Below are positions 1 through 56,670 of a stretch of 56,670 nucleotides of DNA, in pieces. Source of the stretch: a virus. The notes beneath the pieces are model-generated. The model did no database searches. It worked only from the letters and a program-made list of their open reading frames with translations, and had not been told where the DNA came from. The translations under genes and the position numbers were made by a program. The DNA is taken from positions 1 to 56,670 of IMG/VR virus record IMGVR_UViG_3300001282_000011; one strand, given 5' to 3'. Positions within the stretch are counted from its first letter, which is position 1. Each line of letters starts with the position of its first letter.

Positions 1-303
1 TTCTTCCCACCATTCTTCCCACCATTCTTCCCATTCTTCCCACCATTCTTCCCACCGTTCTTCCCACCATTCTTCCCACCATTCTTCCCATTCTTCCCAC
101 CGTTCTTCCCATTCTTCCCACCATTCTTCCCATTCTTCCCACCATTCTTCCCACCATTCTTCCCAGGATTCGGACCGTACTTCCCAGCCTTTAAGGGACC
201 ATTCTTCCCAGGATTCGGACCGTTCTTCCCAGGATTTGGACCGTTCTTCCCGTTCTTCCCAGGATTCGGTGGCGGACCATTCTTCCCAGGATTCGGATAC
301 TAA
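1..303 (+). CDS. C-terminal end of FFPP-repeat protein (partial)
   Basis: The reading frame is open from the first base and stops with TAA at 301-303, so only the last 100 residues are visible. They are almost pure Phe-Phe-Pro-Pro units with some FFP spacing, changing to GFGPFFP units and ending in FFPGFGY. The same ending closes the 1260-residue tail protein at 33793-37575, so the two are related at least at their C-termini. Nearly every Phe codon is TTC and the Pro codons are CCA or CCG, in a genome that otherwise uses TTT often. Function is unknown. A surface-exposed fibre or adhesin tail is my guess from the paralogue's position. The N-terminal part lies outside the window. Confidence 0.8.
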   Translation, partial: FFPPFFPPFFPFFPPFFPPFFPPFFPPFFPFFPPFFPFFPPFFPFFPPFFPPFFPGFGPYFPAFKGPFFPGFGPFFPGFGPFFPFFPGFGGGPFFPGFGY

Positions 304-311
304 TAAATTAA

Positions 312-336
312 AAGTGGGGGAGTAAATCCCCCACTT
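312..336 (+). terminator. Strong hairpin after the FFPP gene
   Basis: A perfect 10-bp inverted repeat (AAGTGGGGGA / TCCCCCACTT) with a 5-base loop begins nine bases after the stop codon. It is not followed by a clean T-run, so it is a terminator-like hairpin rather than a textbook intrinsic terminator. It separates the FFPP gene from the oxygenase operon. Confidence 0.65.
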
Positions 337-341
337 AGCTA

Positions 342-370
342 TTGTTTATATATTTCGTATATGATACAAT
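342..370 (+). promoter_or_regulatory. Sigma70-type promoter of oxygenase operon
   Basis: TTGTTT (342-347) and TACAAT (365-370) are separated by 17 bases, and TG precedes the -10 box with one base between (extended -10). An AGGAG ribosome site at 385-389 leads to the ATG at 395. It lies between a hairpin and a long run of close-packed genes, as expected for an operon promoter. Confidence 0.65.
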
Positions 371-394
371 TTACATACATGTACAGGAGATATT

Positions 395-1099
395 ATGGAA
401 TGGTATGATTTACCAAGATTAGAAAAAACAAAAACAAGATTAGAGTCTGAATTTATACAAGATGGTATAGAGGTTATTAATTTAGATTACGGCATCCACT
501 TGTATAGAAATGCAGTTAATAAAGATGACTGTAAAACCATTATAGATTTAATTGAAAATGAAATATCTTTAGGCATACCAAAAATTCAATGGAATGAAGC
601 CAGTGTTAATGGTAAAGAAAGAACCACCCATGCAAGAAATTGTTATGATCTAAAATATAAAAAAGAAGCTCTTGGAACTTATATTCCTAAAAATGATGCT
701 TTGGCAAAAGCTCATGACATGGTTAATGATAGATTAAATGTTGCATTGCAGCACTATGAAAGATTATGGCATTTTTCAATAAAGTATAAAGAAGCATTTA
801 ACTTTGTAAAATATATGCCAGGTGAATTCTTTAAAATACATGCAGACCATGGACCATTTTATACATGTACAGTTTCTGCAATAGTTTATTTGAACGATGA
901 CTATGAAGGCGGGGAACTAGAATTTCCAAGACATGGATTAACAGTTAAGCCAAAGGCTGGAGACATTATGTTGTTCCCATCCAATTATGTATACGAGCAT
1001 GCATCATTAAATATAAGTTCAGGAATTAAGTATGCTGTAGTTATCATGATGGATTATAATGATTTATATCATAAATCAGAAAGTTCAGGCGGATATTAA
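395..1099 (+). CDS. 2OG-Fe(II) oxygenase, prolyl 4-hydroxylase-like (copy 1)
   Basis: This 234-residue protein has the C-terminal double-stranded beta-helix of the 2-oxoglutarate/Fe(II) oxygenases. The iron ligands are visible as H149-A-D151 and H202, and K212 fits the 2-oxoglutarate carboxylate site. Between them is the LNDDYEGGELEF stretch typical of phage and bacterial prolyl-4-hydroxylase-like proteins. The enzyme would use O2 and 2-oxoglutarate to hydroxylate a substrate that cannot be read from the sequence. It is the first of seven such genes. The start is fixed by AGGAG at 385-389 below a good promoter. Confidence 0.9.
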   Translation: MEWYDLPRLEKTKTRLESEFIQDGIEVINLDYGIHLYRNAVNKDDCKTIIDLIENEISLGIPKIQWNEASVNGKERTTHARNCYDLKYKKEALGTYIPKNDALAKAHDMVNDRLNVALQHYERLWHFSIKYKEAFNFVKYMPGEFFKIHADHGPFYTCTVSAIVYLNDDYEGGELEFPRHGLTVKPKAGDIMLFPSNYVYEHASLNISSGIKYAVVIMMDYNDLYHKSESSGGY

Positions 1100-1862
1100 T
1101 AAAATAATTTTTACAGCATTTAGACCATGGCTAACAAAATTTAGCCCATCAGTGCCAGGAACTACTCATTCTGTTATGCCTAAATGGTACAAGGATGCCG
1201 ACAGGTTTGCTAAAAACCCAATCAATGGTGAATATTACAAAGCTACCAAGGAAGTTTGTCCTTTTCCAAAAGAGGGTACAAATAATGATTACGGGTATAT
1301 CCCAACTTGGAAAGCTTGTCCAGCAGTTATGGATGCATTTATTACTGGTTATGTTTTTAAGACTCCATGTGATATAACATTCTATAAAGATAAAAATGGA
1401 AAAATTAATGTAAAAATAGATGATAAAAAAAATGCAGGTTTTTGTACAACAAGAGATCCGATGCCTCAGTTTGAGCATCCAACTGGTTATTATAAAGAAC
1501 ATTTTGCGTGGTATCCAGATTGGGCATTAGAAGTTCCTGAAGGGTATAGCTGTTTATATATGACTCCAATGAATAGATTTGACTTACCGTTTTTAAATAC
1601 AACTGGAGTTGTAGATAATGATAGTGTCCATTTATCTGGCACATTTCCATTCTTTTTGGTTGAAGGATGGGAAGGAACAATTCCAGCAGGAACACCGTAT
1701 TTACAGATACTTCCATTTAAAAGAGAAGACTGGCAGCATGAGGTAAAGTTTTTGTCACAAAAAGATATATATGATAAAATGACAGACAATATGAAATTCT
1801 ACCGTCAACCAGATGGCGGAGTATATAAAAGCAAGGTATGGAGTAGGAGAGAGTACAAATAA
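1059..1862 (+). CDS. DUF6065-like protein (copy 1)
   Basis: This 267-residue protein sits between oxygenase copies 1 and 2. It resembles the protein at 2519-3244 in architecture: a CPAVMDAF/CFPVSLAN-like stretch, an all-beta-looking middle, then an IPAGTP motif followed by a hydrophobic strand. I place both in or near the DUF6065 family from memory, with moderate confidence. The only ATG overlaps the upstream gene by 41 bases. A non-ATG start near 1100 is possible, since similarity to the paralogue seems to begin later. No catalytic motif is evident. It could be a partner or a substrate-binding protein for the neighbouring oxygenases. Confidence 0.7.
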   Translation: MIYIINQKVQADINKIIFTAFRPWLTKFSPSVPGTTHSVMPKWYKDADRFAKNPINGEYYKATKEVCPFPKEGTNNDYGYIPTWKACPAVMDAFITGYVFKTPCDITFYKDKNGKINVKIDDKKNAGFCTTRDPMPQFEHPTGYYKEHFAWYPDWALEVPEGYSCLYMTPMNRFDLPFLNTTGVVDNDSVHLSGTFPFFLVEGWEGTIPAGTPYLQILPFKREDWQHEVKFLSQKDIYDKMTDNMKFYRQPDGGVYKSKVWSRREYK

Positions 1863-1863
1863 A

Positions 1864-2538
1864 ATGCAAACTTGGTCATCAAAAGAGTCTCTAGGGAATG
1901 GTATATTTGTCTATAGAGATGTTATAAAAAAAGAAATTGATGTAATAGGCAGACTAGAAAACATTCTTAGTCCAGTAAATTCTGGCGCTAAGTATGCATG
2001 GCAGCCAGCGTATGTTGGGTATCAAGAACTTATGCCAGATTATAGAGACTGTGTAGATTTTAAATTCAAGAAGACCGACATTCAATTTGATAAAAGCGAA
2101 GAGTCCTCAAAACTTCAAAAATTGTGGCAAGACGTATTTGATGTACAATCTCCAGCCGTAAATGATTATAGAAAAGAACATAATCTTATGGACCTTAAAT
2201 ACTGGGAAGCATTTAATTTTATTAAGTATGGACCAGGACAACACTTTATGGAGCACCACGATCATGGATACTCATATAATTGTACTGTCTCTTTAGTTGC
2301 ATATGTTAATGATGATTACGAGGGTGGAGAATTATATTTCAGGTTGCAAAACCTGAATATTAAGCCAAAAGCTGGAGATTTATATATATTCCCTTCTAAC
2401 TACATGTACCCACATCAAGCAAAGCCAGTTATATCGGGAACAAAATATTCAATTGTTACTATGTTAGATTATAGTGGCAAGTTCCACTCACAAGAAATGT
2501 ATGATCCTAAATGGGAGAATGAGCCAAGTGTTAGTTAA
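1864..2538 (+). CDS. 2OG-Fe(II) oxygenase, prolyl 4-hydroxylase-like (copy 2)
   Basis: This 224-residue oxygenase has ligands H131-H-D133 and H184, with K194 as the probable 2-oxoglutarate contact, and the VNDDYEGGELYF signature. It is the closest relative of copy 1 in the window: both contain an EAFNF(V/I)KY segment before the HxD and an FPSNY segment before the distal His. I chose ATG 1864 over an upstream in-frame ATG at 1813. The later start follows an AGGAGAG ribosome site and abuts the previous stop, while the earlier one would overlap the previous gene by 50 bases. Confidence 0.9.
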   Translation: MQTWSSKESLGNGIFVYRDVIKKEIDVIGRLENILSPVNSGAKYAWQPAYVGYQELMPDYRDCVDFKFKKTDIQFDKSEESSKLQKLWQDVFDVQSPAVNDYRKEHNLMDLKYWEAFNFIKYGPGQHFMEHHDHGYSYNCTVSLVAYVNDDYEGGELYFRLQNLNIKPKAGDLYIFPSNYMYPHQAKPVISGTKYSIVTMLDYSGKFHSQEMYDPKWENEPSVS

Positions 2539-3244
2539 AGCCTATAAACATGCTGGACATAGGGTAAAGATAGAGCAGACTAAAGTAAAAAGGGACTGGA
2601 TGGATGCTACTGATAATGCTCATGCATACAAATGCTTTCCAGTTAGTTTAGCTAATACAATTGGATGGTCGATATCATTACTAGACGATGTCGAGTTTAT
2701 TTGGGATGGAATATCTGACTCAAGTTCGGAACACGTAAAGGTTTTAAAGGATCCAGCTGGAGCCTGTAGTACACAACGCTCTAATGGCACAATAAGTTTT
2801 TATACTGGTATCTTTTTTGAGACAGATAAAGACACGACAATGCTACAAATAGTTCCTCCTAATTACTTTATAGATGGTGCTGCGCCATTTACAACTCTTA
2901 TATCCACATCTTTTTTTCCAGAAGCAATTCCAGTTGCATGGAAAATAACTAGACCAAACACAGTAATAACTATACCAGCTGGTACTCCAATAGCTACTTT
3001 TATTCCAATATCATTGGCTAAATACAATGAGGTAGAGTTAGAAATTCAGGATAAGGTGTGGCCAGAGCTTTCTTGGAAACAAAAAGAAGAAAGAAACAAG
3101 GTCTGGCAAGAAATAACTATGCAGGGCAAGTTTACTAATTTTTATAGAGATGGTGTAGAGTATGATGGAACAAAAATTGGTGACCATGAATTAAAGGCTA
3201 TAAGGTTAAAAATTAACGATTTTTCTACAAAGATAGAGGAGTGA
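2519..3244 (+). CDS. DUF6065-like protein (copy 2)
   Basis: This protein of about 241 residues belongs to the same putative family as the gene at 1059. It contains CFPVSLANTIGW, a DVEFIWDG stretch and an ITIPAGTPIATFIP motif, consistent with a beta-sandwich. The start is uncertain: ATG 2519 is too near a GGGAG at 2513-2517, whereas GTG 2528 is spaced 10 bases from it. Both overlap the end of oxygenase copy 2. The last codons hold the -10 box of a promoter for the next gene. No enzymatic motif is recognised. Confidence 0.72.
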   Translation: MSQVLVKAYKHAGHRVKIEQTKVKRDWMDATDNAHAYKCFPVSLANTIGWSISLLDDVEFIWDGISDSSSEHVKVLKDPAGACSTQRSNGTISFYTGIFFETDKDTTMLQIVPPNYFIDGAAPFTTLISTSFFPEAIPVAWKITRPNTVITIPAGTPIATFIPISLAKYNEVELEIQDKVWPELSWKQKEERNKVWQEITMQGKFTNFYRDGVEYDGTKIGDHELKAIRLKINDFSTKIEE

Positions 3245-3250
3245 TATAAT
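3242..3250 (+). promoter_or_regulatory. Extended -10 promoter, leaderless
   Basis: TGATATAAT lies here, overlapping the preceding stop codon. Only six bases separate the -10 box from the ATG at 3257, so transcription should start on or next to the start codon. No good -35 box is seen, as is common for extended -10 promoters. Confidence 0.55.
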
Positions 3251-3256
3251 ATTAAT

Positions 3257-4015
3257 ATGGAAAAGATGAATGTAAATCATTTAGATCAGGTGACAAAATC
3301 TATCACCCCATCAGGATTTTTTGGGACCAGCAAAGATAATATTGTTGAACTAGAAAACTTTATGACAGAAGAAGAGATAGACTTTTTGGAAAAATCTGCA
3401 AAAGGTATAACAATTTGGGATTATACAGAAAGCCATGTCAATGAAAATGGAACCACAATATATGATGCTAACTATTGGAAAGATAGAGTGGCAACTAGAC
3501 CATCATTAGATAAGAATGATCCAAAAATTGGTCCAGTTATTGAAGGTCTATTTAAAAGACTTCAGCCAATTATAGAAGACTTTTTCTATGTTAGAGTACA
3601 GCCAACTGGACAAACAATTGTAAGATGGTTACCAGGACAATTACAAAAACCTCATGCTGATAAAGAACTACATGATGGTCCAGATGCAGGACTGCCAAAT
3701 GATTTTCCATATTACGACATAGCAAGTTTATTTTATTTAAACGATGACTACGAAGGTGGAGAAATCTACTGGCCTCTACAAGGAGTTAGAATTAAGCCTA
3801 AAAGAGGAGCAGCATACTTTTTCCCAGGAGACATGAATTATATACATGGCGTCACCGAGATAAAAGGAAATATAAGATATACAGTTCCTTTCTTTTGGAC
3901 CATATTAGAACACACTGGAGAAAATAAGCCTGAGGCAGGTAAAGAGTATTATAGGACGCTATTAGATCCAGAAATGCGTGGAAAGAATCTTTATGAAAGT
4001 GTTTACGAGGGGTAA
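3257..4015 (+). CDS. 2OG-Fe(II) oxygenase, prolyl 4-hydroxylase-like (copy 3)
   Basis: This 252-residue oxygenase has H133-A-D135, distal H197 and R207, with the LNDDYEGGEIYWP signature between. The N-terminal half contains an ENFMTEEEIDFL segment like the dimer-edge helix seen in many P4H-like proteins. An insertion rich in Gly, Pro and Asp lies between the HxD and the next strand, so the substrate pocket probably differs from copies 1 and 2. It is apparently translated from a leaderless transcript, because no ribosome site precedes the ATG. The next gene starts three bases after its stop. Confidence 0.9.
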   Translation: MEKMNVNHLDQVTKSITPSGFFGTSKDNIVELENFMTEEEIDFLEKSAKGITIWDYTESHVNENGTTIYDANYWKDRVATRPSLDKNDPKIGPVIEGLFKRLQPIIEDFFYVRVQPTGQTIVRWLPGQLQKPHADKELHDGPDAGLPNDFPYYDIASLFYLNDDYEGGEIYWPLQGVRIKPKRGAAYFFPGDMNYIHGVTEIKGNIRYTVPFFWTILEHTGENKPEAGKEYYRTLLDPEMRGKNLYESVYEG

Positions 4016-4017
4016 AA

Positions 4018-4761
4018 ATGTCTAATTATACAAGATTAACTCAAGATATTTTGTTGTATGAAAACTTTTTGACTAAAGAGGAGTCCCAAGCAATTATTGA
4101 TGTTATGGAAGCTCAGGTTAAAAATGAAAAGTTGTCTTGGACACCAATTACATTTTATGAATCTTATTCTTCCGTTCTTCCGCAAGACGGTGACGAAGAA
4201 CTAGAGCAATTCGGATTGCCTTCTGATTTTTTTTCTGTGCTTCAGAATAGAATAGTTGAAGCAGTTGCAGAGGTTCATGGAAAACAATTTTCCGATATTC
4301 ACAAGATTGGTTTTCATGCTCAGAAGTGGGAGCCAGGAGCCTTTGCAAAAGAACATTCAGACAATACAGATTTAGAAGGCAACACTGGACCATTTGAAAG
4401 AAGCAGGTACGCTGCCTTTTTATACCTTAATGACGAGTTTGAAGGCGGACTACTAAAGTTCAATAAGCAAGATAAATTGATTTATCCTAAGACAGGTTCT
4501 TTAGCTGCTTTTGCAGGCGGGTTTGATAATACTCATGAGGTTACAATGATTACTTCTGGCATTAGGTACACGCTTGGATCATTTTGGGACGACAGAGACC
4601 AGAGTGCTTACCCTCAAGAAACAATTGATGCCTGGGACGCTGAAATGAAAAGAATTAGAGAAGAGCAAGAAGTGATAAAGGCTGGTTGGCAAGATGCACT
4701 AAAAGAAGGATATAAGTTAGATCCAGACGGAAATAAATATAAAATGGAGGAAAACGAATAA
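4018..4761 (+). CDS. 2OG-Fe(II) oxygenase, prolyl 4-hydroxylase-like (copy 4)
   Basis: This 247-residue oxygenase has H113-S-D115, distal H173 and R183. The usual NDDYEGGE stretch has drifted to NDEFEGGLLKF, making this one of the more divergent copies. The C-terminal extension is charged and helical (rich in Glu and Lys). GAGGGG before the ATG serves as ribosome site and lies within the last codons of copy 3, implying translational coupling. Its stop overlaps the start of copy 5 by one base. Confidence 0.88.
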   Translation: MSNYTRLTQDILLYENFLTKEESQAIIDVMEAQVKNEKLSWTPITFYESYSSVLPQDGDEELEQFGLPSDFFSVLQNRIVEAVAEVHGKQFSDIHKIGFHAQKWEPGAFAKEHSDNTDLEGNTGPFERSRYAAFLYLNDEFEGGLLKFNKQDKLIYPKTGSLAAFAGGFDNTHEVTMITSGIRYTLGSFWDDRDQSAYPQETIDAWDAEMKRIREEQEVIKAGWQDALKEGYKLDPDGNKYKMEENE

Positions 4762-5525
4762 TGCAACTAGAAGAAAGATTACATGAAAATGTTTACATGT
4801 ATTCGGATGTAATTGAGAATCCTCAAGAAATTATTGATCTAATCAATAAGCTGGATTCTGACGAAAGAGTTCACAAGGTTATTCCTAAGTGGAACAATTG
4901 GAACTCAAGCAGCAGAGATGGAAATATCTTTGGTAAGAAAAAAGATTTCAATCTAGCTGAAGTAGAAGGTTTAGATCCAGAAGTTAGAAAGGATGTAGAC
5001 TTAATTATTTCTACGATTAGAAATGCAATTAGAAATATTGCAGAAGCTTTTATTGTAGACAGAGGTCTGAAGGGAGAGCCAAACGTTTCTCCTTTCGTAG
5101 GTATTTCTAAATATATTCCAGGTTGTGCCATGGGAGCACATTTTGACAGACAGGCTGGAGATAACAGTTTAGAGTGGTCAATTATCATTTATTGGAACGA
5201 CGATTATGAAGGTGGAGAAATATCATTTGTAATCAGACCAGAAGACTTAAGACTAGAGGTTAATGGTCATTTGAGACCACCAGACGACGCTCTAGATCCA
5301 AGAACTAAAGACATGGTTACATTTACTGCAAAGCCAAAAGCTGGTAGCGCACTAATATTCCCATCTACTGACCCATACAAGCATCAAGTTCATATTATGA
5401 AAGAGGGAGAAAAATATATTACTCCAGGTTTCATATTTGTAGATGGCTATGTTGTTGGTGGCCCAGGAGGTCCTTCAGAGGAGTACATCAAAGCTTATCA
5501 CGAGCAAATGAATGGAATGATGTAG
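4761..5525 (+). CDS. 2OG-Fe(II) oxygenase, prolyl 4-hydroxylase-like (copy 5)
   Basis: This 254-residue oxygenase has H127-F-D129, distal H208 and K218, with WNDDYEGGEISF between. A loop of about 30 residues containing LRPPDDALDP is inserted before the distal-His strand, a feature absent from the other copies. A GGAGG ribosome site precedes the ATG, which overlaps the previous stop (TAATG). The C-terminus is Gly-Pro rich (VGGPGGPSEE). The substrate is unknown. Confidence 0.88.
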   Translation: MQLEERLHENVYMYSDVIENPQEIIDLINKLDSDERVHKVIPKWNNWNSSSRDGNIFGKKKDFNLAEVEGLDPEVRKDVDLIISTIRNAIRNIAEAFIVDRGLKGEPNVSPFVGISKYIPGCAMGAHFDRQAGDNSLEWSIIIYWNDDYEGGEISFVIRPEDLRLEVNGHLRPPDDALDPRTKDMVTFTAKPKAGSALIFPSTDPYKHQVHIMKEGEKYITPGFIFVDGYVVGGPGGPSEEYIKAYHEQMNGMM

Positions 5526-6323
5526 TTGTCTTTTGATAACATTGAAGTGGAAGTTCTTCACCCTAAAATTTGGGTTTTTAAAAACATACTAACTCAAAGT
5601 GATGATTTAATAAATTATCTAAGGGGTGAAGAATTTTCTAATCAATGGATGCAATGGTATTCTTTCGGAGAAAAAATTTATCTTCCTATAGGAGGATCTA
5701 GTTTTGAAAAATTTCCATCTGATTTAGAATGGTCTGAAAAAATAACGCTTGAGTCTTCTAAAAACAAATCACTTCAAGAATTTACCGATTCTTTTTATTA
5801 CATAACAAAAAAATATACTGAGTCTCAAGGAATAGTTTTAGATAATTGGGAGTTTGGTAGCCCAGATTTGTGTTACTATAATGAAATGTCTGGTGTTTCT
5901 GGAACCCAGGCCATGAATTATCATACTGATTATCAGCTAGAAAGAGATTACGAGCCAGGTATGAAATTTGAAACAACTTCTGTGTTTTACCTAAATGATA
6001 ATTATGATGGTGGAGAAATATGTTTTAAGGTATTCGAAGAAGACTATTCAAAAGTTTTACACAGAATATCGTACAAACCATCAAAGGGAGATGCAATAAT
6101 TTTCCCATCCAAGCACCCCGTCTATCATGGAGTAAAAATTGTTGAAAACGGAACTAAGTACATAATTAGAAGTTATTGGAAATATTGGCAGGACGGAACA
6201 GAAGAATACTACAATGATAAAAACTCTATGGGCGTAGAAGAGTTTGAAGAATTTTTAGATCAAAGACACAAAGACATTTGGAATGAAATTGTTAGTAAAA
6301 CTCATGATGATGTAACAGGATAA
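5526..6323 (+). CDS. 2OG-Fe(II) oxygenase, prolyl 4-hydroxylase-like (copy 6)
   Basis: This 265-residue oxygenase, the longest of the set, has H133-T-D135, distal H201 and K211, with LNDNYDGGEICF between. It starts with TTG directly after the previous TAG and has no clear ribosome site, so it probably depends on translational coupling with copy 5. The C-terminus ends in an acidic and basic helix. Compared with the others it has a longer aromatic N-terminal region before the core. Confidence 0.85.
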   Translation: MSFDNIEVEVLHPKIWVFKNILTQSDDLINYLRGEEFSNQWMQWYSFGEKIYLPIGGSSFEKFPSDLEWSEKITLESSKNKSLQEFTDSFYYITKKYTESQGIVLDNWEFGSPDLCYYNEMSGVSGTQAMNYHTDYQLERDYEPGMKFETTSVFYLNDNYDGGEICFKVFEEDYSKVLHRISYKPSKGDAIIFPSKHPVYHGVKIVENGTKYIIRSYWKYWQDGTEEYYNDKNSMGVEEFEEFLDQRHKDIWNEIVSKTHDDVTG

Positions 6324-6325
6324 TC

Positions 6326-6928
6326 ATGAATATAAATAAACTTTTACCAGACATTTATGAGGTTGAAAATTTTATAACAGAAAAAGAACAGTCTCTTATT
6401 CTAGACCAGATAAAGTTACTAGATGAAAGTTACTGGTATGCAATGGATAAGAATGCATACGAGTTTAATTTTTGGGATGGCAAAATAATAGATCCAATGG
6501 TTCATGAACTAAATGATAATCTTTACGATGGCATAAATGTTAAATGTAAAAAGATTTTTGATTCGTTTTTAGAGATTACTGGAATAAATATTGCCAGATA
6601 CACTAAAGATGATTTTTTAGGCACACACAGGGATTATTGGAAATACGATGAAGATTATCATATAAGATACGGTCTTGTTATATATTATAATGATGATTAC
6701 GAGGGCGGAGAGATAGAGTATCCAGAACTAAATCTAATACATAAGCCAAAAGCAAGGTCCATGTTGATTCATGGTGGAAACATATTACATGGAACGCTGC
6801 CAGTTAAAAGTAATAATTATAGATATATATCTACAATGTTTGTTAAAGGATCTAAAGATAAACCTGCAGTTCTAAGCAAGGAACTGTTTGATGGAATAGA
6901 GGAATCAGATGGAACAATTTATAGATAA
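6326..6928 (+). CDS. 2OG-Fe(II) oxygenase, prolyl 4-hydroxylase-like (copy 7)
   Basis: This 200-residue oxygenase, the shortest of the seven, has H101-R-D103, distal H155 and R166, with YNDDYEGGEIEYP between. It keeps the ENFITEKEQ helix near the N-terminus seen in copies 3 and 4. All residues needed for iron and 2-oxoglutarate binding are present, so it should be active. Its last 20 bases overlap the methyltransferase gene, suggesting that the two are expressed together. Confidence 0.88.
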   Translation: MNINKLLPDIYEVENFITEKEQSLILDQIKLLDESYWYAMDKNAYEFNFWDGKIIDPMVHELNDNLYDGINVKCKKIFDSFLEITGINIARYTKDDFLGTHRDYWKYDEDYHIRYGLVIYYNDDYEGGEIEYPELNLIHKPKARSMLIHGGNILHGTLPVKSNNYRYISTMFVKGSKDKPAVLSKELFDGIEESDGTIYR

Positions 6929-7511
6929 AAGAAACTTTATAAGTTCTTCGGACTCATTTGCACTAGACATCCTGAATTATAAGAGGGATGGATACTATGT
7001 TGAAATGGGTTCAGCAGACCCCATTAAGGGAAATACTACTTATAGAATGGAAAAAGATTACGGATGGAAAGGACTAGGGTTTGACTTAAACGAACAGCAT
7101 GCTAAAAACTATAACTCGGTTAGATCCAATCCATGCCTAGTAGAAGACGCAACTAAATTTAATTACCTAAAGTATTTTGAAGAAAATAATTTTCCAAAAC
7201 AAATAGATTATCTTCAAATTGATATAGAGAGTCCAATGGACAGAGGCGGGAGACCTCAGCATCCAATAGGACAACCGCTTTTAGGTTTAATTGCTTTGCC
7301 ACTAAATCATTATAGATTCACTGTCATTTCTTTCGAGCATGAGTTTATAATTCATTATAAAAATGCTTCTTTGAGAGATGCACAGAGAGAAATTTTAGAT
7401 AGCCTCGGCTATTCATTAGTTTGTAAAATTGGCCATGAAGATTGGTGGGTTGACTCTACAGTTATTCCTTACCAAGACTACAAGTGGTACTCTAGATTTG
7501 AGTCGCCATGA
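6909..7511 (+). CDS. FkbM-like SAM-dependent methyltransferase
   Basis: This 200-residue protein has class I methyltransferase features: motif I is VEMGSADP (residues 31-38), followed by a strand ending GFDLN with an acidic residue at 59, as in the FkbM family. A later DYLQIDIES strand matches motif IV. FkbM-type enzymes usually O-methylate sugars or hydroxylated small molecules. Placed directly after seven oxygenases, it could methylate a newly made hydroxyl group, but that is inference. The ATG lies within the end of the previous gene. Confidence 0.75.
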   Translation: MEQFIDKRNFISSSDSFALDILNYKRDGYYVEMGSADPIKGNTTYRMEKDYGWKGLGFDLNEQHAKNYNSVRSNPCLVEDATKFNYLKYFEENNFPKQIDYLQIDIESPMDRGGRPQHPIGQPLLGLIALPLNHYRFTVISFEHEFIIHYKNASLRDAQREILDSLGYSLVCKIGHEDWWVDSTVIPYQDYKWYSRFESP

Positions 7512-7978
7512 CAGCTGCTGGACAGTTAAAGCAAGAACATGTCGATGTTGTTTCTAGTTATCTTAATGATGTTTCCTCTAAAAAGGCAACATCTTATATG
7601 CTAACAATATCTAGAGATGGTGAGTCCCCAGTAAGAACTATCATATTCTATGACAATGCAATAGATGCATCTGAAGCATACAATATGTATAAGGACTGGG
7701 GTTTTGCTAGACAGTACTTGACAGTAACATTATATGAGCCATCTGGAAGAATAAATCAAAAGGTGTTTAAAAGAAATCAGGCGGGGGATCCAACTTTTTT
7801 AAGACAAAATTACTATGATGTTGCGGAAGCCTTAAATGATTTAAAGCCTTTTCTAGAAAAGGATGTATATGATAAGGCATGTGCCAAAATAGCCACCTCT
7901 TTTGCCAAAGATAATTGGAGATTTGATCCAGAAAGGTTTTTAAAAACAACTGGATCGGATATCGTGTTAAACGGATAA
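7508..7978 (+). CDS. Hypothetical protein closing the oxygenase operon
   Basis: I do not recognise this 156-residue protein. It has an alpha/beta look: a helix, a strand pair around YMLTISRDGES and TIIFYDNAIDA, then a C-terminal helical half ending FLKTTGSDIVLNG. It overlaps the methyltransferase by four bases (ATGA), so it is the last gene of the oxygenase transcript. No signal peptide, membrane segment or metal motif is visible. Confidence 0.7.
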   Translation: MTAAGQLKQEHVDVVSSYLNDVSSKKATSYMLTISRDGESPVRTIIFYDNAIDASEAYNMYKDWGFARQYLTVTLYEPSGRINQKVFKRNQAGDPTFLRQNYYDVAEALNDLKPFLEKDVYDKACAKIATSFAKDNWRFDPERFLKTTGSDIVLNG

Positions 7979-7981
7979 AAT

Positions 7982-7990
7982 TGGTATAAT
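7982..7990 (+). promoter_or_regulatory. Extended -10 promoter, leaderless
   Basis: TGGTATAAT is followed by six bases and then the ATG at 7997. No -35 box is evident. The geometry predicts a leaderless transcript for the small protein downstream. Confidence 0.55.
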
Positions 7991-7996
7991 ATAGTT

Positions 7997-8164
7997 ATGT
8001 CACCATATCAAAGGCATCCAAGAAGGCATTTTTCAAATCAAATGAAAAATCCTTATTTCCATAGCAAACACTATCAAGAAGAACATACTTCTACTGAGGT
8101 GAAAATAGAAAAAGCTGCCCTGAGCTTTATTCATTTTTTCAAAAAGATATTCAGCAAAAAGTAA
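7997..8164 (+). CDS. Small cationic protein, 55 aa
   Basis: This short frame is supported by its own promoter directly upstream and by filling the gap between two genes. The N-terminal half is rich in His, Arg, Tyr and Asn. The C-terminal 18 residues (from KAALSFIHFFKKIF) form an amphipathic, strongly basic helix. Such a helix could bind membrane or nucleic acid. No family is recognised, and a role in lysis is only one possibility. Confidence 0.5.
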   Translation: MSPYQRHPRRHFSNQMKNPYFHSKHYQEEHTSTEVKIEKAALSFIHFFKKIFSKK

Positions 8165-8170
8165 AGCTTC

Positions 8171-8179
8171 TGATATAAT
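8171..8179 (+). promoter_or_regulatory. Extended -10 promoter, leaderless
   Basis: TGATATAAT is followed by six bases and then the ATG of the LamG gene at 8186. This is the same arrangement as at 3242, 7982 and 29576. Confidence 0.55.
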
Positions 8180-8185
8180 AAAATC

Positions 8186-9907
8186 ATGTCCTACTATACT
8201 TCAATTTTTAAGGACAGCCCACTAGGTTTCTGGAAGCTTGATGAGAGTGTGGGCAATGTGGCGTATGATTATTCTGGATGCGGAAATCACGCTGAGTATA
8301 ACAATTTTGTAGATGAAAAGATATTTCCATTGATTCCTCAAGGAGTTTCTGGAACAACAATAACTAGCACATCTTATATCGATTTTCCAATAACAAAAGA
8401 CTATTATGGGAATAACTCATCAGAAGCTTTTGGGACAACAAAAACTTCGGACAACGATTTTTCTTTAGAGGCATGGATATACCCAAAGTCAATAAACTCT
8501 TTTACAAAAATTTTAGGAACATCTAACGACTTAGGGATTTATTGGGATCAGGGAAATATTGTTTTTTCAGTTGGCTCAGAAAAAATTTCTTATACCCTGC
8601 CTAATACAAATAAAACTATGCACATTGTTGCAGTATATAAAAAGCAATTAATATCTTTATACATAGACGGAGTTCTTGTTAGGTCTAAAAAACTAAATAA
8701 TTTTAGATTTTCCAATAATTCAATTTTACTTTCTTCTGGGCCATGTTCTGCTGGTGAAAGTTTTGTTATAGATGCACCAGCAGTATACAGGTATGCATTA
8801 AGTATAAATCAAATTAAAAATCATTACTTTAAATCGTCAACTGTTACACCATCACAGATTGCTTCTTTAAACTCTGGAGTTATATTTAAATCAACAGAGA
8901 AACATCAGCCAGAAGCAGATAAGTTTATGTTTCCGTTATCAAAAGGATGGGATTACTTTTCAAGTGCGGAATTGGCTTATGATGAAATTAAAAACACTAT
9001 CTATTTAAAGCCAGGGAAATTATCTGGAGAATTTGTAGAAGCAGTTTCTTTATCAATAAGAAAAAATTATGTGTCTTCAAAAATAGAATGGCTGGGCGGA
9101 GAGGGAGTGTCTGTCTTTGTTTCAACTGATGAAATAACTTGGACTCAGTGTGAGAATGGATCTTCTATTCCAAACCCAAATAATAAAAAAATAATATATG
9201 TTAAGGTGCAGTTTGATTCTTCTGATTCAACAGAGTATACTCCAGAACTACATTATTTAAGTTTGTTTTTTTATCAAGAGAAGAAATTATTTGCACACAA
9301 TGGAACTGGACATATATCTTCTAATCAATTATCTGGAGATATAGACCTATCTAATTTAGAATACCCAGTTCTTGCAAGAGCCAAAAATGATGGCATAGTT
9401 TGTAAATCAGCAGGGTTTAAATTAACTACAATTAATTCAATTTTAGATTTAGAATTTATATTTACACCTAAATCTTTGTCTGCGGGATACTTGGTACACA
9501 ACATGACTGAGGGCACCGAATACAGCCTTTCCTGGGCCTCTGGAGGCTCTATCTCCAAGTCTGGGATATCTGAGCTATACATAAATGGACAGGACGCCAC
9601 AGGGGCTACAAACATATCTTCTTATATCAATATAAATGATTCAAATCATATATTTATCAAATTCAATTCAGAGATTACGGGAGACACCTGGTTTAATGTA
9701 AAGTATCAGTCTGGATCCTGGAGCGGGCTTTTAGACAATAATACCTACAAAAATATAACCATATATTCAAATAGTGATGCTGATCCAATAAATAACTATC
9801 AACTTTATATGGGCAATAACTCTTTAATAGTAGAGGATTCGGACATCACCATGACAGAACTAGATGTGTACACATATTCTCCAGACTGGGTACGTATATC
9901 AAATTAG
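8186..9907 (+). CDS. LamG (concanavalin A-like) domain protein
   Basis: This 573-residue protein begins with a LamG/concanavalin A-like jelly roll: LGFWKLDES, the DYSGCGNH turn, then FSLEAWIYPKS are the usual landmarks of the Laminin_G_3 type, over roughly residues 10-200. The remaining 370 residues look beta-rich and may hold one or two more lectin-like sandwiches. Such domains bind glycans, and in phages they are found on tail or head decoration proteins. It has its own leaderless promoter and sits just before the head genes, so it may be a capsid decoration or an accessory adhesin rather than a core tail part. Confidence 0.75.
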   Translation: MSYYTSIFKDSPLGFWKLDESVGNVAYDYSGCGNHAEYNNFVDEKIFPLIPQGVSGTTITSTSYIDFPITKDYYGNNSSEAFGTTKTSDNDFSLEAWIYPKSINSFTKILGTSNDLGIYWDQGNIVFSVGSEKISYTLPNTNKTMHIVAVYKKQLISLYIDGVLVRSKKLNNFRFSNNSILLSSGPCSAGESFVIDAPAVYRYALSINQIKNHYFKSSTVTPSQIASLNSGVIFKSTEKHQPEADKFMFPLSKGWDYFSSAELAYDEIKNTIYLKPGKLSGEFVEAVSLSIRKNYVSSKIEWLGGEGVSVFVSTDEITWTQCENGSSIPNPNNKKIIYVKVQFDSSDSTEYTPELHYLSLFFYQEKKLFAHNGTGHISSNQLSGDIDLSNLEYPVLARAKNDGIVCKSAGFKLTTINSILDLEFIFTPKSLSAGYLVHNMTEGTEYSLSWASGGSISKSGISELYINGQDATGATNISSYININDSNHIFIKFNSEITGDTWFNVKYQSGSWSGLLDNNTYKNITIYSNSDADPINNYQLYMGNNSLIVEDSDITMTELDVYTYSPDWVRISN

Positions 9908-9935
9908 CTCAGCGTCATTTTGTGTGACAAAAGGC

Positions 9936-9964
9936 TGGACTTAGGCTGTCATTAGTGGTAAAAT
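9936..9964 (+). promoter_or_regulatory. Promoter of the head operon
   Basis: TGGACT (9936-9941), a 17-base spacer and TAAAAT (9959-9964) preceded by TG-G (extended -10). The predicted start of transcription is within a few bases of ATG 9974. Confidence 0.5.
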
Positions 9965-9973
9965 GATGTGTAT

Positions 9974-10312
9974 ATGGATATCAAAACTAGCTATAAGGTC
10001 AAAGAAGGCGAAACCACAATTGGTGTTTATGTCTGGGAGATGCCAGACGGACGCTGGATCGGAGACGATGAGGGAAACTTCTTGTCGGTAGCATCACGTA
10101 AAGATAATAGACAAAAGATTGAAATGCTGGCTAAAGCAGTAAGACATTATGGAATTGAAGAAGGAAAGCCTAAGTTTTTAGAAGGCAGTAGAAAAATTGA
10201 CGACGAAGAGTTTGAGTATCAAAAACAAAGATTAAAATGGGGACTTACTCCAGATCCGTTGGATATAGGAAACTATAAGGATGAAATGAAAAAGTTAAAG
10301 GGTGGAAAATAA
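9974..10312 (+). CDS. Hypothetical protein upstream of portal
   Basis: This protein of about 112 residues has no family I recognise. A GTG at 9968 would add two residues. I prefer ATG 9974 because it matches a leaderless start from the promoter just upstream. The N-terminal half looks like a small beta sheet (GVYVWEMPDGRWIGDDEGN) and the C-terminal half is helical and charged, with a possible coiled region. It overlaps the portal gene by one base (TAATG), so it may be a head-assembly accessory. Confidence 0.7.
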   Translation: MDIKTSYKVKEGETTIGVYVWEMPDGRWIGDDEGNFLSVASRKDNRQKIEMLAKAVRHYGIEEGKPKFLEGSRKIDDEEFEYQKQRLKWGLTPDPLDIGNYKDEMKKLKGGK

Positions 10313-11895
10313 TGGAGTTTATTGATGATGAAGAAAACTCGATCAGCGAAATAGAAATTTCTAATGCGGCTGATTGGGTTAAGTACAATAGCCCAAAGAA
10401 CACCATCAGCAATGATCCATTTAAGGTGGAGGGCGAAGACATATCTAAGATATCTGGATTAGGACCTACATTCAGAAGAAAGATGAATCGTGACCTGCAA
10501 AAAAGATTTGTAGGTGTGGATGGAACTGCTACTCAGCAAAATCTATTACAGCAAGCAGTAACTGGCTATGCTATGTTTGACTTGATCGAGCCACCATATA
10601 ACCTAGAATATCTTTCAAGAATTTATGAAATTTCTCCATACAACTACGCTGCCATAAATGCAAAGGTGTCCAACATCGTTGGACTTGGTTATCAGTTTGT
10701 AGAATCAAAAAGAGCAAATGATGCGTTAGACAACATAGAAGATGAAAAGCAGCTTGCAAGAGCTAGAAAAAAGCTAAATAGAATTAGACAAGATTTAAAT
10801 GAGTGGCTTGAGTCAGTAAACGAAGAAGAAACATTTACTGAAACTCTTATTAAGGTGTATACAGATTTAGAATCTACAGGAAATGGATACATCGAGATTG
10901 GAAGAACAACAAGAGGCGATATAGGATATATTGGACATATACCTGCTAAAACAATGCGTGTAAGAAGATTGCGTGATGGATATATGCAGTTGCTATATGG
11001 AAAGGCAGTGTTTTTTAGGAACTTTGGAGATCAAGAGACTCCTAATCCAATTACAAGTGCAACAGATCGCCCTAATGAAATTATTCATTTAAAGAAGTAC
11101 ACTCCAACAAATAATTATTATGGAATACCAGACATTATTGCATCTCAAAACGCAATGGCTGGAAATGAATTTGCTGGAAAGTACAACCTAGATTATTTTG
11201 AAAACAAGGCGGTGCCAAGATATCTTATTACAGTCAAGGGCGCAAAGCTTTCGGGTGAATCAGAAAGAAAACTTTTAGAGTTTTTCCAGGTAGGCTTAAG
11301 AGGTAAAAATCATAGATCTCTTTATATTCCTTTGCCCCCAGACTCTGCTGATTCAAAAACTGAATTTAAAATGGAGCCAATTGAATCTGGAGTTCAAGAT
11401 GGGTCATTTAATACTTACAGAATTTCAAATAGGGACGAAATATTAATTTCTCATAGAGTTCCTATAAATAAAATAGGAACCCCTGCTGGAGTTAATTTAG
11501 CAGTCGCTAGAGACGCAGATAAAACATTCAGGGAGCAGGTTTGTGGCCCTGCCCAGGCTAATTTAGAAAAGAAATTAAATAAGATTATTGAAGAAAAGAC
11601 AGACGCTTTAACAATTAAATTTAATCAGTTGGCCCTTAATGATGATGATACTCAGTCAAAAATTGATGAAAGATATTTAAGATTCCAGGTAATTACACCA
11701 AATGAGGTTAGAATTAGAATGGGATTAGTTCCTAGAGAAGGTGGCGATGAGGTCGTAGATCTTCAAGCCCAGGCAGCAGAAGCAAAGGCTCAGGCAATGC
11801 AAACCAGAACTAGGGACCAAGAAAGATCTGCAAATTCTCCAGATACCTCTGGGGAAGGCCGAAATGCAAAAGGCGACGGCAGACAAGTCGAGTAG
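10312..11895 (+). CDS. Portal protein
   Basis: This 527-residue protein has the layout of phage portal proteins of the PBSX/HK97 type. It has an N-terminal region with PYNLEYLSRIYEISP, a long charged helix, a DLESTGNGYIEIGR core strand, the NYYGIPDIIASQNAM segment near the wing, then EILISHRVPINKIG and a long C-terminal helix with a disordered, charged tail. It forms the dodecameric channel at the capsid vertex. It is followed by protease and capsid genes in the usual order. Confidence 0.88.
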   Translation: MEFIDDEENSISEIEISNAADWVKYNSPKNTISNDPFKVEGEDISKISGLGPTFRRKMNRDLQKRFVGVDGTATQQNLLQQAVTGYAMFDLIEPPYNLEYLSRIYEISPYNYAAINAKVSNIVGLGYQFVESKRANDALDNIEDEKQLARARKKLNRIRQDLNEWLESVNEEETFTETLIKVYTDLESTGNGYIEIGRTTRGDIGYIGHIPAKTMRVRRLRDGYMQLLYGKAVFFRNFGDQETPNPITSATDRPNEIIHLKKYTPTNNYYGIPDIIASQNAMAGNEFAGKYNLDYFENKAVPRYLITVKGAKLSGESERKLLEFFQVGLRGKNHRSLYIPLPPDSADSKTEFKMEPIESGVQDGSFNTYRISNRDEILISHRVPINKIGTPAGVNLAVARDADKTFREQVCGPAQANLEKKLNKIIEEKTDALTIKFNQLALNDDDTQSKIDERYLRFQVITPNEVRIRMGLVPREGGDEVVDLQAQAAEAKAQAMQTRTRDQERSANSPDTSGEGRNAKGDGRQVE

Positions 11896-11912
11896 TCTTA
11901 CTCAACTGTTAT

Positions 11913-11941
11913 TTGCCTTTTGATATATAGAAATCTATAAT
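11913..11941 (+). promoter_or_regulatory. Promoter for protease-scaffold gene
   Basis: TTGCCT (11913-11918), 17 bases, TATAAT (11936-11941), then eight bases to ATG 11950. No ribosome site lies in between, so a leaderless mRNA is expected. Confidence 0.6.
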
Positions 11942-11949
11942 ATACACAT

Positions 11950-13359
11950 ATGACCATTGAAAAATCCCATTGGTCTTCTAACGGAAATGTTATTAATTTA
12001 TCAGTTCCGTTTACGAAGGTCAACAGAGAAAAAAGAACAGTCTCAGGTTTTGCTACATTAGACAACCTAGATCAGACTGGTGATGTTGTTACGCAGGAAG
12101 CGAGCATGAAAGCTTTCGAAGGTTTTCGTGGAAATCTAAGAGAAATGCATCAGCCTTTAGCTGTCGGTAAGGTTGCATCATTTAGACCAGAAACATATTA
12201 CGATCCAAAAACAAAAGAGTTTTATAACGGAGTATATGTTGACGCATACATTTCAAAAGGCGCACAGGATACCTGGGAAAAAGTTCTTGATGGAACATTA
12301 ACAGGATTTTCAATTGGCGGAAAGATTATAGATTCAGACACAGAGGTTAACAAGTCTACAGGACAAAGCGTTAGATTTATTAAAGATTATTCTTTAGTTG
12401 AATTATCAATAGTAGACTCTCCAGCAAATGAGCTTTGCAATATTTTGTCTATTGAAAAGGTAAATGGCCAAATGATATTTAAAGGAATTGCTGCAGATGT
12501 AAAAATGGAAAATATTTTTTATTGTGCAGAAAGTGATTCTGTGTTTATGTCAACAGAGGCAGAATATATTTCTCCAGTTACTGGAAAGAAGACAGAACTC
12601 ATTGGATGGGTAGAGTCAAACGATATTAACAAATCAAAGGAAATAGATAAGATTCTTGATTCTCATAAATCAAGATTAAAAACGTTGCCTGATACACAAA
12701 TTGCAAAACAGGCAAACGCAGAAGGAGGTAATGAAGTGGAAAACGTAGAAAATACAGAAGTCGTAGAAGACACTGTTGAAAAGTTACGTGCTCCTGAGGC
12801 TCCAAAGAAAGATGAGCCAAAGGCAGCAGCTCCTGTTGTAAAAGCAGAAGCGCCTGCAGCTCCAGTTGTAGAAGCAACTCCAGCTGCTCCATCATCTGAT
12901 GAAGTTAAAAAGTCTGATGAAGTTGAAAACACTGAAGCAACATCAGAAGAAACTTCTGCCGAAGTTCTGGAAAAAGCAGCCGACGTATCAGAAGTTGAGG
13001 TTGAAGAACCTGATTTTGCAAAGATGCTTGGTGACCTAAAGGGTTTCTTCTCAGAGACTTTGGAAAAAGCCTCTGAGGCAAACGCAGCTCAAGTTACAGC
13101 TATCAAAGAGACAGTTGAAACTTTCAGCAAAGGCGTAGATGCTAGAATTTCAGAATTAGCAGAACAACACACAGCACTCTCATCTGCAGTAGATGCAATT
13201 AAGAATACAATTGCAACTGTTGAAAAGAGAGTAGACGCAGTCGAATCAGAGACTGCATTCAAGAAGTCCTCAGACCTTGGCGGGTCTCAGGAGATTACAA
13301 TAAAAAAATCAAAATGGAACGGTTCTTTCCTCGGTTCCGTTAATGAATTACTTAAATAA
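11950..13359 (+). CDS. Capsid maturation protease fused to scaffold (XkdF-like)
   Basis: This 469-residue protein has two parts. Residues 1 to about 180 resemble the XkdF/HK97 (S78-like) prohead protease: SGFATLDNLDQTGDVV near the N-terminus, EMHQP with the likely catalytic His, and SLVELSIVDSPAN with the likely catalytic Ser. From about residue 260 the sequence becomes rich in Glu, Ala, Val, Pro and Lys, then a long coiled coil (residues 350-440), as in capsid scaffolds. Protease and scaffold in one frame, with an internal ribosome site, recalls the lambda C/Nu3 arrangement. It lies directly before the major capsid gene. Confidence 0.82.
   Translation: MTIEKSHWSSNGNVINLSVPFTKVNREKRTVSGFATLDNLDQTGDVVTQEASMKAFEGFRGNLREMHQPLAVGKVASFRPETYYDPKTKEFYNGVYVDAYISKGAQDTWEKVLDGTLTGFSIGGKIIDSDTEVNKSTGQSVRFIKDYSLVELSIVDSPANELCNILSIEKVNGQMIFKGIAADVKMENIFYCAESDSVFMSTEAEYISPVTGKKTELIGWVESNDINKSKEIDKILDSHKSRLKTLPDTQIAKQANAEGGNEVENVENTEVVEDTVEKLRAPEAPKKDEPKAAAPVVKAEAPAAPVVEATPAAPSSDEVKKSDEVENTEATSEETSAEVLEKAADVSEVEVEEPDFAKMLGDLKGFFSETLEKASEANAAQVTAIKETVETFSKGVDARISELAEQHTALSSAVDAIKNTIATVEKRVDAVESETAFKKSSDLGGSQEITIKKSKWNGSFLGSVNELLK
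12736..13359 (+). CDS. Probable nested scaffold protein from internal GTG start
   Basis: Within the protease gene, AAGGAGG at 12722-12728 is the strongest ribosome-site match in the area. It is followed after seven bases by GTG 12736, in frame with the host gene (codon 263). Starting here would give a 207-residue protein that is exactly the acidic, coiled-coil scaffold part without the protease. The junction matches the change in composition. That this start is used is inference, based on the precedent of nested scaffolds in other phages. Confidence 0.55.
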   Translation: MENVENTEVVEDTVEKLRAPEAPKKDEPKAAAPVVKAEAPAAPVVEATPAAPSSDEVKKSDEVENTEATSEETSAEVLEKAADVSEVEVEEPDFAKMLGDLKGFFSETLEKASEANAAQVTAIKETVETFSKGVDARISELAEQHTALSSAVDAIKNTIATVEKRVDAVESETAFKKSSDLGGSQEITIKKSKWNGSFLGSVNELLK

Positions 13360-13383
13360 TGAAGGTAGGTGAAACAAAAAACA

Positions 13384-14436
13384 ATGAGCAATGAACTATT
13401 ACAAAAAGCAGTTTCCGCTGATACAACATTAACCACAGCAATGACTGGTTCCGCTGGTGCCGATTCAGGTATCCACGTTGGTTCCGAAGGCAAGGGTGGT
13501 TTGTTGAACCCAGAGCAATCTGCTCGATTCCTCGATTATATGTTCGATGCGACAGTAATCGGTAAGGTAGCTCGTACTGTTCGAATGAGAGCAGACACTA
13601 CTGAAATTGATCGTATCGGCGTAGGTGAGAAACTTATGAAGGTTGCTTCTGAAGCAGATAACACAAACAGTGGTAATGCTGCAGTCACCTTCTCCAAGAT
13701 TTCTCTTACAACAAAGAAGCTTCGCCTAGATTGGGAGCTTTCAACAGAATCTCTTGAAGACAACATTGAAGGTGCTGATCTAGAAGATCATATCGCACGT
13801 ATGATGGCAACTCAGGCAGGTAACGACATTGAAGATGTAATCCTCAATGGAAATACTGCACTAAGCTCTGACCAGCTATACAAGGCGTTTGACGGCGTAG
13901 TTAAGATTGCAAAGACAAACGGACATGTAGTTGATGCTGAGGGTGCTAACGTATCCCGTGAAGTATTCAACAATGCCCTTAAGGCTTTGCCACGTAAGTA
14001 CAAGCAGCGTAGACCAGATCTCCGCTTCCTATCAGGATCAAACTTGATTCAGGATTATTTGTATTCAACATCACAAAATATCCAGAACGTAAACCCACAG
14101 GATATCGCTTCAAGCATTATCCGTGGAGATCAGCCAGGTCTTGGTGGCCCAGCTGGATTCGTAGCACCATTCGCATTCGGTATTCCGATTGTTGAAGTGC
14201 CACTACTTCCTGAGACACAAGCTGGAGATTATGACACTCCATCAGGTAACCATGGTGACGTACACTTGACATTCCCTAATAACGTAGTTATTGGTATCAA
14301 GCGTGACGTTACAGTTTATCGCTTCTTCTGGCCAAAGAAGGATTCGATTGAGTATACAATGTATACCCGTGTCGGAACCCAAATTGAGCAAGCAGATGCA
14401 TGGGTTGTCGTTAAGAACGTTAAGGTTGCTTCCTAA
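13384..14436 (+). CDS. Major capsid protein (HK97 fold)
   Basis: This 350-residue protein has the features of an HK97-fold capsid subunit: an N-terminal arm, the LDYMFDATVIGKVARTVRM segment, an E-loop-like stretch, a spine-helix region (LEDHIARMMATQAGNDIEDVILNGN), then a C-terminal beta-rich P/A domain. I take ATG 13384, preceded by an AGGTGA ribosome site, rather than the GTG at 13369. Arg codons are mostly CGN (about 14 to 2 AGA), unlike the AGA-rich neighbours, as expected for a highly expressed gene adapted to the host. An intrinsic terminator follows. Confidence 0.9.
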   Translation: MSNELLQKAVSADTTLTTAMTGSAGADSGIHVGSEGKGGLLNPEQSARFLDYMFDATVIGKVARTVRMRADTTEIDRIGVGEKLMKVASEADNTNSGNAAVTFSKISLTTKKLRLDWELSTESLEDNIEGADLEDHIARMMATQAGNDIEDVILNGNTALSSDQLYKAFDGVVKIAKTNGHVVDAEGANVSREVFNNALKALPRKYKQRRPDLRFLSGSNLIQDYLYSTSQNIQNVNPQDIASSIIRGDQPGLGGPAGFVAPFAFGIPIVEVPLLPETQAGDYDTPSGNHGDVHLTFPNNVVIGIKRDVTVYRFFWPKKDSIEYTMYTRVGTQIEQADAWVVVKNVKVAS

Positions 14437-14460
14437 TTTATAGGAATTAAACTGCTGAAA

Positions 14461-14490
14461 GGCCCCTAAATTAAATTTGGGGGCTTTTCC
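14461..14490 (+). terminator. Intrinsic terminator after capsid gene
   Basis: GCCCCTAAATT and AATTTGGGGGC form a GC-capped hairpin with one G-T pair, followed by TTTTCCTTTT. It is 24 bases after the capsid stop codon and directly before a new promoter. Confidence 0.85.
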
Positions 14491-14504
14491 TTTTAACCCA
14501 GTAA

Positions 14505-14513
14505 TGCTATAAT
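14505..14513 (+). promoter_or_regulatory. Extended -10 promoter of neck operon
   Basis: TGCTATAAT lies directly after the capsid terminator. The transcript would carry a short leader with AAGGAG before ATG 14541. Confidence 0.55.
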
Positions 14514-14540
14514 TATTGTTACCTAGATTAAGGAGAATAT

Positions 14541-14939
14541 ATGTCATTCGAGACATTAAAGGTAAAAGAATTAAAGAAAATTGCAGAGGACTTTGCAGTT
14601 GATACAGATGGTCTAAAAAACAAGGCCGATATAGTAGCCGCTCTTGCAGAAGAAGGCGTAACATGGTCAGTATACCAAAGCACATTAAAGAATATTGAAG
14701 AGGCAAAAGAAGAAGCTCCTACTGTGCTTCCAAAGTTTGACCCAAATAAAGATATTTCTGCAGACGAAGTGCTTGTTAGAATGACAAGAAATAATTTTAG
14801 ATACGATATAATGGGTAAGACATTTACTAAAGAGCATCCATTTGTCGCTATGGGCAAGGAAGACGCTCAAAGAATTTTTGACAAGGAGGAGGGCTTTAGA
14901 TTAGCAACTCCAGCAGAAGTAAGAGAGTTCTACAACTAA
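14541..14939 (+). CDS. Small head protein with HeH/SAP-like N-terminus
   Basis: This 132-residue protein begins with a helix-extension-helix segment (LKVKELKKIAEDFAVD then KNKADIVAALAEE) of the HeH/Rho-N/SAP type often found in small phage proteins between capsid and connector genes. The C-terminal half contains MTRNNFRYDIMGKTF and may bind the head or DNA end. A ribosome site (AAGGAG) precedes the ATG. Function is inferred only from position; a head-fibre, decoration or connector role is possible. Confidence 0.72.
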   Translation: MSFETLKVKELKKIAEDFAVDTDGLKNKADIVAALAEEGVTWSVYQSTLKNIEEAKEEAPTVLPKFDPNKDISADEVLVRMTRNNFRYDIMGKTFTKEHPFVAMGKEDAQRIFDKEEGFRLATPAEVREFYN

Positions 14940-14948
14940 GCCTATTAA

Positions 14949-15932
14949 ATGGCAGAGATATTAAAAAATAGCAATTCCCCAGTTTATCATCAGGTATTCT
15001 GGAGAGGAAATGTTGTTGATGCAGACAATCTACCAACAGTAGAGATATACGATATCACTGAAACTCCAGAAGAAGAAAATCCTGGCTTAACAATTTTATT
15101 AGATACTATTACTGCTGAAAAAGATGAAACAAATATTGGTCTGTATGCAGCACACATACCTTTGCCATATACAAGCAACACAGGTACTCTAAGACTTGTT
15201 TGGATTTATGAGGTAGATTCTGAAGAGTTTACCTACCGTCATGATGTTTTTGTAGTGACGCCATATGCAGATTTATACCAGTCTGCCTACATGCTTGGTG
15301 TAAGCACAGATCCTTCAGATCCAAATTATAAATCTTTTTCAGAGCTAGCAGCGGCAGAACGATATGCTAGACAGAGAATAGAAGATTATACTGGACAACA
15401 ATTTTATCTGTATAGCGATATACATAGAGTCATGGGAACTGGTTCTGACACCTTGCCATTACCAGATCGTCTTCACACAATTCATAAGCTATACTTAAAT
15501 GATATTGTTTTAATAGATAACACTGCCTACCCAGCAGTAAATAATTGGGGATACAACGTACAGGTTTCAGAAACTGGCTTTGGTATAAGAGTTAATAGAG
15601 CAGAAATGTTAGATAATACTGTCTATATTGCAAATGGAATGGTTCCACCAACAATACATGATGGTCAAGGTGTATTTAAAAACGGTGCGATGTATGAAGT
15701 TCAAGGCAAGTTCGGATGGAAGAAGGTTCCAGACAAGGTAGAGCTTGCAGCTATAGAATTAATGAAAGATTTCTTCGCAAAGGATAACACTTGGAAGAAT
15801 CAATATATTTCAACAATACAAACTTTTGACTGGCAGTTTGAATACAGTCCAGAAGTTTTTATGGGAACGGGTAATGCTTACGCTGACCGACTATTGTCTG
15901 ACTTCATTGTAAACAAAGCCTCATTGATATAA
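14949..15932 (+). CDS. Head-tail connector (adaptor) with N-terminal beta domain
   Basis: This 327-residue protein has two parts. The first 100 residues look like a beta sandwich (PVYHQVFWRGNVVDADNLPTV onward). The second part has FSELAAAERYARQRIEDYTGQQFYL, a helical segment like that in gp6/gp15-type head-tail adaptors, and a C-terminal helical end. It follows the capsid gene and precedes other neck genes, as adaptors do. It would form a ring under the portal. The ATG has no clear ribosome site. Confidence 0.7.
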   Translation: MAEILKNSNSPVYHQVFWRGNVVDADNLPTVEIYDITETPEEENPGLTILLDTITAEKDETNIGLYAAHIPLPYTSNTGTLRLVWIYEVDSEEFTYRHDVFVVTPYADLYQSAYMLGVSTDPSDPNYKSFSELAAAERYARQRIEDYTGQQFYLYSDIHRVMGTGSDTLPLPDRLHTIHKLYLNDIVLIDNTAYPAVNNWGYNVQVSETGFGIRVNRAEMLDNTVYIANGMVPPTIHDGQGVFKNGAMYEVQGKFGWKKVPDKVELAAIELMKDFFAKDNTWKNQYISTIQTFDWQFEYSPEVFMGTGNAYADRLLSDFIVNKASLI

Positions 15933-16360
15933 TGTCATCAGTTATTAATGCAGTTTTATCAATGAAGCTGGATGTATATAAGCAGATTGATATTCAGGAC
16001 GCAAACACTGGTTCTATAAAAAAAGAATGGATTTATGATAAAACTTTAGACTGTCATGCTAAAGGAGTAATAAGCAACTCAGCTACAACAAGAACTAGCG
16101 ATAAGCAGGTATTCGACAATAGATACTATAATGATCAAATACTTCAGATAAGAACTAAAGACAGACTTACAATAAGAGAAAAGATAACAAATATAAGGGA
16201 TTCAAGAGGAGAATGTGTTTGGACTGAGATAAACTTTCCAACCAACAGCCCAACTGTTTTTGAAGTCGTAGGAACCACACCAATAACAGATCCATTTGGA
16301 TCGGTTTTAGGATATAACTCATCTGTAAGAAGATCGGAGAACCAGCAAATTGGCATCTGA
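15932..16360 (+). CDS. Putative head closure (stopper) protein
   Basis: This 142-residue protein is predicted mostly beta, with YKQIDIQDANTGSIKKEWIYDKTLDCHAKGV reminiscent of the small head-closure proteins (gp16/FII-like) that plug the connector once DNA is packaged. It overlaps the upstream adaptor gene by one base (TAATG) and the downstream gene by 11 bases, which fits the gene order adaptor, stopper, tail completion, tail terminator. Confidence 0.6.
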   Translation: MSSVINAVLSMKLDVYKQIDIQDANTGSIKKEWIYDKTLDCHAKGVISNSATTRTSDKQVFDNRYYNDQILQIRTKDRLTIREKITNIRDSRGECVWTEINFPTNSPTVFEVVGTTPITDPFGSVLGYNSSVRRSENQQIGI

Positions 16361-17132
16361 TAAATTACTATTACAAGCAGCCAGCGGATTAACAAAGTTA
16401 ATGGCGGGACAACGAGTTGACGGAGCAATTAAAGATAGTACTGTGGCCCAGGTTTCCGCAGCAATATTTTATCAAGCAAATGTTGTAGCAAAATTAACAA
16501 ACAGCACATCATTTAATAGAGCATTTGCAAAAACTATATTTAAGCAAATCGAACAGGATTTTGGCCAGTACATAGATGCGAAAGCAAGAACTTCTCCAAG
16601 GTCAATGCACCATGTATATGAATGGCAAAGAGTTGGTGACAAGGAAGCTAGGCTTTTTAAGTTAAACAAAATTTCTGAAGGCGTAATGTCTTTTCAAATC
16701 AATTATAACCTTCTGCCTTCAAAGTCCATGGTTCCAACTAAAAAGGGCAAGCATAGACATGTCTTTGTTAGCAAAGCAGAAATTATGGAACAGGGCAAGC
16801 CAGTTGTAATATCCCCTAGATCAGCAGAGAGACTCGTTTTTGATGTAAACGGATATACTGTTTTTATGCCCAAAGGAAAATCTGTAACTGTACAAAAGCC
16901 TGGTGGAGCAGCAACAAAAAATTCTTTTTTATCAGCATATAAATATTTTTTTACCAGCAATTTAGTTAGCAACTCAATTAAAGCTTCTGGATTTCAGAGA
17001 TTATTTAATTCGTCTTTAACAAAAGCAATGAAGATACCTGTTAATATAAAAACGGTACAATATAAGTTCTCGCCTAATTCAGTTGCAAGCCAAGCTGAGG
17101 CGGCGGTAAGCACAGCATTTGCGGGGGTATAG
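16350..17132 (+). CDS. Putative neck or tail completion protein
   Basis: This 260-residue protein starts at TTG 16350 with a CGGAGA ribosome site inside the previous gene. The first 130 residues are helical (with KLLLQAASGLTKLMAGQ and FAKTIFKQIEQDFGQYID), and the rest is mixed beta with a basic stretch (PTKKGKHRHVFVSKAEI). Position between the stopper and the tail terminator suggests a tail completion or minor neck protein. No named family is recognised. Confidence 0.6.
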   Translation: MASDKLLLQAASGLTKLMAGQRVDGAIKDSTVAQVSAAIFYQANVVAKLTNSTSFNRAFAKTIFKQIEQDFGQYIDAKARTSPRSMHHVYEWQRVGDKEARLFKLNKISEGVMSFQINYNLLPSKSMVPTKKGKHRHVFVSKAEIMEQGKPVVISPRSAERLVFDVNGYTVFMPKGKSVTVQKPGGAATKNSFLSAYKYFFTSNLVSNSIKASGFQRLFNSSLTKAMKIPVNIKTVQYKFSPNSVASQAEAAVSTAFAGV

Positions 17133-17133
17133 A

Positions 17134-17643
17134 ATGGTAAATTATAGATTAGACGCTATGTTTGAGATCAGAAAGTATCTTTGGGAAAAGTTAAGAGATG
17201 CTAATATATTTGATCCAGATGATTACTATAGTGACAATTTAAATGAAACTATAGTTCCAATTTTGCCAATTCAGCAGGCACCAGAAATGAATCAATTTTT
17301 AAGTGGCAAAAAGCATATAGTCTATGACAAAATAGGAATGTCATATGAAAACAATTGGCTTATATGCTGTGAGCAAATATTATTTACAATATACTCAACA
17401 GACATCTTAGACATTGTAGAGATAAGAAACTTTCTTACAGATGAGTTTCGCAGAATGGATGATTCTGCTAGAGACGTAAACCGTTGGGACAGCTTATCAG
17501 ATAAATTTAAATTTCACAGTATATTTATATCGGACATGTCGCCGACAGCCCCATCAGAAGAGCTACAAGGGTTCTTGGCAGCAGATGTTATTTTGGAGAT
17601 AAAATATTCCAGAATAACTGATAGCTCTGGCAGATTTGCCTAG
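17134..17643 (+). CDS. Putative tail terminator protein
   Basis: This 169-residue protein starts at ATG 17134 just after the previous stop (a TTG at 17119 would add five residues). It has an alpha/beta layout: a first helix (LDAMFEIRKYLWEKL), then strands IVPILPIQQAP and WLICCEQILFTIYS, a helix with IRNFLTDEFRRMDD, and a last strand with DVILEIKYSRI. This fits the gpU-like terminators that cap the tail tube, and it lies directly upstream of the tail tube gene. Confidence 0.62.
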   Translation: MVNYRLDAMFEIRKYLWEKLRDANIFDPDDYYSDNLNETIVPILPIQQAPEMNQFLSGKKHIVYDKIGMSYENNWLICCEQILFTIYSTDILDIVEIRNFLTDEFRRMDDSARDVNRWDSLSDKFKFHSIFISDMSPTAPSEELQGFLAADVILEIKYSRITDSSGRFA

Positions 17644-17644
17644 T

Positions 17645-17673
17645 TTGCTTTAGGCGACTAGGACATCTATAAT
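17645..17673 (+). promoter_or_regulatory. Promoter of tail tube gene
   Basis: TTGCTT (17645-17650), 17 bases, TATAAT (17668-17673). The -10 context ATCTATAAT is the same as at the protease promoter. The leader to ATG 17748 is about 70 bases, with an AT-rich stretch and an AGGAGG ribosome site. Confidence 0.65.
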
Positions 17674-17747
17674 TGGACATAGAGGGAAGGGCCTAGCCAG
17701 CCATTTATATATATATAAACATTTCATGAAATAGGAGGTTAGACTTC

Positions 17748-18482
17748 ATGGCAGCACAAAACGTAGGTAATGCTAAAAACATTCTTGTCGGTGCTTCTCC
17801 ATTGTTCCTTTCAGTAGAAGATTCTACAGTCGAAGGTTACGATGAGAGCATGGAAGCTGGCGTTGCAAATACATTCGTAGCGAACAAAAATCGCTTCGTT
17901 CCAGCATTTTCAACTTCAGAGTCATACACTGATACCCTTAACGCAGTTGCAGTAACAACTGCCACAACACAGGGAACAACACCAAAGGATGGAGGCGCAT
18001 ACCGTAACGTTGGTTATACAAATAATGGTCTTCAGATCACTTATAATCCAACATACGATTCAGTAACCGTCGACCAGCTACTTGATACAGCTAAGCTTTT
18101 CAAGTCTGCGATGGAGGTTATGATCGCAACCGAAATGTCCGAAGGTACATTAGAAAATATTCTTATTGTATTCGGACAAGGCAAGTCAACTTTGACAGAA
18201 GGAGATAACGACGAACTAGGTCTTGAGGCAGGTGCACTTGGTGCAGCTCCAACAGAGCGCCAGCTTGTCGCTATTGGAAAGGCTCCTACAGTAGCTTCTC
18301 CAAATACAGAGCGTGTATATTATGCACGTCGTGTTCTTTCAGTACAACAGTCACAGTTCTCGCTTGCTCGTACTGCTCCAACCACATTCCCAGTAACATT
18401 CCGTCTTCTACCATCTGGTGACTCAGCTCACGCAGGTTCAGAATACGGTAAGATTATTGACCGTGCTTGGACACCAGCATAA
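17748..18482 (+). CDS. Major tail tube protein
   Basis: This 244-residue protein fits a siphovirus tail tube subunit: a small, beta-rich protein with a flexible N-terminus, located between the tail terminator and the tail assembly chaperones. Segments include VFGQGKSTLTEGDND and a C-terminal TFRLLPSGDSAHAGSEYGKI. All nine Arg codons I counted are CGN, as in the capsid gene, which supports very high expression. It has its own promoter, an AGGAGG ribosome site and an intrinsic terminator, so it is a separate strong transcript. Confidence 0.82.
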   Translation: MAAQNVGNAKNILVGASPLFLSVEDSTVEGYDESMEAGVANTFVANKNRFVPAFSTSESYTDTLNAVAVTTATTQGTTPKDGGAYRNVGYTNNGLQITYNPTYDSVTVDQLLDTAKLFKSAMEVMIATEMSEGTLENILIVFGQGKSTLTEGDNDELGLEAGALGAAPTERQLVAIGKAPTVASPNTERVYYARRVLSVQQSQFSLARTAPTTFPVTFRLLPSGDSAHAGSEYGKIIDRAWTPA

Positions 18483-18530
18483 TAATTAATTTTAATTATT
18501 AAATAAGGCCCCCAGAAATGGGGGCTTTTC
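18481..18530 (+). terminator. Intrinsic terminator after tail tube gene
   Basis: GCCCCC (18508-18513), loop AGAAAT, GGGGGC (18520-18525), then TTTTC. A second, pure-AT palindrome (AATAATTAA / TTAATTATT, 18481-18500) lies just before it and could extend the structure. Confidence 0.88.
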
Positions 18531-18552
18531 ATTTGTATCCACACCATCCTTA

Positions 18553-18561
18553 TGTTATAAT
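18553..18561 (+). promoter_or_regulatory. Extended -10 promoter of tail operon
   Basis: TGTTATAAT lies between the tail tube terminator and the first chaperone gene. A leader of about 20 bases contains AAAGGAGG before TTG 18588. Confidence 0.55.
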
Positions 18562-18587
18562 AATTAAGAATCCTAAAGGAGGATAAA

Positions 18588-18920
18588 TTGGCTACTACAG
18601 TATACGACGTAGAAGAAATTGAATTACAAAATGGTGCTAAGGTAAAACTAAAGCCATTATCAATCAAGCAGTTACGTAAATTTATGGCTGCCGTACAAAA
18701 GACTCAAGAATCAACAGATGAAAATGCAACATTGAGCATTTTAATTGATGCATGTGCAGTTGCGCTAGAAACACAGTTACCAGATTTGGTATCAGATAGA
18801 GACGCATTAGAAGAAGCATTGGACGTACCAACAATCAATCGCATCCTTGAAGTATGTGGAGGGATTAAGATGGACGACCCAAACCTAATAGCGGCAGCGG
18901 TTCTGGCTGGTCAGAACTAG
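18588..18920 (+). CDS. Tail assembly chaperone (G-like, zero frame)
   Basis: This 110-residue protein starts at TTG 18588 behind AAAGGAGG. It is the first of the two tail assembly chaperone genes that always precede the tape measure gene in siphoviruses. It is helical after a short beta start (VYDVEEIELQNGAKVKLKPL), with KQLRKFMAAVQKTQE and an acidic C-terminal helix. Its last codons contain the -1 slippery sequence at 18878-18884, so part of the ribosomes should continue into the next frame. Confidence 0.82.
   Translation: MATTVYDVEEIELQNGAKVKLKPLSIKQLRKFMAAVQKTQESTDENATLSILIDACAVALETQLPDLVSDRDALEEALDVPTINRILEVCGGIKMDDPNLIAAAVLAGQN
18878..18884 (+). promoter_or_regulatory. -1 ribosomal frameshift site (CCCAAAC)
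   Basis: In the zero frame the bases read C CCA AAC, a perfect X XXY YYZ heptamer, 12 codons before the stop. A -1 slip leads into an open frame that runs without a stop to 19246. The location matches the conserved frameshift between the tail chaperone genes of long-tailed phages. Confidence 0.8.
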
Positions 18921-19246
18921 ATCTTGCCGCTTTAGAAGGAGAAGTATTTCTTTTAGGACATTGGAAGAATTACGAAGAGTTAGAAGAAAACCTATCAATG
19001 CCAGAGCTCATTCAGACATTGAAATCAATGCATGAAAAAGAGCACAACCAGAGAAAGTTTGCAGCATCTCTAAAGGGAATACCGATGGACGATGAAGCAG
19101 AAAAATCAGGTCCTACGTTCGACGATGTCAAGCGGAGAGCACTTGGGATTAACGCATCAGCAGATGATGTAGTTAGTCTGCAAGGATCGTTCGCCTCAGA
19201 AGCTGGATTCGGAATCGGAATGGGATTGGGATACTCCAAGGGGTAG
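18884..19246 (+). CDS. Tail assembly chaperone extension (T-like, made by -1 frameshift)
   Basis: This frame is read after the slip at CCCAAAC. It begins PNSGSGSGW, a flexible linker, followed by SELDLAALEGEVFLLGHWKNYEELEENL and a helical, charged domain ending in GFGIGMGLGYSKG. The fused product would be about 219 residues (99 from the first frame and 120 from this one). The only ATG in the frame is at 18998, but it would drop the conserved start, so independent initiation is unlikely. The fusion links the chaperone to the tape measure during tail assembly. Confidence 0.78.
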   Translation, partial: PNSGSGSGWSELDLAALEGEVFLLGHWKNYEELEENLSMPELIQTLKSMHEKEHNQRKFAASLKGIPMDDEAEKSGPTFDDVKRRALGINASADDVVSLQGSFASEAGFGIGMGLGYSKG

Positions 19247-19249
19247 CAA

Positions 19250-22200
19250 ATGGCCGATGATCAGATTGTAACTAATATAGTTGCGAAAGCTGATCTTTCA
19301 AGCCTTGTCACGGAAGTGCACAGGGCTACTGCCAGCCTACAACAATTACAACAAAACCTTTCATCAGCTGGAAAATCAGTTGCTTCACAAATAAAGGTTA
19401 TCAATAACTCATTCGGAGAAACGTTACGAAGTACTGGACAGTTTGCGTCTCATTTCGTAACACTACATTCCGATGTAGAAAGATTTGGAAAAGGCTTAGA
19501 CTCTGGAAGATTAAAATTAAGAGATTATTATAGTGCTTTTAATCAGCATGCAAAACAAAGTGGCGGATTAATTAGAGACCTTGCTAAGCAGCAAGTAATG
19601 TTACAAAATGCAGTTATGCAGCCATTGGGTAGAAATGCTCAAGGCTTAATGCAATACAATGTACATATTCCAAGAGGTTTAGATTTAGTAAAAAATAAAG
19701 CAAACTTAGCTCGTATGGAATTGCAGATTATGAATCGTGCAATTAATGAAGGAGCCACAGCATTAATTAATTGGGGTAAAAATACTCAGTGGGCTGGTCG
19801 TCAGTTAACAGTTGGATTGACTGTCCCTATAGCAGGTTTTGGTGCGGCAGCAGCCAAAGCATTTAGAGAAGCAGACCAAGAGTTAACAAGATTATCTAAG
19901 GTGTATGGAGATATAGGCGGCGCAACAGCTGATGAACTTACAAAAGTAAGAAGAGATATTATTGCAACATCTAAAGAATTGTCTGCTGCATTAGGCGTAA
20001 ATTATAAAGAAACTATTTCATTAGCCGCTGATATTGCCGCAACAGGTAAGCAGGGCAACGAACTGATGGGCTCATTAAGAGAAACAACTCGATTAGCCGT
20101 ACTTGGAGAAGTAGATAGAGCAGAGGCCATGAAGGCCACTCTGGCAATTCAAACTGCCTTTAAACAAAATACAGATGAACTATCTGAATCAATTAACTTT
20201 TTAAACGCAGTTGAAAACCAAACTTCAACAACTCTAAATGATTTAGTAGAAGCAATTCCCAAAGCTGGTCCAGTTATTAAAGGATTAGGTGGAAGCGTTC
20301 AAGATTTAGCTCTATACCTTACAGCTATGCGTGAAGGTGGAATATCTGCATCAGAAGGAGCTAACGCATTAAAGTCTGGTCTTGCTTCTTTAATTAACCC
20401 AACAGATGTGGCGGTTGCTAAGTTTAGTAATTGGGGAATAGATATTTTAGGAATGGTTCAAAGAAATGCTGGTAATACAACTGGCATGATTTTGGAAATG
20501 CAATCTGCATTAGATAAACTTGACCCACTGCAAAAGCAGCAAGCAATTGAACAATTATTTGGTAAATTTCAATTTTCAAGACTTAATGCTTTATTTAACA
20601 ACTTAGGAAGACAGGGTAGCCAAACGCTCCAGGTAATGGATCTTATGAAGGCCAGTGCTGGGGATCTGGAGGCTGTAGCGGGCCGAGAATTAGCAGCCGT
20701 AACTGAATCTGCATCTGGACAATATAAGAGGGCTATAGAGTCTTTAAAGGCCGAATTATCAACATTAGGTGAAGACTTCTTAACAATAGGAACTAAGTTC
20801 ATTAATATTATAACTAAACTATTAAAGTTTTTAAACAATTTACCAGAACCAGTAAAGAAATTAATAACAGCATTTGGAGGATTAACCGCAATTGCTGGAC
20901 CAATAATTATGTTAACTGGTGTTCTTGCAAACTTTGCTGGATATCTGTTAAAAGGATCAACTAATTTAAAAGCATTACTTTCTGGCTCAAAGGGATGGAA
21001 AATGCTTACTCCAGAAATTGTTGCAGCAAATCATGCTGCTCAATCCCTAGAGGCAACATTTTATAGTGATGCACAGGCGGCAGCTGTATTGGAACAGGCT
21101 TTAAGAAACCTTGTAGACGAGTTTAATGTTTTAAATAATGCAGTAAATAGTGGAAACATATCTGTAAAGCCAGCAATTTCTACAATGGGTAATAATTTAA
21201 TAATGACTGGCGGAACACAAATAGAAGTAGATCCTACTCATAGGCTTACTGGAGAAAGAGATACTAGAGCATTCTCACACATTAATCCAAGAAAGAGCGG
21301 TCATGCTGGACAATTATTGGGTGTAGTTCCAGGAGCAATACCAGTAAATAGAAGGCTGGGTGCAACTCCACAAATGTATATGACCGAAAGACTTCCAAAT
21401 ATAGAAGGTCTGACTTCTGTTGGAGGAGTTTCAACTGGAATTGTTGCACAGGAAGCGGCTAAGTTCCATGCATTAATGGCTACGCTTGGAATGCAAACTG
21501 AAGCAGAGGTGGCAGAATTAAAGAAGGTAGTCGCTTTAGGCGGAACAATAAGCTCAGATCTTTTAAATACATATGATGACTTGCTTCCAATAACATCAAA
21601 GTTTGCTAATAAAGCTGCTTCAGAATCAGCCTTAATTGTTGCAGAATTACGTGCAGCTAAAATTACCGTAGATCAGGCTAGAATTCAAATCATGCAGCTC
21701 AATGCACAAATTGAGGCAGAAATGTCTGCTGAAATATCTCAATTAGCAGCAGCTCGTGGAAGAACAATTGATTTTTCAAAAGCTCCATTAATAAATCAAG
21801 CTGTAACAGATCCTACTGGAAAATATACTTTAAGAGATATGTTTAAGCGTGAAAGCAGCAAGAATGTTTTGGAGGAGTTCGGCAGACTTCGTGGAATTAA
21901 AACATTTGGCGCACCTTACAGCATGGAAGTAAATAGGCCAAAAAGATTTAACTCTGGAGGAGCAGTATACTCTTCTCCAAATATTGTTCCTGGTCCAAAT
22001 GTAGACTCCGACATTGTTCCAGCAGTTTTAACTCCTGGAGAATTTGTTGTAAATAGAAAAGCTACTCAAAGAAATCTTCCATTACTAATGGCAATTAATA
22101 ATGGCACATTGGGTGGAGAAGTTTCTAATCAACAGTTCGGCTACGGAGCACAAGCTGCTACATCTCCATTTAGATCCACTTCATCTGATGTTGATATGTT

Positions 22201-25200
22201 ATATAGTTATGTTGATAGTCTTATGGATGACAGCTATGATGCTAGGTTTAAATCAAGCGCTATACTTAATGACGCTATGGGAATTATGCAGGCGAGAATT
22301 ACAAATGACCCAGACGATGCAATCGCAAGAGCAAGAAAGTATTTTGAGCAGGCCACAAATTTAGCAGAAACCGAAGGAATAACATACAGAGAAGCAAGAG
22401 ATAGAATTCTTCAACAAAATCCTAAACTTATTTCCTTAAGAAGTGGACGCCAGCCAGTGTTATCAAATGAAGCAAGAAAATTAATTGGTGATACTATGCG
22501 TAGATCTGGTTATCCAATTGGAAGAAATGCAGAATTTTTGCAAAGAGGACACATTGATCCAATAGGAACACTTACTACTCACGGAGTAGGATATTTTGGG
22601 CAGGCTATCGCTGATCCATATAATCAGTTTACAAGAATGTTAAGTGTAAGGTTGCCAGAAATTGAGGATAGAATACCAGACAATTCTTCTGCTGCAAAAG
22701 CTAGAGCAAATGCAATAGTTAAAACATTGGGCTTTGAAGACTATGATGATTTTATTTTAAGAAGAGGAGAAGTTGATAATATAGTTTCAACTGGAAGACC
22801 TCTTAGAAGAAGCCCAGTACCTCTTGGCCTATTTAGATTCTTAAACCCAGTAAGAAGAAATATGGGAGGAATGATTCCTGGATACAGTAGGGGAGGAGGA
22901 GTCGCTAAGTCTGGAAGACTTTTTTACGGAGACAACAGGCCTTCATATTTAAGTGCTGCAGACATTGCATCCAGAGTTCCTTTACAACAAACTTCAACTG
23001 GAATGCGTACTCCAGGATTAATGCAAGCATTTGGTCAAGGGTTTAAAGAAGGAAGACCTTTAATAAGTACTGGCGCAGGACCCGTTGATCCATTTGTAAA
23101 AATGAACGCCATATCCATGGGCGGAAGCATGCTAGGAATGGGTGCAATGAGCATGGGCCAATCAGGTCTTGGAATGGGAATAATGGCTGCAGCAAATTTC
23201 CTTCCACTACTAACTCCAAAACTAATGGCAATAAAAAATGCTATGTCTGCTGCTGCAGGTGGTGCTGGAGGATTAACAAAAGCATTTAAGCTATTAGGAA
23301 TGGCAACAAAGTTTGCTTGGCCTATAGCTGCAATAACTGCAGTCGGCTTTGCCCTAAAGAAACTTTATGATAACGTAAAAGAGTATCAAAGAGAACAAAC
23401 TTTATTAAATGGAATGACAGAAGAAGGTGCTAAGCAGGCTGGAATAAAGTATAATAATTTATCTTCTTCTATTAAAAATGTAACAGAACAAATTAGAGCT
23501 CAGAGGGCTATGGGCAAGGCAGCATTTGAAGCTGTTGCTCCAGCTGGACTTCCTGGAATGTCGATAACAATAAAGGAAATGAAAGAAGCCAAAAAATTTG
23601 CTCAAGAAAATTTAACAGAGTTTGTTGACACATTTAATTCAGCATCAAGAGATCAGGTTGTACCACTAGCTCAAAACATTAAGGCACAATTTATTGCTGG
23701 TGGCATGAGTGCAGAAGAAGCAACAAAGAAGATATATGGAATTGTTGCCGCTTCTGAAAAATCTAAAGAGGCATTAAATGTTTTAGGGTCTTCTGGATTT
23801 GCTATCATAAGAGATAAAGCTTCAGCTGCTGATTTTATGGTTAAAAATTTAGTTAAAAACTTAGAAGGAATGACTAGAAGCAAAGATTTAGGAAATGCAT
23901 TTAGTAATACCCTAAATGTAATTGATGGAATTAGAAAGGGATTAGAAGGAACTAAGGACGCTACTGGTAATGTAATAGATCAGTCAGAGGCCTTAAAACA
24001 AACACTAGAGCAAGTTAAAAATATAAATGGCTCAGATAAGCAAATTGGAGAGGCCAAACTAGATCAGTTGGAAAAGTCTCAGCCAGAGTTGGCAGCTATA
24101 CTTAATTCAGCAGATACCATTGCTAGTGCCTATGCTAAATGGCAAATTGCAATTTCTGGAGCTAGAGTTAATTTGAAAAATATGACTGCCGATCAGGCTC
24201 TCATGCTTGCAGAGTTTGACACAGCCATGTCTACTGCTATGACTAATTTATCTAAAGAGGCTGGAGACAACAGTACTTTTGGAAAAGTTGGAAAGCAAAT
24301 AGCTAGACTAAATAAAATTGCTTTATCTACTTCAGCAGCAGCCCAAAGAAATGCCGAAAAGGCAAGAAAGCAAATTGAAGAAGAGATAAAGTTAATTGAT
24401 GAAAAGATTAAAAAGATTAATGAAGAGGCTGACGCAAAGATTAAAGCTCTTCAAAGAGTTCAACAAAAAGAAAATTATCAATTAGATTTACAAAGAGCTC
24501 AGCTTGATTATCAGGATGCAATTGCTAGAGGAGATATGGCAGCGGCAGCTAGAGCTCAGCTAGCCATAGACCAGCTTGTTAAGGAACGTCAAAATACATT
24601 AGCAATAGATGCAATCCAAGATGAAAGAGAAAGAAAGTTAAATAAGGCTAACAAGGAAAAAGAGGCTAAGCAAAAACAACTAGAAGCAAAGGCTGAAGCT
24701 TTTCAAAATAGTCAAATGAATGCTCAAGAAGCAGCTTCAGTTCGTGATGAATTATTAAAGCAACAAGCTGAATATCAAAGAATTGTTAAAGAACTCGCAT
24801 ATGCCCAAGCAATGCCAAGCGGCACAGTAAAACAAAATACAGCAAGACAAAAAGCAATAGAATCAGCAACAGGTCAATTGGTTGGCTTCCAGTCAACAGT
24901 AAGAGATTTTGCAACAACTGGAACAGCTGCACAAAAGAAAGCTTTCTCTGAAGCTTTTAAGGATATGCTATCTCAACCTGCTGGAGTGTTTCAGAATATG
25001 GGTTCTGTTGTTGGCGGTAAGTATGTTCCTGGCGGAAATGTTTCCACAATAGGAAAATCCACACAAGACGATATTGAAAGAGTTCAGAGAGAAGCTTTAG
25101 CTATCACTGGAGGCAAAACTTTAGCAGACCTATATAGACTTATAAATAATAAGGGAATAGGCAAGGGCGATGGGGCAACATATGGGAAAGATAATCCGTA

Positions 25201-25735
25201 TGTATTACGTGGAACTTATGAGACGAAGAAGGACGGGTCTCTGACTGATGCTGCACGTGGACAAATTGTAGATAGATTAAAGTTACAAAGAAACGATTTC
25301 TTTGAGTATAAGGGTCAGTTATATAGAGTTACTGGATCAAAGACAAACACTCAAAGAGCTTATTTGCAAAAAGCAGCTGGCGGAATGATAACTGGTCCAG
25401 GATCTGGAACCTCTGATTCTATACCAGCAATGCTTTCCAATGGTGAGTATGTAATAAATGCTGCTGCTGTAAAGAATATTGGCGTACCTATGTTAGATAG
25501 AATTAATGGAATGGCTCAAGGTGGACTAGCCACTAGATTTGATATTCCAAAATATTCAACTGGTGGAAGAATAATGTATGGATCTGGCGGTGGACCAGCA
25601 GGAAACTCAAATGCATTATATAATATTAATGTTACACTTAATGGATCAGATATGAATCCTGACGATGTGGCTAAGGCTATCAGCAGAGAAATGAAGCTAA
25701 GAGAAGCAGCATCTGGAATAGGTAGGAGGTACTAA
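19250..25735 (+). CDS. Tape measure protein (TP901 family)
   Basis: This 2161-residue protein sets tail length. At roughly 0.15 nm per residue it predicts a tail near 320 nm (estimate). Residues about 170-400 carry the TP901-type core (LTRLSKVYGDIGGATADELTKVRRDI onward). Hydrophobic stretches lie near residues 540-570 and 1285-1375. A long charged coiled coil spans about 1700-1830. Two glycine-rich segments, near 902 and 2043, share a GG..GP....DSIPA.L..GE(F/Y)V(V/I)N pattern. It begins three bases after the chaperone stop and overlaps the next gene start (TAATG). Confidence 0.92.
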   Translation: MADDQIVTNIVAKADLSSLVTEVHRATASLQQLQQNLSSAGKSVASQIKVINNSFGETLRSTGQFASHFVTLHSDVERFGKGLDSGRLKLRDYYSAFNQHAKQSGGLIRDLAKQQVMLQNAVMQPLGRNAQGLMQYNVHIPRGLDLVKNKANLARMELQIMNRAINEGATALINWGKNTQWAGRQLTVGLTVPIAGFGAAAAKAFREADQELTRLSKVYGDIGGATADELTKVRRDIIATSKELSAALGVNYKETISLAADIAATGKQGNELMGSLRETTRLAVLGEVDRAEAMKATLAIQTAFKQNTDELSESINFLNAVENQTSTTLNDLVEAIPKAGPVIKGLGGSVQDLALYLTAMREGGISASEGANALKSGLASLINPTDVAVAKFSNWGIDILGMVQRNAGNTTGMILEMQSALDKLDPLQKQQAIEQLFGKFQFSRLNALFNNLGRQGSQTLQVMDLMKASAGDLEAVAGRELAAVTESASGQYKRAIESLKAELSTLGEDFLTIGTKFINIITKLLKFLNNLPEPVKKLITAFGGLTAIAGPIIMLTGVLANFAGYLLKGSTNLKALLSGSKGWKMLTPEIVAANHAAQSLEATFYSDAQAAAVLEQALRNLVDEFNVLNNAVNSGNISVKPAISTMGNNLIMTGGTQIEVDPTHRLTGERDTRAFSHINPRKSGHAGQLLGVVPGAIPVNRRLGATPQMYMTERLPNIEGLTSVGGVSTGIVAQEAAKFHALMATLGMQTEAEVAELKKVVALGGTISSDLLNTYDDLLPITSKFANKAASESALIVAELRAAKITVDQARIQIMQLNAQIEAEMSAEISQLAAARGRTIDFSKAPLINQAVTDPTGKYTLRDMFKRESSKNVLEEFGRLRGIKTFGAPYSMEVNRPKRFNSGGAVYSSPNIVPGPNVDSDIVPAVLTPGEFVVNRKATQRNLPLLMAINNGTLGGEVSNQQFGYGAQAATSPFRSTSSDVDMLYSYVDSLMDDSYDARFKSSAILNDAMGIMQARITNDPDDAIARARKYFEQATNLAETEGITYREARDRILQQNPKLISLRSGRQPVLSNEARKLIGDTMRRSGYPIGRNAEFLQRGHIDPIGTLTTHGVGYFGQAIADPYNQFTRMLSVRLPEIEDRIPDNSSAAKARANAIVKTLGFEDYDDFILRRGEVDNIVSTGRPLRRSPVPLGLFRFLNPVRRNMGGMIPGYSRGGGVAKSGRLFYGDNRPSYLSAADIASRVPLQQTSTGMRTPGLMQAFGQGFKEGRPLISTGAGPVDPFVKMNAISMGGSMLGMGAMSMGQSGLGMGIMAAANFLPLLTPKLMAIKNAMSAAAGGAGGLTKAFKLLGMATKFAWPIAAITAVGFALKKLYDNVKEYQREQTLLNGMTEEGAKQAGIKYNNLSSSIKNVTEQIRAQRAMGKAAFEAVAPAGLPGMSITIKEMKEAKKFAQENLTEFVDTFNSASRDQVVPLAQNIKAQFIAGGMSAEEATKKIYGIVAASEKSKEALNVLGSSGFAIIRDKASAADFMVKNLVKNLEGMTRSKDLGNAFSNTLNVIDGIRKGLEGTKDATGNVIDQSEALKQTLEQVKNINGSDKQIGEAKLDQLEKSQPELAAILNSADTIASAYAKWQIAISGARVNLKNMTADQALMLAEFDTAMSTAMTNLSKEAGDNSTFGKVGKQIARLNKIALSTSAAAQRNAEKARKQIEEEIKLIDEKIKKINEEADAKIKALQRVQQKENYQLDLQRAQLDYQDAIARGDMAAAARAQLAIDQLVKERQNTLAIDAIQDERERKLNKANKEKEAKQKQLEAKAEAFQNSQMNAQEAASVRDELLKQQAEYQRIVKELAYAQAMPSGTVKQNTARQKAIESATGQLVGFQSTVRDFATTGTAAQKKAFSEAFKDMLSQPAGVFQNMGSVVGGKYVPGGNVSTIGKSTQDDIERVQREALAITGGKTLADLYRLINNKGIGKGDGATYGKDNPYVLRGTYETKKDGSLTDAARGQIVDRLKLQRNDFFEYKGQLYRVTGSKTNTQRAYLQKAAGGMITGPGSGTSDSIPAMLSNGEYVINAAAVKNIGVPMLDRINGMAQGGLATRFDIPKYSTGGRIMYGSGGGPAGNSNALYNINVTLNGSDMNPDDVAKAISREMKLREAASGIGRRY

Positions 25736-26325
25736 TGGCATTTGAGAATTTACCTAAAGGTTCTATCCTTTACATAAAGGCAACAGACCCTCTTGCTATA
25801 GATCCTGCAAATAATCAATTTACCTATGGTGGATCTACATTTACTGCTCCAGGACAAAAGTATTTATCGGCGGTGGCTACAAGAAACGGACTTGCCGTCG
25901 GAAATAAAACTCAAACCAGATTTAGAAGAGTAACAGAGCATAATAGGTCAGAATTTAGTGTAACCCCTATCAGAATAGAAAGGCAAGAAAGAATGGCTAA
26001 TGGGTCTCTACGTAAATACGTAATAGCAGACAAGAAGTCATTTAGCCTATCTTGGACAATGTTGCCATCATTTAGAAATGAGACGGTAGATGGAGCATGG
26101 GGGGCGGAAGACCTAAAAGCCTTCTATGAATCTACACTAGGACAAGGTACATTTGATATTATGATAAATCCTACATCCTTTGATCCAGCAGTCAATTTAG
26201 AGAATACAGGCGTATTAGCAGATGATTATACCTATACAGTTACATTTACATCTTGTGACTTTGTAGTAGTTAAAAGAGGCATCCAGGCATATTGGAATGT
26301 AAATATGAGCATGGAGCAGGTATGA
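25735..26325 (+). CDS. Putative distal tail (Dit-like) protein
   Basis: This 196-residue beta-rich protein directly follows the tape measure gene and precedes the large hub gene, the place of the distal tail protein in siphoviruses. It contains SFSLSWTMLPSFRNETVDGAWG and a last strand with YWNVNMSMEQV, in line with the N-terminal tube-like domain of Dit. The start has AGGAGG in front. It overlaps the next gene by four bases. Confidence 0.7.
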   Translation: MAFENLPKGSILYIKATDPLAIDPANNQFTYGGSTFTAPGQKYLSAVATRNGLAVGNKTQTRFRRVTEHNRSEFSVTPIRIERQERMANGSLRKYVIADKKSFSLSWTMLPSFRNETVDGAWGAEDLKAFYESTLGQGTFDIMINPTSFDPAVNLENTGVLADDYTYTVTFTSCDFVVVKRGIQAYWNVNMSMEQV

Positions 26326-29300
26326 TCCAATTAAATGAAACAGTTAAGAATATATTAAAGACGAGTAGGAGTATCTCTACTTCGGCGGGCGCACTTATTG
26401 AGTACAATATGAATAATATGGTGAATCATATTAGCGGAACATCTAATGCTAATTATGGAGACCTTACTAATGCTTATAATAAGTTATTTCCTATAGACAC
26501 AATATACAAACCATTTAGACCCTTACTCCCAGGAATTAAATATTTAATTTATACAGTAGGGAATACTGACACTCAAGAAAACTCATTTGTTTCCCCCAGA
26601 GAATTAAATCCAGAAGGCACAAGACTATACTATCCTGGAGACAGCATGACATACAAGTATTGGCTTGGCCCTAAGGATGAAGATATTAGTATTTCTATCT
26701 CATACTTTAAAGATGAAGCTAAAACAATTCCAAAGATAATCGTAGCAAATAAAATTATTGCAAGATTTGAGGTTAGTCATGATGTTCCAACTTCATGGAC
26801 AATTACCGCAACTAAGCAGGACAACACTACAATCACTGCAACAGGAACCGCACTTGTTAATGGTCAAGCAACGATTTACTATAACGGAACAACTTGGTCT
26901 ACAAACGAACCATCTACATTTAATGCTTATCAACAATTTAAATCTATATCATTGCAAGCCGTTAACTCAAACAGTGGTAAGCTAATAGGAGTAATAGAGT
27001 TTGCCCCTATTTGGGTGGTAGACATTACAAATGATATTCAAAGTTTTAATATTTTAAAAGAAACCAGCGACGACACAGACTCAATTATTCCAGTAGGAAA
27101 TTTAACAGCAAATACATTGTCGCTATCTTTAAATAAATATACTCAAGGATCTTTAAACTTAAAAGAGTACCTTAGAGATTCTGATATAGACCCTACAATA
27201 TTATACGCATTTAAAGATGCAGTTATTAAACCTTATATAGCAATTAAAGATGGAGCCACATCTTATAAAATAAATCAAGGATTATTTTATATGCATTCAT
27301 GGTCTATCGGAGAGTTTGGAAATGGCGATGTAACGGCTTTAGATTCCGCAAAAATACTTCAAGAAATTTTATGTCCTGAAATATTAATACAGGACTATCC
27401 AATTACTGCTGTGATAAGAACACTGTTAGACTCTGTAGGATTTTCTAATTATAAGTTTTATGTTAAAGATGAGGACGAATCTATTCCTTCCGTTAAGTAC
27501 TGGTGGTCGGACAGAAGCAAGACAGTTTGGGAATGCCTACAAGAGCTATGTAGAGACATACAAATGAATGCGTTTGTTGACGAAAATAATATACTTAACT
27601 TTTATAGTAGGGAGTATATTTATGACTCAGAAAAAAATCCTGATTGGATTTTAACTAGTGAAAATTATGTAGATGGCAGCACTACAATTATTCCAAACAT
27701 AGTAGACTTTTCTTCTTCAGAGATAGCATCTGCAAATGCTGTAAAGGTAATATGGTCAGCAGCTTCTACATCAGAATATGACGGATCATCTTCGCCACTA
27801 TGGAAATCAGAAGAGACATACTTAGGCGCAGGAACATTAGCTGATCCATTGACGAGCACAGACGAATATTTTTCTTTAAACAATAGCACAATATCTCAAG
27901 ACAATAACTTGCAAGCATTATTTAGCTTTAATGGATACGTTTTGATTAATGATGAGATTATTGAATATGATGGCATTGAATACCAGTATGTTCCAAAAGA
28001 TGGGCCTTCTGATCCTCAAGAAGTATTAATTAAGTCTGAGTCTGATATTTACAAATATAGGTACCTGTCTAAACCAGGGTATGAAGATATTAACAATATT
28101 AATAGTGCATACTTTAAGCCAACAGGAAGGTACAAGATTAAATCAAGAGCTTTGTGGAATACAAAAACACCTCCTACTCATGAAAAATCTCCAAACTCAT
28201 ACATCAATGTGGCTGGAGAAAATGATCCTAAAAAGTTTAATAGATATTCAGTTAAACTGCTATCTGCCACAGCATCTACCAAAAAAGAAGACGATCCAGG
28301 ATTATTTAAGTCTGACGCAAATTCTCAACAGAATACTATCAGTAAATCATTTTTAGCTTTAAGTAATTTGGACAAGGATAAAACTACATACGATATAGCA
28401 GTCAGATCCTTTGACTCAATAGATACTTCAAAAAATTACTTTGCATTTGGCACCAGAATGTATTTTGATACACAGTTTGAAAGCCCTGCACAAATAGGAG
28501 GCTTAGCCCTTTTTACATCTAATGATGGCAAGAATGGCTACTATATAACTATTCATACAACTGCATCTTCCAAAACAAAAAAAGAAATTAGAATTATGAA
28601 ATTTAGTAATAATGGCAAAGTGTTGTTGTTAAAAGATAGTCAATCAAAAAGTATAAATAGGTTGGCTGGCATATATGCTGGCCAAGCATACAATATAGAT
28701 GTTAGGCTAAAAGTTGGAGTAGAACAAAACGAAATAGTTGTGTTTATTAACGGATTTAAAATAAAGGCTGTTGATAACAATACAGATACATCTCCAAAAT
28801 TATCAAAAGGGAAAAACATAGGATTACTCTGCGGACAAGGGGTTGTATATTATGAATATGCGTATGCAAAGTCTATAGAAGACACAGAGTATGAAAATTC
28901 AACTGCAAAGAGTAGTTTCTTTTTTGACGGAGTTTTTTCTGACGATACGATTTCATTACTACATGGAAATATCGTTTATTCACAAGGAGAGAATGAAAAT
29001 AAAAGAGATGAGGCGTTCCTGGAGTTTGGCACTACTGCCAGAGAAATAAGAAAGTCTAAGGTTAAATATAATGGAGGGCCTTCAATTCCGTTAAAGTTTT
29101 CTACGGCTGCAAATAAGTATGCAACCGTTCTTGACACTAAACTTCAGCCGTTTGAAGCCGAAGCTTATGTTTTAAACAACACATCAACTTTTATTCCATT
29201 GGATGATGGAAACTATAGCAGTTTTTATGTATTAGGAAATACAGTAAATAAATCTAGCCCATTAGAATATAGTACACACGATGCTTCTGAGCTTGCAACA

Positions 29301-29570
29301 AAAGAGCCAGTCATATTTGAATCAAATTGGATACAAACTGAACCAGCAGCTAAGGCCTTGGCGGATTGGGTATCTAGTACTGTTTTAAATAAAGGAAGAT
29401 ATGTAGAAATGAATATCTTTGGAAACCCAGCCTTATCAGCTGGAGACATAGTATCAATAAATTATCCATTGCAACAGCTAGATGCAAACAACAAGTATAT
29501 TGTTACACGGGTAGAAACGCAATATTCTGAGGGGGTATCCACTAGACTAACCTGCAGAGCTATTGGATAG
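26322..29570 (+). CDS. Tail hub / tail-associated protein (Tal-like)
   Basis: This 1082-residue protein occupies the hub position after Dit. Residues from about 360 to 500 (IRTLLDSVGFSNY, then VWECLQELCRDIQMNAFVD, NILNFYSREY) resemble the hub domain that reads local coordinates in phage tail-tip proteins. Around 680-850 is a LamG-like sandwich (GYYITIHTTASS through EIVVFINGFKIKAVD). The C-terminus (AGDIVSINYPLQQLD, YIVTRVETQY) matches the closing domain of such hubs. ATG 26322 overlaps the previous stop (ATGA); an earlier in-frame ATG at 26292 is less likely. Confidence 0.8.
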   Translation: MIQLNETVKNILKTSRSISTSAGALIEYNMNNMVNHISGTSNANYGDLTNAYNKLFPIDTIYKPFRPLLPGIKYLIYTVGNTDTQENSFVSPRELNPEGTRLYYPGDSMTYKYWLGPKDEDISISISYFKDEAKTIPKIIVANKIIARFEVSHDVPTSWTITATKQDNTTITATGTALVNGQATIYYNGTTWSTNEPSTFNAYQQFKSISLQAVNSNSGKLIGVIEFAPIWVVDITNDIQSFNILKETSDDTDSIIPVGNLTANTLSLSLNKYTQGSLNLKEYLRDSDIDPTILYAFKDAVIKPYIAIKDGATSYKINQGLFYMHSWSIGEFGNGDVTALDSAKILQEILCPEILIQDYPITAVIRTLLDSVGFSNYKFYVKDEDESIPSVKYWWSDRSKTVWECLQELCRDIQMNAFVDENNILNFYSREYIYDSEKNPDWILTSENYVDGSTTIIPNIVDFSSSEIASANAVKVIWSAASTSEYDGSSSPLWKSEETYLGAGTLADPLTSTDEYFSLNNSTISQDNNLQALFSFNGYVLINDEIIEYDGIEYQYVPKDGPSDPQEVLIKSESDIYKYRYLSKPGYEDINNINSAYFKPTGRYKIKSRALWNTKTPPTHEKSPNSYINVAGENDPKKFNRYSVKLLSATASTKKEDDPGLFKSDANSQQNTISKSFLALSNLDKDKTTYDIAVRSFDSIDTSKNYFAFGTRMYFDTQFESPAQIGGLALFTSNDGKNGYYITIHTTASSKTKKEIRIMKFSNNGKVLLLKDSQSKSINRLAGIYAGQAYNIDVRLKVGVEQNEIVVFINGFKIKAVDNNTDTSPKLSKGKNIGLLCGQGVVYYEYAYAKSIEDTEYENSTAKSSFFFDGVFSDDTISLLHGNIVYSQGENENKRDEAFLEFGTTAREIRKSKVKYNGGPSIPLKFSTAANKYATVLDTKLQPFEAEAYVLNNTSTFIPLDDGNYSSFYVLGNTVNKSSPLEYSTHDASELATKEPVIFESNWIQTEPAAKALADWVSSTVLNKGRYVEMNIFGNPALSAGDIVSINYPLQQLDANNKYIVTRVETQYSEGVSTRLTCRAIG

Positions 29571-29575
29571 TCAAA

Positions 29576-29584
29576 TGGTATAAT
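29576..29584 (+). promoter_or_regulatory. Extended -10 promoter, leaderless
   Basis: TGGTATAAT is followed by six bases and then ATG 29591, identical in geometry to the sites at 7982 and 8171. Confidence 0.55.
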
Positions 29585-29590
29585 AAATAA

Positions 29591-29962
29591 ATGGGTAAAG
29601 AGACCGATAAAAAATTAAGCTCTTTAGATATATCTGAAGTAGCGCCAATTGTTGTAGATAAATTTTCTACCGATGATTATTTTTTAGCTAACAAATGGCG
29701 TGGTGGCAAACCATTAACTGGCATAATTACAAATGCAAAGTTTCCATTTAGCATAACCGAAGGCGGAAGCGGAGGAGATGGTGATGGAGACGGTGACGGA
29801 GATGGGGAAGATCGTCCAGGAGTAGGAGATATATCAATAGTAAGCCAAGAGGTTTATTATGACAATGCTGGAATGGCAAGAGTAAAAGTAACATTTAAGG
29901 TTTATAATTCAAGCGAGGAGCCTATAGACAAGTTTGCATTTGTCATAGCGCCTAAGGTATAG
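29591..29962 (+). CDS. Small minor tail protein with Gly-Asp repeat
   Basis: This 123-residue protein has a middle linker of alternating Gly and Asp (GGDGDGDGDGDGEDRPG), flanked by a conserved-looking N-terminal part (VVDKFSTDDYFLANKWRGGKP) and a C-terminal beta domain ending in APKV. The Asp-Gly run could bind calcium or act as a flexible acid spacer. It lies inside the fibre region and has its own promoter. No named family is recognised. Confidence 0.65.
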   Translation: MGKETDKKLSSLDISEVAPIVVDKFSTDDYFLANKWRGGKPLTGIITNAKFPFSITEGGSGGDGDGDGDGDGEDRPGVGDISIVSQEVYYDNAGMARVKVTFKVYNSSEEPIDKFAFVIAPKV

Positions 29963-29969
29963 GAGAGAA

Positions 29970-30830
29970 ATGATAACTCAATTTGGAAAACGTTTTTTGA
30001 CAAACTTTATAGCTGGCAATGCCTCATTTGCGACTAAAGATTTAGCAGTTGGTATTGCAAATAATTCTGAGTATTCATTATCTAACACAAACTCAAGACT
30101 AGGGTTTGAATTCTATAGAATGCCAGTAGAGTTTGGAGGAATAAATATAGACACTTCTGTATCTCCAAATACTTATACTGTTATATATTCAGCAACACTA
30201 CCCTCAGACCTTGCTGGTAAAATAAACGAAATTGGAATATTTCCAGGAACCAGATCTTCAATAAATAATTACGATAGCAAATTTATTACAGACTTCGAGC
30301 TGCCTTTTGACTGGAGCCCAACTCCAGACATAGATCAATCTAATTATAGAGTTGGTAATAGTTCACTTGTATTTGAATCAAACGGGGCGGCAGATCAAGA
30401 ATATGTTTCTACTATAGAAACTTTAGATATTAGCGGATACAGTAATTTTGACACAATATCTTTTTCATTCAAAGCACTAGATTCTAATTTATCTGAAATT
30501 AAATTAAGATTATATAGCTCAGCATCTAATTATGTAGAAATGATATTTGATTCTTATTCTGCAGGAAACAATATTGTAGAAAAAACTTTATCGGAGTTTG
30601 TAACGGTTGGGTCTCCAGATAAAGCAAATATAACACAAATAGGAATTGTTATATCCCCAACCTCTTCAGCAACATCAGTCGTTGTTGACGGGTTAAGAAT
30701 AAATGACGAAGACACTTTTGATCCAGCATATGGACTTATTTCTAGAAAGGTTTTGCCTTCTGAGGTTGAAAAAGTTTCAGGTAAAGAATTAATTATAGAA
30801 TACAAGATGGACCTTTCTTTCGGAGGATAA
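29970..30830 (+). CDS. Putative baseplate or minor tail protein
   Basis: This 286-residue protein opens with MITQFGKRFLTNFIAGN, a start common in phage minor tail proteins of the fibre region, followed by a beta-rich domain (KDLAVGIANNSEY, YSATLPSDLAGKINEIGIFPG). The second half (about 115-250) reads like a carbohydrate-binding-module jelly roll (FELPFDWSPTPDIDQSNYRVGNS, then TISFSFKALDS and VVVDGLRIND). AGGAGAG precedes the ATG. It probably links fibres to the tail tip or binds glycans. Confidence 0.65.
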   Translation: MITQFGKRFLTNFIAGNASFATKDLAVGIANNSEYSLSNTNSRLGFEFYRMPVEFGGINIDTSVSPNTYTVIYSATLPSDLAGKINEIGIFPGTRSSINNYDSKFITDFELPFDWSPTPDIDQSNYRVGNSSLVFESNGAADQEYVSTIETLDISGYSNFDTISFSFKALDSNLSEIKLRLYSSASNYVEMIFDSYSAGNNIVEKTLSEFVTVGSPDKANITQIGIVISPTSSATSVVVDGLRINDEDTFDPAYGLISRKVLPSEVEKVSGKELIIEYKMDLSFGG

Positions 30831-30831
30831 A

Positions 30832-33792
30832 TTGGCTCAATATCAAGATCTAAATAGCCAGACTAGGGATGGTGATTACTTTAAAGTAGTAATTGCAGAT
30901 TTAGACCCTAGTACTGATTACCTATTAAGATTCGGTTGGGTATTTTCTGATAAGGAAAAGGGAGAAAGCCCACTCTCTAATGTATTTGAATTTAGAACAA
31001 TAGATGCAGTTAAGCAGGAAGTAGCAAATGTAGTTGCTACCTGGGAGGGAACTACTCTCAAGGTGACATGGGACAAGACATCAACCCTAGCCAAGGGATA
31101 TCAAATATATTTAACTAATTCATCAACTACAAGAAGTTGGACACAATCAATAGACGCCTCACAAACTCAGCAGGTTTGGACACTATCTAAAGAATCTAAT
31201 AAAGCAAATTTTGGTAACACATTTAGAACTTCTTTTACAGGATTTTTAAAAACTACATATTTAGATGGCACAACATCAGGAGTTGCATTTACGGTACCAG
31301 AATACGCAGATGCAATATGCTCGCTTTCTATAGGTGTTGATGATTGGTCGGTCACCTCAATAGACAACGGATTTACAGCTTCATGGAAAATAAATTCCGT
31401 AGATTACCCAACTTATAAGTACACAGAAGTTTGGGTTGAAGATCCAGACACATTAGTTTATGATAAGGTTTATTCTGGAACTGGTCCAGCAACCGAAAAA
31501 CTTTATTCGCTAGCTTTACATAATGTAAAGATAAAACACTTTTCTGAAAGTGGTTGTAGCACTGGGTTTTCTGATATCAAGCAGGCTAAGGCTTTTGACA
31601 CTATAGAGTTTGATAATACTCCACCAGACCCAGTAGTAAATCCAACAGCAGCTTGGAGCGGTACAGACTTAGTTGTTTCCTTTACTATGCCAGCTCAAAA
31701 CATACCAACATATGTAAAGGTTCACCTTACTTACTCTGGACAAACAGAGTACTTTGAAAAAACAGTTTCTGGAATTGCAGCTTCTGCGAACACGTCAGTA
31801 AAAATTAGTAGAACAGAATTAATTGACGGATTTGGAGCCAGCCCATCTTCATTTACAGCTGGATACGTAACAGACTTAGACATATATAGGAATGAGAATA
31901 CAACTCAAGTTCTTATATCAAATATATCTTCTATATCTAAACCAAATCCATTAGCTGGAAAGACTACAACCATTTCTGTAGCAGGAGCCGCTAATGCCTA
32001 TGTAGTTTCTTCAAATTTTGACTCAAAGGCAACTGGAATAAAAGTTTATCAAAGCTCCACAGAGAATGGAACTTATACATTAGTAGCCTCATCTAATTCT
32101 AGTCCAGTTATTGTCTATGATGAAACTAATGCTGGCAACACCGTTTGGGTAAAAGCAGAATGGACTTCTGAAGATGGAAACGCTTCAATATCTATAGCAC
32201 ATTCAGTAGAAATTCTTGATGTAGGTGCTTTGTCTATTATTGAAAATCCAATTAAGATAAAAACCAATGGATCTATATTTGCTGGAACTCTTGATATAAA
32301 TGATGAGCCAGTTTTAACTGGAGCTAGAGCAGTATTTAATAAGCGTGGTTTTTTCTTATATGACGATAATGATGAGAATGGGCTGAATCCTACTACACAA
32401 ATTATTGGTGAAGATAATGGAGTTACTGCTACCTTTATAACTAAAAAAGCAAAAATTGCTAACTGGGTTATATCTGATACAAAAATAGAAAACACTTTAA
32501 ATGCTGCGGCAGGTTCATACACTGGATTATCTCCTAGCGGCACCTATGCCTTTTGGGCAGGAGGAGGCGTAGCTGGAGGATATTCAGTTAATGCTAATGA
32601 AGATGCAAAGTTTTCTGTAACTAAAGAAGGCTCTGTAATTGCAAGAAATATAAAAGTTTTAGGCGGAGAAATACAAGTAGGGTCTAAATTTAAAGTAAAC
32701 ACTCAAGGAGATCTTGAAGCTACAAACGTTAAATTATCTGGAGAGATTAAAGCGGCTTCTGGAATATTAGGAACTGTTGAGATAGGCGGAACAATAGGCG
32801 GAGTCACATATGCTGGACAATTATTAATTGATGCATCCAATGGATCAAAAGTAGAAATTGGAAAATATACTAGTGGCGACATAAAGAATCCTGTAAATGG
32901 ATTTTCTGGAATTCAAGTAACTGGGTCTACTGGAAAGTATGTGCAACTTGATCCATTAAATGGAATTATAGCAGTTAAGGGAGATATAGGTGGCTGGGAG
33001 ATAAAGGCTACTGAGATATCTAAAAATCAAACAAAATTAGGATCTGATGGATCTATTCAGGCTGGTGCAGACGGAGTATTTAAGGTTACAACTGCAGGAG
33101 CATTAACTGCTACTGACGCAACTATAATGGGAACTGTCAGGGCAAACGAAGGCGGATTTGGAACATTTAAGTCTGACATGACAGATATTGATAAGGGCTG
33201 GAAGATAGATGCAGCTAAATTAGTTTCAACTGGCTATTCTACTGGAATCACTAAAGTAGAACTTGATGGAGAAACTGGTTCTATAAAAGGCGCAAACATT
33301 TTTGGCTCAGTATTATATTTAAATAATACTGGAGCTACTACTGGCACAGATTATATTTCTTCTGGAGGTAGTTTTAGGTTAGGTCAGGGCAGAGTAAATT
33401 ATAATTATTCTACAAATACCTTGGCGGTTCAAGGAGACATTCATGGTTCCGATGTATATATAGGAACATATGATGATGATAATTATACTGATGCTCCAGA
33501 TTACATTAAAGGCAATGGACAAATAAGGTTAGGAAATGGTAGAATAGTTTATGATCCTGGATCTAGTGAATTAAGTATTACTAATACAAAACTTTATTTA
33601 AATATTGTAAGTAATGAAGACGGAACATTTGGAGATTCAACAATCGTTCAAGATAAAAATGGGTTATTGACTACTGGAAGAGCTTTTTATTATGGTGGAA
33701 ATAATTATCCAAATGGTGCTACGTCAAGAAGTACGGCACAAGGTGGAAGAGATTTTGTTGTTGGTGATGTATGGTTAAGCAGAAAGGCATAA
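30832..33792 (+). CDS. Tail fibre protein with Fn3 domains and shaft repeats
   Basis: This 986-residue protein starts at TTG 30832 behind GGAGG. The first 500 residues hold several beta sandwiches of fibronectin type III appearance (for example LRFGWVFSDKEKGESPLSN, VVATWEGTTLKVTWD, NPTAAWSGTDLVVSFTMP). From about 500 it changes to fibre-shaft-like repeats: three (I/K)..W.I motifs (ANWVISDTKIEN, GGWEIKATEIS, KGWKIDAAKLV), each followed by Gly-rich strands. It is probably a trimeric receptor-binding or side fibre. Confidence 0.78.
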   Translation: MAQYQDLNSQTRDGDYFKVVIADLDPSTDYLLRFGWVFSDKEKGESPLSNVFEFRTIDAVKQEVANVVATWEGTTLKVTWDKTSTLAKGYQIYLTNSSTTRSWTQSIDASQTQQVWTLSKESNKANFGNTFRTSFTGFLKTTYLDGTTSGVAFTVPEYADAICSLSIGVDDWSVTSIDNGFTASWKINSVDYPTYKYTEVWVEDPDTLVYDKVYSGTGPATEKLYSLALHNVKIKHFSESGCSTGFSDIKQAKAFDTIEFDNTPPDPVVNPTAAWSGTDLVVSFTMPAQNIPTYVKVHLTYSGQTEYFEKTVSGIAASANTSVKISRTELIDGFGASPSSFTAGYVTDLDIYRNENTTQVLISNISSISKPNPLAGKTTTISVAGAANAYVVSSNFDSKATGIKVYQSSTENGTYTLVASSNSSPVIVYDETNAGNTVWVKAEWTSEDGNASISIAHSVEILDVGALSIIENPIKIKTNGSIFAGTLDINDEPVLTGARAVFNKRGFFLYDDNDENGLNPTTQIIGEDNGVTATFITKKAKIANWVISDTKIENTLNAAAGSYTGLSPSGTYAFWAGGGVAGGYSVNANEDAKFSVTKEGSVIARNIKVLGGEIQVGSKFKVNTQGDLEATNVKLSGEIKAASGILGTVEIGGTIGGVTYAGQLLIDASNGSKVEIGKYTSGDIKNPVNGFSGIQVTGSTGKYVQLDPLNGIIAVKGDIGGWEIKATEISKNQTKLGSDGSIQAGADGVFKVTTAGALTATDATIMGTVRANEGGFGTFKSDMTDIDKGWKIDAAKLVSTGYSTGITKVELDGETGSIKGANIFGSVLYLNNTGATTGTDYISSGGSFRLGQGRVNYNYSTNTLAVQGDIHGSDVYIGTYDDDNYTDAPDYIKGNGQIRLGNGRIVYDPGSSELSITNTKLYLNIVSNEDGTFGDSTIVQDKNGLLTTGRAFYYGGNNYPNGATSRSTAQGGRDFVVGDVWLSRKA

Positions 33793-36700
33793 ATGAGCTG
33801 GTGGCGAAAAAACGGACCTGGTGAAGATAGTGTCTCTGAAAACGGCTGGATCCAAATTAAAAGTATTTGGAGAAAAGCCTCACCTCAAGATGAAGCAAAC
33901 TCTAATGAAAGTCAAAATCCGTGGGTAATTGATGGATGGCTAAAAATAAAAAGTGCTTGGCGACTAGATTCAATAGTAAATGGTGTTAGAAATTGGGTAA
34001 GAATATTTTCTGGCACTAATCTTCCAACTCCTAAAATTCCATACACAGAGCTATACTATATTTGGCCAGATGGTTTTGAAACAATTGATAGTCCAATCAA
34101 TGGGTCAAGCATGTATGTTACAAGAGGATCTTGGACAGAAGAGCCAGAAGAATTTAGATTAAGAATTCAAGAGCTTGCACCAGGAGGAACATGGTCTGCA
34201 TTATATGATTTTACTAAAATTTATGAAGAATATTTAGAGTCTCAGTCAACAAACAAATTCCCATCAGATGCAAATGCGGCATCTAGACCAGTTATATCTA
34301 AAACTAAAACTAGGCAAGGTTATAAGTTTAGAGGAAGGGTTGATGCAAAGACTCCAGGAGGTTTAGAAAACTTTTATATAACTCCAGAATCAATGCCTAG
34401 AATTGATTTCTACATAGCAGACTTTATTGTGTATGACGAAGAAGCTGACGGAGCTACATTTAGCTGGTCTTACGCAGCACTTGCCACAGGTAATACCGTA
34501 GATGATAATTTAGATATATTTTCTCAAAAACTTAATGTTTATGACGAATTAGGTGAGTTATTGATGTCAATTCCAGTAACCACCCCAACAACTACATACA
34601 TATTAACTAGCCCACTTCTTGAGCCAAATAAGATTTACAGTGTTGAGTTAGAGGTTGTTGGAACAGATGGTTATACTGAGACAGATGATAAAACTATAGA
34701 TTATGCTTATGTGGACTTAGAGACTATTATAGACGAACCAGTAAATGTTACACCACCAACTCTTACCCTTCAATCTGGAACAGCAAACAAAACAGGTTCA
34801 ACTTATAGGCTTTCTTCTGGAGAGTGGACAAACGAACCAACAGAATTTAGATATCAGCTAGAGTTAAATAATGAAGCTGGAACAGTGCTAGCTTATTACC
34901 CATCTTCTACTGGTTACACTTCAGAAACTTATTTCGATTATCAATTTACTAGCCCAACCACAAGTACAGTTTCTGGATCTGTAATAGCAAGTAATGGGGC
35001 TGACAGCCTCCCAGCATATTCAAACTCTATAGGGCCAATTACTCAACTTCAGTATACTATAACTTATGAGGAGCTTGGGGGTACAGTAGTATCAGATGAT
35101 ATTGTAAATGCAGGAAGCAGTGTATTTTTGCCAACTACCTCTAGGCAAGGTTACATTTTTAATGGATGGTACACAGAGCCACTAGGTGGTGGCACTTATG
35201 TTGGTGGAGGAGGCCCAACTCCTACATCATACACTCCAACTGAAAGTATAACTCTTTATGCTAGCTGGACAGGAATAGAGTATACAGTAACGTGGAATAA
35301 AAATGATGGAACTTCAGACTTTACTTCTGATACTGTTATTTCTGGAACCACAATATATGCACCAACACCCTCTTCTAGAGAACATTATAATTTCACTAGA
35401 TGGAGAAATCCACAGTCTGGTGGAGACCCAATATTTCTTAATGCTGGTGATGCGTGGATAGTAACATACTCATTTCAATTTTATGCACAATGGGTTGCAA
35501 AAACTTATACTGTTACATTTAATTATGGCTCAGGAACTGGAACTCCAGCGACAAGATCAGTTCAATATCCAGGAACAGTAACTTTACCTACTCCAGATTC
35601 AAACGCAGACTATATTTTCAATGGATGGTACACTGGTCCAAACGCAACGGGAACTTTTGTCGGAGGAAGCGGGCCAACACCAACACAGTATCAGCCAACA
35701 AGCAATATAACGCTGTATGCAGACTATACAATTGCTCAGCGTACAATAACATGGAATGCCAACGGAGGAACTGGCGGAGGAACTACTGGACCGTTCAATG
35801 CAGGTACAGCTCATACTGCGCCTTCACCAGGTACAAGAGCAAACTATGCATTCTTGTACTGGAGAGATTCTATTTCTGGTGACTATGCATTCCAGGTTGC
35901 TGACGGTGGCACATTTATTCCTCCATACTCTGGAATGACTTTTTATGCTAGATGGTCTTTAAATCAATATACAGTTTCATATAACGGAAACGGTGGAACA
36001 CCAACTAGAACTTCAGATATTGTGAATGCAGGATCATCAATCACATTGCCTTCAGCTTCAAGAGATGGCTACGTTTTGGATGGCTGGTACACTGCTGCTA
36101 CTGGAGGAACATTTTTAGGAAATCCAGGGTCATCATATACCCCGTCTGCTTCAGTTACTATATATGCTAGATGGTCTGTTATCACATACACAGTAACGTG
36201 GAACGCAAATGGTGGCACCGTTAACCCAACATCAAGCTCAGGAGTTTTGGGTCAAGTTGTGACTGCACCTACTCCCACCAGAGACGGATATACTTTTGTT
36301 TATTGGAGAAATCCATCCTCTGGAGATATGCTTTACAATATATCAGCAGGAGCTAACTGGTCTATAAATGGCAGCATAACTTTTACTGCAGTTTGGTCAA
36401 TAGCCCAGTACACAGTATCTTTTAGTGCAAATGGTGGAACTGTTAGCCCATCTTCTAGCACCGTGAATGCTGGATCTTCAGTCACCTTGCCAACACCAAG
36501 CAGAGACGGATATAGTCTTAATGGATGGTACACACAGTCTTCTGGTGGCACCTTTCTTGGTCAACCTGGTACAAGTTATACTCCAACTTCCTCAATTACT
36601 ATTTACGCACAATGGGCAATAACACAATATACAATAAACTGGAATGCCAACGGAGGAACGGGAGGAGGAACTACTGGACCGTTCAATGCAGGAACCTCAC

Positions 36701-37575
36701 ATACCGCACCATCTCCAGGAACAAGAAGTGGCTATGCATTCCTTTATTGGAGAGATTCAATTTCAGGAGATTTTATTAATCAAGTTTCTGATGGAGGAAG
36801 TTTTGTACCTTCTGGAAATACAACTTTTTATGCTAGATGGTCTCAAAATACATTCACATACTATGTTGGAACTTCAACATGTAATGTTTTGTCGGGATGT
36901 TATTCATCATTACCTTCAGCAAGCGGACCATTTAATGGAGTTGGATCTATGCCGACTGATATTACAGAGGGCCCATCTAACGCTAGAGTAAAAACTGTTT
37001 ATAGATCTACTTATGCTGATGCACTTGCTGCGGCTGCCAATGCATCTTGTGTTAATTGCACACCAGCACCGTTCTTCCCGCCCTTCTTCCCACCATTCTT
37101 CCCACCGTTCTTCCCTCCATTTTTCCCTCCGTTCTTCCCACCATTCTTCCCAGCACCAAGTGTTTACTATATAGGAACTTCTACATGCAACGTATCATCT
37201 GGTTGCTACTCTAGCCTTCCATCTGTTAGTGGGCCATTTAACGGAACTATGCCATCAGATACCACAACTGGAGGAACAACTGCCAGAGTTAAAACTGTAT
37301 ATAGATCTACACAGGCAGAAGCGTTATCAGCAGCAGCAAACGCATCCTGCATTAGCTGCGCCCCAGCACCGTTCTTCCCTCCGTTCTTCCCACCGTTCTT
37401 CCCGCCAACATTTGGTCCGTTCTTCCCACCGTTCTTCCCACCGTTCTTCAAAGCACCAGCACCGTTCTTCCCTCCATTCTTTGGTCCGTTCTTCCCACCA
37501 TTCTTCCCACCAACATTCGGACCATTCTTCCCACCAACATTTACAACCCCATTCTTCCCAGGATTTGGATACTAA
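33793..37575 (+). CDS. Tail fibre/adhesin with eight Listeria-Bacteroides repeats and FFPP tail
   Basis: This 1260-residue protein starts directly after the previous stop. The N-terminus (WWRKNGPGEDSVSENGWIQIK) may attach to the tail, and two Ig-like sandwiches follow. From about residue 415 to 1020 there are eight repeats of the Listeria-Bacteroides (Flg_new, PF09479) kind, each with a (T/S)(V/I)...NGG start and an aromatic ...YA.W end. The rest has two copies of a 65-residue module with four Cys each, separated and followed by FFPP tracts, ending FFPGFGY. Such repeats act as adhesive stalks. The overall architecture is new to me. Confidence 0.82.
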   Translation: MSWWRKNGPGEDSVSENGWIQIKSIWRKASPQDEANSNESQNPWVIDGWLKIKSAWRLDSIVNGVRNWVRIFSGTNLPTPKIPYTELYYIWPDGFETIDSPINGSSMYVTRGSWTEEPEEFRLRIQELAPGGTWSALYDFTKIYEEYLESQSTNKFPSDANAASRPVISKTKTRQGYKFRGRVDAKTPGGLENFYITPESMPRIDFYIADFIVYDEEADGATFSWSYAALATGNTVDDNLDIFSQKLNVYDELGELLMSIPVTTPTTTYILTSPLLEPNKIYSVELEVVGTDGYTETDDKTIDYAYVDLETIIDEPVNVTPPTLTLQSGTANKTGSTYRLSSGEWTNEPTEFRYQLELNNEAGTVLAYYPSSTGYTSETYFDYQFTSPTTSTVSGSVIASNGADSLPAYSNSIGPITQLQYTITYEELGGTVVSDDIVNAGSSVFLPTTSRQGYIFNGWYTEPLGGGTYVGGGGPTPTSYTPTESITLYASWTGIEYTVTWNKNDGTSDFTSDTVISGTTIYAPTPSSREHYNFTRWRNPQSGGDPIFLNAGDAWIVTYSFQFYAQWVAKTYTVTFNYGSGTGTPATRSVQYPGTVTLPTPDSNADYIFNGWYTGPNATGTFVGGSGPTPTQYQPTSNITLYADYTIAQRTITWNANGGTGGGTTGPFNAGTAHTAPSPGTRANYAFLYWRDSISGDYAFQVADGGTFIPPYSGMTFYARWSLNQYTVSYNGNGGTPTRTSDIVNAGSSITLPSASRDGYVLDGWYTAATGGTFLGNPGSSYTPSASVTIYARWSVITYTVTWNANGGTVNPTSSSGVLGQVVTAPTPTRDGYTFVYWRNPSSGDMLYNISAGANWSINGSITFTAVWSIAQYTVSFSANGGTVSPSSSTVNAGSSVTLPTPSRDGYSLNGWYTQSSGGTFLGQPGTSYTPTSSITIYAQWAITQYTINWNANGGTGGGTTGPFNAGTSHTAPSPGTRSGYAFLYWRDSISGDFINQVSDGGSFVPSGNTTFYARWSQNTFTYYVGTSTCNVLSGCYSSLPSASGPFNGVGSMPTDITEGPSNARVKTVYRSTYADALAAAANASCVNCTPAPFFPPFFPPFFPPFFPPFFPPFFPPFFPAPSVYYIGTSTCNVSSGCYSSLPSVSGPFNGTMPSDTTTGGTTARVKTVYRSTQAEALSAAANASCISCAPAPFFPPFFPPFFPPTFGPFFPPFFPPFFKAPAPFFPPFFGPFFPPFFPPTFGPFFPPTFTTPFFPGFGY
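34980..36850 (+). repeat. Eight tandem Listeria-Bacteroides-type repeats, alternating two types
   Basis: Eight protein repeats of roughly 73-76 residues. Odd ones contain a GWYT motif (GWYTEPLG, GWYTGPNA, GWYTAATG, GWYTQSSG); even ones contain a (R/Y)WR motif (RWRNPQSG, YWRDSISG, YWRNPSSG, YWRDSISG). Repeats 4 and 8 are nearly identical even in DNA. This indicates duplication of a two-repeat unit. Confidence 0.8.
37069..37572 (+). repeat. FFPP tracts with Cys-module duplicate
   Basis: Tandem 12-base units (TTC TTC CCA CC) encode FFPP from 37072 to about 37150 and again from 37372 to the stop. Between them is the second copy of the Cys module (YYIGTSTCNVSSGCYSS onward). The same 12-base unit makes up positions 1-300. 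Confidence 0.85.
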
Positions 37576-37591
37576 ACTATAGACGATGTTC

Positions 37592-37608
37592 ATCTTATAT
37601 GATAAGAT
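37592..37608 (+). promoter_or_regulatory. Inverted repeat upstream of small zinc protein
   Basis: ATCTTAT and ATAAGAT are a perfect 7-bp inverted repeat with three bases between. It lies in the leader between the fibre gene and the next ATG, before an AAAGGAGAAAG ribosome site. It could be an operator or a weak hairpin; a -10 box may overlap it (TATGAT). Confidence 0.35.
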
Positions 37609-37629
37609 TATATAAAGGAGAAAGTTTAT

Positions 37630-37866
37630 ATGTCAGTTAAATGGGAAAAAATTAAAAGCTTTATTGATTCGGATGAGGTTAAACCATGGGATTTTTTGAA
37701 TAGGTCAACACCCTATGCTTCTGACGAGGAGGCTGGGGAAAGATATTCTATATGCCTAGAATGTCCCGAACTTAGTAAATTGACTAAGAGGTGTAATGAG
37801 TGTGGGTGTTTTATGGCGGCAAAAACTAAACTGAAGCTAGCCAAATGTCCATTAAATAAATGGTAA
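37630..37866 (+). CDS. Small zinc-ribbon-like protein (CxxC)
   Basis: This 78-residue protein has five or six Cys arranged as CLEC, CNECGCFM and a final CP in a CPLNKW ending. It looks like a small phage zinc-binding protein of a type often encoded near fibre genes. It could bind zinc or an iron-sulfur cluster. The role is unknown. The start has AAAGGAG eight bases upstream. Confidence 0.7.
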   Translation: MSVKWEKIKSFIDSDEVKPWDFLNRSTPYASDEEAGERYSICLECPELSKLTKRCNECGCFMAAKTKLKLAKCPLNKW

Positions 37867-37874
37867 TTATAGGG

Positions 37875-37922
37875 TATAATTTATCTTATGCTAAAATAGA
37901 GATTAATGCACGTTAGCATTAA
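37875..37922 (+). promoter_or_regulatory. Promoter -10 box and leader hairpin
   Basis: TATAAT is at 37875-37880. Downstream, TTAATGC (37903-37909) and GCATTAA (37916-37922) form a perfect 7-bp hairpin with a 6-base loop, ending one base before AAAAGGAG. A hairpin next to the ribosome site could modulate translation of the gene at 37935. Confidence 0.45.
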
Positions 37923-37934
37923 AAAGGAGTAATT

Positions 37935-38150
37935 ATGACAACTTTATCAAATAGCGATAAGATAGTTATTATTGATCAAAAAATCAAAAATCTAGATTAT
38001 CAAAGATATAGTGTGAATTTAGATATTCAGCTTGAAGGATCTGTATCTACACCAGATCAAGACAATTTAGATTCTTTAAATGTTAAGCTTTCAGATATTG
38101 TAACAAAGCTTGATATTTTAAACACCGAGAAAACTTCATTAATAGAGTAG
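37935..38150 (+). CDS. Hypothetical small protein, 71 aa
   Basis: This short acidic protein is predicted to form two helices separated by a turn (SVSTPDQDNLDSLN), with a coiled-coil character (ILNTEKTSLIE). AAAAAGGAG precedes the ATG, downstream of a -10 box and leader hairpin. It is unrecognised. It starts a group of three small genes, with the coiled-coil protein at 38156 next. Confidence 0.65.
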   Translation: MTTLSNSDKIVIIDQKIKNLDYQRYSVNLDIQLEGSVSTPDQDNLDSLNVKLSDIVTKLDILNTEKTSLIE

Positions 38151-38155
38151 GAAAC

Positions 38156-38338
38156 ATGACAACAAAAATAGAACTAGTTGTAACTGCACTTCAACAAAGA
38201 ATTGGTGAGCTAGTTGCTAATTACGAAACTCAGATAGCCGTACTTAGAGCTGAGTTGACAGAACTATCTATGGAGAATGAAGCAAAAAAGTATTCTGACT
38301 CTTTAGAAGAAAAAATGGAACAGGTAAATAATGGCTGA
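38156..38338 (+). CDS. Hypothetical coiled-coil protein, 60 aa
   Basis: This short protein is a single predicted coiled coil (VVTALQQRIGELVANYETQ to EEKMEQVNNG), with a heptad-like spacing of Leu and Val. GTAGGAAAC precedes the ATG. Its last eight bases overlap the next gene, so the three small genes 37935-38756 are probably cotranslated. Function unknown. Confidence 0.65.
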   Translation: MTTKIELVVTALQQRIGELVANYETQIAVLRAELTELSMENEAKKYSDSLEEKMEQVNNG

Positions 38339-38756
38339 AGTTTTTAGAGATGGCGAGCCAGTAGATCCACAAAAGCTTAGAAGCTTACAGCAACAGATTA
38401 CTGAATTAACCGCAACCGCCAACAACGCCTTTGACCTAGCCAATAGAACATCTGACGGCACAACAGAAACATTTCAATATATAACCCGTGCAGATTCTAT
38501 TGAATTTACAAATTTAAAAAATGGTACAAAATACGATCAAGGAATAGATGTAGGATTTATTGATGGTGATATAGTTTATACCACTGCTACACCAAGATAC
38601 TCGAAGCCTGAATATTATAATGTTAATGTTTCCATAAGTGGGTCAAGACTATCTCCGACAATTAATGTTAGTCAAACTAATTCGGGAAAAAAGACCATGG
38701 AAAAGCTTTCTGTAGATTATATTTCTGTGGCAAAAAGAAAAGTAGAGTCTGCATAA
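38331..38756 (+). CDS. Hypothetical protein with coiled coil and beta domain
   Basis: This 141-residue protein begins with a helix (KLRSLQQQITELTATANNAFDLANRT) and continues with a beta-rich part (FEYNVNVSISGS-like strands). The layout, helix then sheet, resembles small tail-fibre-attached or assembly proteins. It follows the fibre genes. No family is recognised. Confidence 0.6.
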   Translation: MAEVFRDGEPVDPQKLRSLQQQITELTATANNAFDLANRTSDGTTETFQYITRADSIEFTNLKNGTKYDQGIDVGFIDGDIVYTTATPRYSKPEYYNVNVSISGSRLSPTINVSQTNSGKKTMEKLSVDYISVAKRKVESA

Positions 38757-38760
38757 CTAC

Positions 38761-38788
38761 TTGACAGCCTGACTGTTAATGCTATAAT
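38761..38788 (+). promoter_or_regulatory. Consensus sigma70-type promoter of early genes
   Basis: TTGACA (38761-38766), 16 bases, TATAAT (38783-38788) with TG-C before it: both boxes are perfect. It opens the replication half of the window, and is the strongest promoter in the window by consensus match. Confidence 0.85.
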
Positions 38789-38833
38789 TCAGTAAGCTTG
38801 AATATCCTTCTGGCTAAAATTAGTAAGGAAAAA

Positions 38834-39634
38834 ATGACAAACGACTTAAAATGGATGCTGTCATCAGATCAGCAGTTCCCATATCAAGATGATAAAGCAA
38901 TCGCACTATGGTTTAAGGTAATGAAATGGTTTAAGCCAGATGTTGTAGACTATCTTGGAGACACAGACGATCAGGCTTGTTACAGCAAGTATACAGAAGG
39001 AAAATCGGCAGAGTTTCTTAATCTGCATAAAACCGATAGCAGAGATTTAATTGTTCCAATGATGAGGCATGAGGCAAAAGGTGCTCGTGATTTCTACACT
39101 AAAACAAGAGAGATGCTTCCAGACGCACAATTATTTTCAGCATTAGGAAATCATGATGTTCGTATATTTAATTATATGGATGCTAAGCTCCCAGACTATC
39201 TAAATGATGTTACTCCAGAAACACTATGGAACTTAGATTCATTGGGATATGAATATATTTATTATAATGAATTGCCCAAGCGCCGTTTTGGCGACATCCA
39301 TGTTCATCATGGATTATCAATTGCTGATACTGGTGCCGTAAGAAAAGATATGAACGATTTACAAATATCATTAATTCGTGGACATTCTCATAGAATTGCT
39401 TCACATCTTCAAACCTATGAATTGAGAAATAATGGAGTTGGAGAAACAATTCGTGGCTATGAGATTGGGCACATGTGCGATGAAAAGGGGCCAGGGATGA
39501 AATACATGCAACACCATGATTGGCAAAAGGGGTTTGCAATTGCACACATTGTTAATGACTATCCACATATTCAAATGATCCATATTGCACCAGACTATTC
39601 ATGCGTTGTTGACGGCAAGGTGTTTACATTATGA
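38834..39634 (+). CDS. Calcineurin-like metallophosphoesterase
   Basis: This 266-residue protein carries the metallophosphoesterase metal motifs in order: SDQQFPY (in place of the first DxH), YLGDTDD, ALGNHDVR and IRGHSHR. Such enzymes hydrolyse phosphodiesters or phosphomonoesters with two metal ions; the substrate here is unknown (nucleic acid or a nucleotide is likely). I take ATG 38834 behind AGTAAGGA; an in-frame TTG at 38798 sits at the predicted transcript start and cannot be excluded. It is the first gene after the consensus promoter. Confidence 0.85.
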   Translation: MTNDLKWMLSSDQQFPYQDDKAIALWFKVMKWFKPDVVDYLGDTDDQACYSKYTEGKSAEFLNLHKTDSRDLIVPMMRHEAKGARDFYTKTREMLPDAQLFSALGNHDVRIFNYMDAKLPDYLNDVTPETLWNLDSLGYEYIYYNELPKRRFGDIHVHHGLSIADTGAVRKDMNDLQISLIRGHSHRIASHLQTYELRNNGVGETIRGYEIGHMCDEKGPGMKYMQHHDWQKGFAIAHIVNDYPHIQMIHIAPDYSCVVDGKVFTL

Positions 39635-39819
39635 TGAAATGCAGTAAGTGTAGAGGTAGAGTTTTTGTGGACAGAGTGTTTTCTCAAAAACTCCATGTAG
39701 AATTGTTTTGCATAATGTGTGGAAAACGATGGATGATAAACAAGGATACGAGTTCTTTAGGGCGATGGCTGGAACAGGCAGAAAAAAACAAGCTAAAAGA
39801 TTTAGCTATTTCTTCTTAA
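39631..39819 (+). CDS. Small zinc-ribbon protein, 62 aa
   Basis: The protein has two CxxC knuckles (C4-x2-C7 and C27-x2-C30) around a short beta hairpin (GRVFVDRVFSQ), typical of a zinc ribbon. The ATG overlaps the phosphoesterase stop. The C-terminal 29 residues are read out of frame with the start of the next gene, so that part is likely unconstrained. A DNA- or protein-binding role is possible. Confidence 0.65.
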   Translation: MMKCSKCRGRVFVDRVFSQKLHVELFCIMCGKRWMINKDTSSLGRWLEQAEKNKLKDLAISS

Positions 39820-40244
39820 ATAACAAAATACATAAAGTATTAAGTTCTTCAAGAGCAAAGGATGAACTCGTAGCATGGTGCTATCCAGATAAAAAGCGTG
39901 TGCTGTATTCATATTCTCAAGTTATAAAAAATATGGAAAATGCGTATTCAACAAAACAGGTAGCACAAATACTAAATAAACATAAGATTACAATTGAAGA
40001 TTATATTTTAGAGGGAAAGATACGGTATCCTCAAAAGGTATATCCTATTGGTAATCCAGAGAGTGATTGGTATAAGTTTATGTATAGCGAATCAGACATA
40101 ATGGACATACATGAATTTATTTTAGAATCTGGTTACTCTAAGAACATGCCGTCAAAAAATGAGTTGAGGGCACTTCTCAAAAACAACATTATATTGTATA
40201 CTAAGACTGATTCTGGATTTGTACCAGTATGGAAGGCGGAGTAG
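39729..40244 (+). CDS. Putative helix-turn-helix DNA-binding protein
   Basis: This 171-residue protein starts with QGYEFFRAMAGTGRKKQAKRFSYFFLNNKI and holds a helix-turn-helix-like region (YSTKQVAQILNKHKITIEDYILEG) of the excisionase/MerR kind at about residues 75-100. The C-terminal part is helical. It overlaps the zinc-ribbon gene by 91 bases in another frame. ATG 39729 is chosen because the sequence just after it looks conserved; ATG 39708 lies further inside the upstream gene. It may be a regulator. Confidence 0.6.
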   Translation: MDDKQGYEFFRAMAGTGRKKQAKRFSYFFLNNKIHKVLSSSRAKDELVAWCYPDKKRVLYSYSQVIKNMENAYSTKQVAQILNKHKITIEDYILEGKIRYPQKVYPIGNPESDWYKFMYSESDIMDIHEFILESGYSKNMPSKNELRALLKNNIILYTKTDSGFVPVWKAE

Positions 40245-40351
40245 TGTCTGGACGGCTTGTTGTCTGTGATACATGTGGTAAAGAGATAGAATTGCGTTGG
40301 GGCATATTTGGCCACGACACATTAAATAGGCATAGAAAGGCGGAACATTAA
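40229..40351 (+). CDS. Tiny C2H2-type zinc-knuckle protein, 40 aa
   Basis: This short frame runs from ATG 40229 to TAA 40351. It encodes a CDTCGKEIE knuckle followed by FGHDTLNRHRKAEH, a classic C-x2-C ... H-x5-H spacing. Its stop overlaps the ATG of the next gene (TAATG), and it fills the gap between two genes, which supports it. GTG 40241 or 40244 are alternative starts. Function unknown. Confidence 0.5.
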   Translation: MEGGVVSGRLVVCDTCGKEIELRWGIFGHDTLNRHRKAEH

Positions 40352-40560
40352 TGTCAGATAGAACTCAAGTTCGTGTAGATCTTTCATTTACTAGAAACTT
40401 AGGAAACTTTGAAAGTATAAAAATTGGAATTGGCGTTGATGATTTTGTCAGAGACAATGAAACAGTTGATGCTGCCACAGAAAGAGTTTATAAGTTCGTA
40501 GAAAGCAAACTAATTGCAAAAACTCAAGAAGTTGAAGAAGAGCTAAATGGCAACAAGTAA
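40351..40560 (+). CDS. Hypothetical protein, 69 aa
   Basis: This small protein has a beta strand start (TQVRVDLSFTRNLGN) and a C-terminal helix (AATERVYKFVESKLIAKTQEVEEEL). The start overlaps the preceding tiny gene and its end overlaps the helicase-loader candidate by 14 bases. A similar strand-then-helix layout is common in small phage replication-region proteins. No family is recognised. Confidence 0.65.
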   Translation: MSDRTQVRVDLSFTRNLGNFESIKIGIGVDDFVRDNETVDAATERVYKFVESKLIAKTQEVEEELNGNK

Positions 40561-40861
40561 AGAACCATACATACTGCTTACTATCTACTCTGCACTTTAT
40601 GAGCAAAAGTATGGCAAGAAACCTAGACTAAATAAATATAAAGAAAAGTGGGCTATGCAAGATGTACTAGACAGCATAGGTTTTGATCAGGCAAAAGACG
40701 TACTTAATTATTATTTTCGTACAGGCAAGCCTGGACACCCATTAAACTTTTTTTATAATAATTTTGATAGGCTAGAAGACATGATGATTCAGATAAATAA
40801 AGATGTGGCCAATCGGGCTCGTTTATTAGAACAGACTAGAAAGCTGGTTGAAGAAGAGTGA
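40547..40861 (+). CDS. Putative helicase loader
   Basis: This 104-residue all-helical protein (PYILLTIYSALYEQKYGKKPRLNKYKEKWAM, then ALNYYFRTGKPGH-like turn) directly precedes the DnaB-like helicase and overlaps it by four bases. In many phages a small helical loader gene occupies that place. The assignment is by position and fold impression only; no motif proves it. Confidence 0.5.
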   Translation: MATSKEPYILLTIYSALYEQKYGKKPRLNKYKEKWAMQDVLDSIGFDQAKDVLNYYFRTGKPGHPLNFFYNNFDRLEDMMIQINKDVANRARLLEQTRKLVEEE

Positions 40862-42123
40862 ACACAGAAGCTGAATTAATTTCTGCGGTATGTAAGAATA
40901 AAGATATAAGCACCCTTCTTGCCGACAATGCTGATGACTTATTTACCTCACATAAAGATATTTGGGAGGGCTTAAAATCATATTATTATAAGTTTAGAGC
41001 AGTTCCAGAGGTTGGGATCCTGCAGGATAAATTTAAGGATTTTGAACCAGTTCAAACTAAAGCAGAAACTGGATACTACCTAGACAAGCTAAAAAACGAA
41101 TTTGTTTCTGCTAGGCTAAAAACAATCATGCTTCAGGCTGGCTCATCATTAAAAGAAGATGCAGCATCAAGAGTGCTTGGTGTCATGCAGGGCCAGCTAG
41201 CAACGCTTAGTAGATATACAAATAATGTTAGAGATGTTGATATTACAGATATTGAGTCTGCTGAAAGACACTATCAGTCAGTTAAAGACAGATCTACTGC
41301 AATGGGTGGAAGCCCAGGAATACTTACTGGCTTCGATGCAATAGACAAGGCCTATCCCACAGGAATGGCTCCAGGACACCTTATAGTAGCCATAGGATGG
41401 CCAGGAAGAGGAAAGACATGGTTTACCTCCTATTTGGCATGCAAGGCCTGGGAGCAGGGCTTTAAACCAATGATTGTTTCCTTGGAGATGGCTCCAGAGA
41501 ATATGCGTGACCGTATTTACACAATGCTTGGTTCGGGATTATTCCGTGCCAGTGATTTATCAAAAGGAGATATTAACTTAGATGATTTCAGATCATGGGG
41601 GCAAAAAAAGACGGAGGGAAAGAACAGCTTTATTCTTGTTTCTAATGAGGGCACAGCAGAAGTCACACCTTCAACAATTCAAGGAAAGATTGATCAGCAC
41701 AAACCAGATTTAGTTATTTTGGATTACCATCAATTATTTAATGATAACAAGAGAAGTAATTCTGAAGTTGAAAGAAATCGAAATATTTCTAGAGATTTTA
41801 AACTTCTTGCAGTAACAAATAATATTCCCATTATAGATATTACTGCTGCAACTGCTGATGATATATCAGATCAGGATGAGCCACCTATGATGAGCCAAGT
41901 CGCTTGGTCCAAGGCTATTGAATACGATGCTGATATGGCTATAGCTATTCATAAGCATGCAAATACCGACATGATTGAGGTTGTATCTAGAAAGAATAGA
42001 CATGGTCAAGACTTTAGGTTCTTTTTAGACTGGGATATTAATCGTGGTGTTATTACTCCTATTTATGAAAATTTACCAGAATTAAACAATGACTCACAAG
42101 AAAATAAAAAGATTTCAAATTAG
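40858..42123 (+). CDS. DnaB-like replicative helicase
   Basis: This 421-residue protein starts at GTG 40858. The RecA-like core begins near residue 160 (GFDAIDKAYPTGM) with the Walker A motif GWPGRGKT at 180-187, followed by VSLEMAPENMRDRI, Walker B PDLVILDYHQL and a later SKAIEYDADMAIAI and SRKNRHG, all marks of the DnaB/Twinkle family. The N-terminal 150 residues match the DnaB helical domain. It unwinds DNA ahead of the replisome, here next to a primase and a DnaE polymerase. Confidence 0.9.
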   Translation: MNTEAELISAVCKNKDISTLLADNADDLFTSHKDIWEGLKSYYYKFRAVPEVGILQDKFKDFEPVQTKAETGYYLDKLKNEFVSARLKTIMLQAGSSLKEDAASRVLGVMQGQLATLSRYTNNVRDVDITDIESAERHYQSVKDRSTAMGGSPGILTGFDAIDKAYPTGMAPGHLIVAIGWPGRGKTWFTSYLACKAWEQGFKPMIVSLEMAPENMRDRIYTMLGSGLFRASDLSKGDINLDDFRSWGQKKTEGKNSFILVSNEGTAEVTPSTIQGKIDQHKPDLVILDYHQLFNDNKRSNSEVERNRNISRDFKLLAVTNNIPIIDITAATADDISDQDEPPMMSQVAWSKAIEYDADMAIAIHKHANTDMIEVVSRKNRHGQDFRFFLDWDINRGVITPIYENLPELNNDSQENKKISN

Positions 42124-42379
42124 TGTAGAGTTTTTAGATGACTCCGACATTATTAGGATTAAAAATCAATATGAAAATTTATTGACTGGGCAGATGCGTG
42201 ACTCTGGGTACATTAGAATGCTTGACATAGACCCAGCCTTTTCGGTAGAATTCACGGGTGAAACATGGAAGTTTTTAATGACTATCCATGGAGTTTATGT
42301 GGGAAAGAGGAAGGCATGGCAATTAGAGGGTATAACTCAAAACAAGTTAGTCAAACGGAATACACGCCAGCCCATATAA
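42089..42379 (+). CDS. Hypothetical protein overlapping helicase and primase
   Basis: This 96-residue protein begins inside the end of the helicase gene (ATG 42089) and its last 64 bases overlap the primase gene in another frame. The core (QISVEFLDDSDIIRIKNQYENLLTGQ, then FSVEFTGETWKFLMTIHGVYVGKR) reads like a real alpha/beta protein with an RQISVEF-type strand. The Arg/Lys-rich C-terminus is in the overlap. Function unknown; replication accessory by position. Confidence 0.6.
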   Translation: MTHKKIKRFQISVEFLDDSDIIRIKNQYENLLTGQMRDSGYIRMLDIDPAFSVEFTGETWKFLMTIHGVYVGKRKAWQLEGITQNKLVKRNTRQPI

Positions 42380-43314
42380 AGTCAGTAATTAAAAGCTTAG
42401 GCGTAGAGATTGTCGGAGAGACTGGAAATGACTTTCTGGCATATTGTCCATTTCATTCTAATAGACATACACCAAGCTTTAGTGTAAGCAGAACAAAAGG
42501 CGCCTATATTTGTTTCAACCCATCCTGCGGAGAATCTGGAACAATAACAGACTTGGTTAAAAAATATTTAGATAAAAATGATTACGAGTCGCTTAGATAT
42601 ATTGAATCTAAACAGATTGAGTCTGTAGAAAATTTTGATGATGAACTAAAATCAATGTTTGAAGACAAGCCAGACTTTGTTGAGTTTTCACAGCAAACAT
42701 TAGATGAGTTATATGAAAACCTTGGAAAGAATAAACATGCACAAGAGTATCTTGAGCATAGAGGTATTATGGTGGATTCGATGCATTATTTTAAACTAGG
42801 CTATTCTTCTAATTTGGGAATGGTTACTGTCCCAGTTCATAGTCCAGACGGTATTCCAGTTGGCTTAGTTGGTAGATCAATATCAGAAAAAAGATTTAAG
42901 AATAGTAATAATTTGCCAAGAAGCAAGACTATGTTTAATATTCATAGAGCAAAGCGTGTAGGAGAAAAAGTAATTATTGTCGAATCTACATTTGACGCAA
43001 TTAAAATACATCAGGCGGGATTTCCAAATGTTGTAGCCACACTTGGAGGACACATATCTCATGATAATATTAAATTACTTAATAGATACTTTAATACAAT
43101 TATATTAATGACAGATGCAGATATAGCTGGAAGAGAATTAGGTATGTCAATTGCCTCTAAATTAAAAAACAAAAACATCTTGTGGGGATCTTATTCATAT
43201 GGTAAGATATATCCTGATGGTGCAAAGGATGCAGGTGATATGTCTGATAAAGACATAAAGGCATGTATAGATAACGCAGTTTCCGATTTCGAATATCGAT
43301 CTTGGAACCCATGA
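42316..43314 (+). CDS. DNA primase (DnaG-like, CHC2 and Toprim)
   Basis: This protein of about 332 residues has a CHC2 zinc finger at its N-terminus (C44-P-F-H47 ... C66, C71) followed by a Toprim catalytic domain with VIIVESTFDAI and the ILMTDADIAGREL acidic motif. Both are standard for DnaG-type primases. ATG 42316 is chosen behind AAGAGGAAGG; an earlier ATG at 42265 would add 17 residues. It synthesises RNA primers at the fork, together with the helicase just upstream. Confidence 0.88.
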   Translation: MAIRGYNSKQVSQTEYTPAHIKSVIKSLGVEIVGETGNDFLAYCPFHSNRHTPSFSVSRTKGAYICFNPSCGESGTITDLVKKYLDKNDYESLRYIESKQIESVENFDDELKSMFEDKPDFVEFSQQTLDELYENLGKNKHAQEYLEHRGIMVDSMHYFKLGYSSNLGMVTVPVHSPDGIPVGLVGRSISEKRFKNSNNLPRSKTMFNIHRAKRVGEKVIIVESTFDAIKIHQAGFPNVVATLGGHISHDNIKLLNRYFNTIILMTDADIAGRELGMSIASKLKNKNILWGSYSYGKIYPDGAKDAGDMSDKDIKACIDNAVSDFEYRSWNP

Positions 43315-43346
43315 TATAATGGAAATACAGACGGATATATACCGTC
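43312..43346 (+). promoter_or_regulatory. Extended -10 promoter and GACGG inverted repeat
   Basis: TGATATAAT (43312-43320) overlaps the end of the primase gene. Ten bases further on, GACGG (43330-43334) and CCGTC (43342-43346) flank ATATATA. This could be an operator or a 5' stem in the leader of the next gene, which has an AAGGAGA ribosome site. Confidence 0.5.
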
Positions 43347-43368
43347 AAATATATTAAGGAGATATAAA

Positions 43369-44037
43369 ATGGGTATAGTAAAAGGTCTAAAAGACTTAAA
43401 CAAAGCATTAGATAAACCTCAGTCAGTAAGTGGCGAAGGAAGCAAAGCACGGTGGGTAAAACTTGAAGACGGAGAAAGCATTAAGATTAGATTTCTTCAA
43501 GAGTTAGATCCAGATTCACCAACATATAACGATAAGTGTGGATTAGGTTTTATAGCAGTAGAGCACACAAATCCAAAAGATTACAGAAGAAAGCTTTTGT
43601 GTACAATGGAAGATCAAGGAAAGTGCTGGGGCTGCGAACAACATAGAAAAGATTATAAGGCAGGCTGGAAGGGTCGCTCACGACTATATATTAATGTATT
43701 GGTTGATGATGGAAAGAATGACCCTTACGTAGCAATATTGTCTCAAGGTTCCAGTGGAAAAACAGTCACTCCGACATTAATAGAGTATGCTGGAGAAATG
43801 GGATCTATAACAAACCTAATGTGGAGAATTAAAAGAACTGGTACAAAAACAGATACAAGTTATACAATTATTCCACTAGCAAAAGACGAAGAGCAGTTTG
43901 ACAGTTCTTCTCTAGAACTGTACAAGTTAGAAGAAACTGCAGTTCGTGATATGAAGTATGCAGATCAAGAATCCTTCTTTAATGGAGAAGGCGGTTCCGA
44001 GGAGCCAGAGTCTACATCAACAGATGTAACTTGGTAA
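43369..44037 (+). CDS. Putative ssDNA-binding protein with zinc-binding cysteines
   Basis: This 222-residue protein has a beta-rich core typical of OB-fold phage ssDNA-binding proteins (KIRFLQELD, LYINVLVDDGKNDPYVAIL, SYTIIPLAKDEE). It has a Cys/His group (C57, H66, C78, C86, C89, H92) like the zinc site of T4 gp32-type proteins, and an acidic tail (NGEGGSEEPESTSTDVTW). The place, between primase and DNA polymerase and behind its own promoter, fits. A second SSB-like gene lies at 49389, so this may serve replication specifically. Confidence 0.68.
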   Translation: MGIVKGLKDLNKALDKPQSVSGEGSKARWVKLEDGESIKIRFLQELDPDSPTYNDKCGLGFIAVEHTNPKDYRRKLLCTMEDQGKCWGCEQHRKDYKAGWKGRSRLYINVLVDDGKNDPYVAILSQGSSGKTVTPTLIEYAGEMGSITNLMWRIKRTGTKTDTSYTIIPLAKDEEQFDSSSLELYKLEETAVRDMKYADQESFFNGEGGSEEPESTSTDVTW

Positions 44038-44057
44038 TTTAGAAAGGCGGAGAGTTA

Positions 44058-47000
44058 ATGTCATTTGTACATCTACATGTACATTCCTATTATTCATTAA
44101 TGGATGGCCTTAACTCTCCTGCCGATCTTGTTAAAGCAGCAAAAGATGCTGGTCAGTCCTCTATTGCAATAACAGATCATGGCACATTGGCATCGCATAG
44201 AGAATTTCAGATAGCATGTAAAGAAAATGATGTAAAGCCCATACTGGGCGTAGAGGCATACATTTCTCCGACAGACAGATTTGATAGGTCTTCAAAGACT
44301 GATAAATCAATTCAGGCTTACAACCACATTATCCTACTTGCAAAAAATAAAAAGGGTCTTGAGAATATAAACGCACTACAAGAACTGGCTTGGAATGAAG
44401 GTTTTTATCATAAGCCAAGAATTGACAGGGAGATTTTAAAAGAATATGCAGAAGGTATTATTGTTCTTAGCGGATGCCTTAATGGCCTTGTTAGTAAGTG
44501 CATTGAACGCCAGGAGTTCTCAGAAGCCAAACTTATACTCAAAGACTTTAAACAGACTTTTGGCGAAGATTTTTATGTTGAAGTACAATCTCATAATCCA
44601 AAAGAAGTAAATGATAAGTTGCTTGAGCTTGCTGATGAATTAAAAATTAAGGCGGTGGCAACAGGGGACGCACATTTTGCAAAAGGGGAAGATAAGGTAC
44701 TAGAAGAGGCAATGCTCATATTGTCTACAAACCCCAAGATGGATAAAGAAGCTGACTTTGAAATGTCTCGCAACATGAAGGATATGCTAGATAGATTTAA
44801 TTACTTGTATCCAGACAGAAGAATTTCATTTCAAGATTATAATCTTTTTATTCAGACTTACGATGAAATTTCAGAAGACTTCCGTAAAGCAGGAATTCAG
44901 CGCACAGATATTTATCAAAATACACTAGAGATTGCCAATAAAGTCGAGGAGTATGATTTCTACAAAGGTCTAGACTTATTGCCTGTGCCCAAAAGAAATG
45001 CAGATGAGAAATTAAAAGAGTTAGCATACGAGGGGCTAAAGGCAAAAGGGTTAGATCAAGATGTTAATTATATTGAGCGTGTTGAAGAAGAGTTGAAAAT
45101 AATTAAAGACAAGAAGTTTGCTTCATATTTCTTGGTTATTGCTGACATGATTAATTGGGCCAAAACAAATTCCATTATGGTTGGTCCAGGTCGTGGTTCT
45201 GCAGCAGGCTCTTTAGTTTGCTACTCATTAGGAATTACAGATGTTGACCCAATTAAATATGATCTACTCTTTTTCAGATTCATTAATCCAGAGAGAAATG
45301 ACTTCCCAGATATCGATACCGACTTTGAGGATCGACGCCGCAAAGAGGTCAAGAACTACTTGAAGAAGAAATTCAAACATGTTGCCTCCATTTCTACTTA
45401 TACTTATTTTAAAGATAAGGGAGTCGTCCGAGATGCAGCACGTGTATTCATGGTTCCACTTTCCGATGTAAACCGTGCCCTTAAATCAATTGACACATTT
45501 GAAGATTATTTAGAGTCTCCAAACACAAGAGAGTTTAGAACTAAGTATCCAGAAGTGACTTGGCTTGCAGAAAGACTACGTGGCAAAATTAGAAGCGTAG
45601 GAGTCCATGCTGCTGGTGTTGTTGTCGCTAAAGATGATATTAGAAACTACGCACCAATTGAGTCTCGTGAAGATGCACAAGATAAGGTGTCTGGAAGAAT
45701 TCCAGTAGTTGCATACGATATGGATACTGTTGCCGATATAGGTCTAATTAAATTAGATGCCCTAGGACTTAAAACCCTTTCGGTTATTTCAGATACACTG
45801 TCTTCTGTAAAAGAAAGATATGGAAAAGAAATTAACTTGTCAAGTATACCATTAGACGATGCTGCTATATATAAAAGCTTAAGCGATGGCTATACCATGG
45901 GAGTGTTTCAGGCTGAAGCGACACCATACACAAACTTGCTAATAAGAATGCAGGTTTCTACTTTTGAAGACCTCGCAGCTTCCAATGCTTTGGTAAGACC
46001 AGGGGCAATGGACACAGTGGGACTATCTTACATAAAAAGAAAACATGGTCAGGAAGCAGTTAAATATATCCACCCCATAATGAGACCATTTACAGAAAAC
46101 ACTTACGGTGTAATTATCTATCAAGAGCAGGTTATGCAGGCCTGTGTATACTTAGGGGGAATGACCTGGTCTGAAGCAGACAAGGTGAGAAAGGTTATTG
46201 GAAAGAAGCAGGATGCAAAAGAACTCAGTCCATTTAAAGATAAATTTATTCAAGGCGCTACACAGCATATCAGCAAAGAAGAAGCAGAGCACCTCTGGAA
46301 GACCTTTGAAGCCCATGCAGGCTACTCGTTCAATAGGTCTCATGCTGTTGCTTACTCTATGCTTTCTTATTATACCGCTTGGCTTAAGCATCATTATCCT
46401 CTTGAATTTTTATTCTCGATCCTTAAAAACGAAAACGACAAAGATGCAAGAACAGAATATCTGATTGAGGCAAAAAGATTAGGTCTTAAGATAAAGTTGC
46501 CTCATGTCAATGAGTCAGAAATTTATTTTTCATTGCAAAAAGACTCAATTAGATTTGGTTTGGCAGAAGTTAAGTTTATATCAGATAACATTGCTAATAA
46601 GATTATGGAGCAAAGGCCTTATAAGGATTATGCTGACTTTATTTCAAAAGCCTCTAAGAAGGGCAGTGGAATAAACTCTAGGGCTATAGCTGCATTAAAT
46701 GCTATAGGTGGCGCAGCCTTTGAGGATAATCCCAGAACTGGAAAAGAAGAGAATAACTATTATGAGTTTTTGAACATACCACAATTTAATGTTGGCATGA
46801 ATCCTAAAATTAAAGCTCAGGCTAGACCTATCGTAGAGTTCGATGACTTAGGATCATTCCCAATGTTTGGTATGGTTAAAAATATTAAGCGTGGGTCTGG
46901 CTGGTCAAGAGTTGAGTTAGTAGACGAGAGTGGTTCAGTTGGTCTTTTCCATAACGAACAAACTCCAATAGAGACTGGAAAGATGTATTTTATTCTGGTG

Positions 47001-47324
47001 GGAGACAATAGAATATCTCGTTATGTAAAAGTAGATGATATTAAAGAAGATTCTGATGATATATTTATAAAATATTTATACTCAAGTGGATATGATATTG
47101 ACGAGGAGCAGAGGATTGTGATAAGCTTTACTCCTTACAAAACAAAACAAGGCAAAACTATGGCTCATATAGTTATGTCTGATAAAGATAAGAACCTTAC
47201 AAGAGCAATTGCGTTTTCTAGCATGTATCCAATAGCCTTGGCAAAAATGCGTGAAGGAATGATATGTACGCCTATTCTAAAGAAATTAGATGACGGCACT
47301 TTAATGATAAAGGAGATAAAGTGA
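44058..47324 (+). CDS. dnaE: DNA polymerase III alpha subunit (DnaE-type, with PHP)
   Basis: This 1088-residue C-family polymerase opens with a PHP domain: H7-x-H9, D16, TDHG near 41, E66, then YNH, SGC and GDAH further on, the ligands thought necessary for metal-dependent proofreading. The catalytic PDIDTDFED motif and GPGRGSAAGSLVCY are in the palm, with finger-domain landmarks DALGLKTL and GVFQAEA. There is an HhH region and a C-terminal OB-like domain (FPMFGMVKNIKRGSGW). It is the phage replicase. Size matches bacterial DnaE. Confidence 0.95.
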   Translation: MSFVHLHVHSYYSLMDGLNSPADLVKAAKDAGQSSIAITDHGTLASHREFQIACKENDVKPILGVEAYISPTDRFDRSSKTDKSIQAYNHIILLAKNKKGLENINALQELAWNEGFYHKPRIDREILKEYAEGIIVLSGCLNGLVSKCIERQEFSEAKLILKDFKQTFGEDFYVEVQSHNPKEVNDKLLELADELKIKAVATGDAHFAKGEDKVLEEAMLILSTNPKMDKEADFEMSRNMKDMLDRFNYLYPDRRISFQDYNLFIQTYDEISEDFRKAGIQRTDIYQNTLEIANKVEEYDFYKGLDLLPVPKRNADEKLKELAYEGLKAKGLDQDVNYIERVEEELKIIKDKKFASYFLVIADMINWAKTNSIMVGPGRGSAAGSLVCYSLGITDVDPIKYDLLFFRFINPERNDFPDIDTDFEDRRRKEVKNYLKKKFKHVASISTYTYFKDKGVVRDAARVFMVPLSDVNRALKSIDTFEDYLESPNTREFRTKYPEVTWLAERLRGKIRSVGVHAAGVVVAKDDIRNYAPIESREDAQDKVSGRIPVVAYDMDTVADIGLIKLDALGLKTLSVISDTLSSVKERYGKEINLSSIPLDDAAIYKSLSDGYTMGVFQAEATPYTNLLIRMQVSTFEDLAASNALVRPGAMDTVGLSYIKRKHGQEAVKYIHPIMRPFTENTYGVIIYQEQVMQACVYLGGMTWSEADKVRKVIGKKQDAKELSPFKDKFIQGATQHISKEEAEHLWKTFEAHAGYSFNRSHAVAYSMLSYYTAWLKHHYPLEFLFSILKNENDKDARTEYLIEAKRLGLKIKLPHVNESEIYFSLQKDSIRFGLAEVKFISDNIANKIMEQRPYKDYADFISKASKKGSGINSRAIAALNAIGGAAFEDNPRTGKEENNYYEFLNIPQFNVGMNPKIKAQARPIVEFDDLGSFPMFGMVKNIKRGSGWSRVELVDESGSVGLFHNEQTPIETGKMYFILVGDNRISRYVKVDDIKEDSDDIFIKYLYSSGYDIDEEQRIVISFTPYKTKQGKTMAHIVMSDKDKNLTRAIAFSSMYPIALAKMREGMICTPILKKLDDGTLMIKEIK

Positions 47325-47545
47325 CACAAACACCAGAAGAAATATTTGAAGCAATGAATGCTTCTAGAATTTTGGTAGCAATATTAACCAAGTTGGGCTC
47401 AGTAGAAATACCAACAGAATTGTTTATGTCTTCAAATAATAAAGACAAGCAACTATCTGTTACATACAATGATGAAACACTTTCTTTTGAATTTAAATTG
47501 CGTGAAGATGGTGATGATCAAGAATATGAACTCGTTAATGACTGA
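47321..47545 (+). CDS. Hypothetical protein, 74 aa
   Basis: This short protein overlaps the polymerase stop (GTGA) and the MazG start, so it is cotranslated with both. It contains a helix with EEIFEAMNASRILVAILTKLG and a small beta hairpin (KQLSVTYNDETLSFEFKLRED). It is not recognised. Start GTG 47321 is the only one at the frame's beginning. Confidence 0.65.
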   Translation: MTQTPEEIFEAMNASRILVAILTKLGSVEIPTELFMSSNNKDKQLSVTYNDETLSFEFKLREDGDDQEYELVND

Positions 47546-47867
47546 TTATGGACTTGATGCATTGTCAGCGGTATTGCACGAAACTGCTAAGGAGAAAGGG
47601 TTTTGGGACGGAGAATATTCATATGACAAAGTTGGTAACAAGTTAGCTTTAGTGCATTCTGAAGTCACTGAAGTTCTAGAAGCAATCAGAAAAAACCAAG
47701 GTTCTGAAAAGGTTGTAGAAGAAATCGCAGATATTATTATTAGAATTTTAGATTTATATGCTGCGATGAGAAATGAAGAACATGTAATACATAGTTTAGA
47801 CGAAATATTACAAAATAAAATTAATAAAAACAATTTACGTCCTAGACTTCACGGAAATTTGTTTTAA
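47538..47867 (+). CDS. MazG-like nucleotide pyrophosphohydrolase
   Basis: This protein of 109 residues has the all-helical MazG signature: LVHSEVTEVLEAIRK with the ExxE pair and EEIADIIIRILDL with the ExxD pair, which bind magnesium. MazG proteins hydrolyse nucleoside triphosphates to monophosphates and in phages are thought to keep nucleotide pools or (p)ppGpp favourable. Start ATG 47538, from eight bases before the stop of the previous gene, gives the usual length of the family; a longer frame from 47469 is a chance extension. Confidence 0.85.
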   Translation: MTDYGLDALSAVLHETAKEKGFWDGEYSYDKVGNKLALVHSEVTEVLEAIRKNQGSEKVVEEIADIIIRILDLYAAMRNEEHVIHSLDEILQNKINKNNLRPRLHGNLF

Positions 47868-47876
47868 TGCTATACT
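47848..47876 (+). promoter_or_regulatory. Promoter of recA gene
   Basis: TTCACG (47848-47853), 17 bases, TATACT (47871-47876) with TG-C in front. It lies at the end of the MazG gene and precedes ATG 47896 by 19 bases with AAAGAGA as ribosome site. The -35 box is weak. Confidence 0.5.
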
Positions 47877-47895
47877 TACATAAAGAAAGAGAATA

Positions 47896-48900
47896 ATGAC
47901 AATACAAATAGATGATATATTAGCAAAGCTTGACCCTAAAACAAGAAATAGGGTGCAGTCTGCAGTAGATGTTACTGTTGAAAAGCAACCCACTCCTAGC
48001 ATTGGACTAAACTTGGCATTACGTGGAGGACTTGGCTTTGGAAGACAGGTTTTAGTTTGGGGCAATAAGTCTGCTGGTAAGTCATCATTCTGCTTGCAAA
48101 TGATTGCAGAGGCTCAAAAGGCAGGAAAAACTTGCGCCTGGATAGACGCAGAGCACTCATATGATAAATCTTGGGCTGAAAAGTTGGGCGTAAATTCAGA
48201 AGAGTTAATATATTCATCTGCCAAAACAGTTAATGATATGGTAGATGTTGCAACACAACTGATGGATGCTGAAGTGGATATAATTGTTGTTGACTCCATA
48301 TCTGCTTTATTGCCAGCCATATATTTTGAAAAAGATAGCTCAGAACTCAAAAAGCTTGAGGACACTAAGCAAATAGGAGCAGAAGCAAAGGATATGACCC
48401 ATGCGGTCAAAATGTTAAATTATGCAAACAAAAATACATTACTTGTACTCATTTCACAGCAAAGAAACCAATTTGGATCTATGCATGCCAGCCACATACC
48501 AACAGGAGGAATGGCAGTCAAGTTCTTCTCATCAACAGTCATCAAGCTTTGGTCTTCTGAAGCCGAGGCTAATGCTATTAAAGCTGGTGTTAAAGTTGGC
48601 GACAAGATTATTGAACAAAGAATCGGAAGGCCAGTCAATTGGATTATTGATTACAACAAGCTTGGGCCCCCAAATTTATCAGGGCAATATGACTTTTACT
48701 TCCAAGGAGAATCTTTAGGAGTCGACTCTGTAGGAGAAACACTAGACGTTGCAGAAATGTGCGGTGTTATAGAAAAAGGTGGAGCCTGGTATACAATTGG
48801 TGAAGAAAGATTTCAGGGTAGGGCAAAGGCCGTACAGTATCTACGTGATAATCCAAATGTTGTTGAGGAGTTGAATAATAAAATATATGCCAAGCATTAA
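47896..48900 (+). CDS. recA: RecA-like recombinase
   Basis: This 334-residue protein has the RecA core: Walker A GNKSAGKSS at 56-64, the AWIDAEHSYDKSWAEKLG segment, Walker B DIIVVDSISALLP, and LISQQRNQFG matching the L2-end Gln region. The GSMHASHIPTGGMAVKF stretch is the loop 2 analogue. It lacks the longer RecA N-terminus. It would promote strand exchange in phage DNA repair or recombination-dependent replication. Followed by nuclease and SSB genes. Confidence 0.9.
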   Translation: MTIQIDDILAKLDPKTRNRVQSAVDVTVEKQPTPSIGLNLALRGGLGFGRQVLVWGNKSAGKSSFCLQMIAEAQKAGKTCAWIDAEHSYDKSWAEKLGVNSEELIYSSAKTVNDMVDVATQLMDAEVDIIVVDSISALLPAIYFEKDSSELKKLEDTKQIGAEAKDMTHAVKMLNYANKNTLLVLISQQRNQFGSMHASHIPTGGMAVKFFSSTVIKLWSSEAEANAIKAGVKVGDKIIEQRIGRPVNWIIDYNKLGPPNLSGQYDFYFQGESLGVDSVGETLDVAEMCGVIEKGGAWYTIGEERFQGRAKAVQYLRDNPNVVEELNNKIYAKH

Positions 48901-49081
48901 TGAATTTATTGGACCTAAGCCAACAGAAGTACAAAATAAAAACATAGAATTAATTATTGGAAGTAAGCCATGCTCAAAATGTGATCTAGACTCTTCAGAG
49001 TATTTTTGGGATACCGTTAACTTCATTATGACTTGGACTTGCCCCAATGGACACAATAACTCTTTAAAGGTTAACTCATGA
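48887..49081 (+). CDS. TFIIS-like zinc-ribbon protein, 64 aa
   Basis: This 64-residue protein has C29-x2-C32 and C52-x3-H56 around an aromatic strand (SEYFWDTVNFIMTWTC), the pattern of a zinc ribbon. The ATG overlaps the RecA end by 14 bases. Its place between RecA and a putative nuclease suggests a DNA-binding accessory, but this is only from context. Confidence 0.65.
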   Translation: MPSINEFIGPKPTEVQNKNIELIIGSKPCSKCDLDSSEYFWDTVNFIMTWTCPNGHNNSLKVNS

Positions 49082-49386
49082 CCGAAAGAGGCGAAGCAAA
49101 ACGTGACGGGGCAAAGCAGCAAAAAAATAGTGGGCGTGGAGACTACAGTAAGGGTGATGCTCAATGGAAAAGTTTTGTTGTAGATTATAAAGAATATTCA
49201 TCAAGCATATCAATATCTGAAAAGATGTGGGCAAAGATTTGTACTGATACCTTCAAGGTAAATAGAGACAAGTATCCAGTACTAAAGCTGGTCTTGGGTT
49301 CCGAAAGTAACAAGACAAGACTAGCAGTGATTGAATGGGCGTTATTAGAAGAGCTAATGGATGCCTGGGAGAACAGGGAGATATAG
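49078..49386 (+). CDS. Putative PD-(D/E)XK nuclease, HJ resolvase-like
   Basis: This 102-residue protein begins with a basic, unstructured region, then GRGDYSKGDAQWKSFVVDYKEY (residues 19-40). A Gly-rich loop with an acidic residue (D27), followed by a strand ending in D36-x-K38, is the arrangement of PD-(D/E)XK nucleases, and KGD...DYK resembles small phage Holliday-junction resolvase-like proteins. The rest is helical. It lies between RecA and SSB, a recombination setting. Family assignment is by motif reading only. Confidence 0.5.
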   Translation: MTERGEAKRDGAKQQKNSGRGDYSKGDAQWKSFVVDYKEYSSSISISEKMWAKICTDTFKVNRDKYPVLKLVLGSESNKTRLAVIEWALLEELMDAWENREI

Positions 49387-49388
49387 AG

Positions 49389-49766
49389 ATGCCAAATCCA
49401 ACTATTACATTAGTAGGTAGGCTTGGTCAAGATCCAGCGCTTATAGGCGATAAAGGATTAAGACTGCGTGTGGTTACACATGATAGGGTGAAGAATGAAG
49501 AAACTGGAAAGTACGAAGATTCTGCTACCTCATGGTGGACCGTAAAGGTATGGGGTAGGTTAGCTGATCAGGCTAAATCTACTATTAAGAAGGGCCAAGA
49601 AGTAACTATTGTTGGAAAAATTTATGAAGAAAACTGGGTAGATAAGAGCGGCAACGAAAGAAGTTCTTACGAAGTCAAAGCCGATAGTGTAGCAGTTACA
49701 TCATACAGTCTTCAAAAAGAAATTGCTTCTGATAGATTTTTTGAAGAGACAGAGGTTCCTTTCTAA
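49389..49766 (+). CDS. ssb: Single-stranded DNA-binding protein (SSB, OB-fold)
   Basis: This 125-residue protein starts at ATG 49389 behind AGGGAGATATAG. It has the bacterial SSB core: ITLVGRLGQDPAL, LRVVTHDR, WWTVKVWGRLADQA, KGQEVTIVGKIYEE and YEVKADSVAV. The tail ends in the acidic EETEVPF tip that binds partner proteins. It is shorter than host SSBs because it lacks the long Gly-rich linker. It overlaps the XapX gene by one base. Confidence 0.92.
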   Translation: MPNPTITLVGRLGQDPALIGDKGLRLRVVTHDRVKNEETGKYEDSATSWWTVKVWGRLADQAKSTIKKGQEVTIVGKIYEENWVDKSGNERSSYEVKADSVAVTSYSLQKEIASDRFFEETEVPF

Positions 49767-49927
49767 TGAAAGAAATTATTCTAACCACTTTAGTGGGTGC
49801 GGTTGTTGGTGGAGTATTTAGCGCCTTCAAGCTTCCAATTCCAGCCCCACCAGTATTTTCTGGTTTGATGGGCATAGTTGGACTATGGATTGGCTATGCT
49901 TTGGTTACGAAAGTAGTGGTTGGCTAA
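49766..49927 (+). CDS. XapX-domain small membrane protein, 53 aa
   Basis: The ATG overlaps the SSB stop (TAATG). It encodes two short hydrophobic segments (LTTLVGAVVGGVFSAF and VFSGLMGIVGLWIGYALV) joined by KLPIPAPP, the pattern of the XapX (DUF1427) family of small membrane proteins. The family has no settled function in bacteria. In a phage it is unexpected, and a membrane role in lysis or host take-over is possible. Too short for a typical ORF cutoff, but its coupling to SSB supports it. Confidence 0.68.
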   Translation: MKEIILTTLVGAVVGGVFSAFKLPIPAPPVFSGLMGIVGLWIGYALVTKVVVG

Positions 49928-50263
49928 ATGTCTGATGTGAACACTCTGGAACTCATTAACTCTATTACTGAATTCAATGACTTGCATGAATATATGAAAG
50001 ATTCTCAGCTAGATAAAGCTTTGGCAATTGTGGTAAAATTGTTAATGAATCCAGATGTTCCCGCAGCAAAAGCTCCACAATTAATTATAGAATTGCAAGC
50101 AATGTCTACTAAATTTTCTATGATGGCATCTGTATATTCTACAATAGCAAAAGATAAAGCGGGAACAGTAAATAACAATAAGAAGAACATTTATTATTCA
50201 GCAAAGGAGTCTATAGACAAACTTGTGGATGCCCTCAAGTATGTTGTGAGATATAATGGGTAG
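49928..50263 (+). CDS. Hypothetical helical protein, 111 aa
   Basis: This 111-residue all-helical protein (TLELINSITEFNDLHEYMKD, then LIIELQAMSTKFSMMASVYSTIAKD) starts right after the XapX stop. It ends in a charged helix (KESIDKLVDALKYVVRYNG) and overlaps the Cas4-like gene by eight bases. A small recombination accessory is a guess from context. No family is recognised. Confidence 0.62.
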   Translation: MSDVNTLELINSITEFNDLHEYMKDSQLDKALAIVVKLLMNPDVPAAKAPQLIIELQAMSTKFSMMASVYSTIAKDKAGTVNNNKKNIYYSAKESIDKLVDALKYVVRYNG

Positions 50264-51032
50264 AGATATTGTAAATAACTTAAAGTTTAAAAAGATTTCT
50301 GGCAATTTTGATCCAGAAGCTTTTGGTAAAATGCTAGATGATGCTTACCTTTCTACAAAAAGGGGAGACCAGTCTATGACAAAAACTTCTTTTAGCCCAA
50401 GCTCGTTGGGTTATGGTAGCGGTAATTGTCCAAGATACTGGTACTTAGCCTTTAGCGGTGCTGTATTTATAGACAACAATGATTCAATTGCTGTTGCTAA
50501 TATGTCTCAAGGAACGCAAGCCCACGAAAGAATACAATCTATTATAAAAAAAATGGGGTTGCTAAAGCATGAAGAACAAGAAGTTATTAATGAATATCCA
50601 CCTATCAGGGGCTTCATAGATGTCATAGTTGACTGGAATAATAAAGATGTAATTGGCGAAATAAAAACTGCAAAGCAAGAATCTTGGGATGTCTATAAGG
50701 CAAAAATGTCACCATCCCCAAACCATTTGCTACAACTTTTAACATATATGAAAATAAAAAATATACAGGAAGGGTTTTTTCTGTATGAAAATAAAAACAC
50801 ACAAGAGCTATTAATCATACCCATACAAATGAATGATAAAAACACAAAGATTATCGAAGATTTATTTGTTTGGATGTGTGAGGTGTATGATAATTTTGTT
50901 AATGGTGATCTTCCGATTAGGCCATTTACAAAATCTAGTTCAGCATGTAAGTCATGCAAAATAAAAAAGGACTGCTGGGAAAAAGAAACTGGAACAGTTC
51001 AGATAGAAGCTTACGAGCCTATAAAGATATGA
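50256..51032 (+). CDS. Cas4-like (RecB family) exonuclease with Fe-S cysteines
   Basis: This 258-residue protein contains the PD-(D/E)XK nuclease core (H90; D122; E135-I-K137) and four Cys placed as in Cas4/AddB-type iron-sulfur nucleases: C58 in the N-terminal part and C231, C234, C240 in the C-terminus. It would degrade or resect DNA ends. There is no CRISPR array or other cas gene nearby, so it is better read as a phage recombination exonuclease than as a CRISPR part. Confidence 0.78.
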   Translation: MGRDIVNNLKFKKISGNFDPEAFGKMLDDAYLSTKRGDQSMTKTSFSPSSLGYGSGNCPRYWYLAFSGAVFIDNNDSIAVANMSQGTQAHERIQSIIKKMGLLKHEEQEVINEYPPIRGFIDVIVDWNNKDVIGEIKTAKQESWDVYKAKMSPSPNHLLQLLTYMKIKNIQEGFFLYENKNTQELLIIPIQMNDKNTKIIEDLFVWMCEVYDNFVNGDLPIRPFTKSSSACKSCKIKKDCWEKETGTVQIEAYEPIKI

Positions 51033-51307
51033 AGTGTGCTAATAAAGATTGTGCTAAAGATTTTGAGCCAAAAACTCATAATCAAAAATATTGTTCTGAT
51101 GATTGCTGTAGAGTTGCAACAAATAAAAAGATCATGGAAAAGTATTATGAGAAAAAGGCAATAAGATCTGGGTCAAAAAGATATTGCAAGAAGTGCTCCT
51201 CTAGGCTTAGCAGATATAATCAACTCTCTATATGTTCTAAATGTGAAAAGAATAACTCTTCATCAGATAGGTCTAAACTTTTGAGGATGATAAATGACAT
51301 TAGCTAG
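51029..51307 (+). CDS. Zinc-finger-like small protein, 92 aa
   Basis: This 92-residue Cys-rich protein has CANKDCAKDFEPKTHNQKYCSDDC followed by CKKCSSRLS and CSKC, eight Cys that form two zinc sites. The first site resembles the CxxC...CxxxC knuckle seen in HNH-associated or phage zinc finger proteins. ATG 51029 overlaps the previous stop (ATGA). A role in DNA binding is likely but unproven. Confidence 0.65.
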   Translation: MKCANKDCAKDFEPKTHNQKYCSDDCCRVATNKKIMEKYYEKKAIRSGSKRYCKKCSSRLSRYNQLSICSKCEKNNSSSDRSKLLRMINDIS

Positions 51308-51860
51308 CCTGGTTAAGACAAAGGCAAGTAGGGTTTTAGGCATAGATGCTTCTACAAATTCAGTAGCATTTTGTCTTTTAGAAAATAATAAACCAATTAA
51401 GTGGGGTAAAATTAATATAACTGGTAACGATATATATGAGAAGATATATGATGCTAAAGTTAAAACTTCTGCAATGCTAAATGAATTAAAGTCAGACTAT
51501 ATAGCAGTAGAGGGAGCAATACTTGTCAGATCCCCAGATGCTGTGATAAAATTATCTTATGTATACGGTGTCGTTATTGCTGAGCTTATGTCTACTGGGG
51601 CTAGTGTTATCACTATTTCTCCTTCATCTTGGCAGGCTCATATTGGAAATAAAAACCCAACAAAAATTGAGAAAGATAGACTTCGTAAAGAGAACCCTGG
51701 GTATGCTGATTCCTGGTATAAATCTAAAATGAGGGAGATTAGAAAGCAGCGTACAGTAGATTATTTTAACAAAAAGTATGATTTGAAGCTAGATGATTTT
51801 GATGTGGCAGACTCATTTGGAATTGCTTATTATGCAAATGAGGTTTTAACAAAGAGATGA
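51294..51860 (+). CDS. RuvC-like Holliday junction resolvase
   Basis: This 188-residue protein has the RNase H-fold resolvase ligands: GIDAS with D18, VEGA with E73, and a late FDVADSFGIAYYA with D170/D173. A helical insertion lies between, including SSWQAHIGNKNPTK. RuvC-like enzymes cut four-way junctions. In a phage this would clear branched DNA before packaging. It overlaps the zinc-finger gene by 14 bases. Confidence 0.82.
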   Translation: MTLASLVKTKASRVLGIDASTNSVAFCLLENNKPIKWGKINITGNDIYEKIYDAKVKTSAMLNELKSDYIAVEGAILVRSPDAVIKLSYVYGVVIAELMSTGASVITISPSSWQAHIGNKNPTKIEKDRLRKENPGYADSWYKSKMREIRKQRTVDYFNKKYDLKLDDFDVADSFGIAYYANEVLTKR

Positions 51861-51997
51861 AGCTGTATAAAAGTAAGGACTGGCTACATAGGAGGTATGT
51901 AGTTCAGAGAAAATCTATGGAAGAAATTGCTAAAGAGTGTGGTGTAACTGTTATGACCATATACAGAGCATTAAAGGATAACGGTTTTATAAAATGA
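51857..51997 (+). CDS. Tiny helix-turn-helix protein, 46 aa
   Basis: This short frame overlaps the RuvC-like stop and the next start (ATGA at both ends), supporting translation. It encodes MEEIAKECGVTVMTIYRALKDNGF, a clear helix-turn-helix with the turn at CGVT, as in the DNA-binding part of Hin-type or small regulator proteins. It is preceded by a basic segment (HRRYVVQRK). It may repress or activate phage genes, or recognise DNA ends. Confidence 0.6.
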   Translation: MKLYKSKDWLHRRYVVQRKSMEEIAKECGVTVMTIYRALKDNGFIK

Positions 51998-52629
51998 TTA
52001 TCGAAGACATAAAAAATAATTTTATTAATGATTGGAATGAAACAGGAGTTTATCACTGCAAAGGCTTAATGAGTGATTTGCCAGACTGGAACTATATAGT
52101 TAATGTTCTTAATATTGCTACTAGAAAAAAAAATACAACACAAGAACAAAATATGGCGCCAGCCCAATATGAAGTTCCTTACAAAGATCTTTTTGCAATT
52201 AAAACATTATCGTACTCTAAAGAAAAGCCAAATGAGTTTGTTATTGAATCTGATGCCACTTTCTTTTTCTCTATATTTTTTGATCCACGTGATAGGCCTA
52301 AAATGATTTCCACATCTTTGTCAAATCAAATTGATGAAATGGAAAACATTTTTGATATCTCTTTAAACTTTAGTTCTTTAAAAATTGCTTTATCAGAGAA
52401 ATTTGTTCCTTATGAGAACCACAGTTGGCACACATGCATAGTTCAAATTGCAGGAATTAATAAATGGGAGCTAAAGGATGATAGGCAAAATTTTAAAGAA
52501 ACCTATATTTTAGAACCAGGTGATATTTTATTTTTTAAAGAAGGAATATATCATCAAATTAGCAATGAAGGACCAAGGTCTTCTGTAGTAGGAAGATTTA
52601 CACTAAATAGCGAGGTAGAAAATGCTTGA
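51994..52629 (+). CDS. Cupin / JmjC-like protein with altered metal site
   Basis: This 211-residue protein resembles the cupin_4/JmjC-like fold in its second half: NHSWHTCIVQIAGINKWEL and LEPGDILFFKEGIYHQIS match the two cupin motifs. In the first motif the usual HxD is not obvious: the aligned sites read E-N-H. The His before TC may serve instead. It could be a hydroxylase related in chemistry to the seven oxygenases at 395-6928, or an inactive cupin. It starts four bases before the previous stop. Confidence 0.6.
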   Translation: MIIEDIKNNFINDWNETGVYHCKGLMSDLPDWNYIVNVLNIATRKKNTTQEQNMAPAQYEVPYKDLFAIKTLSYSKEKPNEFVIESDATFFFSIFFDPRDRPKMISTSLSNQIDEMENIFDISLNFSSLKIALSEKFVPYENHSWHTCIVQIAGINKWELKDDRQNFKETYILEPGDILFFKEGIYHQISNEGPRSSVVGRFTLNSEVENA

Positions 52630-52951
52630 GCCAGTATTTCCAGATTCAAAAAGTTTTAATTGTCAGGACTTATATTTGCTCACAGTTGGTACAGAGGCTG
52701 GTAAAGAAATCCTTGAAACCTGCCACGAAATTGCACATATGTTAGTTAAAAAGAATATTGCCTATGGTAATTCTGCTCTTAAGCCAATTAGAATATTTTC
52801 AAAGGCGGGACCAAGAGAACAACTTCATGTCCGCATTGATGATAAATTAAATAGGCTAATGAAGGGCACAGAGTATCCTGGAGACAATGATATTGATGAT
52901 CTTATTGGATATTTAGTATTATTAAAGATTGCCAAGCAAATGTCTAGTTGA
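52622..52951 (+). CDS. DUF1599/Nmad1-like nucleotide-related protein
   Basis: This 109-residue helical protein contains KKNIAYGNSALKPIRIFSKAG and RIDDKLNRLMKG, which recall the DUF1599 (nucleotide-modification-associated) family often found beside phage nucleotide metabolism genes. The DDLIGYLVLLKIAKQ end is also typical. Function could be in nucleotide or DNA modification. It precedes the terminase genes. The assignment is by motif memory. Confidence 0.55.
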   Translation: MLEPVFPDSKSFNCQDLYLLTVGTEAGKEILETCHEIAHMLVKKNIAYGNSALKPIRIFSKAGPREQLHVRIDDKLNRLMKGTEYPGDNDIDDLIGYLVLLKIAKQMSS

Positions 52952-52976
52952 TTTTTTAGTCAACTAAGATTATAAT
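52948..52976 (+). promoter_or_regulatory. Promoter of terminase genes
   Basis: TTGATT (52948-52953), 17 bases, TATAAT (52971-52976), then eight bases to ATG 52985. The start codon is at the expected transcript start. The -35 box overlaps the end of the previous gene. Confidence 0.7.
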
Positions 52977-52984
52977 GTATATAT

Positions 52985-53524
52985 ATGGATATCGAATTAG
53001 CAGATCACTTTGATCGAATGAACAAGGTAGTTTCAGAACTACTTAAGGGTAATAATCCTACCCAAATTGCCACTCTAACGGGTTTTAAGAGGGCAGAAGT
53101 CTTGCAGTATATAGACGAGTGGAAAGAGGTCGTTAGAAGCGATTCTGGGGCTCGTGACAGGGCTAAAGAGGCAGTCTCTGGCGCCGATCAACACTACGCT
53201 ATGCTTATAAAAGAGGCATGGAAAACTGTAGAGGACGCAGACCAAGCTGGACAATTAAATGTTAAGGCAACGGCATTAAAACTGATAGCTGATATCGAGG
53301 GCAAAAGAATTGGAATGCTTCAGGAAGTAGGGTTGCTAGATAATGCAGAGCTTGCTACTCAAATAGCAGAAACAGAAAAAAAGCAAGAAATTTTAGTTGG
53401 AATATTAAAGGATGTAACCGCTAGCTGTCCAAAGTGCAAGATGGAAGTTGCGAAAAGACTCTCGCAAATAACAGGAGTTGTGGAGCCTATTGTAATAAAT
53501 CAAGAGGAATCTAGTGGATCTTAA
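52985..53524 (+). CDS. Putative terminase small subunit
   Basis: This 179-residue helical protein has an N-terminal helix-turn-helix-like part (LLKGNNPTQIATLTGFKRAEVLQYIDEW), a long helix (DQAGQLNVKATALKLIADIEGKRIGML), and a CPKC pair near the end. It directly precedes and overlaps the large subunit gene by 11 bases. Small subunits recognise the phage DNA and start packaging. The HTH, size and place support it. Confidence 0.75.
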   Translation: MDIELADHFDRMNKVVSELLKGNNPTQIATLTGFKRAEVLQYIDEWKEVVRSDSGARDRAKEAVSGADQHYAMLIKEAWKTVEDADQAGQLNVKATALKLIADIEGKRIGMLQEVGLLDNAELATQIAETEKKQEILVGILKDVTASCPKCKMEVAKRLSQITGVVEPIVINQEESSGS

Positions 53525-55310
53525 TTTTAATGATTTAATAGACATATTAGATGGAGAAGAATTTGATGAAAGACCAGTCGACTTACGAACATTCGTTACC
53601 AGTCCAGAGTACCTCGGACTTCCCCCACTATCGGAGCACCAGTATACACTCATTGAGAAGAGCAGCCAGATCTACAAAGAATCAACACTCATCAAGTTAT
53701 TCGGAGAAGACGAAGGAAGAAGAAGATTCAAGCAAACCTGCAATGAAGTAATTGCTCAATTAGGAAAGGGAAGTGGTAAGGACTATTGTTCTACCATATC
53801 AGTTTCTTATATAGTGTATCTACTGTTATGCCTTAAAGATCCTGCAACATATTATGGAAAGCCTCCAGGAGATACCATAGATATAATTAATATTGCTATT
53901 AACGCACAACAAGCAAATAATGTTTTCTTTAAAGGATTTAAGACTAGAGTAGAGAGATCCCCTTGGTTTGCAGGAAAGTATGATCCAAAAGCTTCAGAAA
54001 TTAGATTTAATAAAAATGTAAATGTTTATTCTGGACACTCAGAAAGAGAAGCCTTTGAAGGTTATAACGTAATTGCTGTTATCCTAGATGAGATTTCAGG
54101 GTTTGCTACAGAAAATACAACAGGGCATGACCAGGCAAAAACAGCAGATGCAATATACGACATGTATCGTGGATCAGTAGTTTCTCGTTTTCCAGATTAT
54201 GGCAAAGTTATTCTTTTATCTTTTCCCAGATTTAAAAATGACCCAATTCAAAAATTTTACGATTCAGTTATAGCAGAAAAAGAAACTTTAATAATGACTA
54301 AAACTCTAAAGATGGATGAGGATCTACCAGATGGAACAGATGGTAATGAGGTCGTTGTTGAATGGGAAGAAGATCATATTGTTTCGTACACAATACCAAA
54401 AGTTTTTGCGTTAAAAAGACCTACATGGGAGATAAACCCTACTAAAAAAATAGAAGACTTCAAGGTGGAGTTTTACAAAAATATGCCAGACGCACTTTCA
54501 CGGTTTGCTTGTATGCCACCAGAGGCAGTTGATGCTTTCTTTAAGTCTAGAGAAAAAATAGAAAAAGCTTTCAGCAACCTATCTTTAGCTATAGACGGAT
54601 TTGGAAGACTTCAAGATTGGTTTGCGCCAGATCCAGACAAAGAGTATTTCATACACGTAGACCTTGCACAAAAACATGACCATTGTGCAGTTTCCTTAGC
54701 ACATGTTCAGAAATGGGTTAACGTGAAGGTTACAGACACATACTCTCAGCCAGCACCAATAGTAGAGATAGATGCAGTTAGGTACTGGACTCCAACTCCA
54801 GATAAATCTGTAGACTTTACTGAAGTTAAAGATTACATATTAGCATTAAGGACAAGAGGGTTCAATATTAGGCTTTGCACATTTGATAGATGGAATTCTC
54901 ATGACATGATGCAACAGTTAAAACAATACGGAATTAATACTGAAACATTGTCTGTTGGTAAAAAACATTATGACGATATGGCTATGGTTGTTTTAGAAGA
55001 AAGACTAAATGGACCTCATATTAAATTGTTAATTGATGAATTGTTACAATTAAAAATAATGAGGGACAAAGTAGATCACCCAAGGAAAGGGTCTAAAGAT
55101 TTAGCTGACGCTGTTTGTGGGTCAATATATAATGCCATAAGTATGAGTAAAAATGATATACTAAAAGAAGTAGAAATTCATACCTATGACTCTATAAAGT
55201 ATAACAAGGAGCCAGAAGAAGAAATCAGAATGAATATGATTCGTGCGCCAAGAATGCCTCAAGATTTAAGAGACACTCTAGACACAATAGAAAGAATGCA
55301 AATATTATGA
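53514..55310 (+). CDS. Terminase large subunit
   Basis: This 598-residue packaging motor starts at GTG 53514. Its ATPase has Walker A LGKGSGKD (83-90) and Walker B VIAVILDEI (186-194). The nuclease domain carries HVDLAQKHDH (with the first Asp), CTFDRWNSHDM and KDLADAVCGSIYNA, the acidic triad of the RNase H-like fold. It pumps DNA into the capsid through the portal and cuts the concatemer. It lies far from the portal here (about 42 kb in this window), so the genome order is unusual unless the molecule is circular or permuted. Confidence 0.9.
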   Translation: MDLNFNDLIDILDGEEFDERPVDLRTFVTSPEYLGLPPLSEHQYTLIEKSSQIYKESTLIKLFGEDEGRRRFKQTCNEVIAQLGKGSGKDYCSTISVSYIVYLLLCLKDPATYYGKPPGDTIDIINIAINAQQANNVFFKGFKTRVERSPWFAGKYDPKASEIRFNKNVNVYSGHSEREAFEGYNVIAVILDEISGFATENTTGHDQAKTADAIYDMYRGSVVSRFPDYGKVILLSFPRFKNDPIQKFYDSVIAEKETLIMTKTLKMDEDLPDGTDGNEVVVEWEEDHIVSYTIPKVFALKRPTWEINPTKKIEDFKVEFYKNMPDALSRFACMPPEAVDAFFKSREKIEKAFSNLSLAIDGFGRLQDWFAPDPDKEYFIHVDLAQKHDHCAVSLAHVQKWVNVKVTDTYSQPAPIVEIDAVRYWTPTPDKSVDFTEVKDYILALRTRGFNIRLCTFDRWNSHDMMQQLKQYGINTETLSVGKKHYDDMAMVVLEERLNGPHIKLLIDELLQLKIMRDKVDHPRKGSKDLADAVCGSIYNAISMSKNDILKEVEIHTYDSIKYNKEPEEEIRMNMIRAPRMPQDLRDTLDTIERMQIL

Positions 55311-55555
55311 GTACATACCAAGATAGAGCTAAAGAATGTAAATGCTGTGGTAAGCATGTGCCTCTTCCAGTTAGGTTAAAAGAATATAATGGAATAAAAG
55401 TATGTCCCACTACATTTGATAACATAATTGAATATAAAAGAATATGGATTGAAAGTGGTTCAAGGCCTCCAGGAAGCATAAGAAAACACTTTTCGGAATA
55501 TGTTCAGTCTATAGTAGAAAATACTATTGACAAAAAGCAAGACACAAATATATAA
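55307..55555 (+). CDS. Small Cys-containing protein, 82 aa
   Basis: This 82-residue protein begins with ECKCCGKHVPLP (CxCC) and has another Cys in KVCPTTF, then a helix with YKRIWIESGSRPPG. It may bind a metal. It starts four bases before the terminase stop (ATGA). The last bases overlap a promoter for the first tRNA. Unknown function. Confidence 0.6.
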   Translation: MSTYQDRAKECKCCGKHVPLPVRLKEYNGIKVCPTTFDNIIEYKRIWIESGSRPPGSIRKHFSEYVQSIVENTIDKKQDTNI

Positions 55556-55556
55556 T
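55527..55556 (+). promoter_or_regulatory. Promoter of first tRNA
   Basis: TTGACA (55527-55532), 18 bases, TATAAT (55551-55556): both boxes are consensus. It lies in the end of the previous gene, with the predicted start of RNA a few bases before the tRNA. Confidence 0.75.
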
Positions 55557-55566
55557 TACCAGCTAG

Positions 55567-55640
55567 GCACCAGTAGCTTAGTTGGTTAGAGCCCCCGACT
55601 CATAATCGGGTAGTCGTAGGTTCAAGTCCTACCTGGTGCA
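55567..55640 (+). tRNA. tRNA-Met or tRNA-Ile2 (anticodon CAT)
   Basis: The cloverleaf is complete: acceptor GCACCAG/CTGGTGC, D-stem GCTT/GAGC, anticodon stem CCCGA/TCGGG with loop CTCATAA (anticodon CAT), and T-stem GTAGG/CCTAC. The discriminator is A and no CCA is encoded (CA follows). G1-C72 is paired, so this is not a bacterial initiator. Elongator Met and lysidine-modified Ile (AUA reading) cannot be told apart here. Confidence 0.9.
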
Positions 55641-55653
55641 CAAGGGAGATAGT

Positions 55654-55974
55654 ATGGATGACGAAGAAGCTTTAAGACAAATTCAGTATTATATTGATAT
55701 CGGTGCAATCAGGCTTGCTGGATACAACGAAGATGGCGAGGCTATTTTTGAGTTAAATGAAAAAGTTACAAAAGAACTTGCTCCAGATTTATGGGAGGCT
55801 CATTTAGAGTATGTAGATAGTACTTTAATTGATTTGTATCAAGATGGTTTGTTAAATGTAGAGTATGATGAAAACTTAGAAGCAACTATGCACTTTACCA
55901 ATGAAGGATATAAAATTGCAAAAGAAAAGGGTGTAATTCCGTTAAACGGTATTGACGATTACGATATAAATTAG
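55654..55974 (+). CDS. Hypothetical protein between tRNAs, 106 aa
   Basis: This 106-residue acidic protein starts at ATG 55654 behind AAGGGAG. It has a helix (EEALRQIQYYIDIGAIRLAGYNEDGEAIFELN), then a wing-like turn and a second helix set, reminiscent of a small winged-helix or helical regulator. It ends in GIDDYDIN. It lies between two tRNA genes. An in-frame GTG at 55636 would overlap the first tRNA, so I exclude it. No family is recognised. Confidence 0.65.
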   Translation: MDDEEALRQIQYYIDIGAIRLAGYNEDGEAIFELNEKVTKELAPDLWEAHLEYVDSTLIDLYQDGLLNVEYDENLEATMHFTNEGYKIAKEKGVIPLNGIDDYDIN

Positions 55975-55981
55975 ATATAAT
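55952..55981 (+). promoter_or_regulatory. Promoter of tRNA-Arg/tRNA-Asn pair
   Basis: TTGACG (55952-55957), 18 bases, TATAAT (55976-55981), then six bases to the first base of tRNA-Arg at 55988. The transcript should begin at or near the mature 5' end. Confidence 0.7.
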
Positions 55982-55987
55982 TTGTAT

Positions 55988-56060
55988 GCCCTTGTAGCTC
56001 AGTGGATAGAGCGAGACTCTTCTAAGGTCTGCGTCGGAGGTTCAATTCCTTTCAGGGGCG
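55988..56060 (+). tRNA. tRNA-Arg (anticodon TCT)
   Basis: Acceptor GCCCTTG/CAGGGGC, anticodon stem AGACT/GGTCT with loop CTTCTAA (TCT), and a T-stem GGAGG/CCTTT with two G-T pairs. It reads AGA and AGG, which are the main Arg codons in most genes of this window. Discriminator G, CCA not encoded. Confidence 0.92.
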
Positions 56061-56065
56061 CTTAG

Positions 56066-56138
56066 TGGACCATAGCTCAGTCGGCAGAGCGCAGAGCTGT
56101 TAACTCTGATGTCCCAGGTTCGAGCCCTGGTGGTCCAG
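56066..56138 (+). tRNA. tRNA-Asn (anticodon GTT)
   Basis: Acceptor TGGACCA/TGGTCCA, anticodon stem CAGAG/CTCTG with loop CTGTTAA (GTT), T-stem CCAGG/CCTGG with TTCGAGC loop. Five bases separate it from the Arg gene, so both are likely on one transcript. No CCA encoded. Confidence 0.93.
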
Positions 56139-56171
56139 CGGGAATAATCCCATCTTATATATAGGAGAAAA

Positions 56172-56670
56172 ATGAAAACAGTAGGAAATAAATTAAGTCC
56201 ATTTAGAATTGTTGGCGTAAAGCCAGGAAGACTAGATGCTTCTGATGATGTTTTTGAAGTATTAAGCGAAAAGTCATTTCCAGGACAATGGAAGGTAGTT
56301 GTTTTTTATCCAAAAGATTTCACCTTTGTTTGTCCAACAGAAATTGTTGCATATGATAAGTTAGTTAATGACTTTAAAGATCGTGATGCTGTTCTTTTAA
56401 CAGGTTCAACAGATAATGAATTCTGTAAGATTGCATGGCGCAACTCACATGAAGATCTAAAAAAGACAAATTCGTGGTCATTTGCGGATCAAATTCGTGA
56501 TTGGGCATATTCAGAATCTGATGATGAGTCATATACTGGTTTAGCAAATCAGCTTGGAATTCTTACAGATGACGGAGTTGCTCTTCGTGCAACATTTATA
56601 ATTGATCCAGAAAATGTTATTCAGCATGTTACAGTAAACAATCTCAATGTTGGAAGAAGCCCAGAAGAGA
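56172..56670 (+). CDS. ahpC: AhpC-type peroxiredoxin (partial, runs off the window)
   Basis: The frame opens at ATG 56172 behind ATAGGAGAAA and runs open to the end of the window (about 166 residues seen). It holds the thioredoxin-fold peroxiredoxin signature FYPKDFTFVCPTEI with the peroxidatic Cys at residue 54, followed by TGSTDNEFCKIAWRN, LGILTDDGVALRATFIIDPEN and VNNLNVGRS. This fits the AhpC/TSA family, nearer the actinobacterial AhpC type. It reduces peroxides using thiols. Arg codons mix AGA with CGN, so it may be a recent host gene. Resolving Cys is not reached. Confidence 0.9.
   Translation, partial: MKTVGNKLSPFRIVGVKPGRLDASDDVFEVLSEKSFPGQWKVVVFYPKDFTFVCPTEIVAYDKLVNDFKDRDAVLLTGSTDNEFCKIAWRNSHEDLKKTNSWSFADQIRDWAYSESDDESYTGLANQLGILTDDGVALRATFIIDPENVIQHVTVNNLNVGRSPEE

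Follow-up and report, generated by a model that had tools for sequence, protein, structure and literature searches.

Organization of the oxygenase cassette

The window analyzed here comprises all 56,670 nucleotides of the viral record IMGVR_UViG_3300001282_000011. Within positions 395-6928, the open reading frame list and a profile search place seven intact genes for 2OG-Fe(II) oxygenases of the PF13640 family. The cassette genes share one strand, with neighbors either overlapping or separated by no more than 12 bases, a layout that suggests an operon. The features of the locus and of a related gene further downstream are:

1-303, plus strand: 3' end of an aromatic-proline repeat gene, (FFPP)n followed by PFFPGFG units (translation and composition)
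312-336, plus strand: possible terminator or attenuator, a 10-bp hairpin in the gap that separates oxygenase 1 from the repeat gene (RNA folding and a terminator-like scan)
395-1099, plus strand: oxygenase 1, prolyl 4-hydroxylase (P4H)-like (PF13640, E 5e-11)
1059-1862, plus strand: phrog_7084 protein (D), interleaved, not an oxygenase (phrog_7084, E 1.7e-32)
1813-2538, plus strand: oxygenase 2, P4H-like (PF13640, E 9e-15; structure predicted, pLDDT 89)
2474-3244, plus strand: DUF6065 protein (d), interleaved, not an oxygenase (PF19541, E 3e-35)
3257-4015, plus strand: oxygenase 3 (PF13640, E 2.6e-6; 28.8 bits against a cut-off of 27)
4018-4761, plus strand: oxygenase 4 (PF13640, E 3e-9)
4761-5525, plus strand: oxygenase 5 (PF13640, E 5e-9)
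5526-6323, plus strand: oxygenase 6, TTG start, far from the other copies in the tree (PF13640, E 3e-10)
6326-6928, plus strand: oxygenase 7 (PF13640, E 1.3e-7)
6909-7511, plus strand: FkbM-methyltransferase-like protein, a weak match (PF05050, E 0.019, under the cut-off)
33793-37575, plus strand: second (FFPP)n protein of 1260 residues, eight InlB-type repeats followed by FFPP runs ending in PFFPGFGY

The contig begins inside the upstream repeat gene, and the 100 residues encoded by 1-303 include 47 F, 36 P, and 13 G. At the equivalent position, the close relative L144/L009 carries an intact 348-residue open reading frame (ORF) with an F/P-rich tail. The repeats contain hardly any Lys or Arg. 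The second repeat gene lies downstream of the tail genes, and the phage encodes two putative proline-rich substrates in its own genome. For the 1260-residue protein, matches to 16 named records were confined to the InlB-type part, and a search with the Collagen family (PF01391) gave no match. The first-pass annotation was silent on both repeat genes and on the two DUF6065-like genes.

Both DUF6065-like proteins belong to the cassette. The place of the phrog_7084 gene recurs in relatives, and the model of the DUF6065 protein (2474-3244) adopts a dUTPase-like fold (pLDDT 85; Z 10.8 to dUTPases), with no match to its gene in named phages. RNA folding of 300-394 gave a z of -4.64, and the hairpin at 312-336 is possibly a terminator or an attenuator. 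The hairpin count was 56/154 versus 82/728, figures in which overlapping loci and window copies are counted. A sigma-70 scan remained at chance level (45 found versus 44.4 expected).

The cassette is followed 3.4 kb further on by the portal gene, tail-fibre-family genes lie upstream of the cassette in relatives, and the window itself encodes tail-family proteins at 26292-29570 and 29970-30830. Relatives of the 6909-7511 protein follow the cassette in some loci, as seen in gene-order strings; the protein has no sequence match in the PDB. Contig G091 shares a 100% identical DNA polymerase with the window and matches its final 120 bases exactly. Since this contig carries three more PF13640 genes past the window's right end, the phage type probably possesses at least ten oxygenases. 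Megablast of positions 1-25000 against named phages returned no matches. Phages with the cassette probably infect actinobacteria. The T4-type capsid family PF07068 was found in 0/35 records and equally in no control genome, which makes this result uninformative.

Class, active site, and fold of the oxygenases

The seven copies score 28.8-55.9 bits against the PF13640 curated Pfam cut-off of 27, and a search of the whole record again returned seven matches above it. In the alignment, the HxD pair and the distal His are invariant, and a Lys or Arg occupies the 2-oxoglutarate site in 7/7 copies. These results bear out the first-pass annotation, which had described seven intact and strongly divergent enzymes with these residues retained; divergent is an apt term given that the other copies are 23-40% identical to copy 1. 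The same residues persist in a broader set of 468 oxygenases, drawn from the window and relative loci and covering 76 loci, each with four or more oxygenases and an upstream repeat. Here, the first H is present in 463 sequences, D/E in 460, the second H in 457, and K/R in 459, with all four together in 450.

Profile searches of the PDB placed protein prolyl and lysyl hydroxylases closest to the cassette enzymes, led by bacterial P4Hs (1.3e-11), prolyl 3-hydroxylase 1, and the viral P4H 5c5t. Collagen is matured by enzymes of the prolyl hydroxylase class. A structural model was built for copy 2 alone of the seven and displays the P4H-type double-stranded beta-helix fold. It superposes on algal P4H-1 in complex with (Ser-Pro)5 (3GZE) with a Z of 21.0 and an rmsd of 1.9 Å over 172 residues, and the fold matches listed for it are mostly prolyl hydroxylases.

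This classification bears on the proposal that the enzymes modify or repair DNA or nucleotides in the manner of TET/JBP or AlkB oxygenases. A DNA-repair role has been proposed for cyanophage 2OG oxygenases in a passage of PMC3037559, the DUF6065 protein has a dUTPase-like predicted fold, and copies 1, 3, and 7 match the TET/JBP family (PF12851) at 13.2-18.5 bits (best E 0.0012). Those scores nonetheless fall below the cut-off of 34.9, and no PF12851 match was listed for copies 2, 4, 5, and 6. Against the proposal, the PDB profile search gave AlkBH8 an E of only 0.035, compared with 1e-11 for P4Hs, and the cassette's neighbors are the portal gene and, in relatives, tail-fibre-family genes. Moreover, searches with 39 of the window's proteins named no hypermodification enzyme. 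The best 50 fold matches of the copy 2 model include no AlkB chain, which excludes nothing. Overall, a role in DNA or nucleotide modification or repair appears improbable. Of the targets suggested in the first-pass annotation, hydroxylation of tail proteins stands as one option, whereas glycans and modified bases find no support, the nearest solved relatives being protein hydroxylases.

Recurrence of oxygenases and repeat genes across viral contigs

The annotation had also regarded seven adjacent copies as singular. Clusters of this kind are common: of 80 loci retrieved with the enzymes as starting point, 59 have five or more same-strand oxygenases within 10 kb and 26 have seven or more, so that seven copies are not unique. 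Cassettes contain up to 11 copies (n = 74), with 3 as the lower limit set by the selection. For 353 of the 468 oxygenases, the closest tree neighbor belonging to a different locus occupies the same position; 500 within-locus shuffles gave 69 on average and 98 at most. Most copies are therefore old paralogues with conserved order. Copy 6 is distant from any relative (nearest tree distance 1.31), and the nearest neighbor of copy 7 is copy 6 of L144, likewise far (1.21). The copies form distinct lineages, as the earlier annotation had it, and possibly correspond to different sites. That the copies are redundant products of neutral duplication or dosage with one shared job would suit the variable copy number; it is most improbable, as most copies form old, position-conserved clades with intact residues and are not recent duplicates.

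The repeat that accompanies the enzymes was first defined as FFPP and the definition was widened twice after inspection; each count below follows the criterion of its own analysis. Across cassettes, the repeat types are FFPP, (PPxFFx)n, and (HFPP)n, with Pro-Pro beside aromatic residues as the constant element. HFPP repeats occur in L196 and L198, a hybrid type in G107, and a short proline-rich tail in L206. Where folded modules were recognized beside the repeat runs, they are fibronectin-III-like, PASTA, or InlB-type; the FN3-FFPP protein of L034 has no match in named phages. A PPxFFx relative in L231 scored 23.3 bits against PF01391, under the cut-off of 27.2, and L203 encodes a Collagen-domain protein near the cassette.

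Cassette make-up and repeat type co-vary. In the 74 loci that combine a readable repeat ORF with three or more oxygenases, the gene order DOd occurs with FFPP-type repeats only (41/41, kinship ignored). The order dD characterizes all nine PPxFFx cassettes of classifiable order as well as 19 FFPP cassettes, and five loci show neither order.

Many uncultivated phages share the pairing of enzymes with a repeat gene. Starting from the repeat, 80 viral records (of 119 FFPP stretches found) were examined: 70 contain PF13640 and 45 contain at least five copies. The family was not matched in the other ten, some of them long (G008, 36.8 kb; G072, 38.4 kb). Closed FFPP ORFs that have 1.5 kb or more of room number 99, counting the two in the window, and 68 of them are followed by an oxygenase on the same strand no more than 1.5 kb downstream. 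Conversely, 69 of the 80 enzyme-found loci carry an aromatic-proline repeat ORF, located upstream in 68 of those 69. In L012, L016, and L042, the gap between repeat and oxygenase measures 33-55 bases. In L148, the 4.1 kb upstream of six oxygenases contain no proline-repeat ORF; the edge of this locus carries a Hint-like end, possibly the tail of the missing protein.

Portal and DNA-polymerase relatives gave a similar picture. Of 80 portal loci, the 29 with at least 9 kb upstream comprise 15 with both elements, 10 with neither, 4 with an oxygenase and no repeat (two of these 29 loci have one oxygenase and no repeat), and none with the repeat alone. In the 49 portal loci lacking an oxygenase, none of the 1685 six-frame ORFs is a repeat ORF. 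Among DNA-polymerase relatives on contigs of at least 40 kb (37 of 80 loci), exact repeat patterns occur in 8/10 with at least five PF13640 copies versus 3/27 with fewer (Fisher p 1.6e-4, kinship ignored). Nine of the 11 such records with one to four copies show neither repeat pattern. These isolated oxygenases require a separate explanation, as they occur in relatives that lack the repeat.

The portal tree, scored at three or more oxygenases, offers only two independent well-supported contrasts; both are concordant, and two fall short of significance. L240 and L260 did not enter the count for the repeat because the cassette's left end lies outside these loci. In addition, the sets collected from the repeat, the enzymes, the portal, and the polymerase share contigs and are not independent. 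Enzyme and repeat are mostly present or absent together in relatives, with counts confounded by phylogeny and few independent contrasts.

A candidate role in maturing proline-rich structural proteins

The most probable reading, which we hold with reasonable confidence, is that the phage encodes, in its proline-repeat proteins, the targets of its P4H-like battery. The cassette would both produce and mature a proline-rich structural protein whose folded modules are joined to an FFPP, PPxFFx, or HFPP run and whose gene sits next to tail-fibre genes. The downstream P4H-type oxygenases, seven in this case, would hydroxylate prolines of the repeat run. In the window's phage, the second FFPP protein of the tail module would be hydroxylated likewise. 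Hydroxylation could stiffen a polyproline-type rod and raise the polarity of a very hydrophobic repeat sequence. Intact active-site residues, the P4H fold of the copy 2 model, recurrent gene order, and co-occurrence all accord with this scheme; proline in the repeat as the substrate, presence of the protein in the virion, division of labor, and the physical effect are what we infer from them.

A different reading retains protein hydroxylation and assigns it other targets, such as other tail proteins, host EF-Tu, or Lys/Asn/Asp sites, the repeat protein merely traveling along in an exchanged tail-fibre module. LH3 and PKHD-type enzymes among the PDB matches of the profile and an EF-Tu-bound Pseudomonas P4H among the fold matches fit this idea, as do the remoteness of copies 6 and 7 and the isolated oxygenases of relatives; linkage would also be expected for other genes of the module. 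Hitch-hiking does not, on the other hand, predict a partner that is Pro-Pro rich in three repeat types, and the repeat-oxygenase adjacency also occurs where the window's portal was not found (14/35 large records). Hence, we regard this explanation as rather unlikely.

Known systems offer partial parallels. Cyanophage 2OG-Fe(II) oxygenases are related in sequence to the cassette enzymes, with up to five per genome according to Table 3 of PMC3037559, a source whose passages, the nitrogen section among them, propose tuning of the host 2-oxoglutarate pool for cyanophages. They differ in the one region read, 30 kb of ACG-2014f (L293), where a single oxygenase match occurs and none of the 113 ORFs is a repeat ORF. 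Pool tuning without a dedicated substrate has very little to recommend it here, as it leaves the order-conserved paralogues, the repeat adjacency, and the joint presence or absence unexplained.

The prolyl 4-hydroxylase of PBCV-1 (vCPH, 5C5T), an algal-virus enzyme described singly, is likewise a viral P4H fold and matches the copy 2 model with a Z of 18.1; the title of a 1999 report by Eriksson speaks of 4-hydroxyproline in viral proteins. In contrast, the present system comprises several tandem enzymes in bacteriophage contigs, an adjoining FFPP-type repeat gene, and two DUF6065-like partners. Chlamydomonas P4H-1 (3GZE, 2JIG), of the plant and algal wall-protein type, is the best fold match and was solved with a short-period repeat peptide, yet it is eukaryotic and acts on (Ser-Pro)n as opposed to the predicted (FFPP)n. 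The P4Hs of Bacillus anthracis and Pseudomonas putida are the closest bacterial relatives in sequence and fold and are, to our knowledge, single cellular enzymes with no neighboring repeat substrate. Collagen-like phage tail proteins are also proline-repeat structural proteins, but FFPP is not Gly-X-Y and a triple helix is not implied.

One P4H usually suffices for a repeat substrate in known systems, so need alone does not explain seven enzymes. Under the hydroxylation scheme, the separate and mostly order-conserved paralogues might act on different prolines or repeat registers. More tentatively, and with somewhat less than even expectation, we propose a position-coded battery in which each paralogue marks its own proline or register of the aromatic-proline rod (FFPP, PPxFFx, or HFPP), giving a patterned hydroxyproline-rich fibre. 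Fibres of this kind are known elsewhere from collagens and plant wall proteins.

A literature search that excluded subscription journals and preprints returned no description of an enzyme-repeat cassette, which is no proof of absence. P4H genes are reported from aquatic viromes in passages of PMC9301287, PMC9611531, and PMC9469726, and their use by viruses "remains cryptic" in the wording of a passage in PMC9301287. The present finding names a testable candidate substrate for viral P4Hs, namely the product of an adjoining gene that recurs together with them. If the proposed role is correct, a multi-enzyme kit would let phages build structural proteins rich in hydroxyproline, a capability of use in protein engineering, and such P4H genes would shift from auxiliary metabolism to virion assembly.

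The window's oxygenases and repeat genes

The 56,670-base window encodes portal, head protease, tape measure, tail, replication and terminase genes. Its closest portal and DNA polymerase matches belong to Streptomyces phages such as BillNye and Yaboi (56-58% identity), which makes an actinobacterial host likely. The first-pass annotation had proposed an intact set of seven 2OG-Fe(II) oxygenases, and this claim stands: all seven ORFs exceed the PF13640 cut-off and retain the metal and 2OG residues. The features discussed here are the following.

1-303, + strand: end of a proline-repeat gene with FFPP and PFFPGFG units; open frame with 47 F and 36 P per 100 residues
312-336, gap before oxygenase 1: strong hairpin (RNA fold, z -4.64)
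395-6928, + strand: oxygenases 1-7
1059-1862, + strand: phrog_7084 gene, interleaved between oxygenases
2474-3244, + strand: DUF6065 gene, interleaved between oxygenases
33793-37575, + strand, after the tail genes: another FFPP protein, 1260 aa long, in which eight InlB-type (Listeria-Bacteroides) repeats precede (FFPP)n runs at the C-terminus

The repeat gene, within which the window's first base falls, ends 91 bases before oxygenase 1. The hairpin in this gap is possibly an attenuator; stems of at least 8 bp follow 56 of 154 repeat-gene stops versus 82 of 728 oxygenase stops (counts include overlapping loci). Both FFPP genes share a terminal PFFPGFGY. Two FFPP places, 38-45 kb apart, also occur in five relatives (G103, G010, G002, G097 and G098), and three of these contigs start no more than about 60 bases from the repeat, which suggests that the left end of the window is an assembly break at a repeat. 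A near-identical phage on contig G091 (L375, L376) extends beyond the window's right end and carries three further PF13640 oxygenases.

Pairing of repeat and oxygenases across loci

Among the 80 loci found with the seven enzymes, 69 contain an aromatic-proline repeat ORF, located upstream of the first oxygenase in 68. In 6 of the 11 repeat-less loci, less than 0.7 kb separates the first oxygenase from the locus edge, and in L197 this distance is 0.84 kb. Two loci outside the first repeat criterion, L196 (6188-7510) and L198 (9094-9912), carry a third repeat type, (HFPP)n, in place of (FFPP)n directly upstream of the oxygenases; its histidine, one per four residues, might bind metal. L206 has a single oxygenase and a short proline-rich tail, and L148 shows no repeat ORF in view within the locus.

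Approached from the repeat, an FFPP-coding pattern matched at least 119 viral stretches versus 17 in a prokaryote genome collection. A profile search covering 80 of these viral stretches detected PF13640 in 70 (68 over cut-off), with at least five copies in 45 as counted from match tables. A same-strand oxygenase follows within 1.5 kb in 68 of the 99 closed FFPP ORFs having at least 1.5 kb downstream. Repeat and oxygenases occur together in three of the 17 prokaryote stretches (L130, L134, L142), and the repeat sits at the locus edge in L141. In the 8-kb locus of L139, from Marinithermofilum abyssi, one protein ends in a short FFPP tail and no oxygenase is present; nine further stretches hold neither element. 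L127, L133 and L137 appear to be chance frames.

The cassette, comprising the repeat gene and downstream oxygenases (O) with the phrog_7084 (D) and DUF6065 (d) genes, usually reads repeat, O, D, O, d, O... or repeat, O(O), d, D, O... Across 74 cassettes, the order DOd occurs in 41, all FFPP-type, and dD in 19 FFPP and 9 PPxFFx cassettes; five have neither. In a tree of 468 oxygenases, the nearest neighbour from another locus occupies the same position in 353 cases, versus a mean of 69 when positions were shuffled within loci. Window copies 1-3 group with the same positions, copies 4-5 with shifted positions, and copies 6-7 are remote.

Fibronectin-III domains were matched in 4 of 14 scanned repeat-protein entries (two being one protein) and fell below cut-off in two more. 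PASTA and InlB-type repeats appear in one entry each, and weak Hint or intein matches in two, one of them also a fibronectin-III carrier over cut-off; five entries, including the duplicate, gave no informative domain match. The genes preceding the repeat gene encode proteins with matches to tail-fibre families, in L016 with an Mtd_N domain. Because the window-type portal was not found in 14 of 35 large records, some of which could be fragments, the cassette probably spans more than one phage lineage. In the 101 kb contig G084 (L187), the portal match contains ten in-frame stops and many short ORFs are present, which may reflect either a frameshifted assembly or another genetic code.

Joint presence and absence in relatives

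Of 29 portal relatives whose loci extend at least 9 kb upstream, both traits are present in 15, neither in 10 and oxygenases alone in four. Among the last, the cassette's left end lies outside the locus in L240 and L260, and L262 and L276 have one oxygenase each. The portal tree implies three changes for each trait; the two well-supported independent contrasts in it are concordant, a number that does not permit a test.

In 37 long DNA-polymerase records scored by exact patterns, those holding five or more PF13640 copies have the repeat in 8 of 10 cases, those holding one to four copies in 2 of 11 and those lacking PF13640 in 1 of 16 (8/10 versus 3/27, p 1.6e-4, uncorrected for relatedness). 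No repeat pattern was seen in nine records that carry one to four oxygenases; thus, isolated oxygenases also occur alone. Of the two pattern misses with at least five copies, G107 carries a hybrid PPGFFSPPFF repeat upstream of the cassette, and G124 has 0.9 kb of sequence between the contig end and the start of its first oxygenase match. In the three records with a repeat and fewer copies (G091, G092, G099), the repeat precedes the polymerase by a few kilobases, a position that corresponds to the second copy, in the tail module; the cassette region of these phages would be located outside the contig.

Prolyl hydroxylation of the repeat as a proposed mechanism

The solved structures ranked first by a seven-copy profile are bacterial P4Hs (prolyl 4-hydroxylases), prolyl 3-hydroxylase 1 and the viral P4H 5c5t (PBCV-1). 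Copy 2, the sole copy modelled (pLDDT 89, pTM 0.85), best matches algal P4H-1 with (Ser-Pro)5 (Z 21.0, rmsd 1.9 A, 172 residues), followed by other prolyl hydroxylases. Such a shared fold is no proof of a prolyl-hydroxylase reaction. For the DUF6065 protein, the predicted fold resembles that of dUTPases (Z 10.8). Relatives of phrog_7084 are present in haloarchaeal HF2-type viruses; in HJTV-1, the one inspected, a putative tail-fibre gene is four genes away, on the opposite strand.

Work by Eriksson from 1999 reportedly concerns, by its title, 4-hydroxyproline in viral proteins in an algal virus system. According to PMC3037559, cyanophages have as many as five 2OG oxygenases, for which other roles were proposed, and PMC9301287 describes P4HA as abundant in Baltic viruses and its use as cryptic. 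A literature search found no paper in which clustered P4H genes of phages are connected with a repeat substrate.

We take as shown that the enzymes are intact, resemble P4Hs and have genetic ties to the repeat; from this point we infer every later step. The oxygenases most likely hydroxylate the repeat prolines, which the several paralogues would share out among themselves, and the hydroxylated repeat may form a stiffer, more polar rod.
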